Positions 1-64,000 of a stretch of DNA of 64,000 nucleotides are shown here, piece after piece. A program made the translations under genes and the position numbers. Positions within the stretch are counted from its first letter, which is position 1. Each line of letters begins with the position of its first letter. Below the pieces are notes generated by a model, which was given only the letters and a program-made list of their open reading frames with translations, was not told the origin of the DNA and ran no database searches. The stretch is taken from NCBI GenBank assembly GCA_021234155.1, contig JAJEKV010000058.1, positions 2,783,060 through 2,847,059 of the forward strand, in the 5' to 3' direction. The stretch is from Isoetes taiwanensis. Lineage: Eukaryota > Streptophyta > Lycopodiopsida > Isoetales > Isoetaceae.

Positions 1-157
1 CTGCTCAAAGCCCCTAAAATATACGGTTTCCTATACTATACACAAGCGAAATCTTACTCCACACCATTGCATTCCAAATACAAAACAAAAAACGGGGAAG
101 TTTATAAGGCAAAACGTGAAATGCCTTATCTAAAAGTAACATGCAACCAAATTAAAC

Positions 158-257
158 ATCTTTTAATGTACCTTTGCTTTTTGAGAAAAGATAGATAGAT
201 AGATAGTATCTTTTAATGTACCTTTGCTTTTTGAGAAAAGATAGATAGATAGATAGT
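158..257. repeat. 50-bp tandem duplication with GATA microsatellite
   Basis: Two identical 50-bp units (158-207 and 208-257) each end in a short (GATA)n run. This is a simple local duplication; no gene is associated with it. Confidence 0.95.
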
Positions 258-360
258 AGTTTTAACGTCACGCCACTAGGCAGCATCCAACTGGACATGT
301 GACCACACACCACACTACATTGCTTGGTTGGGCCCTGCCCCCAACCACCTTACATTGCGT

Positions 361-465
361 CTGTTGGGATTTGACCCCCAACAGTACCGAGTGCGATTCT
401 GGGCGGTCTCGAACTCGAGACCACATTGCTAAGGAACTAGTGTGTTACCACTAGACCAAATGCCA
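361..465 (-). mobile_element. tRNA-derived SINE-like head
   Basis: On the minus strand an A box (TGGTCTAGTGG, 448-458) lies about 32 bases upstream of a B box (GAGTTCGAGACC, 405-416). That is the order and spacing of an internal RNA polymerase III promoter. The sequence around the A box resembles the tRNA-like head of plant Au-type SINEs. No complete tRNA cloverleaf could be drawn, so a SINE head is more likely than a functional tRNA. The 3' end of the element was not defined. Confidence 0.6.
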
Positions 466-1016
466 GCAACGCACATTGTGAACAAGACTTGCCTTAAAAT
501 AGTACCTTTTGAATACTTAAGATTTGAAATAGTTTGGGAGAAGCGACCAAAAAGTGGCACATTAAGAAACAGAGACACACAATTTTTGGAGCGGAGCCCT
601 TTTGGTCAGGACGGGCGATCTTCTTGCGAGATCATCTCTGCTTCGTGCCATCTTGTATGCATGCAAAGCTTTACCGTGTATTCCATGTTGACATCTTCTT
701 ATACTTCTTGTGAAATCAATGAAAATTTGTTACTTGTCTTGAGAATTTGTATCGTAACTCTTGTTTAGAATGATTGCTTTGCTTTATCTCTAAATTCATT
801 CTAACATTTGCGAAATAGGAAATGGAGCAAACTCCTTCCCTGAATATTAACACTACAAGCATGGGAGAACTTACAAACTGGATTAATGCATCCTCGGTAT
901 GTCATTGATATTGCATTCAATTCCAATCTCCGGTTTATTAAGTGTTTGATGCCGGTAGATTGTAGTATGTGTGTTTATGTGCTAGAGGGGTGAAAGACCT
1001 CTAACAACCACTCATG
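466..1016. other. no recognisable gene
   Basis: Short open frames only; none shows a known motif. AT-rich sequence of ordinary intergenic appearance. Confidence 0.5.
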
Positions 1017-1130
1017 TAATAGTTTGGATGTCTTTTTGCACTCTCAAATATAAATACTTCTGCACACTGCTGGTAATAGTTTGGATGTCTTTTTGCACTC
1101 TCAGGTATAAATACTTCTGCACACTTCTGC
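1017..1130 (+). promoter_or_regulatory. duplicated promoter-like block with two TATA boxes
   Basis: A block of about 57 bp is present twice in tandem (1017-1073 and 1074-1130). Each copy carries TATAAATA (1049-1056 and 1106-1113). The second copy is followed 105 bp later by ATG 1211 in the context GTCGCAATGG. TATA-to-ATG distance and sequence suit a polymerase II core promoter. What it drove is unclear because the downstream frame is broken. Confidence 0.45.
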
Positions 1131-1210
1131 ACACTGCTTCAAACCCTACAAGTTCTTCTATGCTCTTTGCTCTTCTTAATCTGCCATAGCCAAAACTTTC
1201 TTCTGTCGCA

Positions 1211-1502
1211 ATGGCCTCTTCTTCCAAAGTCAAAAAGCCCCTTGATTGCCCCTGAAGCAGTCAAGTTAATGTCTCCACAAATCTCTTTGGATATGAAACA
1301 TTTTTTTGAAAAAGATCAAGCAGCCACTCAAGCCTCTAGGATGGAGGATTTTGTCTCTCACGCTATGCCTGCACCTCGCCAAGAACAGTTGGTGCAATTT
1401 GTTGCTCTTATGGTTAATCCTTACATAGGATATCATCAGTACGAGATTGATGGGGTAGATAACGTCCTCTCCCGAGGAGTTATGGGCCATAAAAATGGCT
1501 GA
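1211..1502 (+). pseudogene. broken short reading frame after the duplicated TATA block
   Basis: ATG 1211 opens a frame reading MASSSKVKKPLDCP and stops at 1255. A shifted frame stays open across the same stretch to 1502 (residues such as MKHFFEKDQAATQASRMED), ending inside the inverted repeat at 1457-1619. The pattern suggests the 5' end of a gene with one frameshift, cut by the hairpin element. I do not recognise the product. Confidence 0.25.
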
Positions 1503-1619
1503 GTGGCCATGTGGCCCACGAAATTCCGAGGTCGCACCTGGCGATGCGGTAGGAAATTTCGGGCCACATGGCCACGAGGCCATTTTTCCGCCCATAACTC
1601 CGAGGGAGGACGCGCTATC
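1457..1619. repeat. 163-bp foldback element (long inverted repeat)
   Basis: Left arm 1457-1527 pairs with right arm 1552-1619 with only scattered mismatches and a 24-base loop. Within the arms GGCCATGTGGCCC pairs with GGGCCACATGGCC, and GTTATGGG with CCCATAAC. It is more GC-rich than its flanks and interrupts the frame starting upstream. It could be a foldback or MITE insertion, or a source of hairpin RNA. Confidence 0.75.
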
Positions 1620-1670
1620 GCCTTCTGGGCCGAGGCATTTAGCGGTGACCGCCATAGCCAAGTTTGGCCC

Positions 1671-1950
1671 GGCTTTGGGAGCCCCAAGCATCCGCGTAAT
1701 CAGGAGTCCGGCATCATAGAATCAAAATCCGATCCTCAGAAAACTGATGAAGGGCATTCTTGAGTTTCTTTTAAACTTCGGAACAAAAACTGACAAATGC
1801 ACCTTCTTCAAGAGCTTGTTTGGCTATGGCGAGGCCGATACCGCTAGAAGCGCCAGTGATAAAGACGTGCTTCGATTCCAAGGACGGAATGAGCAGGGCC
1901 TTCTTCGATTTCTTCAATGCGGAGCCAAATATGAAAGACAGGGCCGCCAT
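1671..1950 (-). pseudogene. TSC10: 3-ketosphinganine reductase first-exon fragment
   Basis: The family reduces 3-ketodihydrosphingosine to dihydrosphingosine in sphingolipid synthesis, at the endoplasmic reticulum. ATG 1950 opens a 59-residue frame ending at 1771. It has a short hydrophobic-basic leader and then HVFITGASSGIGLAIAKQ, the TGxxxGxG dinucleotide-binding motif of short-chain dehydrogenases in the arrangement typical of this enzyme. After the stop the same frame still reads KKLKNALHQFSEDRILIL and, past a second stop, RTPDYADAW, which match the next part of the family (DVRDY region). Two in-frame stops and the absence of the catalytic SxnYxxxK half make it a decayed fragment. A different short-chain dehydrogenase is possible. 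Confidence 0.6.
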
Positions 1951-2637
1951 AACCGATACATAAAGGAACAGGTGGTGCAGGAGTTGCGTCTAATGCTGCA
2001 AGAACATATATCACAGTCTCTGCCTCAAGACCCTGAAGCATCCCAAAGCATGCCTCAAGGCAAGAATGTGAATGAAAAAAATCTGAAGGATGCTACAGTC
2101 GGATCTATTTCATGTGCTGATCCAAGGACCAATCAGGAACTCTGCAACCAATGCCCAAGAAAACTTAGAACAGAAAATTACAGGGTGAACTTAGCAGCAG
2201 GCTATGGCTAGGTTAGGGGATTTGAACCAAACTCACCCAATCCTATAAAACAATCCAAATCTATTTGCCGCAGATCTGCCGGCTTAAAAACGTTGGCCTA
2301 AGTATGCAGCCGTGTAACAGAGGTAGTCGTGCTTTTTTTTCCTGCAACAGATGCAACCAAACCTGGCCGTCATCTTCAACGGCCATAAAAAACCTCAAAA
2401 GATTGCCTCCTTGGATCATGCAGCGACGAGCAAGGAGCCGAGACTGTTTTCTTTCTCTGTTTTCAAATGGGAACAGGTGCAGCGACGAGCAAGGACCCGG
2501 ATTTAAACAGAGCTCCCAGATATAGAGCCGGAAACAGAGCATCTGCTTTGAAACATCACACTTTGAAACAGAGCATCTGCTGCAGCAGGAGGAGGCAGAT
2601 GCTATCAACACAGCTATCAGATGCCAAAGAAACACAG

Positions 2638-2815
2638 CTATGGCGACGGATTTACAGCGACAGATTTACAGCTATGGCAACGAATTTATGGCGACGGATT
2701 TACAGCTATGGCGACTGTAGAACTGTAGACGGATGCTGTGGTGCTGTAGAACTGTTAGAACTGGCGACGGACTTACAGCGCTGCCCGGCTATGGCGACGG
2801 ATTTGCTTGGCTATG
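2638..2815. repeat. degenerate minisatellite, unit about GCGACGGATTTACAGCTATG
   Basis: The words GCGACGGATTTAC and CAGCTATGGC recur at irregular spacing through this stretch. It reads as an open frame only because of the repeat; I do not treat it as coding. Confidence 0.7.
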
Positions 2816-2846
2816 GCGGAGCACCAGCGGCAGCAGGCATCAGAGG

Positions 2847-2868
2847 AAATGTTATGGCCATAACATTT
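2847..2868. repeat. perfect 22-bp palindrome
   Basis: The sequence is self-complementary around the centre ATGGCCAT, and a partial copy (TTATGGTCATAAC) follows within 15 bases. It could be a dimeric protein site or chance in AT-rich DNA. Confidence 0.6.
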
Positions 2869-3829
2869 TGTTATGGTCATAACCGATTGGGCCACATAAT
2901 GTTACTGGACATAACATCTAGAGATCAACGGCTGAGATTAAACCCTAGAGCTAAATGCTGAGGCCAAGGACGTTAAGGTACTGTAATTTCTTTGATGACA
3001 TGATTTCTTGCCAAATTTTTCAAGGTGCCACCACATGCAAAGTCCTTGGACTATAACGCGTTGCACGATTTCGACCCAAATGAATGTTGCAATTACTTTT
3101 ACCATACAAAAATCAAGTTGTCCCGTGTAGATCCCACTCACTCTGGTTTTGTCAAATTGCTTTGACTTTTTTTTTTTTGGTTGGCCTCAGAAAAATACCT
3201 CCATCAATAAGCTCATCTGCAACATGGTAGTAGCAGCTATGTATTGCAATAGGTCAATTGATTGGTTGTGAGCAATCGACGGGACAGGAACCTACGTGTA
3301 AGGTGGTGGAGCATAAGGAGGAGCATACGCTTAAGGCACAGCCGTGGGCTGGAAGCAAGGTATTTGCGTGGGGGCCATGAAACCAGGAGGTCCAGAGAGA
3401 GGGGCATCATTTGGCAATATCCCGTGGGTGCCATCCTCATTCAGTTTGAGATCACCAATATTGTAAACTTGAACAGGAGGTTGAAAAGATGGAGAAGACT
3501 GAAATTCCAAAATATATACAATGAGACTGAACATGATTTGAAGCCAGGTTTAAATATTTAGGTTGCAACGTATTCTAATCAAATAGTCTACAGTGTTTTC
3601 AATATATTTGCTATAGTACTTTTGCTTGTTAGATTTCAATGGTTAGATGAATAAATTGAATGCTAGAAGTTAACATTGAAATTTGGAAGCTAAAGTTCAA
3701 GGGGACATCTAGTTTGAATTCATCGCTATGCTTATACTTAGTATTTTTTTGGATAACCTATACATACGCAAATGCTATAAGAAAACCCCTAAGAGTATTC
3801 ACTGATGTTATTTACATACTACAAATGTT
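2869..3829. other. no assignable gene
   Basis: A minus-strand frame at 3331-3534 encodes a proline-rich stretch (PPVQVYNIGDLKLNED) that runs through a stop into further Pro/Tyr-rich sequence. It may be a relic of a proline-rich protein exon, but I could not match it. Nothing else stands out. Confidence 0.4.
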
Positions 3830-4275
3830 GCACCCCCTTGCTTGCAATGTCTCGCAAATGGGAAGGCTGCAAATATATGGCATGCAGGCGGAACTGTTAA
3901 AGTGGGCAGGGCCAAATTATCCCCATCTTGGCTAGTCAAAGGCTTTTTTCACAGCGTGCCGCCAACAGAGTGGTTCCAACATATTAGGCAAGTGATCCTT
4001 ACTGTCTTGCCAACACAATCATGATAAGCTCATTATTGGCAAAACTATTGGCTAAAATTTTGAGCAGCAATTGACAGCATGGCAGAGGACACAAAGGTAA
4101 CATCCCTTACATAGGTATTGTTCAGGTCTAGACACTCGATCATCGATCTATTTTATATCGCAGACCTTGTTGGAGGATAATAGAAATAAATGGCAAGACC
4201 TGAATTGCTGCTCTCCAGATTTTGCGAAGGCTTTTGACACAATACCTAAGAAGAAGCTGTATTTTCAAAATGGGG
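3830..4275 (+). pseudogene. LINE reverse-transcriptase fragment
   Basis: In shifting frames the translation follows the RT domain of a non-LTR retrotransposon: ANGKAA, then a GMQAELLKWAG block, then the HSIIDLF block, then CSPDFAKAFDTIPKKKL, which is the RT palm block containing the first catalytic Asp region. The DNA matches the second fragment at 60961-62060 at roughly three bases in four, so both derive from one LINE family. Several stops and frameshifts; 5' and 3' ends are missing. Confidence 0.8.
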
Positions 4276-7200
4276 AGTCTCTCTCTATTCTAAAAATGTT
4301 GTAGCTCCTCCAACACAAATGTATACTTTGATGATATAATCCTCATGTTACATGTCCCTATCAGGTAAATGGCCCAGTCTATAACAATTAATCTGGAGTC
4401 TTTCGCATTTGTTTAGAAAAGACTCTAGAATCTATGCAAGTAAAGAAGGATCCTAATGCATTGTAATGTGTTGTGTAAGCCTCGTACATATGTTGGTCTC
4501 TAGCATGCTTACCTAGAGCAACCACCACCCTACTGTGAGCCTGCCAATCCTACTTATCTCCAGATAATCATATTATGATTTTCCAATTTGTTTTGATTTA
4601 AATTCGGCATCTAGCTGTGGTTTGAGCTTGTAATTGGTTTCCTATCCATGTTGTCCATTTATGCTACTTTTACACACTTGAAATAGTTTTGTGCAATGAA
4701 TTGAATGATGTTGGCTTTGGGTTAGTTATGTAGGTAATTTGAGTTATTGCATCAGATGGTTACTAGGCATGAAATGAAGGAGCGGATGAAGCCAACATGC
4801 TATTGCTTGATTGGTGCAATAATATAAGCTAGGTGCAACAATTCTTGGGATGCAATTACGCTAGTTTCCCCTTTTCAATGGCATGGTTTTGTTGCCCAAG
4901 TTCAAATCTTGGGGGCTTCCAACCACTACGTATTTTACATTATTTATTTAGGTTTTGAGTTATTTTAGAACTTTCCCTAATTGAATTTTGAGGTTTTATA
5001 TCAAATGGCCCTCAGCCTTTTAGCCATAAACATGTGCCCATACTTGACTGTATATACAAGAAATTTATCACGGCGGCCTTCATTTCCCTTTACCAACTCA
5101 TTGTGCGTAAGGAAGTGAACCACATAGGAAAATGTGTGCAACGTCTATAACCAATACCAAATATGAGATGAATGGGGGACCCATAGAATGATGCTGGTGT
5201 TTTGTCCCATAAACCAACTAGTCTGTCATGAACGTTAGAAATTTATCCTTCTCCTCTTCTTCTCTTTGCATCATATTTAGAGCAGACTTCGCATTCAATC
5301 TGTGAAAATTAAGCTCTTCGTTATGTTTGCCACACAACCAAGGCACCATGCATCTCTACTATGTGCCCCCCTTAAACTTGCTTTCCCAATACTTTGATGG
5401 CTTTTAGTTGATGGTTTAAGAAAATCAATAATGTACTTCTTTTGAAAACAAAAGTGTTAAGATTTGAAGACAAAAAAGCAGTCAAATTATTGTCTATGTC
5501 AATCATCCAAATCGTACAACCTTTGGCAATACCTTAAGGGACAAAATGGAATTAAATGCCGATAAAGGGAAACTTTAAACATCTAAGATCGTAACTTTAA
5601 ACATTTGAGTACCATCTCAAAGAAGATATTGTGGGATCGATGCTAGTTGCTGGGCCAATTGGGAGGGAGGCAAGCAAATTTCCAAAAGCTTTTGTTGTGA
5701 ATTGAGTTCACAGTGGTATAATTTTGTTCCAAAGTGAGCACCCAACGAGGATGGCATAGAGCAAAGTTCCCCTGATATAAATAACCCTAAGAAGATTGCA
5801 AAATTAAGCTTTGCTTAAAATTTATTGTTGGGCTGTAAATATTCACACCCCTAAATTGGGGATATTGTCCTTACAAAACTTTCATAGGAATGCGTCAAAA
5901 TAGGGTAAAGTTTGTCTCCAGAATTTTATTTCATGCCTTCAGCAATCGTGATCTTTCTGCCAAAACTCGAGATGGTTTACCCTTTGGCGCTTCCTTCTAT
6001 CATCTTCTAATTTACAGTTCTCCTAGAGAAAAAAGAATACAAAATCAGTGCTCCAGATTAAATTGACTAAAATACCATGTATGACGTATTTAATAAAAAT
6101 TGGACTTATTCAAATCTTATAATCCTTCAAGGATGCCATGATAAGATTATATGTATTTTTAACTCTTGTTGACTTTTATAAAATTTTCAGTTTATCTTTA
6201 GATAAAAAGTATGATAGTTATCAAAGTTTAAGATTGCTTTCTAGACTAATTTTACTTTAATCTATTTAAAATTAAATTTTCATCTCAGATGACTCTATAT
6301 GATTAAAATGTTATTTTTTCAAAACGATTAAAAAAGTTTAGATGAAATTCATCAAATGATTATATGTTTTAATTAAAATAAGTTTTATTTTTAAAGTAAT
6401 TTTCAATATGTATTTATTTCATCAATAATAAACTATTTAGTATTTGTTATTAAATCATAAACTTTATCTTTTAATTAATCTTAATCTAATGCTTCTTTTA
6501 AAGTATTTTTTAAGTGGTGTGTAAATTGTAAAATTCTCATATCTCTAATATATAATTGTACTATGGAGGATAAGGGGTAGCTTAAATATAGAATGATTAA
6601 AATATTTTCTATCTTTAAGATTGTATACGTGGAAGCATCAGAATAATTTGGAAGAATGCAAGTTTTTGTAGAAGCTCCTGGCGAATGTCCGCCTCTTTTA
6701 GAGGCATCCATAGATTCTGGAGATCTCGATTTTGGGTTCCAGAGAGATCTGGACACCTCTTTATCTTCATATAAAAGAGGACGAGAACCCAAAGCCGAAG
6801 TTATGATGCATGGTCGGCAGTTGCAAGTTCCAAAAGAGCAGTTTAGAGCCTGAGCCGTCTAGGTAAAACCCATCGGCCAGATTTATCTCCATCGCCTGCA
6901 GACACGTAAAAATGGCGTGCAAATGCTTGATTCAGGCTGATTAAGCTTGAAACGGAGGACCAGCACACAATTCAGTTGTTTGTTTGTAGGCTTTCTGAAT
7001 AAACATGTGGATTCCGGCTCTAATTAATGTGTTTTACAGACAAATTCCTGGATTTTTATGGCCAAATCCATGGCCGCTTCCAATAAATTTCGGATTTACG
7101 AACCTATAACTATGTCTTTGTGGAGTTCTATAGAATATTTTTGATGGTGATGGAAACAGCTCATCTCTACGAGATGATGTCAACATCCGGGCATTGGATG

Positions 7201-7715
7201 GTAAATGCCTTGATTCATGCTCTCAATCTTACCTTTGCACATTCTTCAAGATGAAAACACCGTCCCTCATTTCATGATTGCCTTATTGATATCTCGAAAT
7301 CGGATAAAGTACAAAGAGATGAAGAAAACAATGTCTATAATACCTATATAACATCAACAAACATCACAACGGAGTTCAAGGAGGCCGATCATCGACTGGA
7401 CATGATGGTACCAAAGATCGCTGATGACCGCACTATTCTTAGGTCCGCCATCCTTGAAATCTAATCTGAGAGGTGCGGATGCTAACCAAGTTTGCAATGA
7501 TGAATACAAACTTGAGGAATCTCGCTGTAAAGCCAAGAAAATAATGCTACGCCACCAAGTCCGCTCTCGAGAAGGCTACAGCTAGTTCAATGCTTTTTTG
7601 GTGACAAGGACGAGTTGCTTGATCAATTTATTTAACAATCTAAGGCGAGAGAAGGTGATTTAACTTTTTGTGTTTTGTTATTGTTGTTTACGGCAAAACT
7701 ACATGGTAGTTGTCA
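4276..7715. other. AT-rich sequence without recognisable gene
   Basis: No frame longer than about 100 codons and no family motif seen. 6050-6650 is strongly AT-rich. At 6768 a CATATAAAAGAGG TATA-like word precedes a 65-codon frame (6656-6853 overlaps it); no supporting evidence for a gene. Confidence 0.5.
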
Positions 7716-8349
7716 CCGCTGAGGAATTTTGGTTGATATGCTCAATGAGATTAAGACATTGCGACATAAAGCGATGAGAGACGGAAGCAAAGGCTCGAAA
7801 AAGCCAGGGTTAGAAAAGCCGTGTTAGAAGCAAAGAAAAGGAGGTTTAGAAATACTTGCTAAGGTGGAAGAATTGAAAGCAATGATTTTAAGTTTAAGAG
7901 AAGAAAATGCAATGGTATGATTATTGATCTCCCATATCCCGCCATTTCATCGTTTTCTGTTTGTATGAACTTTTTCTATTGCTCACAATGCGGTGAGGTA
8001 TATGGTGAGAAAGCAATTCTAGCAAATGAAAGCACGGAACTTTATTTTTCGAATTGGGGAAAGTGAAGGAGGAGCGTGAGCAAGCCTATACTATTCTTGA
8101 AGTTAGATGATAGTCACGATTAGCTAATGGACCCTGTATCTTTTGTCTATGCAAGCAGACACGTGCCATGCTCAAGCTCGAATTGATCTTGCAAATGAAG
8201 AAATAATGGCGGCCAGGCGTAAAAAATCTTTGAAGGATGTCGTGAAGCTTTAAAAATTCTTGATTTGGAGAAGACATCAATGGATAGGATCATGGAGGCA
8301 TCGAGGGAGCTTGAAATGGAAGCACAAACCTGTAGACTGGTTAGATGAC
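7716..8349 (+). pseudogene. remnants of a long coiled-coil protein gene
   Basis: Short plus-strand blocks rich in Glu, Lys, Ala and Leu with heptad character lie in order: KVEELKAMILSLREENAM (about 7865-7918), LGKVKEEREQAYTILEVR (about 8055-8108), then ARIDLANEEIMAARR and, after a frameshift, EALKILDLEKTSMDRIMEAS (about 8160-8345). They are separated by AT-rich, intron-like sequence. The style resembles the plant WEB/DUF827 coiled-coil proteins (chloroplast movement), but I cannot prove it. A stop and a frameshift inside the last block suggest decay. Confidence 0.4.
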
Positions 8350-9093
8350 TGATAATTATTGCTGATGCTTGGTACTTCAATCTGATCAAGTCAATTTTTA
8401 TGTTGGATTCTAGCTAAAACAATTCCTGATTTCAGGGGGGAGCATCCTTGATTCATTACAGTAAGTCCCCTTATATAATGGTAAATTGTATTGACTTAAA
8501 GTTACAGATCAATTAGGCTGCTTTAGCTTTGAGGTGATAAAAAATCCAGGTACTATATTCCATGAGAACTTATTGTAATCATGGATTTGTCGAATGCAAA
8601 TGTTGCATCCTTTAAACATCCACAGCTACCATATAGTTGCACAAGAAGGTTATATAAGCATGTACTGGGATGCATTTACGGTCTTGAATGTCCCTTTTTT
8701 TTGGTATTAGATCAAAATCCTTTTGGCTTGCATATTCCCTTTTAACATGCTAGTTTTATTGAGGGTTTATGATAGTGGTTGTAATCAAGAAACTAGCAAA
8801 ATGTGTGCTTATCCGCTAATACTACCAGACCAAAACCTGATCTAACAAGCAATGCCAAAAAGGTGCAACATGATGATGTCTACAGGCCAGCTTGAGCACT
8901 TCCTTCTTAAAGCAGAATTTGGCACATAATTACATCTCCTCTTACCAGCTTCGCAGACCAAGATGAGATCTGTTCAACATGATTCAAGTATAATACCCAA
9001 CTAGGCAGGGCTAATGTAGATTGGCAAATCAAAATACAGATAGGACTATGGGCTGAGATCTATAGAGATTTATATGTACAAGATTTCACGGAA
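8350..9093. other. no recognisable gene
   Basis: AT-rich sequence with scattered stops on both strands. No motif seen. Confidence 0.5.
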
Positions 9094-9310
9094 TTGTCTC
9101 ATACGCAGAATTGTGTACGCAGCTATGTCCACTGTAGGTGGGATTCGACTGTGCATTCTAACGGCCTGAGCATGCATAAGATATGTTTTTTGGAACATTT
9201 TGCTTTCTGGTTATCCACAATAAGAGGTTTTCATACTTTTCTCTCGGAACATGATATCATTGTGCAAAATGCCCTTGATGTATGCCAAATTCAGTATCTG
9301 TATGATTCAT

Positions 9311-9451
9311 AGCATGTTTTTGCCAACATACGCAAACATGAGATTTCATTTCATGGAATGCATTAATTCATGGATATGTAGCATGTTTTTTTGCCAACAT
9401 ATGCAAAACATGAAATTTCATTTCATGGAATGCATTAATTCATGGATATGC
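9311..9451. repeat. about 70-bp tandem duplication inside the PPR relic
   Basis: Copies 9311-9379 and 9380-9451, each starting AGCATGTTTTT and ending CATTAATTCATGGATATG, differ by a few substitutions and a short T-run indel. Confidence 0.9.
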
Positions 9452-10012
9452 AGAGTGTGGGACTGTCACGAAGTGAACAACATGATGATAAAAATACATC
9501 AGCTTCGTTTTAGTTTAAAGACTAATATATGGTGCGTGTAGTAGTCTAGAATGGGTCTAAGTATATTGAGCTACATTCTAGAATTTGGATTTAGAAGAGA
9601 TTTTTTATACAGAACACGACCGTTTACATGTATCAGAAACTCAACAATCTTCACTCTGCATATTATGTATTTGATATAGTTCGCATGTTTCATAACAATT
9701 GTTCATGGAATGTGCTGGTATCTGTATATGCTCAGTATAGAAGCGATATCCAGTTATACAATTGTTTCTGCAAATGCAAACAGATGCTAGTGTTTGAAGC
9801 ATGTGGCTCTAATTGTTAAAATGTTAATATATGTCCATACACGACTTCTATCCAGGACAAAGTCCAACATGACAAGCACTAATGATTCAATAGAAGCTTT
9901 AGAATTTGAGGAGATGCATTTTCAACTTATAGACTTTGAACCAGAGAATATAAATGTGAGGATATCGTGGATGCCTACCATGTTTATGTACTTGACAGAA
10001 TGGTAGAATAAA

Positions 10013-10140
10013 ATGTCATTTCTTGGACCATAATGATCTCAAGATGGTGGTTATGCAAAATGAATTGTATTCTATAAATGTCATTTCTTGGAACATAATG
10101 ATCTCAAGATAGGTTATGAAAAATGAATATGTATTCTATA
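10013..10140. repeat. about 65-bp tandem duplication at the end of the PPR relic
   Basis: Both copies contain ATGTCATTTCTTGGA and CATAATGATCTCAAGAT. They duplicate the PPR block ISWxIMIS. Confidence 0.9.
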
Positions 10141-10301
10141 GACATGAGACACTAGCATAGCTCCCAATCTTGGTTATTCCTAGACTGACAGGCATCCACT
10201 ATTACCAGATGGATCAGTAGAGAGAAATTTTTTCCTCGAGAGTATTCCCTTCTTCTGGCTCAGACCGCCAAATACAGGGGAGCTGGGAAAGAAAAATGTT
10301 T

Positions 10302-10321
10302 GCAGCGGCCTTGGCCGCTGC
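10302..10321. repeat. 9-bp perfect GC hairpin
   Basis: GCAGCGGCC, loop TT, GGCCGCTGC. It is conspicuous in AT-rich surroundings and could be the end of a small insertion. No function is claimed. Confidence 0.7.
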
Positions 10322-12417
10322 GATAAATTTCTTGTAGTTATAAGTTAATCACTTATCAAACCATCATATTTCATTTACAAATTATCCTGATTGGCAAATT
10401 TTAAATTTATTAAGAAATCATTGAAAATAAAAATTTTATATCCTTGAAATGTCTAATTCTATATAGATTCAAGTGAAAATTAGTTTAGAAAGCAAAGGAA
10501 ATTAAATGCATTTATAACAATTATACGTTAAATTTAAAGATAAAGTCGTATATTTAGAACTTATAAAAATTATATAAGAATCAAGAAGAATTAAACATTA
10601 CATATAACTTTAAAATGATATCCCTGCTATTATATCTGATTTTAAAAGAAAGAAAGAAAGAAATTTTTAACGTCCACGCATATATGTCTAACAAGCATAT
10701 ATGTCTAACGGTTTGGTAGCTCATTCTTACATATCTCTAAATCCAGTATGTTTGCATCCTCTAATTTTAGCAAGCAACCGTCAACATGGTAAAAACACTG
10801 GTTGTGCTTGATGTAAGAAAGGGCCGATTTTAGTTCGAAAGTCTCAAGCATTGTTACCTTGCAGCAAATGTGTGGATTTAAGTTCAGAAGTCTTTAACAC
10901 CCAAGTCAACCATATGTGCCTTTCTGTGTCAAGCACCAAAATCCAAATCTCGACTGTTTTGCAGTGATGGGCTTGTGTCTGAATTAAAGAAGCTCCTTAT
11001 GAATATGGCTTCCAAATCTTAAACTGTGAGCTGCAAGACTTGAAGTCCTTTAACTTATCTTTCAAAAATGTTGTTATAGTGTTTTTGTTTCAAGGGACAC
11101 GTTTGCATTCACTCTGTTTGTTTATCTATCTGCATGGCTTATTCGAACTATATTCAAATTTCTGTTAACTGGCAGATGATGGTTTGCATGCTTTGCAGGC
11201 AATATTTGTAATAAAAACTGCATAGATATATGACAGGTCATTTTAGAGTCATGCATATGAGATCTATTCTTCTGTTTTGGTGATTCAAACTCTGTTTGTA
11301 TGGAACTTTTTGATTTGACTCGATTCCAAATCTGAATGCTTTGTTCTTGATGTTCAGAGGCATTCTGAAAATCATTTTGTTAATATTAAGGACGAAGCAA
11401 GTGATTTTCTCTAATTCCTGTTGTATTTGTGGGCATGTTTGGGTAGTTGTAACGTGGTATAAAATGCAAGAAATAGCAGCTTTCTCCATATGGGCATCCT
11501 GAATTTCTTCCTAATTTGGCATGAAATGCAGGGAGGCAACATTCTCTATATGGGCTTTTCATATAAATAAAGCCATAGCCTGGGACCTTTTTCTATGTTA
11601 TGCTTTTGCCCCATATATTTTACATGCCTTTCAAAATCTTCCAGTTATTTGCTAGTTCTGCACTTTTTGGCCATCCCAAAAATCCCATATCTTAAAATCA
11701 TATATGCTCTACTGCAAGTATATTCTGCATATATTCAATGACTTGCATCTGTTCTTATATAAATCTCTGTTTTTCCAGGTTTGCTTTGAGTATCATTTCC
11801 ATGGCCCGTACTTCTTTATGCTGCTACATGCTGGTGAGAAGTGGAATCTGACTTCTTTCTCCTTCTACATTCCAGTTTTAAGAAGTGCAAACATTGTGGG
11901 GTTTGAAATATCTTGAGGCAATACTTTTTATTTCTCTGCTTGAAAAATCATGCTGGACAAATAATCATTGCTTTATTTTTTTAGTTTGTTCTTATATTGC
12001 ACTTTGGTTATTCATCAGGCTTCGCTTAGATATGTGGAATTTTATAGTTTCTTCTCATTATACATACTTGCTCTCAACAATCTGTTAGAGGTCAATATCT
12101 ACCATACTATGTCAAGATATGGGATTTGATAAAGCAGCATTTTTCTTAACACTAACCGGTATAATAATAATAATGCTAAATGTTATGATCTTTGTAAGAT
12201 TTTATGATTTTCCACACTCTGGATACACGTTACCATTTCGCACATAATGTTCTATTGTATAGCCACGAGAAATGTTTGCCATAGCACATGAGATGTATAT
12301 TTGTCTCTAAGTGTTTCAAATCCTGTGTATTTTCATGTCTGAGCTGCAATATATATGGGCTTTATATTAGCATGTTGTTTTTATTTGCAGGCAGCGACTT
12401 CTTAGATTCGCTCCTTT
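10322..12417. other. AT-rich non-coding stretch
   Basis: Contains an (AAAG)n run near 10645 and an (ATA)n run near 12166. T-rich sequence from 11000 onwards looks intronic, but no flanking exons were found. Confidence 0.5.
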
Positions 12418-13100
12418 TATGCACACTTTGCAAATAGGCTGAAACATGCAATGGCATGATTGTAGCCTTCCGGAGTTGTAATCTCATGGAATCGCCCTAT
12501 GAAACTACTCCAAGATGTATTTCCCCAGTCTGATGAGGCAGGAATGGGACAAGTCCCTTCCCAGATCACAATGGATCCATAAGTGGCTAGAGGCTAGACA
12601 CGTCCGTACCTGACTTTAAGCCCCCAAAATGCATAGGACAAACTCACCCATACTTACCGAGCCTAGGAGGTCCCTTCATGACAGTGCCTGCGACCTAGGG
12701 GGTGCCAGACCTGTACCCGGCCCACACACGGTGACCGGCTATAAGTCTAGCACACTAAGAGAACCTTACGATCAACAAGGCTCCATTTCCATATCACCAT
12801 TGAGTCTGTTATATGGTACTCAATCACAACATAACCTCCACAGCCAAGTGGGCTCTTGTGCACAGGCCGCATTTATTGGGATTTATGGGATCCTAGCTAG
12901 AAACATCTCTATTCCTAATAGCCTTTAGGTCTCTACCCTCCTTTATCCCACAAGCACAAGAGGTGTAGTAACAGACCATAAATCATAAAACCATTCATAA
13001 CTTCAAATAGAGCATCAATATAAGATTATTCATCTACGCACACAAGGGTTTATCGTTAACTAGAATCTCAAGCTAACTAAGCCTACCCTTTCATAAGCAT
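12418..13100 (-). mobile_element. truncated LTR fragment of the element A family
   Basis: This stretch matches the reverse complement of the 3' LTR of element A (about 47225 back to 46500). Shared words include CACTTTGCAAATAGGCTGAA, TAGCCTTCCGGAG, GGGCTCTTGTGCACAGGCC and TTTAGGTCTCTA. Neither LTR end (TGTGACG or CGTCACA) is present, so it is a fragment rather than a solo LTR. It retains the segment that the 5' LTR of element A has lost. Confidence 0.8.
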
Positions 13101-15602
13101 CAACTCAAAATAACGTCTATGACATGTTAAGCGTCAATGTAAATAAAAAAACAAATCTACTAGAGACTTAAAAAATGCAAAAATTCTTAAATTTAATATC
13201 TATATCTATTTAGACAGCATAAGTTTTGCAGTACCCAGTGTTAGGCTTTTTTCTCTATGAACATAGGTATATGCTCTTATATTTGCTTTGATTCCATGAT
13301 CTACATCAGTAAAAATTTAATTCTAGAGTAATTTTTTTATACATACTTCCACTACTAATACCTCTCTTGGCAATTGTAAAATGGTAGAGGAATTTATAAC
13401 AGTTGGGAACAAAGTGCCCCATAAGGTTCCCAAATTATCCAACGGAAAATAGGGGTGAGGGTTATTTCTTACTATGATTTTGTTAGTGGTTTGGCGAAAA
13501 ATATTAGGGTTTTGGTTAAAGAAAATTGGAGGTTGTCGTGGCGGCTGCCGTCCGAGCATGGCGGGAAGCTGAGAAGTCAGGGAAGCGGAGGGTGAGAAAC
13601 TGTGCTGAAGCAGAGGTAGTCCGGCGGCGGCTTCTGGCGGCTGATAAAGTTTGCTGAGAAGCTTTGCTGGGGAGCTCTGCTGAGAAGCTTTGCTGAGAGG
13701 CCGGATGCAGAGGGCGAGGCAGGGCGAAGAAGAGCGAGGCAAGGCGAAGAAGGGCGAAGAAGCTATAGAATCTAGTGCAGTTTGCAGTATCAAAGCTTTA
13801 GGTGGTTGGGAGGTTCGGAGTCAGAAGAAGGCTCCAACTATGCAGTTCTTATGTCACGTTTTCATTGAATTGAATGGCACCTCTTCATCCTTATTTCTTC
13901 TCATCTGGTCTTCACTGTCGTTTGCTCTGATTTGTTGTTATCTGTGTTTTGTGAATGCACAATGGTAGTTTATGCATTTCTTGTGTGTATGGATTCAACT
14001 ATACCTTGTACGTATATTCATATTTAGGCGTATGGGGTGCGCAAACTTATACGTGGGGCTGATGTGTAAATTCCACGGCCCTTCATTTGACATATTCATG
14101 GAACTATGCTTGGATCCAATGATCCAAAAAAAAACAATAAGAATAAAGCAATAAGGAAGCAATAAGGAATAGACCCTTGTGTGATATCAAAAAACTGCCA
14201 ACCATAAGTCTTGTATATGAGGGGATATGCGCTATGTCCATATCCAAATTCTCTTATCCTACTCGCGAAGATTAAGAACACCTTAGGAATAAATTCACCT
14301 GACGATGACCATCTCCTTTGCGTCGTCATATCAACCAAAGAAAACAATGGTTTAGGGTCATCATTGGATGTTATATACAACCACCAAATAGGGATAGTTT
14401 CCTTTGCACATGCCTCCCATTACTTTAACAACTCTTTCAAAAATAGAATATTGAATTCAATGTTTATTATCGAGAAGCTCCTAGATATGGTTTCAATTTA
14501 TAAAAGAGAGCCCATGGAATTGCAGCTTTCATGATTGTTTACTACATAAGGTACCTAACCATCCACTTTACTGCCATATAGCATCAACTGGTCAGGAGTT
14601 TTGTGGAGCATTCACATGGAGTTTTCTTGCAGCAGCGGGCACCGACAAAAGCAAGTTGTAATGCCGCTTCAGAAAAAATTTCTGCCATGCAGGATTCACA
14701 TGAGCAGCGAGGGAGGTGGGAGTGACCAGCAGTGTGATTTGCCCTGTAGCTGCAACAGTTCCACTGATAGGTGTACGCGGGGCTGCTACAAGATTTGCAA
14801 TGCTGCTTGAAAATTTGCAGTGCTGCCCACGATGTCACGCCCTTTTGCAGCTGGCATTTTTTCCTCTGTGCATAAATCTGCCATGATTGCCTCATGCAGA
14901 TTTGGCTGTTGCTGGGAGGCCTTGGCTGCAACATATGGCTGCAAATTGCTGCAAAACCTGTTTTATTCACATGCAAATAGAATGGGATCTTCATCAAGCT
15001 AGTTTGCCTTCACGGTTGAACGGTTCCGTTTCCACATCCTTCTCTGATTCAGCTGTACAGCTGGATCCAAAACAGAACTTTTTGCATGTGAATAGAAAAG
15101 CCAAAACAGCCATCCAGGTTGCCGCTGCCTAGTTGCCACAGCTGCAAATTCAATCCATCATTTACCATTTTACTAGTGATGACTAAACAACAGACATCAC
15201 ATTTGACTGTCCGATCTAAAACTTCTGTCACGGAACAAGGTTTCTTTCTGGGTGATAATGTTCAATGTGCCACTCTTTCTGATTCTCTTTTCAAGAGTTT
15301 TATTAGCAGAAGCTATAAGAGGTGTTTTGGCTGAGCTTGTATCCAAGACAGCAAAATTGCTCTGGTCTTTCTCAGCCTTGCTGCTCCCTCTAAATTACCT
15401 TCACTCTGAATCTTACCTGGCGTCTTGGTAATGCTTTCATTTCCCTATCTTCCCTTTCTTCAACTACAATTTCTGGTCTTTCAATATCATCTTTATGGTC
15501 TGACAAGTTTTACCATCTAGTCCATTACCATCTTTTGTGCTTACAGTAGAATCAACTTCCTTTTTAACATTCTCCTTCACTTTCATCAACCTTAACTGAA
15601 TT
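13101..15602. other. no recognisable gene
   Basis: 13690-13770 is a GCGAAGAAG-type low-complexity run. 14211-14534 is a 107-codon plus-strand frame with no motif. 14584-15130 is rich in TGCAGC/GCTGCA words, giving cysteine-rich frames on both strands that I regard as repeat-driven. Confidence 0.45.
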
Positions 15603-15824
15603 TTACACCTTTCTAGCCCTCTCATTCTCCAGTAGCAGCAATTGCATCCTATGCCTTTTCCCTCCAATATGCATTTGGTCAGTGTTATACACTGGACATT
15701 GCATATTTAACAAGTAGAAGCCGCCATTACTCTTAGGTGTCCGCTTAGTTGCTTCAACATGTCTAGAATGTGGAGGTGTTAACGTGTTGAAGACGGCAAG
15801 AGGGAGGTCTATCGATTCTCTCAT
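15603..15824 (-). pseudogene. possible U1-type zinc-finger protein exon remnant
   Basis: The minus-strand frame from ATG 15824 reads GGFYLLNMQC, then MHIGGKRHRMQLLLLENER. The HxGGKRHR block is the second half of a U1-like C2H2 zinc finger, whose Cys pair here is degraded (LLNMQC in place of CxxC). Downstream minus-strand sequence is lysine-rich. The match rests on one short motif. Confidence 0.28.
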
Positions 15825-16605
15825 GGTAACGTATCTGCAACAACTCAGAGTATCTGCAACAACTCAGAATGTCCGATTGATGATCCTAATTACCTAACAA
15901 AAAAAGCAAGGATGATATAATTACCAACTCAAGTTTTGGTTGATGGCAACAATGCAGCAGACATCACAAGTCTGAAAAATTGCTGCAGCCTGCAAGATGC
16001 TCTGCGCTCTGCTTGAGCATCTTTCTGCCATCCAAGATTAATAGTGTAATCCATTGTTACTACACTGCAAGGTCTCTTCATCACCATGTGGTAGAGCTTC
16101 AGAAAAGGCTGAACTTCTCCGAAGTCATTGGCAAGTTTAGCTTGAGATATTTTTTACTTCAGTGTTCAAGAATATCAGTGATTTGCAAGTCCATAGTTCG
16201 ACAAAACTTTTGATTTCACATAGGATTTAACTAAGACAGACACCCCGGCAACTCCATATCAGTGTTAAATTGTATTGATCTTTACTAGATGATAATGCTG
16301 GGCTATACCCTCCAAAGCGAGTAGCCCCAAGGAGGAAAAAGGTCCACACAAGTTCCTTGAGAGCCAGCTCCTTTACTTATACAAATGGATCAAGTCCTGC
16401 AAAAATACATACATTAGCATGTCTTGTAAGCAGTATATAGACAAGGCATCTTCCCAACTGTGCAAAAATATGCAGACCAGATGAAGGGCCCATAAGCTTG
16501 ATACCAACAGGGCAAAAATAATTCATCTCCAAACAGCATCAAATACTAGGTATTTTATCCTATCAATCTTCCTTTATTTGTCGTGTTATGAAATTTTACC
16601 TGGTC
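15825..16605. other. no recognisable gene
   Basis: Intergenic sequence between the zinc-finger-like remnant and the lipoamide dehydrogenase relic. Contains a short direct repeat (GTATCTGCAACAACTCAGA, two copies near 15832-15870). Confidence 0.5.
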
Positions 16606-17371
16606 CTATACACGAACTGGCTTATCATAAGTGGCCATTGCCGCTTCTTTCACAGCTTCACTTAAAATTGGATGCCCATGTCATGCCCTAGCGATGTCCT
16701 CACTGGAAACTCCATATTCCAGTGCAATGCATGCTTCACGTATGATATCTCTGGCATTAGCTCCCATACTAATGTCAGTCTCCTTCTCGGCAAAAGTTTT
16801 CACCATTCCTTTTGCATCGTCAATTGTTTCTTACTCTGCTATTTGCCATATTTGGAAATTTGCCAACAAAGTACTCTATTCCAGGTGCCTTATCTTGCTC
16901 TTCCATTTCCCCTACACTGACAACCTCACGATGGATATACACCATACCAAGAACAGTATCATAATTGACATGGCCTACCTAGCCAGCAAGGGGTTCTACA
17001 CAAGCCACCCCCATCCTCTTCTCCCTTACGAACAAGCATAGACTCTGGAATGACATCTCCAATAGCCAAAACTTCCAAACTCCCACCCTTTCAAACTTGT
17101 ACATCTTGATGCCAACCTCATCGAAGCCAAGCCCTTGTGTATGCATTATCCTGCCAGCGGCAACAAGGGCCACATCTGCTTCAATGCTGCTTTATTCTCC
17201 ACCCCCTGATGGCTCCAATGTAAGAGAGATCCTGAGTCGTCAACATTAACTATCTTTGACTCCAATTTAAACTTCATCTTTTGCTTTTTCAAGGATTTCT
17301 GAAATATTCTCCTTCTCTCTCCATCCATTGCCGGAACAATTGTATCACCAAATTCGACTACATTGATGGTA
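16606..17371 (-). pseudogene. LPD: dihydrolipoamide dehydrogenase, C-terminal half
   Basis: The E3 flavoenzyme re-oxidises lipoamide in mitochondrial or plastid 2-oxoacid dehydrogenase complexes. Read on the minus strand, from high to low coordinates: VVEFGDTIVPAMD, QKMKFKLESKIVNVD, GLGFDEVGIKMYKFERVGV, a GDxIPESML region, NYDTVLGMVYIHREV, EYFVGKFPNMANSR, then SSEDIARA, GHP and EAAMATYDKP up to a stop at 16606-16608. This is the second NAD-domain half plus the dimerisation domain. The active-site His-Pro and the Glu after SEAVK are visible. At least three frameshifts and an in-frame stop (before HGHP) break it. The FAD domain is absent and the 5' edge near 17371 meets non-coding sequence. The preserved order identifies a mitochondrial-type E3 with good certainty. 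Confidence 0.85.
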
Positions 17372-17647
17372 TATTAGTAAATTTCATAATTAAATTTGGA
17401 CAGTGCAGTTTAAATAGAACTGTAAGGAGGTAGCCATGCATTGGTGCAAGTGCAAGTGCTAAATTTTTATTAAACTTTACCAAAGATCATTGACTCATAT
17501 GAATATCAGCTTAATTCATACTTCCTCATATTAATTTGTAGCATGTCTAATGTCCAGAACCATAGCATATTATATCTACATCAGCTCTTTTTGTAATACA
17601 ATTTGTGCTTAATTTTCCAAGACTGATAACTTACTTTTTCATTAAGC

Positions 17648-18858
17648 CTAATCTTCATCAGAACTCTCATATGATAAACCCAACAGCCCACCAGCAATTT
17701 TAGCTTCTGAAGGTTGTTCATCACCAGATTCTGAGCATGCTCTAACCTTGTGAACCTGATCAACCAAATTAGACTTTAGTGTAGGTCCTGCTACCCTATG
17801 CCCCTTTGGCTTCACCTCCACGATATTCTTCAGTAGATCATGTTGCCTGCAGGCAAGACAATCACTTCATATACAGAACTGTATGTTATTTTTACCAGCT
17901 GAGAACAGATATGATACCTGATTCCACTGCGTGGTTTTGGCTCCACCCTAAGAGCTGGAAGGGATGATGAATGAGATGCGTCTGCTAAACTTGCAGCTTT
18001 GTGGATAAAGTATGTCAAGGAATATGAACCTTAAGACCTATGAGAAAATTTCATGAAGGACCTCCTCTCACATGTAAAAGGATATTTTAAATGCAGCAAA
18101 TGCCCTCTTCTCAGTTCTCCTGCGCAATCTTTCAGCATCTTCCTCTGCCTCCATTTGTTCCTTAAGGTATAGAAGATCATCGCTGTCCAAAGCTGAAAGC
18201 TCACAAATGTAACGCTTTGCTATAAACAATTTTACTAAAGAAGTTGAACTTCCAACCACCATAAACACTAGATCTTAATTAATAACAATTGTTAATTGGA
18301 GCTTGCCTATTTCTACTATAAGAGTGACACTCTTTTGCTGTAACTTTTTCAAACATCTTATTTAGACTCATCTAATTTCATTGACCTTTATCATTTTCAG
18401 CCTACCAATGTGCATTACTGTAAAGGAGAAAAAGAAAAAGGGGTAACTGGAAAGACAATACCACCACGACCATGCAAATAACCTCCACGTTCCCCTGCTA
18501 CCTCCTGCATCTGGACTCAACATCAAAATCCCAGGTGTGACGCCATAGTCCCTGTCAGGGCAAGTTCTTAGAAACTAGGAGCACCTATTACTAAAAGTAA
18601 ATTAAACTACCCTTCACAACTTTCAATGGAAAAAAAGAGCAACAAGGCCGGTTCACTAACCTTAGCTACCATCTTCTTGAATGCGAGATCCTCGTCATCA
18701 ACTTTATCTTTACCATCCTTTGTACTCCATTTCTTGTCTGTTTAGCAGCCAAAGCTTCGGATAATAAACCTAAAAATTCGTCTATTGACTCAGACTCAAA
18801 ATTAAATACCTCTGGGGTCACTCAGATTAGTGTACTCTCGCACCTCCCGCCCGGCCAT
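17648..18858 (-). CDS. intact six-exon gene, conserved plant protein of unknown function
   Basis: I read six exons on the minus strand: 18858-18810, 18737-18661, 18510-18462, 18192-18086, 18000-17918 and 17846-17648. They total 564 bases, giving 187 codons plus stop TAG, with every junction in phase and no stop. Introns are GT-AG except the fourth, which is AT-AC. The protein begins MAGREVREYTNLSDP, has an acidic KVDDEDLAFKKMVAK block, then EVAGERGGYLHGRGALDSDD and a charged helix rich in Glu and Arg. It continues with KAASLADAS, VEPKPRSGIRQ and VEVKPK, and ends GLLGLSYESSDED. I recognise this as a conserved single-domain plant protein, probably nuclear, whose function I cannot name; a FAM192A-like role is a guess. 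The most 5' ATG with a downstream donor (AGAG/gtattt) was chosen. This is the only host gene here without lesions. Confidence 0.85.
18001..18085 (-). other. U12-type AT-AC intron
   Basis: This 85-base intron starts ATATCCTTTT (18085-18076), the U12 5' splice consensus, and ends CCAC. It contains TTCCTTGAC (18022-18014), an exact minor-spliceosome branch site, with the branch adenosine about 14 bases from the 3' end. Splicing joins FAAFK to KAASLA in frame. Confidence 0.9.
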
Positions 18859-18895
18859 CCAGCTCTTTCTGCTCAGCCAGCGACCCAAGTATAAG

Positions 18896-18976
18896 GCTGG
18901 GTATTTTCGTCCGGCAGTAAAGCTAGGTATTTTCGTCCAGCGACACAAGTAGGCCTAAGGCTAGGTATTTTGGAAT
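18896..18976 (-). promoter_or_regulatory. three copies of GCT(A/G)GGTATTTT upstream of the intact gene
   Basis: Copies begin at 18896, 18922 and 18960, that is 40 to 105 bases upstream of the ATG at 18858. The first two extend into TTTTCGTCC. On the gene strand the word is AAAATACC(T/C)AGC. Position suggests a promoter-proximal element or 5' UTR repeat. No TATA box was seen. Confidence 0.4.
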
Positions 18977-20859
18977 CTGAAGATTTAACACCGCCGAAAT
19001 CACACTCGAAGCAAAAATTATTTAGAAAAAGGCCACCAATATATATACTGTGCTAATTTCGTTTTGGGTCGGGGGAGGGTTTTCAGGCAGGGTTAGGACT
19101 ATGATTTTCGTATGGTATTGTATAAAAAATGGTATAATTTGCCATGTGGGAGGAGCTTGAGTGGTTATTGCTATTTTGGGTGCTTTGCAACTCCCCTTTT
19201 TCTAGGAATTAGTCCTCTATGTCATAGGTTCCAATTTAGAAAGCATGTGAAGGCCATTCAAACGCCAGATAGGGGCGTACAAAGGTGGGCGTGAACATGC
19301 GGGATTTGCGGGTTAGAAGCGGACTGCGTTTGTGGTGTCGAGAAGAATGCGGCACATCGGGTTTTGAGGATTGCAAAGCTTAGGAACCCATCTCAGTGCA
19401 CGTTACATTACCAAGAGTCGTTTTTCTTGGGGAAAAATCCTCCTAATTCTACGTGATTCGAAGCTTGGGAGGCTCGAGATAGGGCGAGTCGATATGGGCT
19501 CACGGTGAGGCCGTCCAGGCCACTGGAGGTTCGAATCCTCCGACCCTTTGGTTTCTTTTGTTTATGCAGTCGGTTCCTTTGTAGGAGGCCTTGTGACATT
19601 CCGGCAGGCCAGGAGGCCTTTTCTTGGCCATTGAACATCATGTCTATTTTTTGTGGAGCGATCATGTTTAAAAATTTGTTGCTTTAAGAAGCCATGGTTT
19701 TTCAAGCATGAGTTGATCGGACCTTAGGAACACAAATTCCCTGTGGGTTTTAGTTCTTTTCACGCATCCCAAGACCAAATCGTTTTCTTGATGATCCCGC
19801 TACTGCGGGTGAGGCCATTGTGTCGTAATAATGCGAGGGATTCGTGGGCTAGTGTGTTCGAGCTAGGCTATGGCAAAATTTTGAAAGGGAAGACGCTATG
19901 GCGTAAGGCTATGTTGTTTGTATACTATGGCGAGGATTGGGTGCAGCGAAATTCATTGGCACCATTGGTTGTTTTCTATTTTGCTTCTCTTTTATTTTTG
20001 CTTCAACCATGTGTTTGGTTTACACCATTGACATTGGCATGCATTTTTTCTCTCAAAATTCTAAGGGCCATTGATCTGGCACAATACCGAGAATATCCGC
20101 CAGATCAATGGTTGGAAATAAAACTTGAACGTGACGCCATAAACATAAAATAAAAAATGGCCAATGCGTATTTGTCTAGACAACCAAGCAGGACGAAATC
20201 AAACTAGCCTATAGGCTAAAATTTATTTGAAAAAAACCCAATCAAATAAAAACATGGCGAATGTGTATTGTTTAGATAGCCAGGTTATCACACTTAGGAC
20301 GAAATCACACTATAGGCAAAAACTAAAGAATTATGTGGCAAGTTTTGGCAGCTGGTAAAGCATGAAAACTTGATATGTCATATGCCACATAATCTGTTAT
20401 TCCTCGCAACATAAAAAGCTACTCCCCACAACATAAACGGCTACTCCCTTTTCTTCCCAACACCTCTTCTCACGAATTGGCAATTGCACGAATTGGATCT
20501 CCATAGAACATGTAGAATCTTTTTTGTTTTCACGTTTGGCAATTCCTTATCTTCTATTTACCTTTGCTTGAAATTAAAAGAGCAATCAACTCTGAAGGAA
20601 GAGAACCTCTTTAGAGATAATATCGACCTCGAGGATGAGTTGCAGCAAGCCTCTGAAGCAACAAAACAAAATGATAGAAATGGCAGGACAGATTTAGTAA
20701 TGATGGCATAAAGGTTTTTCTTTTTCATGGTTCAGTTCACACAGCTTATTGCCAATGGTATCTCTTATGATGACGAATCCTATGCAACCTATGTGCAAGC
20801 TTTAGATTAGTTTAGAGCAATCACGACTCTATTTGTAGAATTTAGTCCTTCCTTGGCAA
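18977..20859. other. intergenic sequence, no intact gene
   Basis: Includes a tRNA T-arm/B-box-like hairpin (GGAGGTTCGAATCCTCC, 19524-19540) without a recognisable tRNA body. At 20560-20710 a short frame (NIDLEDELQQASEA) may be an N-terminal relic of the Harbinger element that follows. Confidence 0.4.
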
Positions 20860-21605
20860 CACAAGACACTGCATGACGTTTTTTGATGTACCACAGAGGC
20901 TACAGATTGGATTTGTTCCTCCTGCATAACCACACTGACATAGATTTTAGAAGGTGGTTGTGCATCTCCGAAGCCACCTTTCAGTATTTGCGCAATGAGT
21001 TGGGACCATTGGTGATAAGGCAAGATACGAACTTCCAGACCGCTATATCAATTGAAATGAAAATTATGATAAGTTTGTCTAGTAGCCACATGTGACATGT
21101 TGACAGGCATTGCAAGCTCATATCAAATTGGATTTGCTATTGCATAACAAGCTATTCTTAAGTTTATTGCTCGTGTCAATTACAAACTCAAAAAATTAGA
21201 CATTAAATGGCTATAACCGAACAAGATGAGAAGCTTGGGAACATCTTTTAAGTTATTCATAGTATTCCATACGTTGTTGAAGCAATTGATGGGAGCCATA
21301 TTCCAATCATTGCTCCTCGTGAATCTGCACAAGAGTATTACAATAGAAAAGGATTCTATTTTTTATTACACCAATTGATAGTACAAAGGGATTGCCTTGG
21401 GTGGGACTTTGATATCAATTGACCAGGAAGCATACATGACTGGGCATTGTTCTAGTGGTCATCAGCAGAGCAACGTATTTTGAATGGTTTTATAGCACCT
21501 CACTATCAGGTTGGCATTGTAGCATATCCACCGCGAGACTATATGTTGAGTCCTTTTAAGGGTCATAAGGATGGTCTTAGCAGGGAGGAATACGATTAGG
21601 TCTTT
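20860..21605 (+). pseudogene. PIF/Harbinger transposase relic
   Basis: The frames follow a DDE_4 nuclease: DFRRWLCISEATFQYL, NELGPLVIRQDTNF, AISIEMKI, GIASSYQIGFA, then AIDGSHIPIIAP with the first catalytic Asp. Next come YYNRKGFY, DFDIN and PGSIHDWALF (second Asp, HDW), and finally MLSPFKGHKDGLS. The region with the third acidic residue is missing because the match stops at about 21605. Several stops and frameshifts. The family moves by cut and paste; this copy cannot. Confidence 0.85.
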
Positions 21606-21647
21606 GGGTGCCCGAATTCTTATCACTACTTTGGCACCCTTGGGCAA

Positions 21648-22030
21648 TGCCGCTGGTCTAAACTTTTGGCGAGCAACCACGTCGACAAAATTTCCAACTC
21701 ACCCCGCTTCTTGTAGCTTTGGCACCATTCAATTTTGTTTGGAACAATTTCATTTGAGCCAGTGTGTCTATACTCCATCTCCATTCCTTTCTTAGGTATG
21801 AATTGTTCTTTCATACCTGATTAAAAATGGAGGTCGAAGAAATTGGTGTAGATACAAATTATAATATGAGAAAGAGAATGATTCATACCCGAGAAGAAAT
21901 GGAGGTCGAAGAAATTGGTGTAGATGCACTGGCTCGAATGAAATTGTTCTAAACAAAATTGAATGGCGCCAGAGCTACAAGAAGCGGGATGAGCTGGAAA
22001 TTTTATCGGCATGGCAAAGTTTAGACTGGC
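21648..22030. repeat. imperfect inverted repeat, arms about 115 bp
   Basis: The left arm (21648-21770) pairs with the right arm (22030-21915). Both contain CCCGCTTCTTGTAGCT and CCATTCAATTTTGTTT in opposite orientation. The spacer carries a 34-bp direct repeat (ATGGAGGTCGAAGAAATTGG). It abuts the break in the Harbinger relic, so it may be an inverted duplication linked to that element's loss of its 3' end. Confidence 0.75.
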
Positions 22031-22446
22031 GATTTTGCCAGTCAAAAATTGGGAAGGTGTCCAATTTTCGAGGGGCAACATTTTCATTTGAATCATCACA
22101 AAAAAAATTACGGTCATTTCCATAAAATTCACCCTAAAATAGGAGCATTTTTATAATTTTGCATAAATAGAGGGATATTTTTATAATTTTCCCAAATAGA
22201 AATCAGCCTAGATTGGTTTTGTATTCAACTTGTCCTATTTATGTCCAACTTTGAGTATTATTTACTCGATGTGCAATTTTTATGGCCCACATTGAAAGAT
22301 AAGTTGCTTTCATGAAAGGGGCTTTCGTGTTGCTGCTTTGCATGAGGAGATGCTAGGACGTCGGTCGACCGTCCATTTAAGGGAGTCGATTTGCAAGGGT
22401 TCATTTGCAGGTGAAGCAATATTAAGTTGTTCATCCTGCCATGTTT
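22031..22446. other. no recognisable gene
   Basis: AT-rich flank of element A. Contains a short repeat of ATTTTTATAATTTT. TGTTT at 22442-22446 is the left half of the probable target duplication of A. Confidence 0.5.
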
Positions 22447-23664
22447 TGTGACGTTCCACCTATTTATATGCCTTTTGGGTATAAATACATGCTACATCAC
22501 TATGAATAATTAATGGTGCATTAATTATTCATAAGCTAAGCGTAGCTATGTTAATCATTAATTATTAAGGTGGAAACCTAACCTTAAACCGTAATTCGAA
22601 TTTAAAGCTTAACCTAATATTAAAAGGGGTTAAAATATTAAATTAGTTAATAATAACCAATCTAGAGTTACCCCAGGCCCAAATCGATTGGGCAAGTCAA
22701 GCTTGCTAATTTGGGACACCCTACCCCAATTTGCCCCAAATCGATATGGGGGAAATTGGTGGAGGAGGAGATGCTGCTCACCTTGGTTCCAGCTAGAATG
22801 ATGGAGAACTAGAGAGATAGCTATGATATCGGTTAGTTTTAGCATAGCTTGTATTCATCTGACCCTTGTTTGAGTAGATGGATGATTAGATTCTATTCTA
22901 TGATCTACTTATGATGGTGATGGATGTTTGTATCTGATTGATGGTTTCTCTTTTTGTTCCTCCTGTGTTGTATTAGATTAAAGAGGGTAGAGACCTAAAA
23001 GTTATCTAGATCTAGAGATTTAGTTATCTAGAGATCTAGTTATCTAGAGATTTAGTTATCTAGAGATCTAGTTATCTGGAAAGGATTTCCCCCTTTTCTG
23101 CCTCATCGGACCGGGGAGATGTAACCTGGAGTAGTCTCATAGGGTGATTCCATGAGATTACGTCTCTGGAAGGCTACAGCCATGTCATAGCATGATTCAG
23201 CCTATATGCAAAGTGTGCACAGGAGGGGCGGATGGAGTGGACTACCCTAGCCATTGTTCTATGCCAGCCAATGGCATTATCATTATTCCGTCTGTTGTGA
23301 TCCGGAGACCCTGACTATCAGTTGATCCCCCTTGAGTAGCCCGTGGTAGAATCCTCATTTATGGTGCATTTCCTATGTTATGTTGGCATTATGTCGTTGC
23401 TCGTATTGATGACAGATGAGTCACCCTTTGTGGTAGCATATATTTTATTTGTATTGTTGCTAGGTGCTAACATGTATGTACGCTTCCGCTATATAGGATT
23501 TCCATAGAAGGCGTGGAACGAATGACACCTCCATGTCCTTCACCCGGACACTTGCCCATCACAAGTGGTCTGAGTCAGACAGAGGGCCTTTCAGTGGTGA
23601 TGGAGTAGCCACAGGAGGGAAATTTTTCGTATTTATACGATGTACAGGTTCGGGGAGCGTCACA
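22447..23664 (+). repeat. 5' LTR of element A (1218 bp)
   Basis: Matches the 3' LTR at 46145 along its length except at 23001-23078. There about five copies of a 16-base TAGTTATCTAGAGAT-type unit replace roughly 340 bases present in the 3' LTR. TGTGACG and CGTCACA form the terminal inverted repeat. Confidence 0.9.
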
Positions 23665-23665
23665 A

Positions 23666-23677
23666 TGGTATCAGAGC
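23666..23677 (+). other. primer-binding site of element A (initiator tRNA-Met)
   Basis: TGGTATCAGAGC lies one base after the 5' LTR. It is complementary to the 3' end of initiator tRNA-Met, the primer of most Ty1/Ty3 plant elements. Confidence 0.9.
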
Positions 23678-23730
23678 TGGATATTTATAATCCAGTTTCC
23701 ACATTAGTATAGTACCTCTTTAAGTGTTCT

Positions 23731-24264
23731 ATGGCAGATAATCATACACCACTTCTCCTTCAACGGGCTGCATTGGAATGCCATATCATTTACTTCCAGA
23801 AGGTGGTCGCTATGGGTGATACATGTTTGCCCAACCTTGCTTTGGCCATGGCGATGGGTCCCGAACGCCTGAAAGCCTGCTGGAAGGACAAGCAAGCTCA
23901 ATGGTTCTCATGCTGGGGTGTACAGGCAAACAGACGCATACATGTAAGGACAAAGAAAGATCACAAAGCACTTAAGTTGTACCTAGATGCTACTTTCCTT
24001 CGCGAAGCTCGAATGCGGATGCTCGGACGCGACGCGTTAGCGGCACACTATCAGCGGCAAGTCAATCCTAGGCTCACGAGAGGCCCACACCAGTACTTGT
24101 ACACCCAGTTGCCCATGAAGAAGCGCAGACTTATAGCTTCCATTCGCACGGGTGCACATCGCCTCCACATTGAGACAGGACGTTGGGCTCGGGAAGCACG
24201 AGAGCAAAGGCTTTGTCAGTGTTGCCAGCCAGGCGCCATTGAGATGAATGTCACGCCCTCGTGA
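23731..24264 (+). CDS. LINE ORF2 C-terminal domain, open 177-codon frame inside element A
   Basis: The frame starts 53 bases after the primer site. It contains KLYLDATF, YLYTQLPMKKRRLIASIRTG, HRLHIETGRWARE and RLCQCCQPGAIE. The order RRLIAxxRTGxHxLxIExGRW followed by a CxxC pair is that of the C-terminal zinc region of non-LTR retrotransposon ORF2. The final His/Cys of the motif is missing because the frame runs into element B sequence at about 24247. It may be a captured LINE tail now serving as the only coding part of A, or a LINE fragment inserted by chance. It is uninterrupted, unlike the other LINE fragments here. Confidence 0.65.
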   Translation: MADNHTPLLLQRAALECHIIYFQKVVAMGDTCLPNLALAMAMGPERLKACWKDKQAQWFSCWGVQANRRIHVRTKKDHKALKLYLDATFLREARMRMLGRDALAAHYQRQVNPRLTRGPHQYLYTQLPMKKRRLIASIRTGAHRLHIETGRWAREAREQRLCQCCQPGAIEMNVTPS

Positions 24265-26261
24265 TGCGCCTAACGTTTGCCCGATGGAATCGGTTCGATC
24301 TACACACAAGCAACCGCTTCGTTTTTACTTTCGAGGTGTCTTTCGGATTCGTTCATGAAGGCTCCTTTGATTTTGCGATTGCATGTACAAGCAAAACCAC
24401 CGAAGAGGCCCAACGGCTCTTCCACAGGCATCTATCTTTTCTGCATCTCTGCAGAGTTTTTCTTTGAGCTAACATCACTTGGTGCAGAAGTCTTGCACAT
24501 TTTTCAGCTCCAGCAAGCAACAAATATTTCGATTCATCCTTTTGATTCTTCACCGACACTTGCTTGGGATTTATTCTGACATGCTGCACAGATCTGGACA
24601 CCATAAGGTTAAAACCCCCATCAATTTTTGGAGCTTATGCATTTTTATCAGGCAGCCCAGCTCTTTACCTGCAAAAAGGGGTAGGGCCTCTGTTCAATGA
24701 CCCATTCGTGGTAGTAATTTTTTCTGCAAATCATGCATATATCAGTGGCACCGCATCCTTTCACCGAGGATTCTTCTCTGATCCCCACTTCCACAGAAAT
24801 TTAAGCTGCCTGTTATTTAATCCTCAGATATTTTTGCACAATTTGATACAAAGTCATTGGCTTCCTCACGAACCAATTCAAGAACCAATTCAGCGACATC
24901 TTCAAGCTGTCTTGGAGCTGCATAGCCAAACGATATATCATCCATCTCCTGGAAAATTTTAGAGACAATAAGATGCCCTCTTTCCGCAACAAACACCGTT
25001 GTTTTAGTAAAAAAATCCTCGGATTTGGTAAAGCGCTTACTTTATTGCTTTGGCTGCAACCAGACTTCGACACACTTCATCCGCAAGCGTGGCGCAAACA
25101 AAGCATCTGTATTTCCCCGATCCGAAAATTTTTGGCGCCAGTGATCCTACCCTATTTGCCTCACGCTTCATATCTTTGAAGCCACAACACGCTTGATCAA
25201 GCTCGAGCCTTGCATCATTATCACCGAAGCCCACAACATCATCTACGTGGCAACCCACCATTTCCTATCGACCTCTGCCCGGTGCTCGCTTCAAAATAAA
25301 TCTGTCTTCATGGCGGCATCGTGACGGTGGGCACACTAAGTATTCACGGAGTTTTACGTGGCAATAAACCGCCCTCCTTCGCCCGGATGTGATCCCCAAA
25401 GCGACACGGATGCATGGCCTTGAAAATGTCCGAACACTCCGCACTGTTATTGCAACACTCCGCACACATACGGCTTCATGCCATGCGGCCCACCCGAGGG
25501 CAAAGGAATTCTCAAAGGCCCCGGTATTACGGTAACACTTCATCGCGGTGCACGATCTCACCCCGATCACCAAACTTCATCTCCCACGACCTCTTTGCCT
25601 TCCGCGGCTGTTAAGGCGTGGCCTCTTTTCCCTCGGCACCTCACGGCATCATCCAGCTCCCACGGCCCTTCCGGGCATGGCACTCCCTCACCAGGCCCAT
25701 CTGGCGTGGCGCTCGAACCCCTGAGCATCGGAATCTCTTCCGTCCGAGCATGAGCCCCACGCCCATCACGGCGTGGCTTCTCAAATGTTGACCAACAAGC
25801 CCGCCCATCGCGGCGTGGCTTCAAGTCTGCAAAATCTTACCGGGGCGTGCATACGCAAAAAACCTTGCATTAAGCCCGCGGCATGGCCCCGAAGTCTTCA
25901 ATATCTTCGGAGGCGTGAACCCGCGGCCCCGGCATGGCTTCAACATCAAAGACCTCCCGCGGCCTCCTGCATGAACCACGGCCCCCACGGGCGTGGCCTC
26001 CTCAACATCGGATACCTCCGCGGCCCTCACAACATCAAACCCCGCGGCCCATCCCTTGGCGTGGCACATTTCCTTAATGTCAACACATTGTCGCTTTTTC
26101 TTAATCGACAATTTTCTTTCCCGAAAAGAATTCGACACTTGACACTTGAATATTCCACATGGCCCACATTTTTGGTGTTTTTCACCCCTTGTAATGTTGA
26201 AGCCGATATCTAGTCCTACCATTATGCCTTTGGAGGTAAAATTTTATGCACCTATGACTTC
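24262..26261 (+). mobile_element. element B, first copy, interior part 1 (5'-truncated)
   Basis: Aligns with 41530-43540 of the second B copy. Its 5' LTR and first about 630 interior bases are missing. It stops at ATGACTTC (26261), where element C is inserted, and resumes at 39610. No coding sequence is credible: the long frames come from short GC repeats. Confidence 0.8.
25440..26060. repeat. GC-rich minisatellite of element B, first copy
   Basis: Degenerate units around CACGGCGTGGCTTC and CCCACGGCCC repeat throughout. The same tract is in the second B copy (42700-43340). It marks element B and explains the spurious long frames here. Confidence 0.75.
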
Positions 26262-27925
26262 TGTGACGTCCCCTACTCGTATACGGTGCTCTCTCGTCGA
26301 ATACAAATAGGAGTTCCTCCCCATACCACCCATCCATGCCGATCTGGGGGCCCTCCACATATCATCGCAACCGTGATTTGTTCCGAAGTGGGAAGAGTGA
26401 AGGGGTCATTTTACCCTCTCCCTCGGGGCCTACCTAGCTGCGGAAGCGTAAACATACATGTCAGTATATAACATAAGCACATATCCACCTCGAAGGGTGG
26501 TCCATCACATCTGCATAAACAAGGTGAGTACAATACATATGGGGAGTTCTACCCCCAAGGCGGACTCAAGGGATGGTGATCGGCTTGGGTCTCCCGTGAG
26601 TTCATTGGGGACGAAATTCATGGCAATGGATTGGGCTGGCATATGAACATGGCATAGGGTTGTCCACTCCATCCGCCCTCCCCGTGCACACTTTGCGAGT
26701 AGGCTGCCGACCGGGACCAGAGTTCACGGGATGCATAGCCGAAGGGCTATTCACGGGCTTCATCCTCCCGATTCAGATGGGGCGAGGAAGGGATCACTCC
26801 CTCCGAGGTCTACATGCCGACTCAAGGCTAGAGGGGCCTTTGCCCGTATTCGGCCCGAACCCACTTCGAAAGTGTACACCACTTCACTCGGTGTCGAGTC
26901 CATGCCTCACCCGCACTTTCGGTGGTGAGCCATTAGACCCTAGTCACAATGATCCCCTGGTAGGCCTTACACACCCGAGGGATCTTTCAGAGGCGGGACA
27001 TGAACCTCCTTCTTAGCCGGTCCGGCCCCTTCACCCACAACCTTGGTGTGGCTCTTGTACGAGGCCTAATCTATAGTGTGCTAGAGGGCTACTCTAGGAG
27101 CATCTACTACCAAGCTTTTGGGTCTCTACCCCCTTCCCAATACAAGGAGTTCATAGAGATACATCATCCACATACATCCGCGGAAGAACTAAAGAACTAT
27201 ATCTAATCTACATCATAGAGTTAGGTTCTTTAGTTAGAGGTTGGTATCTAGATCTAGAAGGCTGCTATGGGCAATTTAATAGGCTAAACCCCATCGATTC
27301 TATGGTGAAATAGGGTTTAGACTATCTAATTGGCCAAATACCTGATCCTTGAGTGGCTCCTCCTGACCTGAGCTCGACCATCCTGCTGAAACGCTCGAAT
27401 CAAGGGGAAACTAATGGTGCAAACCTCTCAGGCAGAGTCTGGGAGGCGGTTTTGGCTGTTGAGGCAGCCAGAACAGAGTTCTAAAACCCTAGAAACGAAA
27501 ATTGGGCAAGTTAGGGTTTCCCTCCCTTAATAGACAAGGGGTTGGCTAGGGTTTCCAATTATCCCCTTTAGGCATGTGGGATAATTGGTAATGGGCCCAC
27601 TTGCCTTTAATGGCTAGGTGGCAAAATGTGCCCACATGGAAATGTGTGCCCACATTAATGTGTACATTGGAAAATGTGCACATTAATTGCACCTATGGGT
27701 GTGGCCCACTTGGCATCAAGTGACCACATGGAAATGTGTGCCCACATTAATGTGTACATTGGAAAATGTGCACATTAATAGTTGCACATATTTCTGGCAC
27801 GTTGCCCCCTAGGGCTACCCACCTGGCTACACGTTAGCGTACACGTCAGTCGGAGTGGCGTGTACGGCGTGACGATGCGGATAAGATATAGCCCCGGGAC
27901 CGTGATATCGCGTCCGGCATCCACA
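26262..27925 (-). repeat. 3' LTR of element C (1664 bp)
   Basis: Pairs with 37951-39609. Plus-strand ends are TGTGACGTCC (26262) and GGCATCCACA (27925). Near its right side a 48-base block (ATGTGTGCCCACATTAATGT) occurs twice about 91 bases apart (27640 and 27731), as in the other LTR. The two LTRs differ by many small changes at CTG/CAG-type words. Confidence 0.9.
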
Positions 27926-27938
27926 TTCTCCCCACCTT
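27926..27938 (-). other. polypurine tract of element C
   Basis: On the minus strand AAGGTGGGGAGAA lies directly before the LTR start TGTGGATGCC. It primes plus-strand DNA synthesis. Confidence 0.85.
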
Positions 27939-28800
27939 GAAATGATGCTGTCCGCAGCATCGTGGGTCTCCCCACCTTGGGATCGTCCTAACCTGCAATC
28001 AACCTGATGCATACTATAACTACTATAATACTTACACATTTATTAAGATTACCTTAAGGTAATATTTTTAGGACATTATCACGCCATCACATTATGAAAT
28101 AACTTATCAATTCATAACATCATTAAAAGAGATTACTCAATAATTCAGTTAACATGACAATTAAGTTTATCAAAATTAAAATTAACGTCCGAGGTACTTC
28201 TTCATTCCTTGCAACACATTCCAACAAAATTTGTGTTGCAAGTCTTCAGAGTTTCGACCTCCTTGCCCCTCCGGCGCTCTATTGGCTGCTTGATTAGACA
28301 CTACGTTAGTACCATTATAATTATTAATAAAATTTTTGGTTATATGGTGACCACCCCACCTATCTACATGGATGCATGGCTAATCTCCTAGCGTGGGGAA
28401 GAGGGGTGAATCTTCCATTATGGGTGTGGACAAAGACCTATATGCCTATATGCCGCTCATGCCTACACCCTAGTTGCCCAAATGGAGGATAGGTCCTTCC
28501 CCAGATATGGGGCGTGAAGGCCTGATTCCTCCTATCAAAAGCATATATGGGGCTAGAGGTGCTTTTCCTATCGGTGCATTCCTTCATGACCTCCTTTCTC
28601 TCGAGGTCGCTCTGCTTCCGTCGGACAGTAGACTTTCTAATCTACCTTCCACTTCCCAAAGCGGAAACGCGGTCATGCCTACATTGACATTATACCCTAT
28701 GCCTAGAGATCACCGTAGTGGTCTCATCGCCATTAACAACGCATGCGACCCATACCAAGCGTAGGTTGCATGCGTAGATTAATCTTAACTAAACATAGAA
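27939..28800 (-). other. untranslated stretch between integrase stop and polypurine tract
   Basis: No open frame in the element's direction longer than 70 codons and no motif seen. A second GGTGGGGAG-like word lies near 27970. Confidence 0.5.
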
Positions 28801-29004
28801 TTAATCTACACAAATCGACATGCCTGAGCCGATTTCTTCGGAGATGACCTTGCCGTCCCATTGCTCCATAAACTGTGGGTACTGCTTCACTAAATCTTTC
28901 TTAAGTACCCATGTCGCGTCTTCCACTGGTAAGTGTCTCCACTTGACCAAATACTGGAGGAATTCTGATCTCCTCGTTTTCTTGAAAGCTTTATCAAGAA
29001 TCAA
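28801..29004 (-). CDS. chromodomain at the C-terminus of the element C integrase
   Basis: A 67-codon frame reads ILDKAFKKTRRSEFLQYLVK followed by WRHLPVEDATWV. This is a canonical chromodomain (YLVKW and ATW aromatic positions kept), the module that steers chromovirus integration to chromatin with modified H3. It abuts the GPF/Y part of the integrase (29005) and is probably fused to it in the intact element. The acidic and aromatic cage positions look intact. Confidence 0.85.
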   Translation of the reverse strand: MILDKAFKKTRRSEFLQYLVKWRHLPVEDATWVLKKDLVKQYPQFMEQWDGKVISEEIGSGMSICVD

Positions 29005-30370
29005 TTACGAACTATTTCCATTTTGCTCCTCGCCATTTCCAACAACGTTGGAGAGTCCAAGACTTCCGTGCGGATTTGGAGTGTGCTTCTTCAACAAACT
29101 CACGTGGAAGACCTTATGAATCTTTAGGTGTGCTGGCAAGTCTAGCTTGTAGGATTGATTACCTACTCTCTTGACTATTCTGAAAGGTCCAGCCCACCTT
29201 GGAGCAAGCTTCTTGCAATTCCCGATTCTGAGCTTCGCCTGCTTCACCTTGATCTTGAGCCATACATCATCTCCAACTTTGAACTCTCGGGACGTTCGAT
29301 GCTTGTCGGCGATGCTTTTCTCGACTTCTTCTTCTTGTAGCAAATACCCTCGAACTTCTTCCACAAGCCGCCGCATATCGGGCAACATCTCTGGCTACTT
29401 GAAACTTCCACTTTTGACACGGGGTTGTGCCAACTGTGCGAGTTAGGCACTGATAGCCGTAATTAATCATAAACGGCGACATTTGGGATGATTCCTGCTT
29501 GGTGCTATTGTAGGCAAATTCCACCAAATGAATAAATTCTTCCCACATACCTTGCTTATTCCGGACATAGTTTCTGTGAGCATGTCCTCTAAAATCCTTG
29601 TTGGTCCGGCCTGCTTTGGCCATCCGTCGGGGATGATATGTCGTGCTCATGGATAACTTGGTCCGAATCGTCAGAAAGAGGTCTTGCGAGGAAGGCACTC
29701 ATGAACTTCGGATCCCCCGGGAGATAATCTCCCTTGGCATGCCATGAAGCCGAAAATCTCTTTGGTGAAGAGCTTCGCTATATCCATAGCCGTATCTGTG
29801 GTCCTGCAAAAGGCAAAAATGTGCCATTTTTCGACAACTTGTCGACTACTACCATCAACGATCTTTCCCTCTTCACGGTCCTTGGGAGTCCCGTGGATGA
29901 AATCCATGCTAATCACCTCCCCACTTAGCGTTTGGCACCGCCAATGGCTCTAATGCTCACGGAATTGGCGAAGTTGCTTTCGCTTCGCCGTCTGGCCGAC
30001 ATAACCGGCATTCTCGATGTAGCGAGCTACTTGCTTCTTCATTCCTGGCCAATAATAGGCTGCCAAGACTTTGAAATATGTTTTCATGAATCCCGCATGG
30101 CCAGCTATTGGGTGTTTTGTCGCGTGTCGTGGAGGATCAATTTCCTTACACCGATGATTCGCACGCACAACTTGTTCTTATGGTATAACAGTTGCCTTCC
30201 TTCTTATAATGTTTAAAGGCTTCCCGCTCCTTATCCTTCTAGCCTCTCTAGAGAGGCTTGCCCATACTTCCTTGAAATCCACGTCCGTTGGCAAGGACTC
30301 TTCAATCTTCTTACCAAAGTCGCTGGAGAGCGTTGAAATTGCATTGCAATGCACTCTAGTTGTCAGGGGA
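29005..30370 (-). pseudogene. element C integrase
   Basis: N to C on the minus strand: zinc-binding region with KHPIAGHAGFMKTY and YYWPGMKKQVARYIEN (30168-29950), the core with MDFIHG and AKLFTKEIF (29916-29671), EFIHLVEFAYNST (29698-29267 frame), and the GPF/Y module KLAPRWAGPFRIVKRV with VFHVSLLKK (29388-29005). Both Cys of the HHCC finger are lost as read: NAGYVGQTAK stands where NCxxCQTAK is expected. At least one loss is a CTGC to CGGC change of the kind seen all over this region. The core is split over frames, so the copy is inactive as read. Confidence 0.85.
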
Positions 30371-30860
30371 TGCCTTGAAAGCGCATCCGCTACCACATTG
30401 AGCTTCCCTGGCTTGTAGACTATATCAAAGTCATACTCTTCAAGGAACTCCATCCACCTTCTCTGCCTCAAAGTTGAGGTGTGGTTCGCGGAATACATAC
30501 CGGAGGCTCGATGGTGCATCCAACTGGAACTTCCTTCCCAAAAGGTAGTGCCTCCAAATTCTTAATGCCACGACAACCGCAAGCAATTCTCGATGGTGGG
30601 TGGGGTAGCGTGTTCAAGGCCGTTCATCTTCCTAGAATCATACGCTACCACACGCTCTTCTTGCATGAGGACTGCACCTGTAGCTATCTTACTCGCGTCT
30701 GTTGCTACAAGCTTATCTTTCTCCGGGTCCGGCAGGGTTAAGACTGGGGCGGTTGTTAAAGCTTCCTTCAACAATTCAAACCACAGCTTGGGGCTTTCTT
30801 GTGCCAATGCTCGCCCAATCTTTCACTTTCTCCCCCCTCGTCCAAGTCACAGAACGGGCC
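30371..30860 (-). pseudogene. element C RNase H
   Basis: Frame 30807-30562 reads FELLKEALTTAPVLTLPDP, then VATDASKIATGAVLMQ with the catalytic TDAS, then VVAYDSRKMNGLE. The 30519-30178 frame continues with RRWMEFLEEYDFDIVYKPG and NVVADALSRHP, the end of the domain. One frameshift lies between the two parts, at the PTIE block. Confidence 0.9.
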
Positions 30861-31700
30861 GCTATCTTAGCAAAGTTCTTCACGAACTTCTCAGTACCGC
30901 TGGTAAGTGAAAAACTTCCGACTTCATGCACATTCTTCTGGCCCGGGCCAATGAATGACGGCTTCAATCTTGGCGAGGATCCGGCCGAGATTCCTTCCTC
31001 GAGATCACATGACCCATGTATTCCACCTTCCCCTGTTGGCGACACTGACAACTTAGGCGCATAACCGGTGCCTCTTCAACTTCTCTAGCACTCTCCTTAA
31101 GTGTTATGCGTGCTCTTCAAGGGATCTGCTATACACCAAAATGTCATCAAAGAATACAATCACAAAGGTGTCTAAAAACTCCCGAAGATGTCGTTCATGA
31201 GCCTCATGAATGTCGGCGAGGGGCATTCGATAAGCCCGAAGGCATTACCGTGAACTCATAATGCCCATACCGCTTATGGCGGTCTTATGGATATCTTCTT
31301 CCTTTTATCCCGATCCGATGATAACCTCGACCTTAAGTCGATTTTGGAGAAGACCTTTGCACCTTGGAGTTGATCCATCAAATCGTCTGATCTGGGGAGC
31401 GCGTACTTGTTCTTAATGGTGTGCTTGTGCAACTGCCTATAGTCTATGCACATTCTTAAACCGCCATCCTTCTTCTTTACAAAGAGAATGGGCGCCCCAA
31501 ATGGCGAGACACTAGGTCTAATGAAGCCTAGGTCGAAAGCAACTCCTGCAATTGCTTCTTCAAATTGTCCAACTCCTGCGTCGTCATTCTCAGATGGAGC
31601 CTTTACTTGTCGGCTTTGCTCCCGGTTCGAAAAAGCTATCTCACACTCGACTCCCTATACGGCGGAAGCCGCTTGATCTCATCCGAAAGAGATCATGGAA
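30861..31700 (-). pseudogene. element C reverse transcriptase
   Basis: Blocks in order on the minus strand: [13 protein letters not shown] (about 31590), [20 protein letters not shown] (31500-31440), [30 protein letters not shown], then VIVFFDDILVYSRSLEEH (about 31165-31110) with the catalytic Asp-Asp. Between them the DLRSGYHQI and FGLSNAP blocks are shifted by small changes such as CAG read as CGG. Domain identity is certain; activity is not possible as read. Confidence 0.9.
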
Positions 31701-32029
31701 CTCCGTGATCAGCCGAAGCTATTTGCTTCGCAACTTGCTGAGCACTCGGTCTTCTTTGCTTTCCTCCGCCTTCGTGCTCGTCAATCTCAAGCTTGAAGAT
31801 GTATGCCACCCGTGCTCGCTCTTGATGCACTTGAACAGCGCTTAGAAGACATACACCGCATGATGGGAACAACTTCTTTACCCGTGATCTCAATGATCTT
31901 GCCGCCGGGTGTTGGGAAGGTCACCTTCCGCTTTCCCAATCGATAATGGCCCCCGCTGGTCCAAGGTACTCCATTCCTATGATCAGGTCGTATTTGCCAA
32001 TGCCCATTACTTCTGCTCCCATCCGGATC

Positions 32030-32371
32030 TTAATCCCCAAAGTCGATGTCGGTTAATTCCCTTGTCACCGCCAGTGCGCCTTTTTCGCACCACTTGCTAA
32101 GACAAATGTGCCTTGGCTTTGACTTTAGTGGTTTCAACTTCAACATTTGAACCATTCTGGGGGATGCAAAGTTATGGCTACTTCCTGAGTCTATCAAGAC
32201 TATGAAGGACTTGGCCTTGGCCTTCCCTACTGTGGAAATTACTTTATACCGCTCTCTCTCTTGCTCTGTATCTATTGCGGCAAAGATATGACACTCACCA
32301 CAATGTAGTCGCGGGCTTCCTCGCCGCCGCCGCATCCAGTGTCCCAATCTCCCAACTCGCTTAGGCCGCAC
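32030..32371 (-). pseudogene. element C aspartic protease region
   Basis: Contains KSFIVLIDSGSSHNFAS, the retroviral-type aspartic protease active site (DSG). The upstream part includes CGECHIF, a possible leftover of a zinc knuckle. Frame is broken from gag and from the reverse transcriptase. Confidence 0.85.
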
Positions 32372-32399
32372 TCATGACGTAGGGGCGCTTCATTATGCC

Positions 32400-33656
32400 C
32401 TATGGCCTTTATGAAGCACCAAAGCAAAGCCGCTTTTCTATGCACTCGTCTCTTTTCCTTGGGCATCGCCTCGCAAAAGGATCGCCTTTGCTTTGGGAGT
32501 AGTTTGACCCCTCCTGCTTGTCCTTGAAGGACACCTGCTTCTTCTCCTGCTGTTTCCCCTGGTTGCCACCATATGGGGCTCTAGCTGGACCTGGACTGGC
32601 TGCTCTAGGGCTATAGCTTCCTGTCGCCTTGCCTTTATCCTGGAAATGCTGCTGCCTCTGCCCGCTATTCTGAGGTCCCGTCCCTTGCAAGCTTATAGCC
32701 TTGGACTCTGCTTCTAATACTGTCTTAGGGTTTATTGCCCTCACAAGCTTGCGGATCTCCTCATTCAGCCCCTCAATATAGCTTTCTCCTGCATGCTTCT
32801 CACCCAATTTCGCACATGACCTCAACCTCATGAATTCCTCTGTATATACGGGCGGTTGTTGCCTTGATGTAACCTGTAGAACTGCTGCATCATACTAGAC
32901 ATGTTCCCTCGGGACGTAATGGCATTTGAAGGCTTTAGCAAACTTCCTGAACTTACACAAGCATCCCTGCTCAAGCCATGTGCCTTTGCATAACCCTTCC
33001 ACCAAATCCGTGCGGCTCCTTTCAAGTTGGGTCATTGCCACTCTTCCTTTGTCTTTATCCTTCATGCCATAAGCATTGCCGTGACTCACTCATTTCGTCT
33101 AGCCTAGCCATGCCTCTGCCTCCAATCCCGACTGTGTTCTCCCCGAGAATCGTTCCAGATTCGGCCTTCCATACATTGCCCAATCGCGGAATCTACCTTC
33201 TTCCCGGTAGTCGAGGCCCCGTGTCTCTTTTGTCGCCCATCCGGGGTGTTCCTCCGCCTTCCTCTTCGGTGTTCCTTTGCCTTGCGCCCTGCTCGGTCCT
33301 GGCCTGCTTCTTCTTCTTCCTGAGTCGGAGTCGACTCGAGCTTGAGTCTGAGGAGTCCGAGCTGGGGATCTTCTTCTCTTGCTCCTCTTCTTGTCCCTTC
33401 CTGTTTTTCCGCTGATGCTTGTGGCGGTTGAGCATTGCCCACCCAACCCGCTCTTCCCCGCTTGTGCGGCTAATGAGCCTTTATCTCTGCCAAGGTCCGG
33501 CCCTCATCTCGGGATATCTCTTCCTCTGGGGGTCATGGGTTCTATATCTTCAAATAGGTTCCTTGCGGGGGGTCTGGGCGGGTCTGCTTCTTCCCTAAGG
33601 TCTTGGCGTTGTCGTTCCGAGCCTAGGGCCTCTAACCGCATACACAAGTAATTCAT
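32400..33656 (-). pseudogene. element C gag
   Basis: Probable start ATG 33656 (NYLCMRLEALGSERQRQD). Then comes a charged low-complexity part, then the Ty3 gag core: VAMTQLKGAARIWWKGYAK, AFKCHYVPRE and QFYRLHQGN. The 32831-32409 frame follows with ESYIEGLNEEIRKLVRAINP and a Lys/Gln-rich tail. At least three frameshifts. An AT-rich TATATAATATAT stretch about 110 bases upstream (near 33770) could be a third internal promoter. Confidence 0.85.
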
Positions 33657-33816
33657 GGCTATATGGTTAGTTTTCCTTGTTCTCTTGCATTGTTTATGTT
33701 TGTTGGTATAGTTGTGGGGCAAAAATACATCAACAAAACATTTAAAGTGCAATGATTTATATTCATATATTATATAATATTTTAGTACAAAAGGTCTCCC
33801 CGGATCAAGAGTCTAA

Positions 33817-35315
33817 CTAATCTTGAAATCGCCATTTACACGGGTTGTCCTCAAGGAACTTCTTAACTTGGGCCGTTCCTACCGAATGACCCAAGTTCCT
33901 GATGATGCTTGCTGACAAGCCGCCCTGCAAGGCTCTCACCAGCTCTTCCACCCTTCGGTCGGATGTAAGGGCTGCGGTGACCGCCAATCTCGCCTGACGT
34001 CGATGGGGTATGGCAAAGTCGAAGAGGTCAAGTGCCATTGCCCTCTTGATCGTGACAAATGAAGTCGACATTTGGCGCTATGCGAGCATGCCCGCCAAGC
34101 CCGAGAGTGCAATCGCATGAATACTCCTTCTTCACCTCTAGGGCTGAACTTGCGGTGGATTACCGCTATTCTCCCATCTAGCGGCAACGGCAGGTAGTAC
34201 CTCAGGGACCTGTCATTGTGCGTCGCTGAAGCCTCTCCGCTTGTTTGGCCTCCAGCCCTATGCCTCCCGGCGTATTCGTCGACTTCTATTTCGGTGAGGT
34301 CCCGGTAGTCTTCAATTGTGGAGTCGACCGCCTTTGAGGTCGATTCCCCGCTCCTCTTGATGGAGGTGGTGTCAAGGCCTCGGCATTAAAATGCTTGTGG
34401 TCTTCCCACGGATCCCCATCTGTTCCCTGGAGGGCGAGGGAACTCCTCCTCTGCTGGCGACTCTCGCCGTCCATCATTTGCCTGATGCTTGGCTGTAGGC
34501 CCGGATGTCCTGAAGTCGACTCTCTGTGTAAGTGTCGGCTTCCCCTCACTTGGGAGCGGGAAAGTCCGAGGCTCCCCTGACGATGAAGTCGCCCAAGTCC
34601 GACTGCCGTAGCTGGTGGAGTAGTTCGGTCCAATGAGCTCCCCTCTCTGCACTCGAAGGTTCGATGTCACTGAGGAGTAAATACTCCTCCGCTGATGATG
34701 ATTGGGGCTAGGCTTGTGATGCCTAGCCCGAGTGGGGAGCAATCGATGTTCACCGGCTCGCTCAAAGTTCGCCATCTCCCTGCTACGCTTGTTGTCGCTC
34801 CTCCTCCTCGAGTCGAGTTCGTACTTATTGTCGCTTGGACTCCTCTTCTTCTTCGCCTTCTCCTTCCCTCGCTCTTGCGATATTGCAAACGATCCGCTCT
34901 TCTTCAAGATCGCTATGGGGTCCACCTCCATCGGAGGGATAGAGGTTGCCCCCATTGGGTTTTCGGCACGGTGGGATAAAAAAATGGCTAAGGCCGCGGT
35001 GTAGGAGAAGTACTTGGTCCTGTTGGCTGTAAGGACCATGTAATCTGGCAGCCTTTGCGCTTTGTTGGTTAGGTACTTGGCGATGTTGGGGACATCCTCC
35101 AAGGCTGCTTGAAGGGATGGGCGGGGGACAAAATATCCTATGCAAGGGGGAACCTGAACAAGGGAGGGTCCTACCCTAGCTTGAAACTCTGCTAGCACTT
35201 GCCTCAGTATCTTTGGGTTGCATTTAGCGTGGCTTGATATCAATTTCTTTCCCAAAGACTTGAAGATGTCGCTGACATCCGCCTCGGCAGATGGGCAATC
35301 GGCTACTGCACTCAT
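33817..35315 (-). CDS. ORF-X, accessory gene of element C, unknown function
   Basis: ATG 35315 opens 309 codons (to 34386). In shifted frames the sequence keeps coding character to a stop at 33817 (YLPLPLDGRIAVIHRKFSPR near 34190-34130, then LVRALQGGLSASIIRNLG near 33940-33880), so the original may have been about 500 residues. The N-terminal part (residues 15-110) is well mixed and probably folded (LRQVLAEFQARVGPSLVQVP, NIAKYLTNKAQRLPDYMVL). The middle is strongly basic (GKEKAKKKRS, RRRSDNKRSRE) and could hold nuclear signals. I recognise no family. It has its own TATA box and the same paired palindromes as the H3-like gene, so the two are likely co-regulated. It is no gag, since gag follows separately. 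Confidence 0.6.
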
Positions 35316-35338
35316 CGCTTGAAGTCAAGCCGGGCCAT
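35312..35338 (-). other. eight-codon upstream frame overlapping the ORF-X start
   Basis: ATG 35338 gives MARLDFKR and stops at TGA within ATGA shared with the ORF-X start. The overlap would allow reinitiation. Alternatively this ATG was once the true start and is out of frame now. Confidence 0.4.
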
Positions 35339-35448
35339 TGATCTAGCGAAGAAGGAGTAACGGACGGATGTAGAAGCTACCGGGAGCCGGAAGATCGCCT
35401 AAGCAAAGGAGAGCAAACTTGCGAGGTGCCAAATGAAAAATGATGGAT

Positions 35449-35458
35449 CTATTTATAG
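35449..35458 (-). promoter_or_regulatory. TATA box of ORF-X
   Basis: CTATAAATAG on the minus strand, 134 bases upstream of the ORF-X ATG. The same ten bases precede the H3-like gene (37408-37399). Confidence 0.7.
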
Positions 35459-35634
35459 AAAAGTGGAAAACCCTAATTTTTGGATGACCTAGAATTCACT
35501 GGAGTTGGGCGATTCTGACCTATTAGGAGGTGCAATTGAGTGTTTGGAGGCTAATTTTGGTTTAAAGCATGCTAAGAACAACTAATGAACCTATTGCAGA
35601 AACCGAGATCATTTGGTGAAGAAAATGGTCGGAG

Positions 35635-35703
35635 GTCTCACACGCTATGCCTGCAGACCGATTTTGAGAATCTCATTTTTACGTCTCCGGCGACGTGTGA
35701 GAC
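35635..35703. repeat. promoter palindrome, unit 1 (ORF-X proximal)
   Basis: 69 bp starting GTCTCACACG and ending CGACGTGTGAGAC; the inner part carries TTTTGAGAATCTCATTTTT. It folds almost end to end. The partner copy lies about 200 bp further upstream of ORF-X. Confidence 0.85.
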
Positions 35704-35832
35704 ATGGGTTCTAATTGGGCTAGACCTACTCAATTTGGGTGATCTAAGGTCAGAATTCCACTAAACTCGTTGAGTTAGGCGAATTGACCCCTTATTTGGT
35801 CGATTTGGAGCTGTTTTGGGCACTTTTTTATG

Positions 35833-35899
35833 GTCTCACACGTTGCGCCCAGCCCGAAAATGAGATTCTCATTTTCTGTCCTGGCGCGACGTGTGAGAC
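35833..35899. repeat. promoter palindrome, unit 2 (ORF-X distal)
   Basis: 67 bp, the best-preserved copy. Outer arms GTCTCACACG and CGTGTGAGAC, middle GCGCC and GGCGC, inner GAAAATGAGA and TCTCATTTTC around one central T. Only a few bases fail to pair. Confidence 0.9.
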
Positions 35900-36044
35900 A
35901 TCGTCTCAATTTTGCTCAAAGCTCCAATTTAACTAAAACAAAAGCTAGAAATCAATATCTTAACTTATTTAAACAAGATTTGACGCTTTATCTACACAAA
36001 AATTCTTTATATTAACAAAAATGTTCATTATTTACAAAAAGGTT

Positions 36045-37297
36045 TCAAGGGCGTTCTCCCTTGATGTGCCTGGCAAGATACATATCCTGCCTCATGAGGG
36101 TAACCCTCTTCATGTGCACTGTGCAGGCCGTTGAATCTTCAAAATGCTGCACTATCTTTGCCTCTGCTGCCTCCTGTAGGCACAGCAACATTTCGTCGGT
36201 TACTCGCATGTCCGTGTTGTATTCCTGCATGACTTCACGGACTAAGCGCTGGAACGGCGCCCGGGGGATCAAGAGTCCGTAACTCTTCTGGAAGTGGCGG
36301 ATCTCCTTGAGAGCTCTGTCCTCCAACTTCTTCTTCTTGCTCCGCTTCTTCCCTGGTGCTCGGGGAGGCTTGGGCCTGGGTGGCGGTGGTTTCAAGGTCT
36401 GACTTCTTGTCGGATGTCCGCCTTCGATTGTTCTTACCCTGTGCTCCTGATAGTAGGCATTGTATGCCTCCCACTTCACCATGTACGCGTTGTGCTCCTT
36501 GATCTTCTTCTGATAGACCTTGACCGGGTCTATCACGTACGCCTCCCGTTGTGGTCGCGGGGCTTTAACCCTATCCCACGTTGGAAAAGGTGGGGGCTTC
36601 GGTGTCTGCCCGGACTGATCTTCCTCAGGTGCCACCTGCTCGGGTACCTCCTTCTCCACGGGCGGGGGTTTTGAAGAGCTCGCCCCCTCCGGGTTGGGGA
36701 CGTAATCGTCGTCCGAATCGTCGGTGGAAGGCGGGGTCTCTTCGCCTGATGGTTCGTTGATGACGGGCCCTACCGCTCGCTTCCCGACCTTCACAAGTTT
36801 CCTGCCGCCTGCCTTGATGGCTTTGGCCTTTCTCTTCTTTGGCCCGGGGTTGTGTTGAGCCGCGGTCTTCCCGACTTTAGTCCCTCTGCTCCGTGGGCTC
36901 TTTGGCTTCATACTTGCTGATGAAGCGTGCAAGATCGGCTTCCTCATCCGGGGTGAGCTTCGGCGGCTGCTGCTCTTCTCTCCCTTGCTCCTCCTGCATG
37001 TGGGTCTCAGTCTGGTGTTGCTCCTCGGCTATTGGCTGCCTACATGCGCTCCCTTTACTCCTCAAGCTCCTTCCCTCCTCCTCTCAGCGATCTCCTCGAG
37101 GATTTGATGCATGATGTCCGTCGATCGTCGCCTATGATCTCGGTGTGGTCGCTCCGTCCGATCCCCGTGATCCTCGCCGAAGAAGATTCGCCTTCAGGAA
37201 AAGGCGTTCTGAAGGACTCTCTGAAGAGCGCATCACCGGCGCCGGAGGATTCGCCTCCCACGAGGCTTCCGAAAGCGGTTTGTTTTGTACGGGCCAT
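36045..37297 (-). CDS. retrotransposon-encoded histone H3-like protein
   Basis: The second of two adjacent ATGs (37297) gives MARTKQTA, identical to the H3 tail through residue 7 with Lys4. A first frame runs to 37055, a second carries KLTPDEEADLARFISKYEAK (ending 36877), and a third is open for 300 codons (36947-36045). The parts are probably one protein of about 415 residues broken by two frameshifts. The middle is disordered, basic then acidic-proline-rich (KKRKAKAIKAGG, STDDSDDDY). The last 90 residues (36317-36048) form an H3 fold: LKEIRHFQKS, PFQRLVREVMQEYNTDMR, LQEAAEAK, HFED, C-x2-H-x2-RVT, LARHIKGERP. It ends exactly where H3 ends, with no CenH3-type loop-1 insertion. H3 contacts Cys110, His113, Arg116, Asp123, and DNA-binding Arg69, Arg72, Arg83 are kept; Lys9 and Lys27 contexts are not. 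It has no family precedent that I know of in chromoviruses. Confidence 0.85.
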
Positions 37298-37398
37298 CAT
37301 CCGCCGGTTCGTCGACGGAGCTAAGCGCCCGGAAGATCGCCTTTGGCGAACACGAGCAAGCTTCTAAGGGAAGAACGCGAAATGGGAGGGGTCTAGGT

Positions 37399-37408
37399 CT
37401 ATTTATAG
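37399..37408 (-). promoter_or_regulatory. TATA box of the H3-like gene
   Basis: CTATAAATAG on the minus strand, about 102 bases before ATG 37297, giving a short leader. It is far downstream of the LTR end (37951), so it would give a separate internal transcript. Confidence 0.7.
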
Positions 37409-37481
37409 GTGTCAATTTTAGGTCAACTTTTAAACTACCTTTTGGGGTGCTTAAAACATCTAAAACACCTAATTAAGCAAG

Positions 37482-37545
37482 GTCTCACACCTTGCCCAGC
37501 CCGATTTTGAAAAAGTCATTTCCTGTCCCGGCGCGACGTGGAGAC
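37482..37545. repeat. promoter palindrome, unit 3 (H3-like proximal)
   Basis: 64 bp, GTCTCACACCTTGCCCAGCC to CGGCGCGACGTGGAGAC. Same family as units 1, 2 and 4; the outer right arm has lost a TG. Confidence 0.85.
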
Positions 37546-37679
37546 ATGGTGGGACCCACTACCAAATTTTGTACTTTTGAACATGTAACATGCTAATTCT
37601 ACTGATTCTTAGCTCTAATTTAGAATTATCAAGTTATTTTACCGCAATTTACAACTTTTTGGTGTGTTTAAATTTGAAT

Positions 37680-37745
37680 GTCTCACACGCTATTGCCAAA
37701 AAAATGAAAATCTCATTTCCTCACCCTTGGCGCGACGTGTGAGAC
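37680..37745. repeat. promoter palindrome, unit 4 (H3-like distal)
   Basis: 66 bp, GTCTCACACGC to GGCGCGACGTGTGAGAC, inner AATGAAAATCTCATTTCC. It lies about 200 bp upstream of unit 3, the same spacing as units 1 and 2. Confidence 0.85.
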
Positions 37746-37935
37746 CACCTCCTTTTTGATGTTGGCTCACCAATTTTAGTCTTCTTTACGCTTTTATCCA
37801 TTTTAATCATTACTAGCTTAGATAAACTACAAAAAATGAGAAAAAAATTTTCCCATTTTTCGAGGTTTAAGGATCCTATCAGTTAGTACTCATCGGGAAC
37901 ATGGCCGATGCTTTGCTCTTGGTCTCCAAGAACAT

Positions 37936-37947
37936 GGCTCGATACCA
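37936..37947 (-). other. primer-binding site of element C
   Basis: TGGTATCGAGCC, three bases after the 5' LTR on the minus strand. It differs from the initiator tRNA-Met site TGGTATCAGAGCC by one missing base. Confidence 0.75.
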
Positions 37948-37950
37948 CCG

Positions 37951-39609
37951 TGGACGCTCCCTACTCGTGATACCTGGTGCTCTCACCGAATACAAACAGA
38001 GTTCCTCCCCATACCAGCTCCATGCCGATATGGGGCCCTCCACATATCATCAATGCAACCGCGGATCGGGTTCCAGTGGGAAGAGTGAAGGGGTCATTTT
38101 ACCCCGCCTCCCTCGGGGCCTACCTAGTCTGCGAAGCGTAAACATACATGTCAAGATATAACATAAGCACATATCCACCTCGAAGGGTGGTCCATCACAT
38201 CTCACATAAACAAGGTGAGTACAATACATATGGGGAGTTCTACCCAAGGCTGGACTCAAGGGGATGACTGGCGGCTTGGTCTCGGAGTTCATTGCGGATG
38301 TAATTCATGGCAATGGATTGGGCATATGAACATGGCATAGGGTTGTCCACTCCATCCGCCCCTCCCATGCACACTTTGCGAGTAGGCTGCTGCCGACGTC
38401 GGGACTGTAGCCTCACGGGATGCATAGCCGAGCAAGGGCTATTCCCGGCTTCATCCTCCCAGTTCCGATGGGGGGGCAGAAGGGATCACTCCCTCCAGAG
38501 GTCTACATGCCGACTCAAGGTGACTAGAGGGCCACCGCCTGTGATTCGAAACCCACTGGAAAGTGTACACCACTTCACGGTGTCGAGTCCATGCCTCACC
38601 CGCACTCGGTGGTGAGCCATTAGACCCAGTCACAATGATCCCCCGGTAGGCCTTACACATCGGAGGATCTCTCGAGCTCGGGACATGAACCTCCTTCTTA
38701 GCCGGGCCCCGCCCCTTCACCACAACCCGGTGTGGCTCTTGTACACAGCCGAATCTATAGTGTGCTAGAGAGGCTACTCTAGGGAGCATCTACTACCAAG
38801 CTTTAGGTCTCTACCCCTTCCCAATACAAGGAGTTCATAGAGATACATCATCCACATACATCATGAAAAGAACTAAAGAACTATATCTAATCTACATCAT
38901 AGAGTTAGGTTCTTTAGTTAGAGGTTGGTATCTAGAGATCTAGAAGGCTGCTATGGGCAATTTAATAGGCTAAACCTACCGATTCTATGACCCAAATAGG
39001 GTTTAGACTATCTAATTGGCCAAATACCGATCCTTGAGTGGCTCCTCCCCGACCCGAGCTCGACCATCCTGGAAACGCCGAATCAAGGGGAAACTAATGG
39101 TGCAAACCTCTCGCAGAAGTCCGGAGGTGGTTTTGGTCATTGAGGCAGCCGCAACAGCAGTTCTAAAACCCTAGAAACGAAAAATTGGGCAAGTTAGGGT
39201 TTCCTCCCTTAATAGACAAGGGGTTGGCTAGGGTTTCCAATTATCCCCTTTAGGCATGTGGGATAATTGGTAATGGGCCCACTTGCCTTTAATGGCTAGG
39301 TGGCAAAATGTGCCCACATGGAAATGTGTGCCCACATTAATGTGTACATTGGAAAATGTGCACATTAATTGCACCTATGGGTGTGGCCCACTTGGCACCA
39401 AGTGACCACATGGAAATGTGTGCCCACATTAATGTGTACATTGGAAAATGTGCACATTAATATGCACATATTTCTGGCACGTTGCCCCCTAGGGCTACCC
39501 ACCTGGCTACACGTTAGCGCACCGTCGCCACCGGAGTGGCGTGGTACGCGCGTGATGAGGTAAGATAAGATATGCGCCCCGGGACCGTATATCGCCCCGA
39601 ACGTCCACA
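37951..39609 (-). repeat. 5' LTR of element C (about 1659 bp)
   Basis: Homologous to 26262-27925 throughout. The right end CGTCCACA is followed by target copy ACTTC (39610-39614). The left end reads TGGACGCTCC where the partner has TGTGACGTCC, so the last bases are altered. Confidence 0.9.
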
Positions 39610-40450
39610 ACTTCAAACATCACGGCCCAACGGCGTGAGTTCAACAATCTGTCACGACCCCTCAAGGCGTGATTTCAAGCACAACTTTCAATCCACTTTT
39701 TACGCAAGCAGCATCTGGAGCATATTTTTGGCACATTTTGGGGGACGCCTCATCTTTTGCCCGATTCTTAGATCTGCTTTGCACCTTTGTACCAACAAAT
39801 TTCAAGTTCCCGCAATGGCGTGAAGATGAATTCTCCTTCAGCCCCTTAGACATCAACCTCACATGACCACATGGCGTGTGTGCCAATTTCAACAATTTCT
39901 CTTTGGTGTCAACTTTGTCAAGTTCAACATTTTGATCAACCACATCCGTCCCATAATACATGGCGGTTGAGCCTCGCTCAAGTTCAACAAATGGCGTGAA
40001 GATGACTTAGGGCCTTCCGCCTTTCAATTTCAACTCCTTCAAGTTCAATTATCTGCTCAAACTCTTTCCAAGTTCAAAGACATGGCGTGAAGATGACTTA
40101 GGGCCTTCCGCCCCTTCGACAATTTTGTTTCTCATTTTTGTTCAACTCATTACACGACACTTTGATTGGCGCATGTATTCGGAGGTAAGTGGCAAGCTCT
40201 ATGAGAAGTGGTGACAGCCTTCTCAACATTAGATTCGACTTCTATGGAATTAAAGGAGCTTGTGGCAAGCTCAAGAGAAGTGGTGATGACCTTCTCAACC
40301 TCTCATGATTTCTCATACTTCATCGACATTTGCATTTTGGGTCAAGAATTTTCTACACATTATCATTATTTCCCCTCACTTTGGACAACATTGTAAATGT
40401 TTAACCCGATGTTATAAAGGTTCTACATAGTTTGATGTGGTGGGGGGGAG
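39610..40450 (+). mobile_element. element B, first copy, interior part 2
   Basis: Continues the B interior interrupted at 26261 and matches 43535-44378. It contains two or three copies of the unit ATGGCGTGAAGATGACTTAG (about 39960-40110) and ends in the polypurine tract GGTGGGGGGGAG just before the shared LTR. Confidence 0.85.
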
Positions 40451-40897
40451 TGTTAGCCCTTTGGGCTAAACATATGTATGAGTGGCATAGGCCACATGTA
40501 TTTATCACATTGGACCACTTGATCTAGGGCCCAGATTTAGCCCACATATGTGGTAGGTGGCATAGGCCACATGTATTTGTCATATTGGACCCCACAATCT
40601 ATGGCCCAAATTTAGCCTAGATCTGTGGATGGTGAGATGTCAGTTAGGGTTAGGGTTTTGCTCTACTATTTAGAGGGAGCATTTCCTCTCATTGTTTAGG
40701 TTTTTGCTCACGTTTTGGAGCACCTCCTTTTGGAGCATCAATATGATTCTGTTTTGTTCATTCTTTGTTTTGTTCTTGTTCTTGGAGTTTCTTCCCACCT
40801 TCTTTTGTTGATCCATGAGCATTTATGGCAGCCTTGTGGCATCCGACAGTCATGGACTGCTGCTGCAAGGTGATGCCAAGAACCCCAAACATCAACA
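40451..40897 (+). repeat. element B LTR shared by the two copies
   Basis: 447 bp. Contains a tandem duplication of a GGCATAGGCCACATGTATTT block. It acts as the 3' end of copy one and the 5' end of copy two. Confidence 0.9.
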
Positions 40898-40898
40898 C

Positions 40899-40916
40899 TG
40901 GCGCCTCATGCCGGGG
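40899..40916 (+). other. primer-binding-site-like sequence of element B
   Basis: TGGCGCCTCATGCCGGGG, one base after the LTR. It resembles the TGGCGCC-type primer sites of plant Tat/Athila gypsy elements, different from the tRNA-Met type of A and C. Confidence 0.6.
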
Positions 40917-42699
40917 TCTCTTGGGCTCATGATCACTCTCTTGTTTTTTATTTCAAGCATCTCCAAAAGTTTTCAAGAAAAAATTTGGTTCTACATCGAC
41001 ACTGTCTTCAATCCTTATCTCTGCTATATCTGCCCACGTTTTTCAAAAAAGGGGCGAACTAAGATTCTTATTTATCACATTTGGGGGTTATCATCCAGCG
41101 TGTTTTTGCTGTCCATACTCTGTTCTGTGTAAACGTTCAAGTCAGGAGCATATATTTGTTCTACAAGCCAGGAGCATATATTTGTTCCATTTATTTAGGT
41201 TCAGCATCACACAATTTATTTCTTTCTATCGTGTGTGCTCACATTTACGCCATCACATTTCTTCTGCGACATGATTGCCACAGGCGGTACAGTCGTGTTT
41301 TTTTGGGTGCAGACACAACCAACACCAAATCTTGGTTCAATTTCGGCATAATAACATCGCATCGATTGGACTTTCACTCCTCTGAGTTCTATTCCTTACT
41401 ATTTTTTATGCAGTTCACCGGTTCCAGCGCATATTATCAACCAATTTTGGGGTTTTTTTGACACAGTTCTAGCCAGACCCAATGCTGCTGACTCACAGTT
41501 CTCCTTTATAGTTGCTACGCATCTTGATGGAATCGTGTTCCAGTCTACACACAAGCAACCGTTTCGTTTTTACTCGAGGTGTCTTTCGGATTCAGCAGAA
41601 GGCTCCTTGATTTTGCAGTTGCATGGACAAGCAAACCACCTGAAGAGGCCCAACGGCTCTTCCACGGGCATCTATCTTTTCTGCATCTCTGCAGAGTTTT
41701 TCTTTGAGCTAACATCACTTGGTGCAGAAGTCTTGCACATTTTTCAGCTCCAGCAAGCAACAAATATTTCGATTCGTCCTTTTGATTCTTCACCGACACT
41801 TGCTTAGGATTTATTCTGACATGCTGCACAGATCAAGACACCATAAGGTTAAAACCCCCATCAATTTTTGGAGCTTATGCATTTTTCTCAAGTAGCCCAG
41901 CTCTTTACCTGCAAACAAGGGCCGGTTCGGGCCTCTGTTCAATGACCCATTCGTGGTAGTAATTTTTGCCACAAATCATGCATATATCAGTGGCACCGCA
42001 TCCTTTCACCGAGGATTCTTCTCTGATCCCCACTTCCACAGAATTTTAAGCTGCCTATTATTTAAACCTCAGATGTTTTTGCACAATTTGATACAAAGTC
42101 ATTGGCTTCCTCACGAACCAACTCCATGGCTTCCTCACGAACCAACTCAAGAACCAATTCAGCAACATCTTCAAGCCGTCTTGGAGCTGCATCGCCAAAC
42201 GATATATCATCCATCTCCTGGAAAATTTTAGAGACAATAAGATGCCCTCTTTCTGCAACAAACACTGTTTCAGCTTAGTAAAATCCTCTGGATTTGGTAA
42301 AGCATTGCACTTTGTTGCTTTGGCTGCAACCAGGACTTCTGCACACTTCATCTGCAAGCGTAGCAGCAAACAAAGCATCTGTATTTCCCCTGCATCCAAA
42401 ATTTTTTAGCGCCCAGCAGCAATCTACCATATTTGCCTCACGCTTCATATCTTTGAAGCCACAACACAGCAGTCAAGCTCGGCCCTGCATCATTATCTGC
42501 AAGCCCACAACATCATCTCTGTGGCAACCCACCATTTCCTATCGACCTCTGCAGATGCTCTGCTTCAAAATAAATCTGTCTTCATGAGCGGCATCAGCAG
42601 CAGTGGCACACTAAGTATTCACCGGAGTTTTCTGTGGCAATAAACTGCCCTCCTTCGCCAGATGTGATCCCTTAAGCAGCACAGATGCATGGCCTTGAA

Positions 42700-43340
42700 A
42701 AATGTCCAATACTCCACGGCCTGTTGCAACACTCACGGCGTCATACGACTTCATGCCATGCGCCCACGAGGGCAAAGGAATTCTCAAAGGCCCCACGGTA
42801 TTACGGTAACACTTCATCACGGCGGTACTTTTGATCTCACGCATCACCAAAACTTCATCTCCACGGCCTCTTTGCCTTCCGCGGCTGTCGGGCGGGCCTC
42901 TTCTCCCTCGGCACCTCACGGCATCGCCGAGACTCCCGGCCCTTCCGGGCGTGGCCTCCTCACCACGGCCCATCCCGGCGTGGCGCTCGAGAACCCGGAG
43001 CATCGGAATCTCTTCCGTCGAGCATCCAGCCCCCGGGCCCATCACGGTGTGGCTTCTCAAATGTTAAACCAACAAGCCCGCGGCCATCACGGCGTGGCTT
43101 CCAAATCTGCAAAATCTTACCCGGGCGTGCATCACGCAAAACCAACATTGAAGCCCGGCGTGGCCGAGTCTTCAATATCTTCCAGGCGTGAACCACGGCC
43201 CCGTGGCTTCAACATCAAAGACCTCGCAGGCGTGGCCTGCATGAACCACGGCCCCACGGCGTGGCCTCAACATAAGATACCTCACGGCCCTCACGACATC
43301 AAACCCCACGGCCCATCCCTTGACGTGGCACATTTCCTTA
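42700..43340. repeat. GC-rich minisatellite of element B, second copy
   Basis: Units around CACGGCGTGGC and CACGGCCC, partner of the tract at 25440-26060. The long open frames across it are repeat-driven. Confidence 0.75.
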
Positions 43341-44378
43341 ATGTCAACACATTGTCAGGCTTTTCTTAACGACAATTTTCTTTCCTAGAAAGAATTCGAC
43401 ACTTGACACTTGAATATTCCACATGGCCCACATTTTTGGTGTTTTTCACCCCTTGTAATGTTGAAGCCGTTTTTTCACATACCAGAATATCTAGTCCTAC
43501 CATTATGCCTTTGGAGGTAAAATTTTATGCACCTATGACTTCAAACATCACGGCCCAACGGCGTGAGTTCAACAATCTGTCACGGCCCCTCAAGGCGTGA
43601 TTTCAAGCACAACTTTCAATCCACTTTTTACGCAAGCAGCATCTGGAGCATATTTTTGGCACATTTTGGGGGACGCCTCATCTTTTGCCCGATTCTTAGA
43701 TATGCTTTGCACCTTTGTACCAACAAATTTCAAGTTCCTGCAATGGCGTGAAGATGAATTACGCCTTTTGCCAGTACATCAACCTCACATGGCCACATGG
43801 CGTGTGCAGGCCAATTTCAACAATTTCTCTTTGGTGTCAACTTTGTCAAGTTCAACATTTTGATCAACCACATCCGTCCATAATACATGGCGGTTGAGCC
43901 TCGTTCAAGTTCAACAAATGGCGTGAAGATGACTTAGGGCCTTCCGCCCCTTCAATTTCAACTCCTTCAAGTTCAATTATCTGTTCAAACTCTTTCAAGT
44001 TCAGCACATGGCGTGAAGATGACTTAGGGCCTTCCGCCCCTTCGACAATTTTTGTTTCTCATTTTTGTTCAACTCATTACACGACACTTTGATTGGCGCA
44101 TGTATTCGGAGCTAAGTGGCAAGCTCTATGAGAAGTGGTGACAGCCTTCTCAACATTAGATTCGACTTCTATGGAATTAAAGGAGCTTGTGGCAAGCTCA
44201 AGAGAAGTGGTGACAGCCTTCTCAACCTCTCATGATTTCTGTACTTCATATACATTTGCATTTTTGGGTCAAGAATTTTCGGCGACATTATCATTATTTC
44301 CCCTCACTTTGGCCACTGTTGTAAATGTTTAACCTGATGTTATAAAGGTTCTACATAGTTTGGTGTGGTGGGGGGGAG

Positions 44379-44799
44379 TGTTAGCCCTTTGGGCTAAACA
44401 TATGTATGAGTGGCATAGGCCACATGTATTTATCACATTGGACCACTTGATCTAGGGCCCAGATTTAGCCCACATATGTGGTAGGTGGCATAGGCCACAT
44501 CATCTCACCGTCCACAGATCTAGGCTAAATCTGGGCCATAGATTGTGGGGTCTAGGGTTTTGCTCTACTATTTAGAGGGAGCATTTCCTCTCATTGTTTA
44601 GGTTTTTGCTCACGTTTTGGAGCACCTCCTTTTGGAGCATCAATATGATTCTGTTTTGTTCATTCTTTGTTTTGTTCTTGTTCTTGGAGTTTCTTCCCAC
44701 CTTCTTTTGTTGATCCATGAGCATTTGTGGCAGCCCTGTGGCATCCGACAGTCATGGACTGCTGCTGCAAGGTGATGCCAAGAACCCCAAACATCAACA
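44379..44799 (+). repeat. 3' LTR of element B, with internal micro-inversion
   Basis: 421 bp. Same as 40451-40897 except that 44501-44550 is the reverse complement of 40590-40639 and short flanking pieces are missing. Confidence 0.9.
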
Positions 44800-46131
44800 C
44801 TTCTATTCTATTATATTCTTCAACTACATGGTGCTATAGCCAGTCTCCTTTTATGTTGAATGACAATATATATGCCACATGACAATTCAATCCTCGCCAT
44901 TATTAAGTATGCCTTTCTCGGTCGTGTAACTTTTTGTGATTCAATAGGATCACAAACATCATGCTAGCAATTCTCTCGGGTATGGATCTAAACTAAAGAT
45001 ACCATACCACTCCTTATTTTCAACGTTTAGCCCTTCTACACGAGCCCTCATATCTATTCGATGGACTATCCTTGATAGACGGGGTCATTTAGCTAGTCAA
45101 AGATTAGAAAATGTTTTTCCTTCTTGTCACAATGTTGTTTTGACATTCCCTATGTCCTCATGGGATATTTAAAATCTCTAGCCGACCTTTACCTAATCCA
45201 GCTTGCTATGCAAATCTCATGCTATAGTATCTACATGTACTATGTTTGTGCTTGTCTCTATGCCTTTCGAGGGCAGACGTATGACTGCCCTCACCATTCT
45301 CTATGAAGCTACATCAGCTTCCATATCACCAAATCGATTGTTTTTCCGTAAGGTCACGCTTAATTCACAACTAAACTAAAACCTCAAAGTATCATTGTTT
45401 TATACGATATACCTTGTGCCTAGAAACTCGCACTTTTTTTTTTCTAACAGTGCAATTTACTCGATTCAATCCACATTACAATACAAGCTTCTCCCATATA
45501 CCAAAAATGGTTGCTACGCAACCTGTGTCATCTTTTAAAGAGTCTTTTGATATTATTAACATTTATGCCTATCAAATTCTTATATCGACGTATACATTGC
45601 CACCATTAATTTCATCTTCTCTTAAGTTTCATTCTATATAAGTCTCAAGGAGACATAGAAAGTGCAGATTACACTCTTTTCGTGAACTCATGCTAACGTT
45701 CATGAATTCTCTTAGAGTTATGAATTGCACATTATATATCATTTTCAAATTTCATCACTTTGACGATGATAATCCCTCTGCAACTTATACTCTCACCACC
45801 GCGTTCTTCTAATGGTCTAGGAATTATTCTACGGACTCATATCTGCGATTCATATTGGATTTATTTTAATATCTTTTGAGCTTCCTATGGATCACAATGT
45901 TAGATCTCATATGAACTCTCTGTATTGGCTTTTCCACCACTACTTAGCAATTTGTTAAGCATTTTGCTAAATCCTTCCAAGTTGTTTCAATTCTCAAACT
46001 ATCCCGTACCCTTCGGTCCTCTGTTGCCTTCTTCAAGGAGGGGAGCCTTTTCATTGTAACATGTGATATGTTACCCCACTGCAACTCGTCTTTCCGTGGT
46101 CTTTTCTTGATGCTGAGGACATCATCATTTT
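44800..46131 (+). other. 3' interior of element A, non-coding
   Basis: No frame above 75 codons and no gag or pol motif. T-rich sequence leading to the polypurine tract. Confidence 0.6.
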
Positions 46132-46144
46132 AAGGAGGGGCAAA
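46132..46144 (+). other. polypurine tract of element A
   Basis: AAGGAGGGGCAAA immediately before the 3' LTR start TGTGACG. Confidence 0.9.
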
Positions 46145-47676
46145 TGTGACGTTCCACGTATTTATATGCCTTTTGGGTATAAATACATGATACGTCACTA
46201 TGAATAATTAATGGTGCATTAATTATTCATAAGCTAAGGGTAGCTATGTTAATCATTAATTATTAAGGTGGAAAACTAACCCTAAACCCTGATTCGAATT
46301 TAGGTCTTAACCTAATATTAAAAGGGGTTAAAATATTAAATTAGTTAATAATAACCAATCTAGAGTTGCCACCTGGCCTAAATCGATTGGGCAAGACAAG
46401 CTTGCTAATTTGGGACACCCTACCCCAATTTGCCCCAAATCAATATGGGGGAAATTGGTGGAGGAGGAGCTGTTGCTCATGGTTCCAGCTAGAAGAATGG
46501 AGAACTAGAGAGATAGCTATGATACCGGTTAGTTTTAGCATAGCTTGTATTCTTCTAACATTGTTTGAGTAGATGGATTATTAGATTCTATTCTATGATC
46601 TACTTATGATGGTGATGGATGTTTGTATCTGATTGTTGTTTTCTCTTTTTGTTCCTCCTGTATTGTATTGGATTGGGGGATAGAGACCTAAAAGATATCT
46701 ACATCTAGAGATGCTTCTAGATAGAACCCCTTAAATCCCATTAAATGTGGCCTGTGCACAAGAGCCCTCCTGGCTGTCGATTGGTATAGTATGGCTGAGC
46801 ACCAGACAAGGATCATGGTGGTGAAGTGGGGGTGGGACCTTGCCTAGCGTGGCTACAGAGCTCCCTGCTATGGCTACGTCTATAGTCGGTCATTGCCTAT
46901 GAGCCGGGTATGGATCTGACACCTCTTGGGTCGCAGGATACGTGCCTATAGGGACGTCCTGGGCTCGATATATGTGTCGGGGCAGCCTATGGATTTTGGG
47001 GGGTTAAAGTCGGGTATGGATGCGTGGTTGCCTGACGAGACCATGATCGTCTAGCCACCCATAGAAGCACCGTGCTCTGGAAAGGATTTCCCCCTTTCCT
47101 GCCTCATCGGACTAGGGAGATGTAACCTGGAGTAGTCTTATAGGATGATTCCATGAGATTACATCTCCGGAAGGCTACATCTATGTCATAGCATGATTCA
47201 GCCTATTTGCAAAGTGTGCACAGGAGAGGCTGATGAAGTGGACTACCCTAGCCATTGTTCTATGCCAGCCAACGCCATTGTCATGATTCCATCTGCTGTG
47301 ATCCGGAGGCCTTGACTGTCAGTTGACCCCCCTTGAGTCTGAGCCTGGGGTAGAATTCTCAGTTATGGTGCATCTCCTATGTTATGTTGGCATTATGTCA
47401 TTGCTCGTATTGATGATGGATGAGCCACCCTTCGTGGTGGCATATTATTTATTTGTATTGTTGTCATGTGCTAACTTGTATGTACGCTTTCGCTATATAG
47501 GATTCCCATAGAAAGCGTGGGACGAATGACACCTCCATGTCCTTCACCCGGACACTTGCCCATCACAAGTGGTCCGACTCAGACGGAGGGCCTTTCTATG
47601 ATGATGGATTAGCCACGGGAGAGGAATTTTCCGTATGTATACAATGGGAGCATCATACAGGTTCGGGAGCATCACA
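46145..47676 (+). repeat. 3' LTR of element A (1532 bp)
   Basis: Ends TGTGACG and CATCACA. It keeps about 340 bases (roughly 46715-47075) that the 5' LTR lacks and that the fragment at 12418-13100 also has, so this is the ancestral form. Confidence 0.9.
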
Positions 47677-47681
47677 TGCTT

Positions 47682-49479
47682 AGCTTTACCTTCCCTATTT
47701 TCAGTTTCTACAAATCTGAGCCTAATCTAGTGGATTTACTGTAAACATCCCTCACAAAATCATGAGTCAATGCAAGAGAATAGAGCCCCTTTGCTAGAAA
47801 AAGTAACCATATGGAAAGGGGGTCGCACTTTTTCCTTGAAAGTAAATCCTATGTTGCCATGTGGCATATCCCTACAATCCGGAATGGAAAGGGGGAGGCC
47901 AATTCCGTGGACTCAAAATTTGACAACCTACAACTGGTTACTGAAGAAATCATTAACTCAACTTTTACATTGCACAGGTCTTTCTGAACCAAGTCTTTAG
48001 AAATGCATAAGTTTTACTCGACAAGCTTTGTTGAACCAAGTTTTTACAAGTTCTAGCAGAAACATCACAGCTTCTCACAGCAGAAACATCCAACATTCAC
48101 TTTGAAAAAAAAAAATCCTTTGCTAGTCCAATGCATCTGGCCATGCATTTATTCCATTGTAAAAGAAAGAAGAGTCGTTGCGCCTCTCTTACGGTTCTTG
48201 GCAAACCCATATGCTTACCAGAAGTAAGGCCATGTTTCTGTGGCTCTTTGGCTTTTGTCATAGTAAAAGTCTTTTTGGAAAGATCATAATATCTCAAAAG
48301 TCTTGGCATACTATCAAGGAAGGTACAGGTTCCATCCGGTACAGAGAATACAACAGAAATGAAGAGAGTCCGCTAAGATGGGTGGTCGGCAGAGGGTTTT
48401 TATTAGCTAGAACTCGCATTACAGCCAAGCTTAGCTGGAACAAAAGCTATATTCTGCACAATGTGATCTGCATGCAAGAGAAATTAGATTTGAAAGCATA
48501 AAAAGAAGAAACATCATTCTGAAAGCATAAGAAATCATTATACCTTTCTTTTTCTCAAGAATAGCAGATGTGGACACTCATTCTTGTGAAACAACGCAGG
48601 TTCAGCCAAAAAATCTCTATAAAGAAACAAAAATACTGAATAATAGAGCAACTGCCATTGCTGCTCAGCTTCAAGGAATGCAAAGAGGCCAGTGCTATAG
48701 CCATCAAGCCATAGGCGCCGTCCAGTGCCATCACCAAACCTCTGCCAAAAAGAAAAAACTACAAGAAAAAATTGCTCCCCCCTTCCCATGTTGTGGGAGC
48801 ATGCTCATTGGTCGCATATTCTGGTGTGGCCGATGACCCACTCCCCACTCCCGGTCGCGGGGCCTCACCAGTCCACACCAAAATGTGCTCCCAATAAGCA
48901 TGCTCTCATACAAATTAGAAACAGAGCAGTATCAAATATAAGTGGTTGCTTCGTTACATTTTCAGCAGCTTCATGGTTATTGCTTATTTGATCTCATTTG
49001 CTGCTTATTTGGGGTTTAAAATCAGTTTGTATATCAAAGAATGCAGAGAAGTTCTTGGAGCACCATGGTTTGTTGTGCAAATATGGGCCCCTTTTTAGCA
49101 GTCAAATATACTGCATTGAGCATCTGATACTGGAATGGTTGAACAGAAATCCTCTTTTTCCTCTGCGACAAGATGAGAATGATTTTCTTACAGTGGATAA
49201 ACTCTTGCTCCGTCGCAAGGAAATGCAAAGGCCATCATAGGACGAGATTGATTTACCTTCGGTGAAAGGTCTTTTTAAAAAGCAATGCCTCGCATCAGAG
49301 CTTTAGCTATAGTTTTTAATGTTAGGTTATAGCTTCCAATGTCGGCCCTACTTGAATATGTTTCAGTGGGGTTTCTCAATGTGCAACATTGTATGATTTT
49401 GTTGTTATTGTGCTACATAGGTGCACCCTAGACTACTACAATCGTTGGATCTGTCTATCCTACGGCCAGACCGTATGTT
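47682..49479. other. no recognisable gene
   Basis: Open frames up to 107 codons on both strands, none with a motif. At 48960-49240 a plus-strand stretch (KECREVLGAPWFVVQIWAPF in one frame) looks exon-like, but I cannot assign it. Confidence 0.4.
48797..48906. repeat. 110-bp foldback element
   Basis: The left arm (48797-48830, GAGCATGCTCATTGG to TGGTGTGGC) pairs with the right arm (48872-48906, CCACACCAAAATGTGCTCCC) around a GC-rich loop. It is unrelated in sequence to the hairpin at 1457-1619. A MITE or foldback relic. Confidence 0.75.
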
Positions 49480-49705
49480 GGAGCCTCTGGGCACCTCTCG
49501 TTTCACTTATGGTCATTTATGATTGGGGCGCCTATGATTTTGAAATATGAAATACGCATTCGCCTAAGGTTTTGATGGAATATTGAGCCTCTATACGGCT
49601 TTGCCTAAGATTTCAGAATATGAAATACGGGGGCTCGAACCTCTACCAAAATAACTCAAAGTTTTAATAAGACTACTTTGACCAATCTAACCAGTGAGCT
49701 AACGC
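49480..49705 (-). mobile_element. tRNA-derived SINE
   Basis: On the minus strand GCGTTAGCTCACTGGTTAGA (A box, 49705-49686) is followed about 45 bases later by GGTTCGAGCCC (B box, 49641-49631). Beyond the B box, two related units (GTATTTCATATT...AGGC) follow. Spacing and sequence are those of a tRNA-like SINE head. It differs from the SINE at 361-465. The downstream boundary is approximate. Confidence 0.65.
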
Positions 49706-49930
49706 AATTATTTTTTATCTTAAAAATCTATGTTTTTTTTTATAACTCCTCTCAGGGATGTGGTCTATAGTTTCAGGAATTGCCACTTTTACATCCATGA
49801 AATCCCCTGGAACTCCCTATTATGCGCTACATATTCACATGTCATCAAGACATCATCGTTTGCAAAAAATGAATATCCTCTGTTTATGCTTTTTGAGACA
49901 TAGACGTGATGCTTTAAAAAGTTATATGTC

Positions 49931-49958
49931 TTTTTTTTTTTTTTTTTTTTTTTTTTTT
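49931..49958 (-). other. poly(A) tail of the LINE
   Basis: 28 uninterrupted T on the plus strand. A long clean tail suggests a rather young insertion. Confidence 0.9.
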
Positions 49959-50331
49959 GAGAGTAAGAGTGAATTTTTCCATTAATCAAGAAACACAGTA
50001 CATAGTTCTGCTTTGATCAGCAGATTAAAGCATAGCATAAGGTCTTTAAACATAAACATCCATCAAAATGCTATGATGTCAAGTCTGAGAAGTAAGCAGC
50101 AAAAATCCGATCCTGAGATGAGCTGAAATGGCCAAAGGATAGCTGATAAGTAGTGATAATCTTCCAAAAATGAGATAGTCTTCAAAAATGTGTAGAGATC
50201 ACGACCCCAAGCAGTAATTATTGTTAAAACCTGAAAGTAACATCAACCAAAATTCTGCTAGATTAGGAAATACCATTGAGCAAATCATGTATATAGCAGG
50301 GTTGGATAGGAAGTCAGATACAAAGGTGGGG

Positions 50332-50784
50332 CTACCGAACCGGCGAGAGGGAGTCAAGCTTAGAGTTGAAAAAGGCATAGAAAGAGTCACAGATCCAAAG
50401 GTGTAACTCAAGAATCGCTTTCAGAATGCTATCCACACAAGAGAGGTCGATCACCAAACAAAGCAAGGAACCAAACAAATCAGCCAACAATGCAGGAGTA
50501 TAGTAATCGCTTCTCAATCTTGCGAATTGTTCCTCAGTCATGTATCTGTTGTACATGGAGAGGAAATCAAACATAGTATATACTTGCACCACTTCTCTGC
50601 AGAACATTCTTGCAATCTTCATGTCCAAATTTTCTTCATTTTCAGAGAGTTTGTTGAAGAACAGTTTTAGGTCAAGATCGACATCCCTTTTGAGTAGATT
50701 GTCATCCATTTCACCCATGCTCTTCTTGCATATCTTCAAGTAGGCTAACATCATCACCAAAAGCAGAATTAGAATTGATAACAT
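50332..50784 (-). CDS. extra 150-codon frame in the LINE 3' region
   Basis: Lies between the ORF2 stop (50878) and the poly(A) tail and is uninterrupted. Begins with a hydrophobic stretch (MLSILILLLVMMLAYL), then acidic and helical sequence (ENEENLDMKIARMFCREVVQ, YNRYMTEEQFARL), then LLADLFGSLLCLVIDLS. No family recognised. Plant L1 elements normally have only an untranslated region here, so it may be a captured exon or a chance frame. Confidence 0.4.
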   Translation of the reverse strand: MLSILILLLVMMLAYLKICKKSMGEMDDNLLKRDVDLDLKLFFNKLSENEENLDMKIARMFCREVVQVYTMFDFLSMYNRYMTEEQFARLRSDYYTPALLADLFGSLLCLVIDLSCVDSILKAILELHLWICDSFYAFFNSKLDSLSPVR

Positions 50785-50877
50785 TGAAGTTAGCTACAAA
50801 TAAATCAAAGGACCCCCTGAAATGACCAACCAAATCCCATTTTCTGTCATATTTATCAGATTGCTTCCTTTTGTGTG

Positions 50878-53800
50878 TCAGAAAATGGATTGAATATCAA
50901 GTTGAAAATGCAATTTGATCCAAAAAATAGAGAAATTCTTTTTGCCATAAACTACTCTATTTCTTGCCTTCCATATATTCCAAAGAGCAATAAACATGAT
51001 AGCGTTAGCAAAAGTGCATCCATTTTGGACATAAGACAGCAAATTTCCAGAGATCCTGTTAGGAAAGAACTGACCCATCTTATCATCAAACCAAGACCAA
51101 AAAGAATTAAGCTTAGGGCAGATAAAGATGTGTTCAAGATCCTCCTCTAAACTGCAGTGAAGCTGGCACAAGGCAGAGATGTTGTCATTCCTGAGGGAGA
51201 GAAGTTGTAAATTAGGAATGCTTTTATTAGCTAACAACCAAATAAAGAAGTTGACTTTGGGGAAGCAATAAGAGTTCCAAACATCATGGAAAAGAGTTTT
51301 GGCTTCCTCAATAGAGATAGACCATTTGAGACCAGCTTTGGACGGATTGTCAGAATTGCTAATAGCAGAATAGATTTGACTGACTTTATATACACACTTA
51401 CCTGCAATGCTCCAATTGGTTGCCTTGGGGACAATATTATTTAACCAAGTCTGAGGCAGGATCGACTTAATGTGCAGATAGATCTTTTTGTCACTAGAGG
51501 TGCCATGAACTAAGTTTTTCAGATTGGTCCAAGAAATGAGCTTATTATTCAAATATAGGTCACCTAGAAAAATGAGGCCATAATCAGACCATTTCTTATA
51601 GATTCTTGGGTGTCTCAAGGCAAGAGTCTTACTAGGATGATTCTTCAGAATTGGATTCCAAAAAATAGTCATTTGCAAATTAAGATCTTGAGGTTCATCA
51701 TAAGCATAGGCAGATTGCACCTTATTCCAAGCCATAATGAAGTTTCTCATTAGAGGGGAAGTATTTGGACCAGCCTGGAGTACATTAAAACAGGAATCAG
51801 GTAGAATATGTTCAATTGTAGGATGGCCAACCAAGTGAGAGCAGGAAAGCCAGTATCTGATAAAATGAGAGGCTGGACCAGCATTACTCGTGAAGGATTT
51901 CCATATGTATTTGCCAGCCAGAGCACAGGCTTGAAGATAAAGATCCTTGCAACCAAGACCACCATATTTTTTAGGCCTGGACACATAATTCCAACCAACA
52001 AGATGAGAGCCTTTCCAAATGAACTTTCTGATTATCTTTTCAATCTCAGAATAGATTGACTTTGGGGCCACTAAAGCAGAGGAAAAGTAGATGTGAGTGC
52101 TAGCCAGGACAGAGTTTGCAATAATAGATCTACCAGCAAAGGACAATCCACCTCTGAAATTATTTAACTTTTTCCTTATTCTGTCTATTATAGGCTGCCA
52201 TAGGCCTTTAAGATTAGAATTGAGAGACAAAGGCATGCCTAATAGAGTGGAGGCATGATGAGTATTAACAACCTTAAGATTAGCAAAGTTTGGCTGGATA
52301 TTATCACCAATGATCACACATTTAGCCAAATTCAGGTGGACCCCGTATGTTAAAATTGATTGATAATGTCAAGAAAGAAATCAATGTTAGATATATCAGC
52401 ATCTAAAAATGCAAAAGTATCATCAGCATATTGGGAGAGAGTTAGGGACTCCTCACTATTTGGCAGATTAAGACCTTTAATCATCCCAAGTTCCTTGAAA
52501 TGAAGAACAGCTTTTGTAAGCATTTCAGCTACTATCAAGAATAAATAGGGGGCTAGGGGCAACCTTGTCCTCCTCTAGATAAGGGAAAGAATTGGGAGGG
52601 GAGCCATTAATAATGACAAAGCAGAGTGAGAGAAAGTATTCAAACCATGAATTAGAAGCTTTAACTTAGGATGAAACCCCAATTTTGAGAGGGCAAGATC
52701 AAGAAAATCCCATCTCATCAGATCAAAGGCTCTCTTTAAAATCCAGTTTAAGGAGCACACAATTTTGATTGGAGATGCTATTCCAATGAAGACCTTCCAT
52801 AGCAAAGATATAATTGTCCAAAATAAATCTATTAGGAAGAAAGGTCGATGATAGAGAGATATGTTCTTCTCGCAAAAATACTTTGATTCTATTTGCAATT
52901 ATCTTGGCACAGATCTTATAAGAGGTATTGGTTAAAGAGATCGGCCTCCAATCTGAAAAAAGTAGATGGGTTATCCACTTTAGGAATGAGGGAAATAAAA
53001 CCAAAGCAGAGATTGAAGGATGTAAGAAATTGACCTCCCAAAACCCCAAACCATGGAAATGATATCATGTTTAAGAATATCCCAGAAGTGAACATAGAAT
53101 TCACTAGGAAGACCATCGGGGCGAGAGATTTGCCTCAAAAGGATCTAAGAACCTTGAAAATCTCATCTTCTCCGTGGGGAGTCACAATAGAATCATCCAT
53201 AGTATCCATAGAAGATGGGATGATCACATCCAAAGAAATCAAGAAATTTTCTTTCCTTGACAAGATCAATTTGTTTGAGTTAGAGTTTTGGAAAAAGAGT
53301 GGCATAGTTCTCTTGGAAGAAAGACTTGATAAGCTTGGAGTCATTTAGGAGATTCCAAAGGTCGGTCCTGAACTTGAGTGATAGCATTTCTAAGCAAATC
53401 GACTTTAGCCATTTTAAAGAAAAAACTGGAGCTGCCATAGTCCATATCCTTATTAAATTTGATCTTACACTTGATGGAAGAGCTTTTGGCCTCAGTTTCC
53501 TCAACACTTTTTAGGTAATTTTCAAGAAGTTCCTCACCAATATGAAGGTTCAGATTGTGAGGATCTTCTTGAAGGAGAGATCTAATATCCCTCATCTTGG
53601 CAAGCAATTGCTCTTTTCATTGGTTTTGGCCAAATGTTTGCTTTTAGACCAACCTTTAATCCAGCTCTTGACCTTCTTGATTTTGCCATAGAATCTTTTC
53701 ATTGACTGCTGATTACCTTCATCAGGAATATTAAGATAGAAATCTTTGAAGTCTCTAACAAAGGAGTCATTCTCTAACGAGCACGCTTAAATTTGTAGGA

Positions 53801-54531
53801 TACATTGCCATCTCTAGGAGTTTGAGTCAAATGCTTAGTACATAAAAATTGAGGCTGATGGTCCGATATTATATTGCCTTCATCACTAGTGACATAGCAG
53901 CTTATCCCAAAGGGATGAGGTTGGACTACACACATAAAATCATCCCAGGGTACAATAGACTTTTTGTCACCTTTTGCTTATTAGACCAAGTATAAGAAGC
54001 AGAGAGGAAGGCACATAAACCAATGAAGTATCGTAGATAAAAGAGTCCCAATTAGATCTCTAAAGTAGACATATTGAGATGGTTGCCTAGTTTCATGTTC
54101 CGTGAGGGAGTGTTATTAAAATCCCCCTATAATCCAGTCCAAGATAGGATTAGCATGCATCCAAGATTTGATTTCAGCCAAAGAGCTTCTCTTTCTTTTG
54201 GGTTGGTGGAGGCATAAACATTTATTACTCCAAAAGTGGAGTCTTGTAACCTAAATATGACAGCTTGCCACATCTTAGAGGGAGAGTTATGGAAAGAGAG
54301 ATGCTTGTGTTTTTTCCATATCATGATAATACCTCCACTTCTACCGTAAGCCTCAATCCAGTGGAAGAGGCTCCAGGGTAAATCCAATCTCGAGATTGGA
54401 AATTTCAAATTTGGGAAGCTTGACTTCCTCTTGTGAGAATTATATCGAGTTATAATTCCTAAGTTGGGAGATGGCACGCCTCCTTTGATTGGGCCTTTGA
54501 TACCCCTTACATTCCAGGAGATGATCTTCAT
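50878..54531 (-). pseudogene. LINE ORF2: endonuclease, reverse transcriptase, zinc domain
   Basis: Starts at ATG 54531 with MKIISWNVRGIKGP, the first block of the AP-like endonuclease, followed by SGGIIMIWKKH and INVYAS. RT blocks follow: SDWRPISLTNTSYKICAKII (about 52960), FLPNRFILDNYIFAMEG, VLLKLDFK, RAFDLMRWDFLDLALSKLGF, GCPLAPYLFLIVAEML, and SQYADDTFAF with catalytic YADD (about 52430). From 52329 an unbroken 482-codon frame holds the thumb (HASTLLGMPLS, SFAGR) and, near the end, the zinc region LCQLHCSLEEDLEHIFICPK plus IALWNIWKARN. Frameshifts occur in the endonuclease-RT linker and between RT blocks. Confidence 0.92.
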
Positions 54532-55599
54532 GGTCGATTAAAAAGAATGTAAGAAAAGAAGGAAGGATAAAGATTAATATCTTTTCTTTTTCCCTTTCCT
54601 TTTCTAACTTTACTTCTAGTGTTAGCAGGGGGTATTATGCAAATTTATGAGTTCGCATTGTGGGAGTATCATACTTTTTGGCTTTAGCCAATTTTCCCTC
54701 TCTGTAGAGGTATGTCCGAATTATCTTCCTTATGAGAACACTCAGCTAGGTATTTATCACCCTCCCAATTTTCCTTATCAATTTCCAAATCAACGACATC
54801 AGAAGCTCCACCAGAATGAATTCAAACATTTCATTTATACTAGCGGAAGATCACAATCACTATTAAAGGTCTCCAAATGCTTATGAGAAGGAGGAGAGAG
54901 AACCCGACCGGGTAGTTCAAAGAAGATGAGTAACCATTTTGCGTAAATCCTCTTCCTTGTGAATTTCCCCATAATTATCTTGACCATGTTCACAATTCAA
55001 CAGCTCCCTTTCGAGTATCTTGCACAATCTCTTCCTCCAAAATATGGCATACTTGTCGTGATTGAGAGCAAAGACCCTCTTGCAAGGAAGCTAATTGCTC
55101 AAAGAATATTACTGCCTATGAGGGATGGTGGAGGGAGAAAGGGATCGAGGTCGGTGAGAGATCAATAAAGGGAGATTGGGAATGGTTGTTTGAATCAATG
55201 TAAGAATTGCCCAACAAGACATCCAAATCCACCCTCGTAATTAAGGTTAGCCAATACCAAAATGATTGATGTTACCATTTAGATTTCTCAAGTTTTGTCC
55301 TTTGAGTCTTCAAGTTGCATAAGACCATGGTCCTTTCCTTTGATTTAGAGTGATTTTTATCACTTGTAGATGCAGGAATTGAGCAGGCACCATTTCAACC
55401 AAAGTATCCTTTGGGTCAATTGCCTCACATAGAAGCCGCCATTGGTCGAGAGACCTTTTCTAAGACCTTTCCATGACCGCTCTTTCTTGATTAATGAACT
55501 ACTTACCCCAAGTAGAGTTCAGAAATTGTGAACTCTTATTGTTGGTATTTATGTTTTTGGCATCCCAAATAATTTTATTTAGAGTATCATGAAGATTGT

Positions 55600-57481
55600 T
55601 GACCTTGTTGATGCCATTAGTAGATGTCCCAAAGATTGTAGAGTACCTTTACTTTCTCGAACCCCTTTCGAGGTTCCATCTTGAGCTTGATTTCTAACAG
55701 AGGTGCATCCCCAAATATATCATTTTGAGACCGGAATCTCTCAAATTTTTTTTCTCTCAATCCTTTTATAGCTACCATTGACTTTGGTCCACCAAAGTCT
55801 TTATCTTTGGATAAGATGTTTGAAGGGCCAATGTCCCTATTCCTATTGAGAGAGTCAAAATTTGAAACTGGCGACAAGGTATTTGCATTTCGCGGCCGCC
55901 TCTTGACACTCGCTCTTTTTTTCCTTGGGGTTGACTTGTTGTTTGACTTGGTTGATTGACTTCCATATCCTCACCGATTGATGTCACAATTCATATTCAT
56001 TTCTCGGGAAGGTGAGATATCCTTGCAAGAATCATACCGTAGTGCCCGGCCCTACAGCTTTGACAATGAGGAGGCGCACCAGCCCATCTAAGAGAGAGGG
56101 AGGCTTTTGACCATAAACATCAAGGAAGGGAATTTGGAGGGGACCTCTTTGGATATATCAATTTGGACAAAAGATTTGGGAGGTCTATATGGCTAAAACT
56201 TCAAGCATATATAGGATCCAATGGAACCGAAAAAGCGCTTTGAGACAGGTCTTCATTCCAAAGATAGGATTTAAACCATGAAGCGTGGTAGAGGCTACAC
56301 AAAGATTATCCGTGATTAGCAACTTCAAATTTGGGATCCCACTTTAGAAAGGAGAGTTGAAAGGACTCCGTGAGTCAAAGGACCTCGATTTAGCAAAAGA
56401 TTGGCGATCTTTTTGTTACCACATTCAATCATAACATAAGGAGATTGTAACCAAGAAATGATTGATAAGAATTTCTTTGTGAAGGTTCAAGCAAAAGGCC
56501 CGAGTTTGTCAAGTTTAAGACCATGCTTATTGATTTTGACAATAACAAACCGAAATCATGAAAAGAAATCAACTTTGCATGAACAGTAAGGAAGGTCCAA
56601 AGAAATACCTTTAAAAGTAACTCGCTTTCATGGCTTTGAAAGCAGGATTGAAGGATCGAATTGTTCCGAGAGCATTTGTGAAGAATTTATCCGGGAATTT
56701 TTTATTTGCTCCTACCGCTTATCACCATAGGGAAGAGGAACTTGTCGGGCTGATCCATGCATGGTAATTGGCCTCTATAATCGGGGTCCTTGGATAAATT
56801 ATCCCAAAGATGGCACTTTGGAAGACAAAGGATCCATAGAAGACTGCTCAATTAAGGAGTTAGCAAAATCACCAAAGAAAATGACATTTTTGGGTTTTCT
56901 TGAAAGGACCTTAGTTGCTTGAGAAGATCGAATCCACGGTCTGAGGGCTCAAGATCGGCAAAATGCGAAGGATAGAAAGAAATTTAGGGTAATTTTTTGT
57001 TTATAAGAGCCATCTAGAAAGAACCAGTGGAAACTACAAAAGCAGATTGAACATGTGCTAAAATATCGGGGAGGGAGCAACAAGGGGCAAAGAAATCGGA
57101 GACGAAAGGTAATTAAACTTTCGGAAGGTGGAAAGCCACACTCAAAGCCAAAAATTAAGGGGAACTACACTAAAGGATGAATCATTGCTCGGAATACACC
57201 TTAACCACAATTTTCGAATCACTCCACCCGCAATGCACATGAAAGATTCCGGTAGCAGAGATTTCTTTTTTCCCCACGAATTCCTGAAGCCAAGAGTCCA
57301 CAATTTCTACCTCAAATTCCACTGAGCTTGGCACAAACGAGTATTCAAAGAACGAAAAAGATCTTCTTCGAAAATACTGCTCCAAGACCAAAGAATTCCA
57401 GAGAGCCACTGGAGATCCTTTCAAAAAGCCACAAGTTAATCTTGCATTATGCTTGATAATTGCAAAAATTCTGGTATCCAT
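55600..57481 (-). pseudogene. LINE ORF1, zinc-knuckle RNA-binding protein
   Basis: Begins around ATG 57481 (MDTRIFAIIKHNARLTCGFL, SWLQEFVGKK). Near 56070-56030 a CQSCRAxGHYG block with a following Cys in a shifted frame is a CCHC knuckle, as in ORF1 of plant L1 elements. A Gln/Ser/Lys-rich tail follows (55987-55772). Many frameshifts; I could not trace one continuous frame. Confidence 0.6.
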
Positions 57482-57690
57482 CTGTAGGGAAAATTAAGGG
57501 GAAACATGAGAAAGGCTAGCCCCTACAAGGCTGGCAATCTTAATCCAAAGAATTGCTTGGATAGGAGCAATGATTAGCACAACCTATCAAGAAATTGGTT
57601 TGAATCTAATAAGACAAAAGATTCAAGAAAAATGGCGCCGCGATTGGCGTGTACATTTTCCCCCCTTCCACTCCAAGTTATATGTCTTTT

Positions 57691-58554
57691 AGGACAATAT
57701 GTAGCATAATAACAAGGGGGTTTTTTTTGTATTTTTGTACGGTTTTTCCAATGGTTTTTATATGATTTGATGGGCGTATTACACAAGGCCTACTAATTAG
57801 TACATCTAGAGTGCCCATTGTATTTGCATGCAGCTTGAATTAATTTTAATGCCTCTTTTCAATGGTGTAGACCCATATATGTAGTATTTTTTCAGTTAAG
57901 TTTTATTTTTAGAGTATTATATTTTATTTTGCTTTCGACATGCAAAGCTTCGGCAGCTCATTTTAGGGTTTTTTTCTGTAAGGGCGTGGTTATGTGGGTC
58001 AGATTCAAGCAGCATTGGATTTGGGCAGCGCTTAACCGGTTCCAGCAGAGAGCTACCTGAGTGCTTGAAGCAGATGCTTGCCAATCCATGAACGGGCAGA
58101 TCCTTCCTTTTCTTCGTCTTCGATCCGCCTTATACTCCGGCTCCAAGCTCTTTTATCTTGCGAGAATCATCGATCTGAGCGCGGCCTTCAATATGTTGAT
58201 TTCGGACATTTCCCCCTTTGATCCGTGGTTTTTGCAGCTTGTGGCTTGGCCATTGGTTCCTTGATCTTTGCTTCAGTTTTCCGCTTGCAAGATGGGGCTT
58301 CCTTGGCTGATTCGAATATATTTCCACCAAACGGAGCTTCTACAACATGAAATACGATTCATGTCCGTGATTGGAAAGTTTTAAGAGTGGGAATCGATTT
58401 CTCTAGTTATTTGCATTTGGCGACCAAAGATGAAACGGGCCTACAAACTCCAGATCCTTTGAATGAAATCTTGTAACATCTTTTTGCTTGATGAGACGCG
58501 TTTTTATTTGTTAAATAAGGAAATGTATGTAGCCCCTTGACTTGGATCTCGCAG
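57691..58554. other. non-coding, upstream part of the katanin-like gene
   Basis: The first katanin exon (start codon and about ten residues) should lie upstream of 58555, but I could not find it. No other gene seen. Confidence 0.5.
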
Positions 58555-60092
58555 AGGAGTTTGTAGCACATACTTCAGATGTCAACTGCCTCAAGATTGG
58601 CGAAAAGTCCTCCGTGGTACTCGTTCTTTGGAGGCGAAGATCATAAAAAAAAAACATGTGGGCAATTGGAAAACCCAATGCGATTCTTGTAAGTCTTCCC
58701 CAAAACATTTGCTTTGATCCAATAGCTCACTAGTGCTTGTTGGAATAAATTCGTAGATTAAAGCTTCCCTTTGGGGATCATGCAGAGTCTATCGGGGCAT
58801 TCAAAGCCAGATAGAATCAGAACGTTTGATGTTCTTTGAGGCTTTGGTAGTCATGTGAGTATTTGCCGATGGGACAATAAAGCTTTGGGATTTAGAGGAG
58901 GCTAAAAGTAATAGCTTGGACAAACTCTTTCCTCTTTACTTTCGAAATAGCTTTATTGGTCATCCAAAATGCCTAAATGCTATAAACTTGGCTTTGCGGT
59001 TGTCCATGCGCTCACGGGCCATCGTTCAAATTGCATCTCGGTGGACTCACACCCGCTTGGTGAATTTTTTGCATCCGATCCCTCGATACAAATCTCAAAA
59101 TCTGGGACATCCCCGGAGAAAGGGTTGCATCCACACTTACAAGGGACACACCCGTGGCATCAAATGCATAAAGTTCAGTCCGGATGGTATTTGGGTTGTC
59201 TCTGGAAGCCGGATAATCTTGTCAAAGTATGACACCCACATAATTGTATTTAGACTGTTCATGTCTAATAGGGTGTCCATATTAACCGTGCACTCTGGGA
59301 CTTAACCAGCGGAAAGCTTATGCATGATTTTAAATACCACGATGGCAAAGTTCAATGCCCGGATTTTCATCCTCGAGAATTTCTTCTTGCATCGGGTATT
59401 ATTACATTATGCATTGCACTCATAACAGATCTTACAAGCAATATTTTCCTTTTTATCCTTTCCGTGTTTACGTTGACAAAAGCTGTCAAATTTTATGACC
59501 TCCAAACTTTTGAGCTTATTGGGTCAGTCTCGGACGGAGGTAAGTAATATCATTTCTAGAGTTGGTTGAAGACCGTGTAACATGAGATACCCAATCGACA
59601 AAGTAAGTTTTGCTTTGCTTAGGTTCCCGCTTACGTGCAATGTTGTTTGATCCTCGATGGCGAAGTTTGCTCCAGGCGGCACATGAAAATCTCAAGGTTA
59701 TTTCCTACTCGATATTCATTGCTATTGTAAATTTGGCTCGAAAAAGTTTAGAGTTCACGTATGCAATTCCATGAATCATGTATTTAATAATCATAGCTGC
59801 AATTGTCATGTGACCCTGTCTTTTGGCTGGCAGTATTTTCCTTCCTCATAATTAAACACACAAGCTCACTCTCTGCAGAGGCTTTTATCATCTCCGGTTA
59901 GTGTCCTTTCCCTTGTCGCGGTACTATCTTGGGAGCCATTAAGATACCACGATGTGGTTGATGTAAGCTGGTCCAAAATTGCCGACTTCAACGCTCATGA
60001 AGAAAAGCTTCTTGGTTGTTCTTACAACAAGAATTGTGTCGTCAATTTGGGTCAAATTCATTGTAAAGCCTTGAAATATAAATTCTCTTAGA
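58555..60092 (+). pseudogene. KTN80: katanin p80 (WD40 subunit) N-terminal half, multi-exon, broken as read
   Basis: Katanin p80 targets the p60 ATPase to microtubule sites for severing. Exon-like blocks: 58555-58688 (EEFVAHTSDVNCLKIGEKSS to KPNAIL/gtaagt), 58786-58907 (SLSGH, DGTIKLWDLEEAK in shifted frames), about 58995-59227 (ALTGHRSNCISVD, GCIHTYKGHTRGIK, FSPDGIWVVSGS), about 59286-59396 ([26 protein letters not shown]), about 59478-59541 ([15 protein letters not shown]/gtaagt), about 59620-59694 (AMLFDP, AAHENLKV) and about 59878-60092 (SWEPLRYHDVVDV, NAHEEKLLGCSYN). Order and intron places match KTN80. In-frame stops and small shifts break several exons, including a run of ten A at 58645. 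Some may be sequence errors (GCCTGGATTT read as GCCCGGATTT). The linker and C-terminal con80 domain are not found. Confidence 0.8.
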
Positions 60093-60960
60093 AGCATCCC
60101 TCCAGTATACATTTGGTGAATTTGCTATACCCTTTGTTTCAGCTGGTTATCCTACTAGATTAGTTAATCTTCTCGGTTGAGCCTTTTAATGTTCAAGCTA
60201 ATGTATTTGAAGAAGTTTCTAAAAGGTGAGCTTCTAAATATCTAGTACACTTCAAATATTAAATCCTTAGTGCATATTTCGATTCCAAGGTTCAAGATGC
60301 AACCCTACACTATCTTTATGTTTTAAATGTCTTTTATATTCTCACGTCTGTTTTTTTTTTATGGCCCGAAGGGCCAAAAATTTTTTTTAGTATAATAACC
60401 AACACATAACTACCATTGACATTAATAAATATAACCATTGGATCCAACACATTTAAATTAAAATCCCCCTTAAACCCCCTTTGGTTTGGGTGCATATTCA
60501 CACGGGGGGTGACTCCGGGCATCGAGAGCTGTCGGATTGGCATATTCGCCCCTTATTCCTTAATCTACACCGTACGTAAAGTTCCTCATTTGTGGGGTAT
60601 GCAAGTACAAGATTTGCTATACTGTATAATAAGATTCGCAAACTACTATAAGATTCTATTGCAATAGCAACTTTTTCTAGATCCTACAAAGCAGCAACAA
60701 ACAAGTCCATTGTGTAGGATGCAACTTATCAGAACAAATTCTTTAAGTCCATCAGCATTCAAACCCAACAAGGCTAATAAGTTCAAAAGGAGGATGTTAC
60801 TCTTGTTAGTATAAAAAAATGCATGTGGTTAATGTAATTTTTTTGTGGTTGACATCTACCATGTGGCTCAGTTATGAGCTTGAGTATTAAATCTTAATCG
60901 CACAAACATCTCAAAAAATTGAAAGGTTTAGCTAAATATAAATGAAATTCTCCAAGATTC
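60093..60960. other. no recognisable gene
   Basis: AT-rich. The remaining katanin exons were looked for here and not found. Confidence 0.5.
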
Positions 60961-62060
60961 ACCCAAGAAAAAAAAAATCTTACTTGGGCAGAGTTTAATA
61001 GCTCTATTTCACTATGTTGATCCTCCGCTAACTATAACATAAGCAAATGTCACGTATGACTTGCAATAGCTAGCAAATAGGAAGGCATCAGATCTAAATG
61101 GCATGCATGCAGAACTATTGAAGTGGATTGGACCTCAAATTTTGTCAATCCTAACTAGCTTGTTCATTAGGGCCTTTCATGAAGGCCTCTCCATGCAATG
61201 AACCATCAGCACCCAGTATATAAATCATGAGATCGACATTGTCCTACCGATTACCATACAATTATGGTCAGTCCTTGGTTGGCAAAACTACTCGCCGAAA
61301 TGATTGAACAACATGAGGGATGCCCTGTATACAAATGACCAAAAACAACCCCATATATGGTTATTTGAAAGGCAAGTTTGATCCCTTCCATATGAAATTA
61401 CCTCAAGTAGTCCCACCTAATTCCTCAGTATACACGTGGAAATGGGTCCCAAAAACTCCCTACAAGTCATTCAGGCACATTGTATGGCACCCAAAACTAA
61501 ATTCCCCTTATTGAACTGTAGTTTTGGCATCATGGGCATATGAGACAGGAGTAGGTGCACTTAGACATGCCAGTTTTAGACCCAAGCATTCTATTGTTGA
61601 TCATATTTTCATATTGTGCACCCTGCTAGAATGGCAAAAATAAAAGACAAGATCTATACTGCTGCTTCGTGGATTTTTCCAAAGGCTTTGACACTATGAT
61701 AAGGGAGACGTTGTAGGAGAGATCATAACAGTTGGGCATATAATACGAACTTCAAATTGCATTATGCAAATTATATGATACAGTCAAAGCTCAAATGCCT
61801 CTATCATGCCGCCTCCACGCCATTTGGCATGTATATTGATCAACTAAAGGAATGGCTTGTCTTGCATGGATGGGAAGAAGCTCGGCTTCTTGATTAGATC
61901 ATTAGGCAGTTGATATGTGCATATGATGTGGATCTACAAGCTCATACACCAGCTAACATGCAGTAGTATCTGGATGCACTGAGTACTTTCTGTCAAGACA
62001 CTAGAATGAAGATCAACTTGATTGTTTAGAGTCTATGTCAGTTCGGATTCTCTACAAGAT
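60961..62060 (+). pseudogene. LINE reverse-transcriptase fragment, second copy
   Basis: Blocks in order, in mixed frames: LANRKASDLNGMHAELLKWI (about 61070-61130), FRPKHSIVDHIFILC (about 61580-61625), CCFVDFSKAFDTM (about 61655-61700), YELQIALCKLYDTVKAQ (about 61745-61800), and DVDLQAHTPANMQ with LDALSTFCQDTRMKINL (about 61925-62025). The catalytic YADD is degraded. Same family as 3830-4275. About 300 bases near 61250-61560 have no counterpart and may be an insertion. Confidence 0.8.
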
Positions 62061-62369
62061 AGACCATTGCACGGACTCTTAATCAAATAGATAAATCCTA
62101 AGTACAGAGCATTACACGAGATTTTGCAAAATGAGAAGAAAAGACAACAGAAAATTAAAATGAAAATAATGAAGGAATGAGAATATCTTGATAACTGAGT
62201 GTGGAAAACAACATGATCTTGCTAAACGCAGAGATCATAGGGAAACAAGAAAGAATGTTGAGTGGTCTTCTGAATGTTGAGCGATCTAGGGCCTCTATAG
62301 CTTATCTTTCTAATCCTATATTTTCATAGGCAGGCGCTTAATTGGGCGCTAACCTAGGCGCCCTTTCGT

Positions 62370-63078
62370 ATGGGTGCTAAGGCAAAGAAGGCTACGGCAT
62401 CACCCAGTCAGGGTGATCCGATTGAGTATGAAGGGGATTCAGCTCATCTGATTGCCTTAATCCAGGAATTAAAGAACGAAGTGACTGGTCTAAAAGAGGA
62501 GGTTTTATCTATGAAGAAAACCTTGGCAGAAGTATCGCAGCAGAACATCACCTTTCAAAGTAAAAATGAGGAATTGCTCATGACTAAGGACGATACTGCA
62601 GTAGATTATCATAGTCAAATTCAAAACTTAGAGGCAAAATTGGCTTCCTTGATTGCAATGATGTTGCATCAAGAACATCTTGCTGCAGAGCAATTAGATC
62701 AGGAAGCAAGATCTATGAATCTCAAAATCTCGGGTCTCCAAGAATTGGAAGATGAGGACATCTCCGATGTAATCAATAAATTTTTCAAAGAGACCATGCG
62801 AATCATGAGCCTGAAGCAGTATTTGCAAGAAGACTAGGCAAACCTTAGCTTCTATATTCTTGTTAAATTTAAGAGCAAGGAGGCAAGAGATGATTTTGCT
62901 GAATCGAAGTGTGTTAAAAGGAGAGAAAGGCATCTGGTTAGATGCTGATCTGACACCAGCACAACTTGAATTCAGGAAAAAAAGAATGGCAGAAAGTTAA
63001 GAAGCAAGGGCCACTGGTGTGGTAGCATTCTTGGATAAGAGTGGGAAGGCCGTCATTACCAGCAAGAAAAGGAATTAG
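62370..63078 (+). pseudogene. LINE ORF1 with coiled coil and RRM-like domain
   Basis: ATG 62370 opens 155 codons: a basic Ser/Lys start, a coiled coil (LIQELKNEVTGLKEEVLSMK and following heptads), then MNLKISGLQELEDEDISDVI, the start of an L1 ORF1-type RRM. After a shift at about 62835 the domain goes on (SFYILVKFKSKEARDDF) and ends with VLKGEKGIWLDADLTPAQLE, a C-terminal-domain-like block, to a stop near 63078. The layout is that of animal L1 ORF1p, not the zinc-knuckle ORF1 of the LINE at 49919-57690. Confidence 0.65.
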
Positions 63079-64000
63079 GGGATCAGGGCCTTGAGGGTTG
63101 GCTTATGGAATACTCATGGTTTCAGTCAGGCAAAAGCAGCAGCCACATGGCAGGTTTGGCAGCACCAAGATCTACTAATGTTTACAGAGACATGGGAACA
63201 TCAAGCCCGCTCACTACCAGAGTTACCAGGATTCGTATTGTTTGGAAATGTGTGGAATGAGAAAAGAAGTACAGTAGGTCGTGGTTTTGGTGGTATGGCA
63301 GTACATGGCAAGCAAACAATAGCACATGAGGTTAAGCTGGTCTCAGTGGATACCAATAAGCAATTTATGTGGTTAAGAATAAGGGATTTATTTTTAGATA
63401 TTTGTTATTTTGCACCAGCTAGTTCGAGTATCTATAACAGGCAGGAGTTTAACACAAATGACCCATTTCTGGCACTTTTGTTCTGACATCATAACCTATG
63501 GCAAGGAAGGAGAAGTGGTATTGCTTGGTGATTTTAATGCAAGGATAGGGAATAAACAAGCCAAAACATATGGGAGCATCATGGATGTGAAATTGAATGA
63601 AGTAGAGGAACCATGGTTTATAAGAGAATCCGCAGACCAGATTACAAATTCCGTGGGGGATAAGCTGTTGGAAATGAGCACGGTCTGTAATCTCAAAATT
63701 CTGAATGGCATCAGTTTATTCCAGCAATCTGAAGGTTATACATGCATGAATTACGCGGGGTCCAACACTATTGATTTCCTGTTAGCAAGCAATTATAACT
63801 GCATTCAAGATTTTTGGACAGGGGAAAAGCTTCCAGAATCAGACCATGTCCCTTTATTCGTAGACCTTCATAATACATGTGAACCCAATAATAGTACATC
63901 TGCTTTCCATCCTCGGATTAAGGTAAACTATCAGTTTCATAAGGCATACAAGAATAAGATAGAAGAGTTGCTGGCACAAAGGAGATGGGATTATGCGCTT
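63079..64000 (+). pseudogene. LINE ORF2, endonuclease domain, runs off the window
   Basis: Begins RALRVGLWNTHGFSQAKA (63091 frame), with FTETWEHQ, GRGFGGMAVHG and DICYFAPAS. A single frameshift near 63470 leads to the frame open to 64000 with VVLLGDFNARIGN, NTIDFLLASN and ESDHVPLFVDLHN. These are the Asn, Glu, GDFN and SDH catalytic blocks of an AP-like endonuclease. Close neighbour of ORF1, so this is the 5' half of one LINE copy. Confidence 0.85.

Follow-up and report, generated by a model that had tools for sequence, protein, structure and literature searches.

The window, as we call the whole 64,000-nucleotide stretch of Isoetes taiwanensis DNA analysed, harbours on its minus strand an LTR retrotransposon that contains a gene for a histone H3-like protein (Table 1). 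The element exhibits the features of a chromovirus: an LTR pair flanked by a target site duplication (TSD), a tRNA primer binding site, which we take to be of the initiator-tRNA-Met type, and pol domains that follow the order PR-RT-RNaseH-IN in Pfam searches, with a chromodomain at the C-terminal end of the integrase. In this decayed copy the PR and RT pieces score below the curated Pfam cut-offs, and the H2C2, RNase H and integrase SH3 domains above them. A paralogous repeat in the same window, at 43530, provides the empty site without the element. With 104 gap columns set aside, the two LTRs share 94.5% identity (K2P 0.057; 89.3% by BLAST, with gaps counted), and with plant substitution rates of 4e-9 to 1.3e-8 their divergence dates the insertion to roughly 2-7 million years ago. 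The insertion sits within one copy (24283-26261 plus 39610-40899) of a roughly 3.3-kb repeat, a second copy of which follows at 41526-44801, and an outer repeat pair (22447-23664 and 46145-47676) lies around it. Elsewhere in the window, two long ORFs (50332-52368 on the minus strand and 62358-64000 on the plus strand) have, by eye, the look of non-LTR retrotransposon proteins; among them are a 496-aa RT-like end and an endonuclease-like ORF at the window edge, also recognised by eye.

Table 1. Coordinates of the H3-carrying retrotransposon and its parts in the window
Feature	Position	Strand	Evidence
LTR retrotransposon, chromodomain Ty3 type, bearing H3-like gene; 13,348 bp	26262..39609	-	LTR pair, TSD, empty site, pol domains
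TSD ACTTC, left	26257..26261	.	single ACTTC in uninterrupted paralogous repeat at 43530
TSD ACTTC, right	39610..39614	.	5-bp duplication flanking element
5' LTR	37949..39609	-	alignment to 3' LTR
3' LTR	26262..27925	-	alignment to 5' LTR
Primer binding site TGGTATCGAGCC	37936..37947	-	sequence; TGGTATCAGAGC in 18/20 loci
H3-like gene, broken in window copy	36045..37300	-	three frames; single open frame in 13/38 distinct copies
90-residue H3 fold (H3 residues 46-135)	36048..36317	-	Pfam Histone 5.4e-25; PDB H3 chains E 1e-26
Conserved insert block, 34-residue helix at low confidence	36426..36527	-	copy alignment, single-sequence AlphaFold2
67-nt hairpin directly 3' of H3 gene	35833..35899	-	RNA folding, recurrence in other loci
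ORF2 region, between H3 gene and gag, frameshifted in window copy	33817..35324	-	DNA match in 19/20 loci
gag region	32409..33503	-	Ty3_capsid match E 0.019, below cut-off
Protease piece	32030..32368	-	RVP_2 6.5e-4, just under cut-off
Reverse transcriptase piece	31274..31651	-	RVT_1 1.8e-4, under curated cut-off
RNase H piece	30562..30819	-	RT_RNaseH_2 2.4e-17
Integrase zinc-binding domain	29950..30174	-	Integrase_H2C2 8.4e-10
Integrase C-terminal SH3-like domain	29005..29391	-	SH3_Tf2-1 6.8e-23
Chromodomain, C-terminal end of integrase	28801..29001	-	Chromo 1.8e-10, 41 bits, cut-off 25.1

A preliminary description of this DNA had attributed an H3-like gene to a chromovirus and placed it between primer binding site (37936-37947) and gag, on the strand of the element; the element parts listed in Table 1 and the family-wide occurrence of the gene bear this out. 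The gene is built of the H3 tail start ARTKQTARK, about 300 further residues and a full-length H3 fold, the short contiguous N-terminal tail of H3 (about 45 residues) being absent. It had been presented as a single gene, which is true of other copies, where one frame covers it, but not of the window copy: here each of the three parts, tail (37055-37300), middle (36877-37065) and fold (36045-36947), is read in a frame of its own, and the tail start MARTKQTA, at 37297, is out of frame with the fold. The ORF at 36045-36947 (minus strand) matches the Pfam Histone family with an E-value of 1e-26 (94 bits against a cut-off of 26.4). Its last 90 residues align without gaps to solved H3 structures, as had been proposed; in an H3.3 chain of the PDB, query residues 2-89 pair with residues 48-135 over 88 ungapped positions (E = 9.6e-27). 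In this alignment loop 1 has the canonical H3 length first assigned to it, and the C-terminal end is likewise canonical. The fold is about 50% identical to host H3 and 47-50% identical to H3. At H3 position 114 the window copy has a methionine, against an alanine in 36 of 38 copies. With its H3 fold and divergent long N-terminal part the protein resembles CENH3, an assignment that we rejected, since CENH3 has a lengthened loop 1 and a non-canonical tail as opposed to the canonical loop 1 length and ARTKQTARK start of the Isoetes protein. Of 181 PDB matches, 60 were listed, and these carry names of H3 or of a plain histone domain; CENP-A is not among the 60.

The insert between tail and fold is basic in some stretches and acidic in others, and it includes a conserved block. 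Its presence and length agree with the preliminary description, which had called it disordered throughout; this may not apply to the whole insert, the conserved block being modelled as a helix at low confidence. One strongly basic stretch could, by inspection, be a candidate nuclear signal. AlphaFold2 models of monomers have low confidence (pLDDT of 50 for the fold with 16 H3-containing proteins, and of 53.5 for 300 residues as a single sequence). The hairpin directly 3' of the gene is related to two weaker ones, at 35632-35704 and, within the leader, at 37481-37549 (minus strand). Hairpin-like repeats with a GTCTCACACGTCGCGCC-type stem are found on both flanks of the gene (35632-35704, 35833-35899, 37481-37549 and 37706-37765, minus strand). 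On folding these four pieces, the strongest reached -39.2 kcal/mol (z -7.95) and the others exhibited z-scores of -5.23, -1.19 and -1.25. Stretches related to these hairpins occur again in other loci.

The gene recurs throughout the genome of I. taiwanensis. All 150 of the best matches scored, out of 9103 first-look candidates in that genome, cover the fold (the window's own match included), and by table count 39 of them are listed with frames open over 400 codons or more, the match itself containing a stop in one case. Absence of the gene from other copies, which the preliminary description had named as fatal to its claim, is excluded by these matches. We gathered 53 loci, 50 of them in the window family; these reduce to 38 distinct copies once the 12 long loci (out of 20) that repeat places among the first 30 are discounted. 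Thirteen of the 38 are open from the tail motif to the end, with tail and fold in one frame, a figure that is not a genome-wide rate: seven come from the first 30 (best fold matches) and six from eight added copies chosen for open frames of 424-488 codons. Locus L045 is likewise open, but its tail start is changed. DNA matches over the 20 loci of about 10 kb identified an upstream LTR in 19, the H3-like gene in 20, and ORF2, gag and PR in 19 each. All five are present and colinear in 18 of these loci, on many contigs; the exceptions are L035, without LTR, and L033, without ORF2 onward. The primer site sequence TGGTATCAGAGC is missing from L035 and L046. ORF2, with an acidic middle, forms an open frame of 507-508 codons in L048 and L050; neither has a Pfam match, and against the PDB the frame of L048 obtains no E-value below 1.8. 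The gag-pol frame of L048 is 1203 aa long.

Outside the family, the insert alone (residues 14-300 of L003) has no relative among 2456 candidates, and a scan of viral contigs, which may omit the window's own genome, found none. In a protein search with 8000 candidates scored and 120 of 2214 listed, the three proteins that outscored ordinary H3 (P0001-P0003) are fused or repeated ordinary H3 and were rejected as relatives. The gene belongs to the element family and is not one chance capture; nor was a host gene of the same build, which would have pointed to such a capture, seen among the matches read, a minority of all matches. Host genomes do contain H3 variants, and the gene might in principle be such a variant with a long tail, merely flanked by the element or spread by segmental duplication. 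The colinear order of LTR, leader, H3, ORF2, gag and PR in 18 of 20 loci, and the fact that the window copy is part of an insertion with flanking TSDs and a known empty site, render this extremely improbable.

The protein is under strong purifying selection, because copies differ mostly at silent sites. Across the 13 full-frame copies (one of which, L047, was kept in with part of its insert in a shifted frame), the mean pairwise dN/dS is 0.167 for the whole ORF, 0.204 for the insert, 0.026 for the fold and 0.036 for the tail, the last value being biased by the choice of copies by tail motif. Both the fold and the whole ORF have dN below dS in each of the 78 pairs; the insert does so in 76 of them and the tail in 71. 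Variable sites of the fold in these copies number 15, 7 and 63 at the three codon positions. A motif-free alignment of the tail (24 of 38 copies) gave 20, 2 and 64 minority letters at the respective positions. In the 20 long loci dN/dS is 0.02 for the fold (20 loci), 0.18 for the insert (20), 0.26 for RT (18), 0.29 for PR (18), 0.42-0.46 for pieces of ORF2 (19), 0.45 for RNase H (16), 0.48 for gag (19) and 0.57 for its N-terminal piece (14), a comparison in which the fold dN is lowered by the ranking of copies by fold identity, and of some by open frame, and the pol and gag ratios are raised by partly decayed frames, the non-H3 pieces often containing stops. Because of this ranking by fold identity, we modelled the choice of the best 150 of 9103: in this rough estimate, which assumes independent copies, the observed fold dN of 0.012-0.017 would arise from a true dN/dS of about 0.07-0.09, still below the 0.26 of RT. 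Allowing for this ascertainment effect, no other protein part of the element that we tested is as well kept as the fold.

These values bear on the idea that H3 was captured once and is carried without use, like the RIP-dead copies in hAT elements of Pseudocercospora fijiensis. Such a passenger would fit the many broken copies, the window's among them, and the known capture of H3 by hAT elements. It is nevertheless very improbable, since fold, tail and insert all have dN/dS ratios far below 1 (mean dS about 0.5-0.95), 39 of the scored matches are listed with long open frames, and the ascertainment model argues against an artefact of copy picking.

H4 has not been amplified in a similar way. A genome search with an H4 query gave 69 candidates and 42 matches; full genes, at 98-99%, account for 16 of these matches and weak pieces for the remainder. 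A search of the genome for the Histone family returned 8705 first-look candidates; of the 150 scored, 15 reached 164-165 bits (profile positions 2-122) and 135 reached 144-155 bits. Three of the 150 were read. L051 is an ordinary 136-residue H3, and L052 and L053 are frames of 486 and 456 codons with an H3 part at the end that shares about 77% and 72% identity, respectively, with L051. These two constitute a second H3 fusion family (L052:198-1655, plus strand; L053:13-1380, minus strand), in which an N-terminal part of about 340 residues precedes an H3 with a partial tail. Their N-terminal parts are related (31% over 297 residues), and that of L052 has no relative among 8000 candidates scored. 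Frames like L052 occur at many places (93 matches from 88 scored of 13045 candidates), and no L052-like stretch is present in the window or in the other gathered loci except L053. In a tree of 90 columns and 24 rows, with midpoint root and a bootstrap that had not settled, the nine rows of the window family separate from the remainder with support of 100/100, and L052 and L053 form a pair (89/91) among host H3 and other H3 rows. Position 77 is Glu in host H3, L052, L053 and the window family, and Asp in the other twelve H3 rows; this single residue is consistent with capture of H3 from the Isoetes host lineage. Since the fusion points and the remaining tail parts differ, two captures in this genome are suggested; alternatively, one capture may have been followed by rebuilding.

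Residues kept in the H3-like family comprise A1-K9 of the tail and R69, R72, R83, C110, H113, K115, R116, T118, D123, L126 and I130 (H3 numbering). Cys110, His113, Arg116 and Asp123, presumably the residues of the H3-H3' bundle, are all retained, in agreement with the preliminary description. Changed are S10 (to P), the tail sites beyond it, R63P, L65A, F84V, L103H and K122Q, positions that we take to be DNA or H4 contacts in the last five cases, as well as E87 and L89-L90, presumably the variant-chaperone patch. The tail start is nearly constant, 19 of 24 aligned starts being MARTKQTARKP followed by R or S. As judged from sequence, this pattern would fit a protein that pairs with H4 and with itself and is handled differently by chaperones and silencing enzymes.

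We lean towards the reading that the H3 of the element is made, pairs with host H4 and enters nucleosomes or H3-H4 complexes, altering the silencing of element DNA. A chromodomain LTR retrotransposon lineage in a lycophyte would have acquired a host H3 coding sequence and installed it after the primer site, ahead of all other genes. The first nine tail residues and the fold would have been kept, and the remaining tail swapped for about 300 new residues. The protein would be made early from genomic RNA, enter the nucleus, pair with host H4 and become part of nucleosomes or H3-H4 complexes formed on DNA of the element itself. In that setting the altered tail of the protein, with the K4 and K9 sites kept and S10 and beyond lost, would change how host silencing reads the chromatin, to the benefit of the element. 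The fold, the tail, the gene position, the family-wide presence, the low dN/dS of the fold, the bundle residues and the unamplified H4 speak for this reading. The poor AlphaFold2 models and the changes at presumed contact residues (R63P, L65A, F84V, L103H, K122Q) speak against it, as does the insert, a 300-residue insertion in the tail being unusual for a deposited H3. Entry into nucleosomes, already proposed in the preliminary description, is plausible.

A nearly unchanged tail start, with the remaining tail lost, would also be expected of a decoy, in which ARTKQTARK mimics the substrate of H3K4/K9 enzymes or readers, or the fold occupies H3 chaperones, so that host silencing is weakened and entry into nucleosomes is unneeded. 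The retention of C110, H113, R116, L126 and I130, which we take to be ASF1-side residues, would suit this mode of action, whereas a pure tail mimic would need no fold better conserved than RT; we regard a decoy as possible, if on the unlikely side. Rather unlikely, in our estimate, is a role in packaging, in which the protein, alone or with host H4, would coat the nucleic acid (cDNA or genomic RNA) of virus-like particles or of the pre-integration complex. The gene lies upstream of gag and would be on genomic RNA, and the insert offers basic stretches and a conserved block, but one would not expect such a protein to keep a canonical H3 tail start. The integrase chromodomain reads methylated H3K9 in some chromoviruses. 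An element that makes both an H3 with a K9 site and a chromodomain might therefore hold a reader and its mark, the chromatin marked by its H3 being where new copies are sent or shielded; we consider this pairing doubtful. Were it real, the presence of a second, differently built H3 fusion family in the genome would suggest that it was of benefit more than once.

An extra ORF in the place of the Isoetes H3 gene is present in Ogre elements, whose ORF1 lies upstream of gag. Additional ORFs of plant LTR retrotransposons, comparable as extra genes, are mostly located between pol and the 3' LTR according to a review (PMC7264820), in contrast to the position between primer site and gag seen here; the word 'histone' is absent from its main text. 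H3-like (H3L) genes are carried by hAT DNA transposons in Pyrenophora tritici-repentis (26 copies; PMC3538342) and in P. fijiensis and its relatives (784 copies, those of P. fijiensis being RIP-inactivated; PMC6710886). These mobile elements multiply an H3-like coding sequence as the Isoetes element does, but they are DNA transposons, whereas the Isoetes gene resides in a plant LTR retrotransposon, has an insert of about 300 residues and is under selection at the protein level. We rejected an origin of the Isoetes gene as hAT-transduplicated H3L, since it lies in an LTR element with pol and not within hAT terminal inverted repeats.

Viral histones, the subject of a review (PMC9145170), offer further parallels. 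Bracovirus H4, a viral core histone with an extended tail that enters host nucleosomes, is a single core histone with altered tail encoded by a foreign genome, like the H3 of the Isoetes element, from which it differs in being an H4 with extended tail from a DNA virus. Orf1 of the nudivirus HzNV likewise has a long uncharacterised N-terminal part with histone folds at the end; it is an H4-H3-like doublet of 1111 residues from a DNA virus, and the review's passage on it mentions no H3 tail start. The main text of this review contains no word starting with retrotransposon, retrovirus or retroelement, and words beginning with 'histone' are absent from the main texts of the I. taiwanensis (PMC8566536) and I. 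sinensis (PMC10541799) genome papers. Among the matches listed from open-licence literature, there was no report of a histone gene carried by an LTR element. The earlier statement that no such chromovirus had been described stands within that literature, in which the fungal H3-carrying hAT transposons, unmentioned at the time, are in print. What is new here is the architecture with the insert, the location in a retroelement and the selection on the protein; H3 in fungal hAT elements and viral histones were already known.

I. taiwanensis thus possesses a chromodomain Ty3-type LTR retrotransposon with its own H3-like gene, kept by selection, and the element probably uses the protein. With the independent capture of H3 by fungal DNA transposons as a parallel, H3 may be a recurrent prize for mobile elements. 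For annotation, most of the 8705 first-look Histone candidates in this genome, few of which were read, are probably not host genes. Hosts silence mobile elements through marks on histone H3, and a selected H3 encoded by an LTR element would be a direct counter-move. The Isoetes element supplies a natural H3 with a tail rebuilt around K4 and K9, which would make it testable whether mobile elements can alter the nucleosomes that they occupy.
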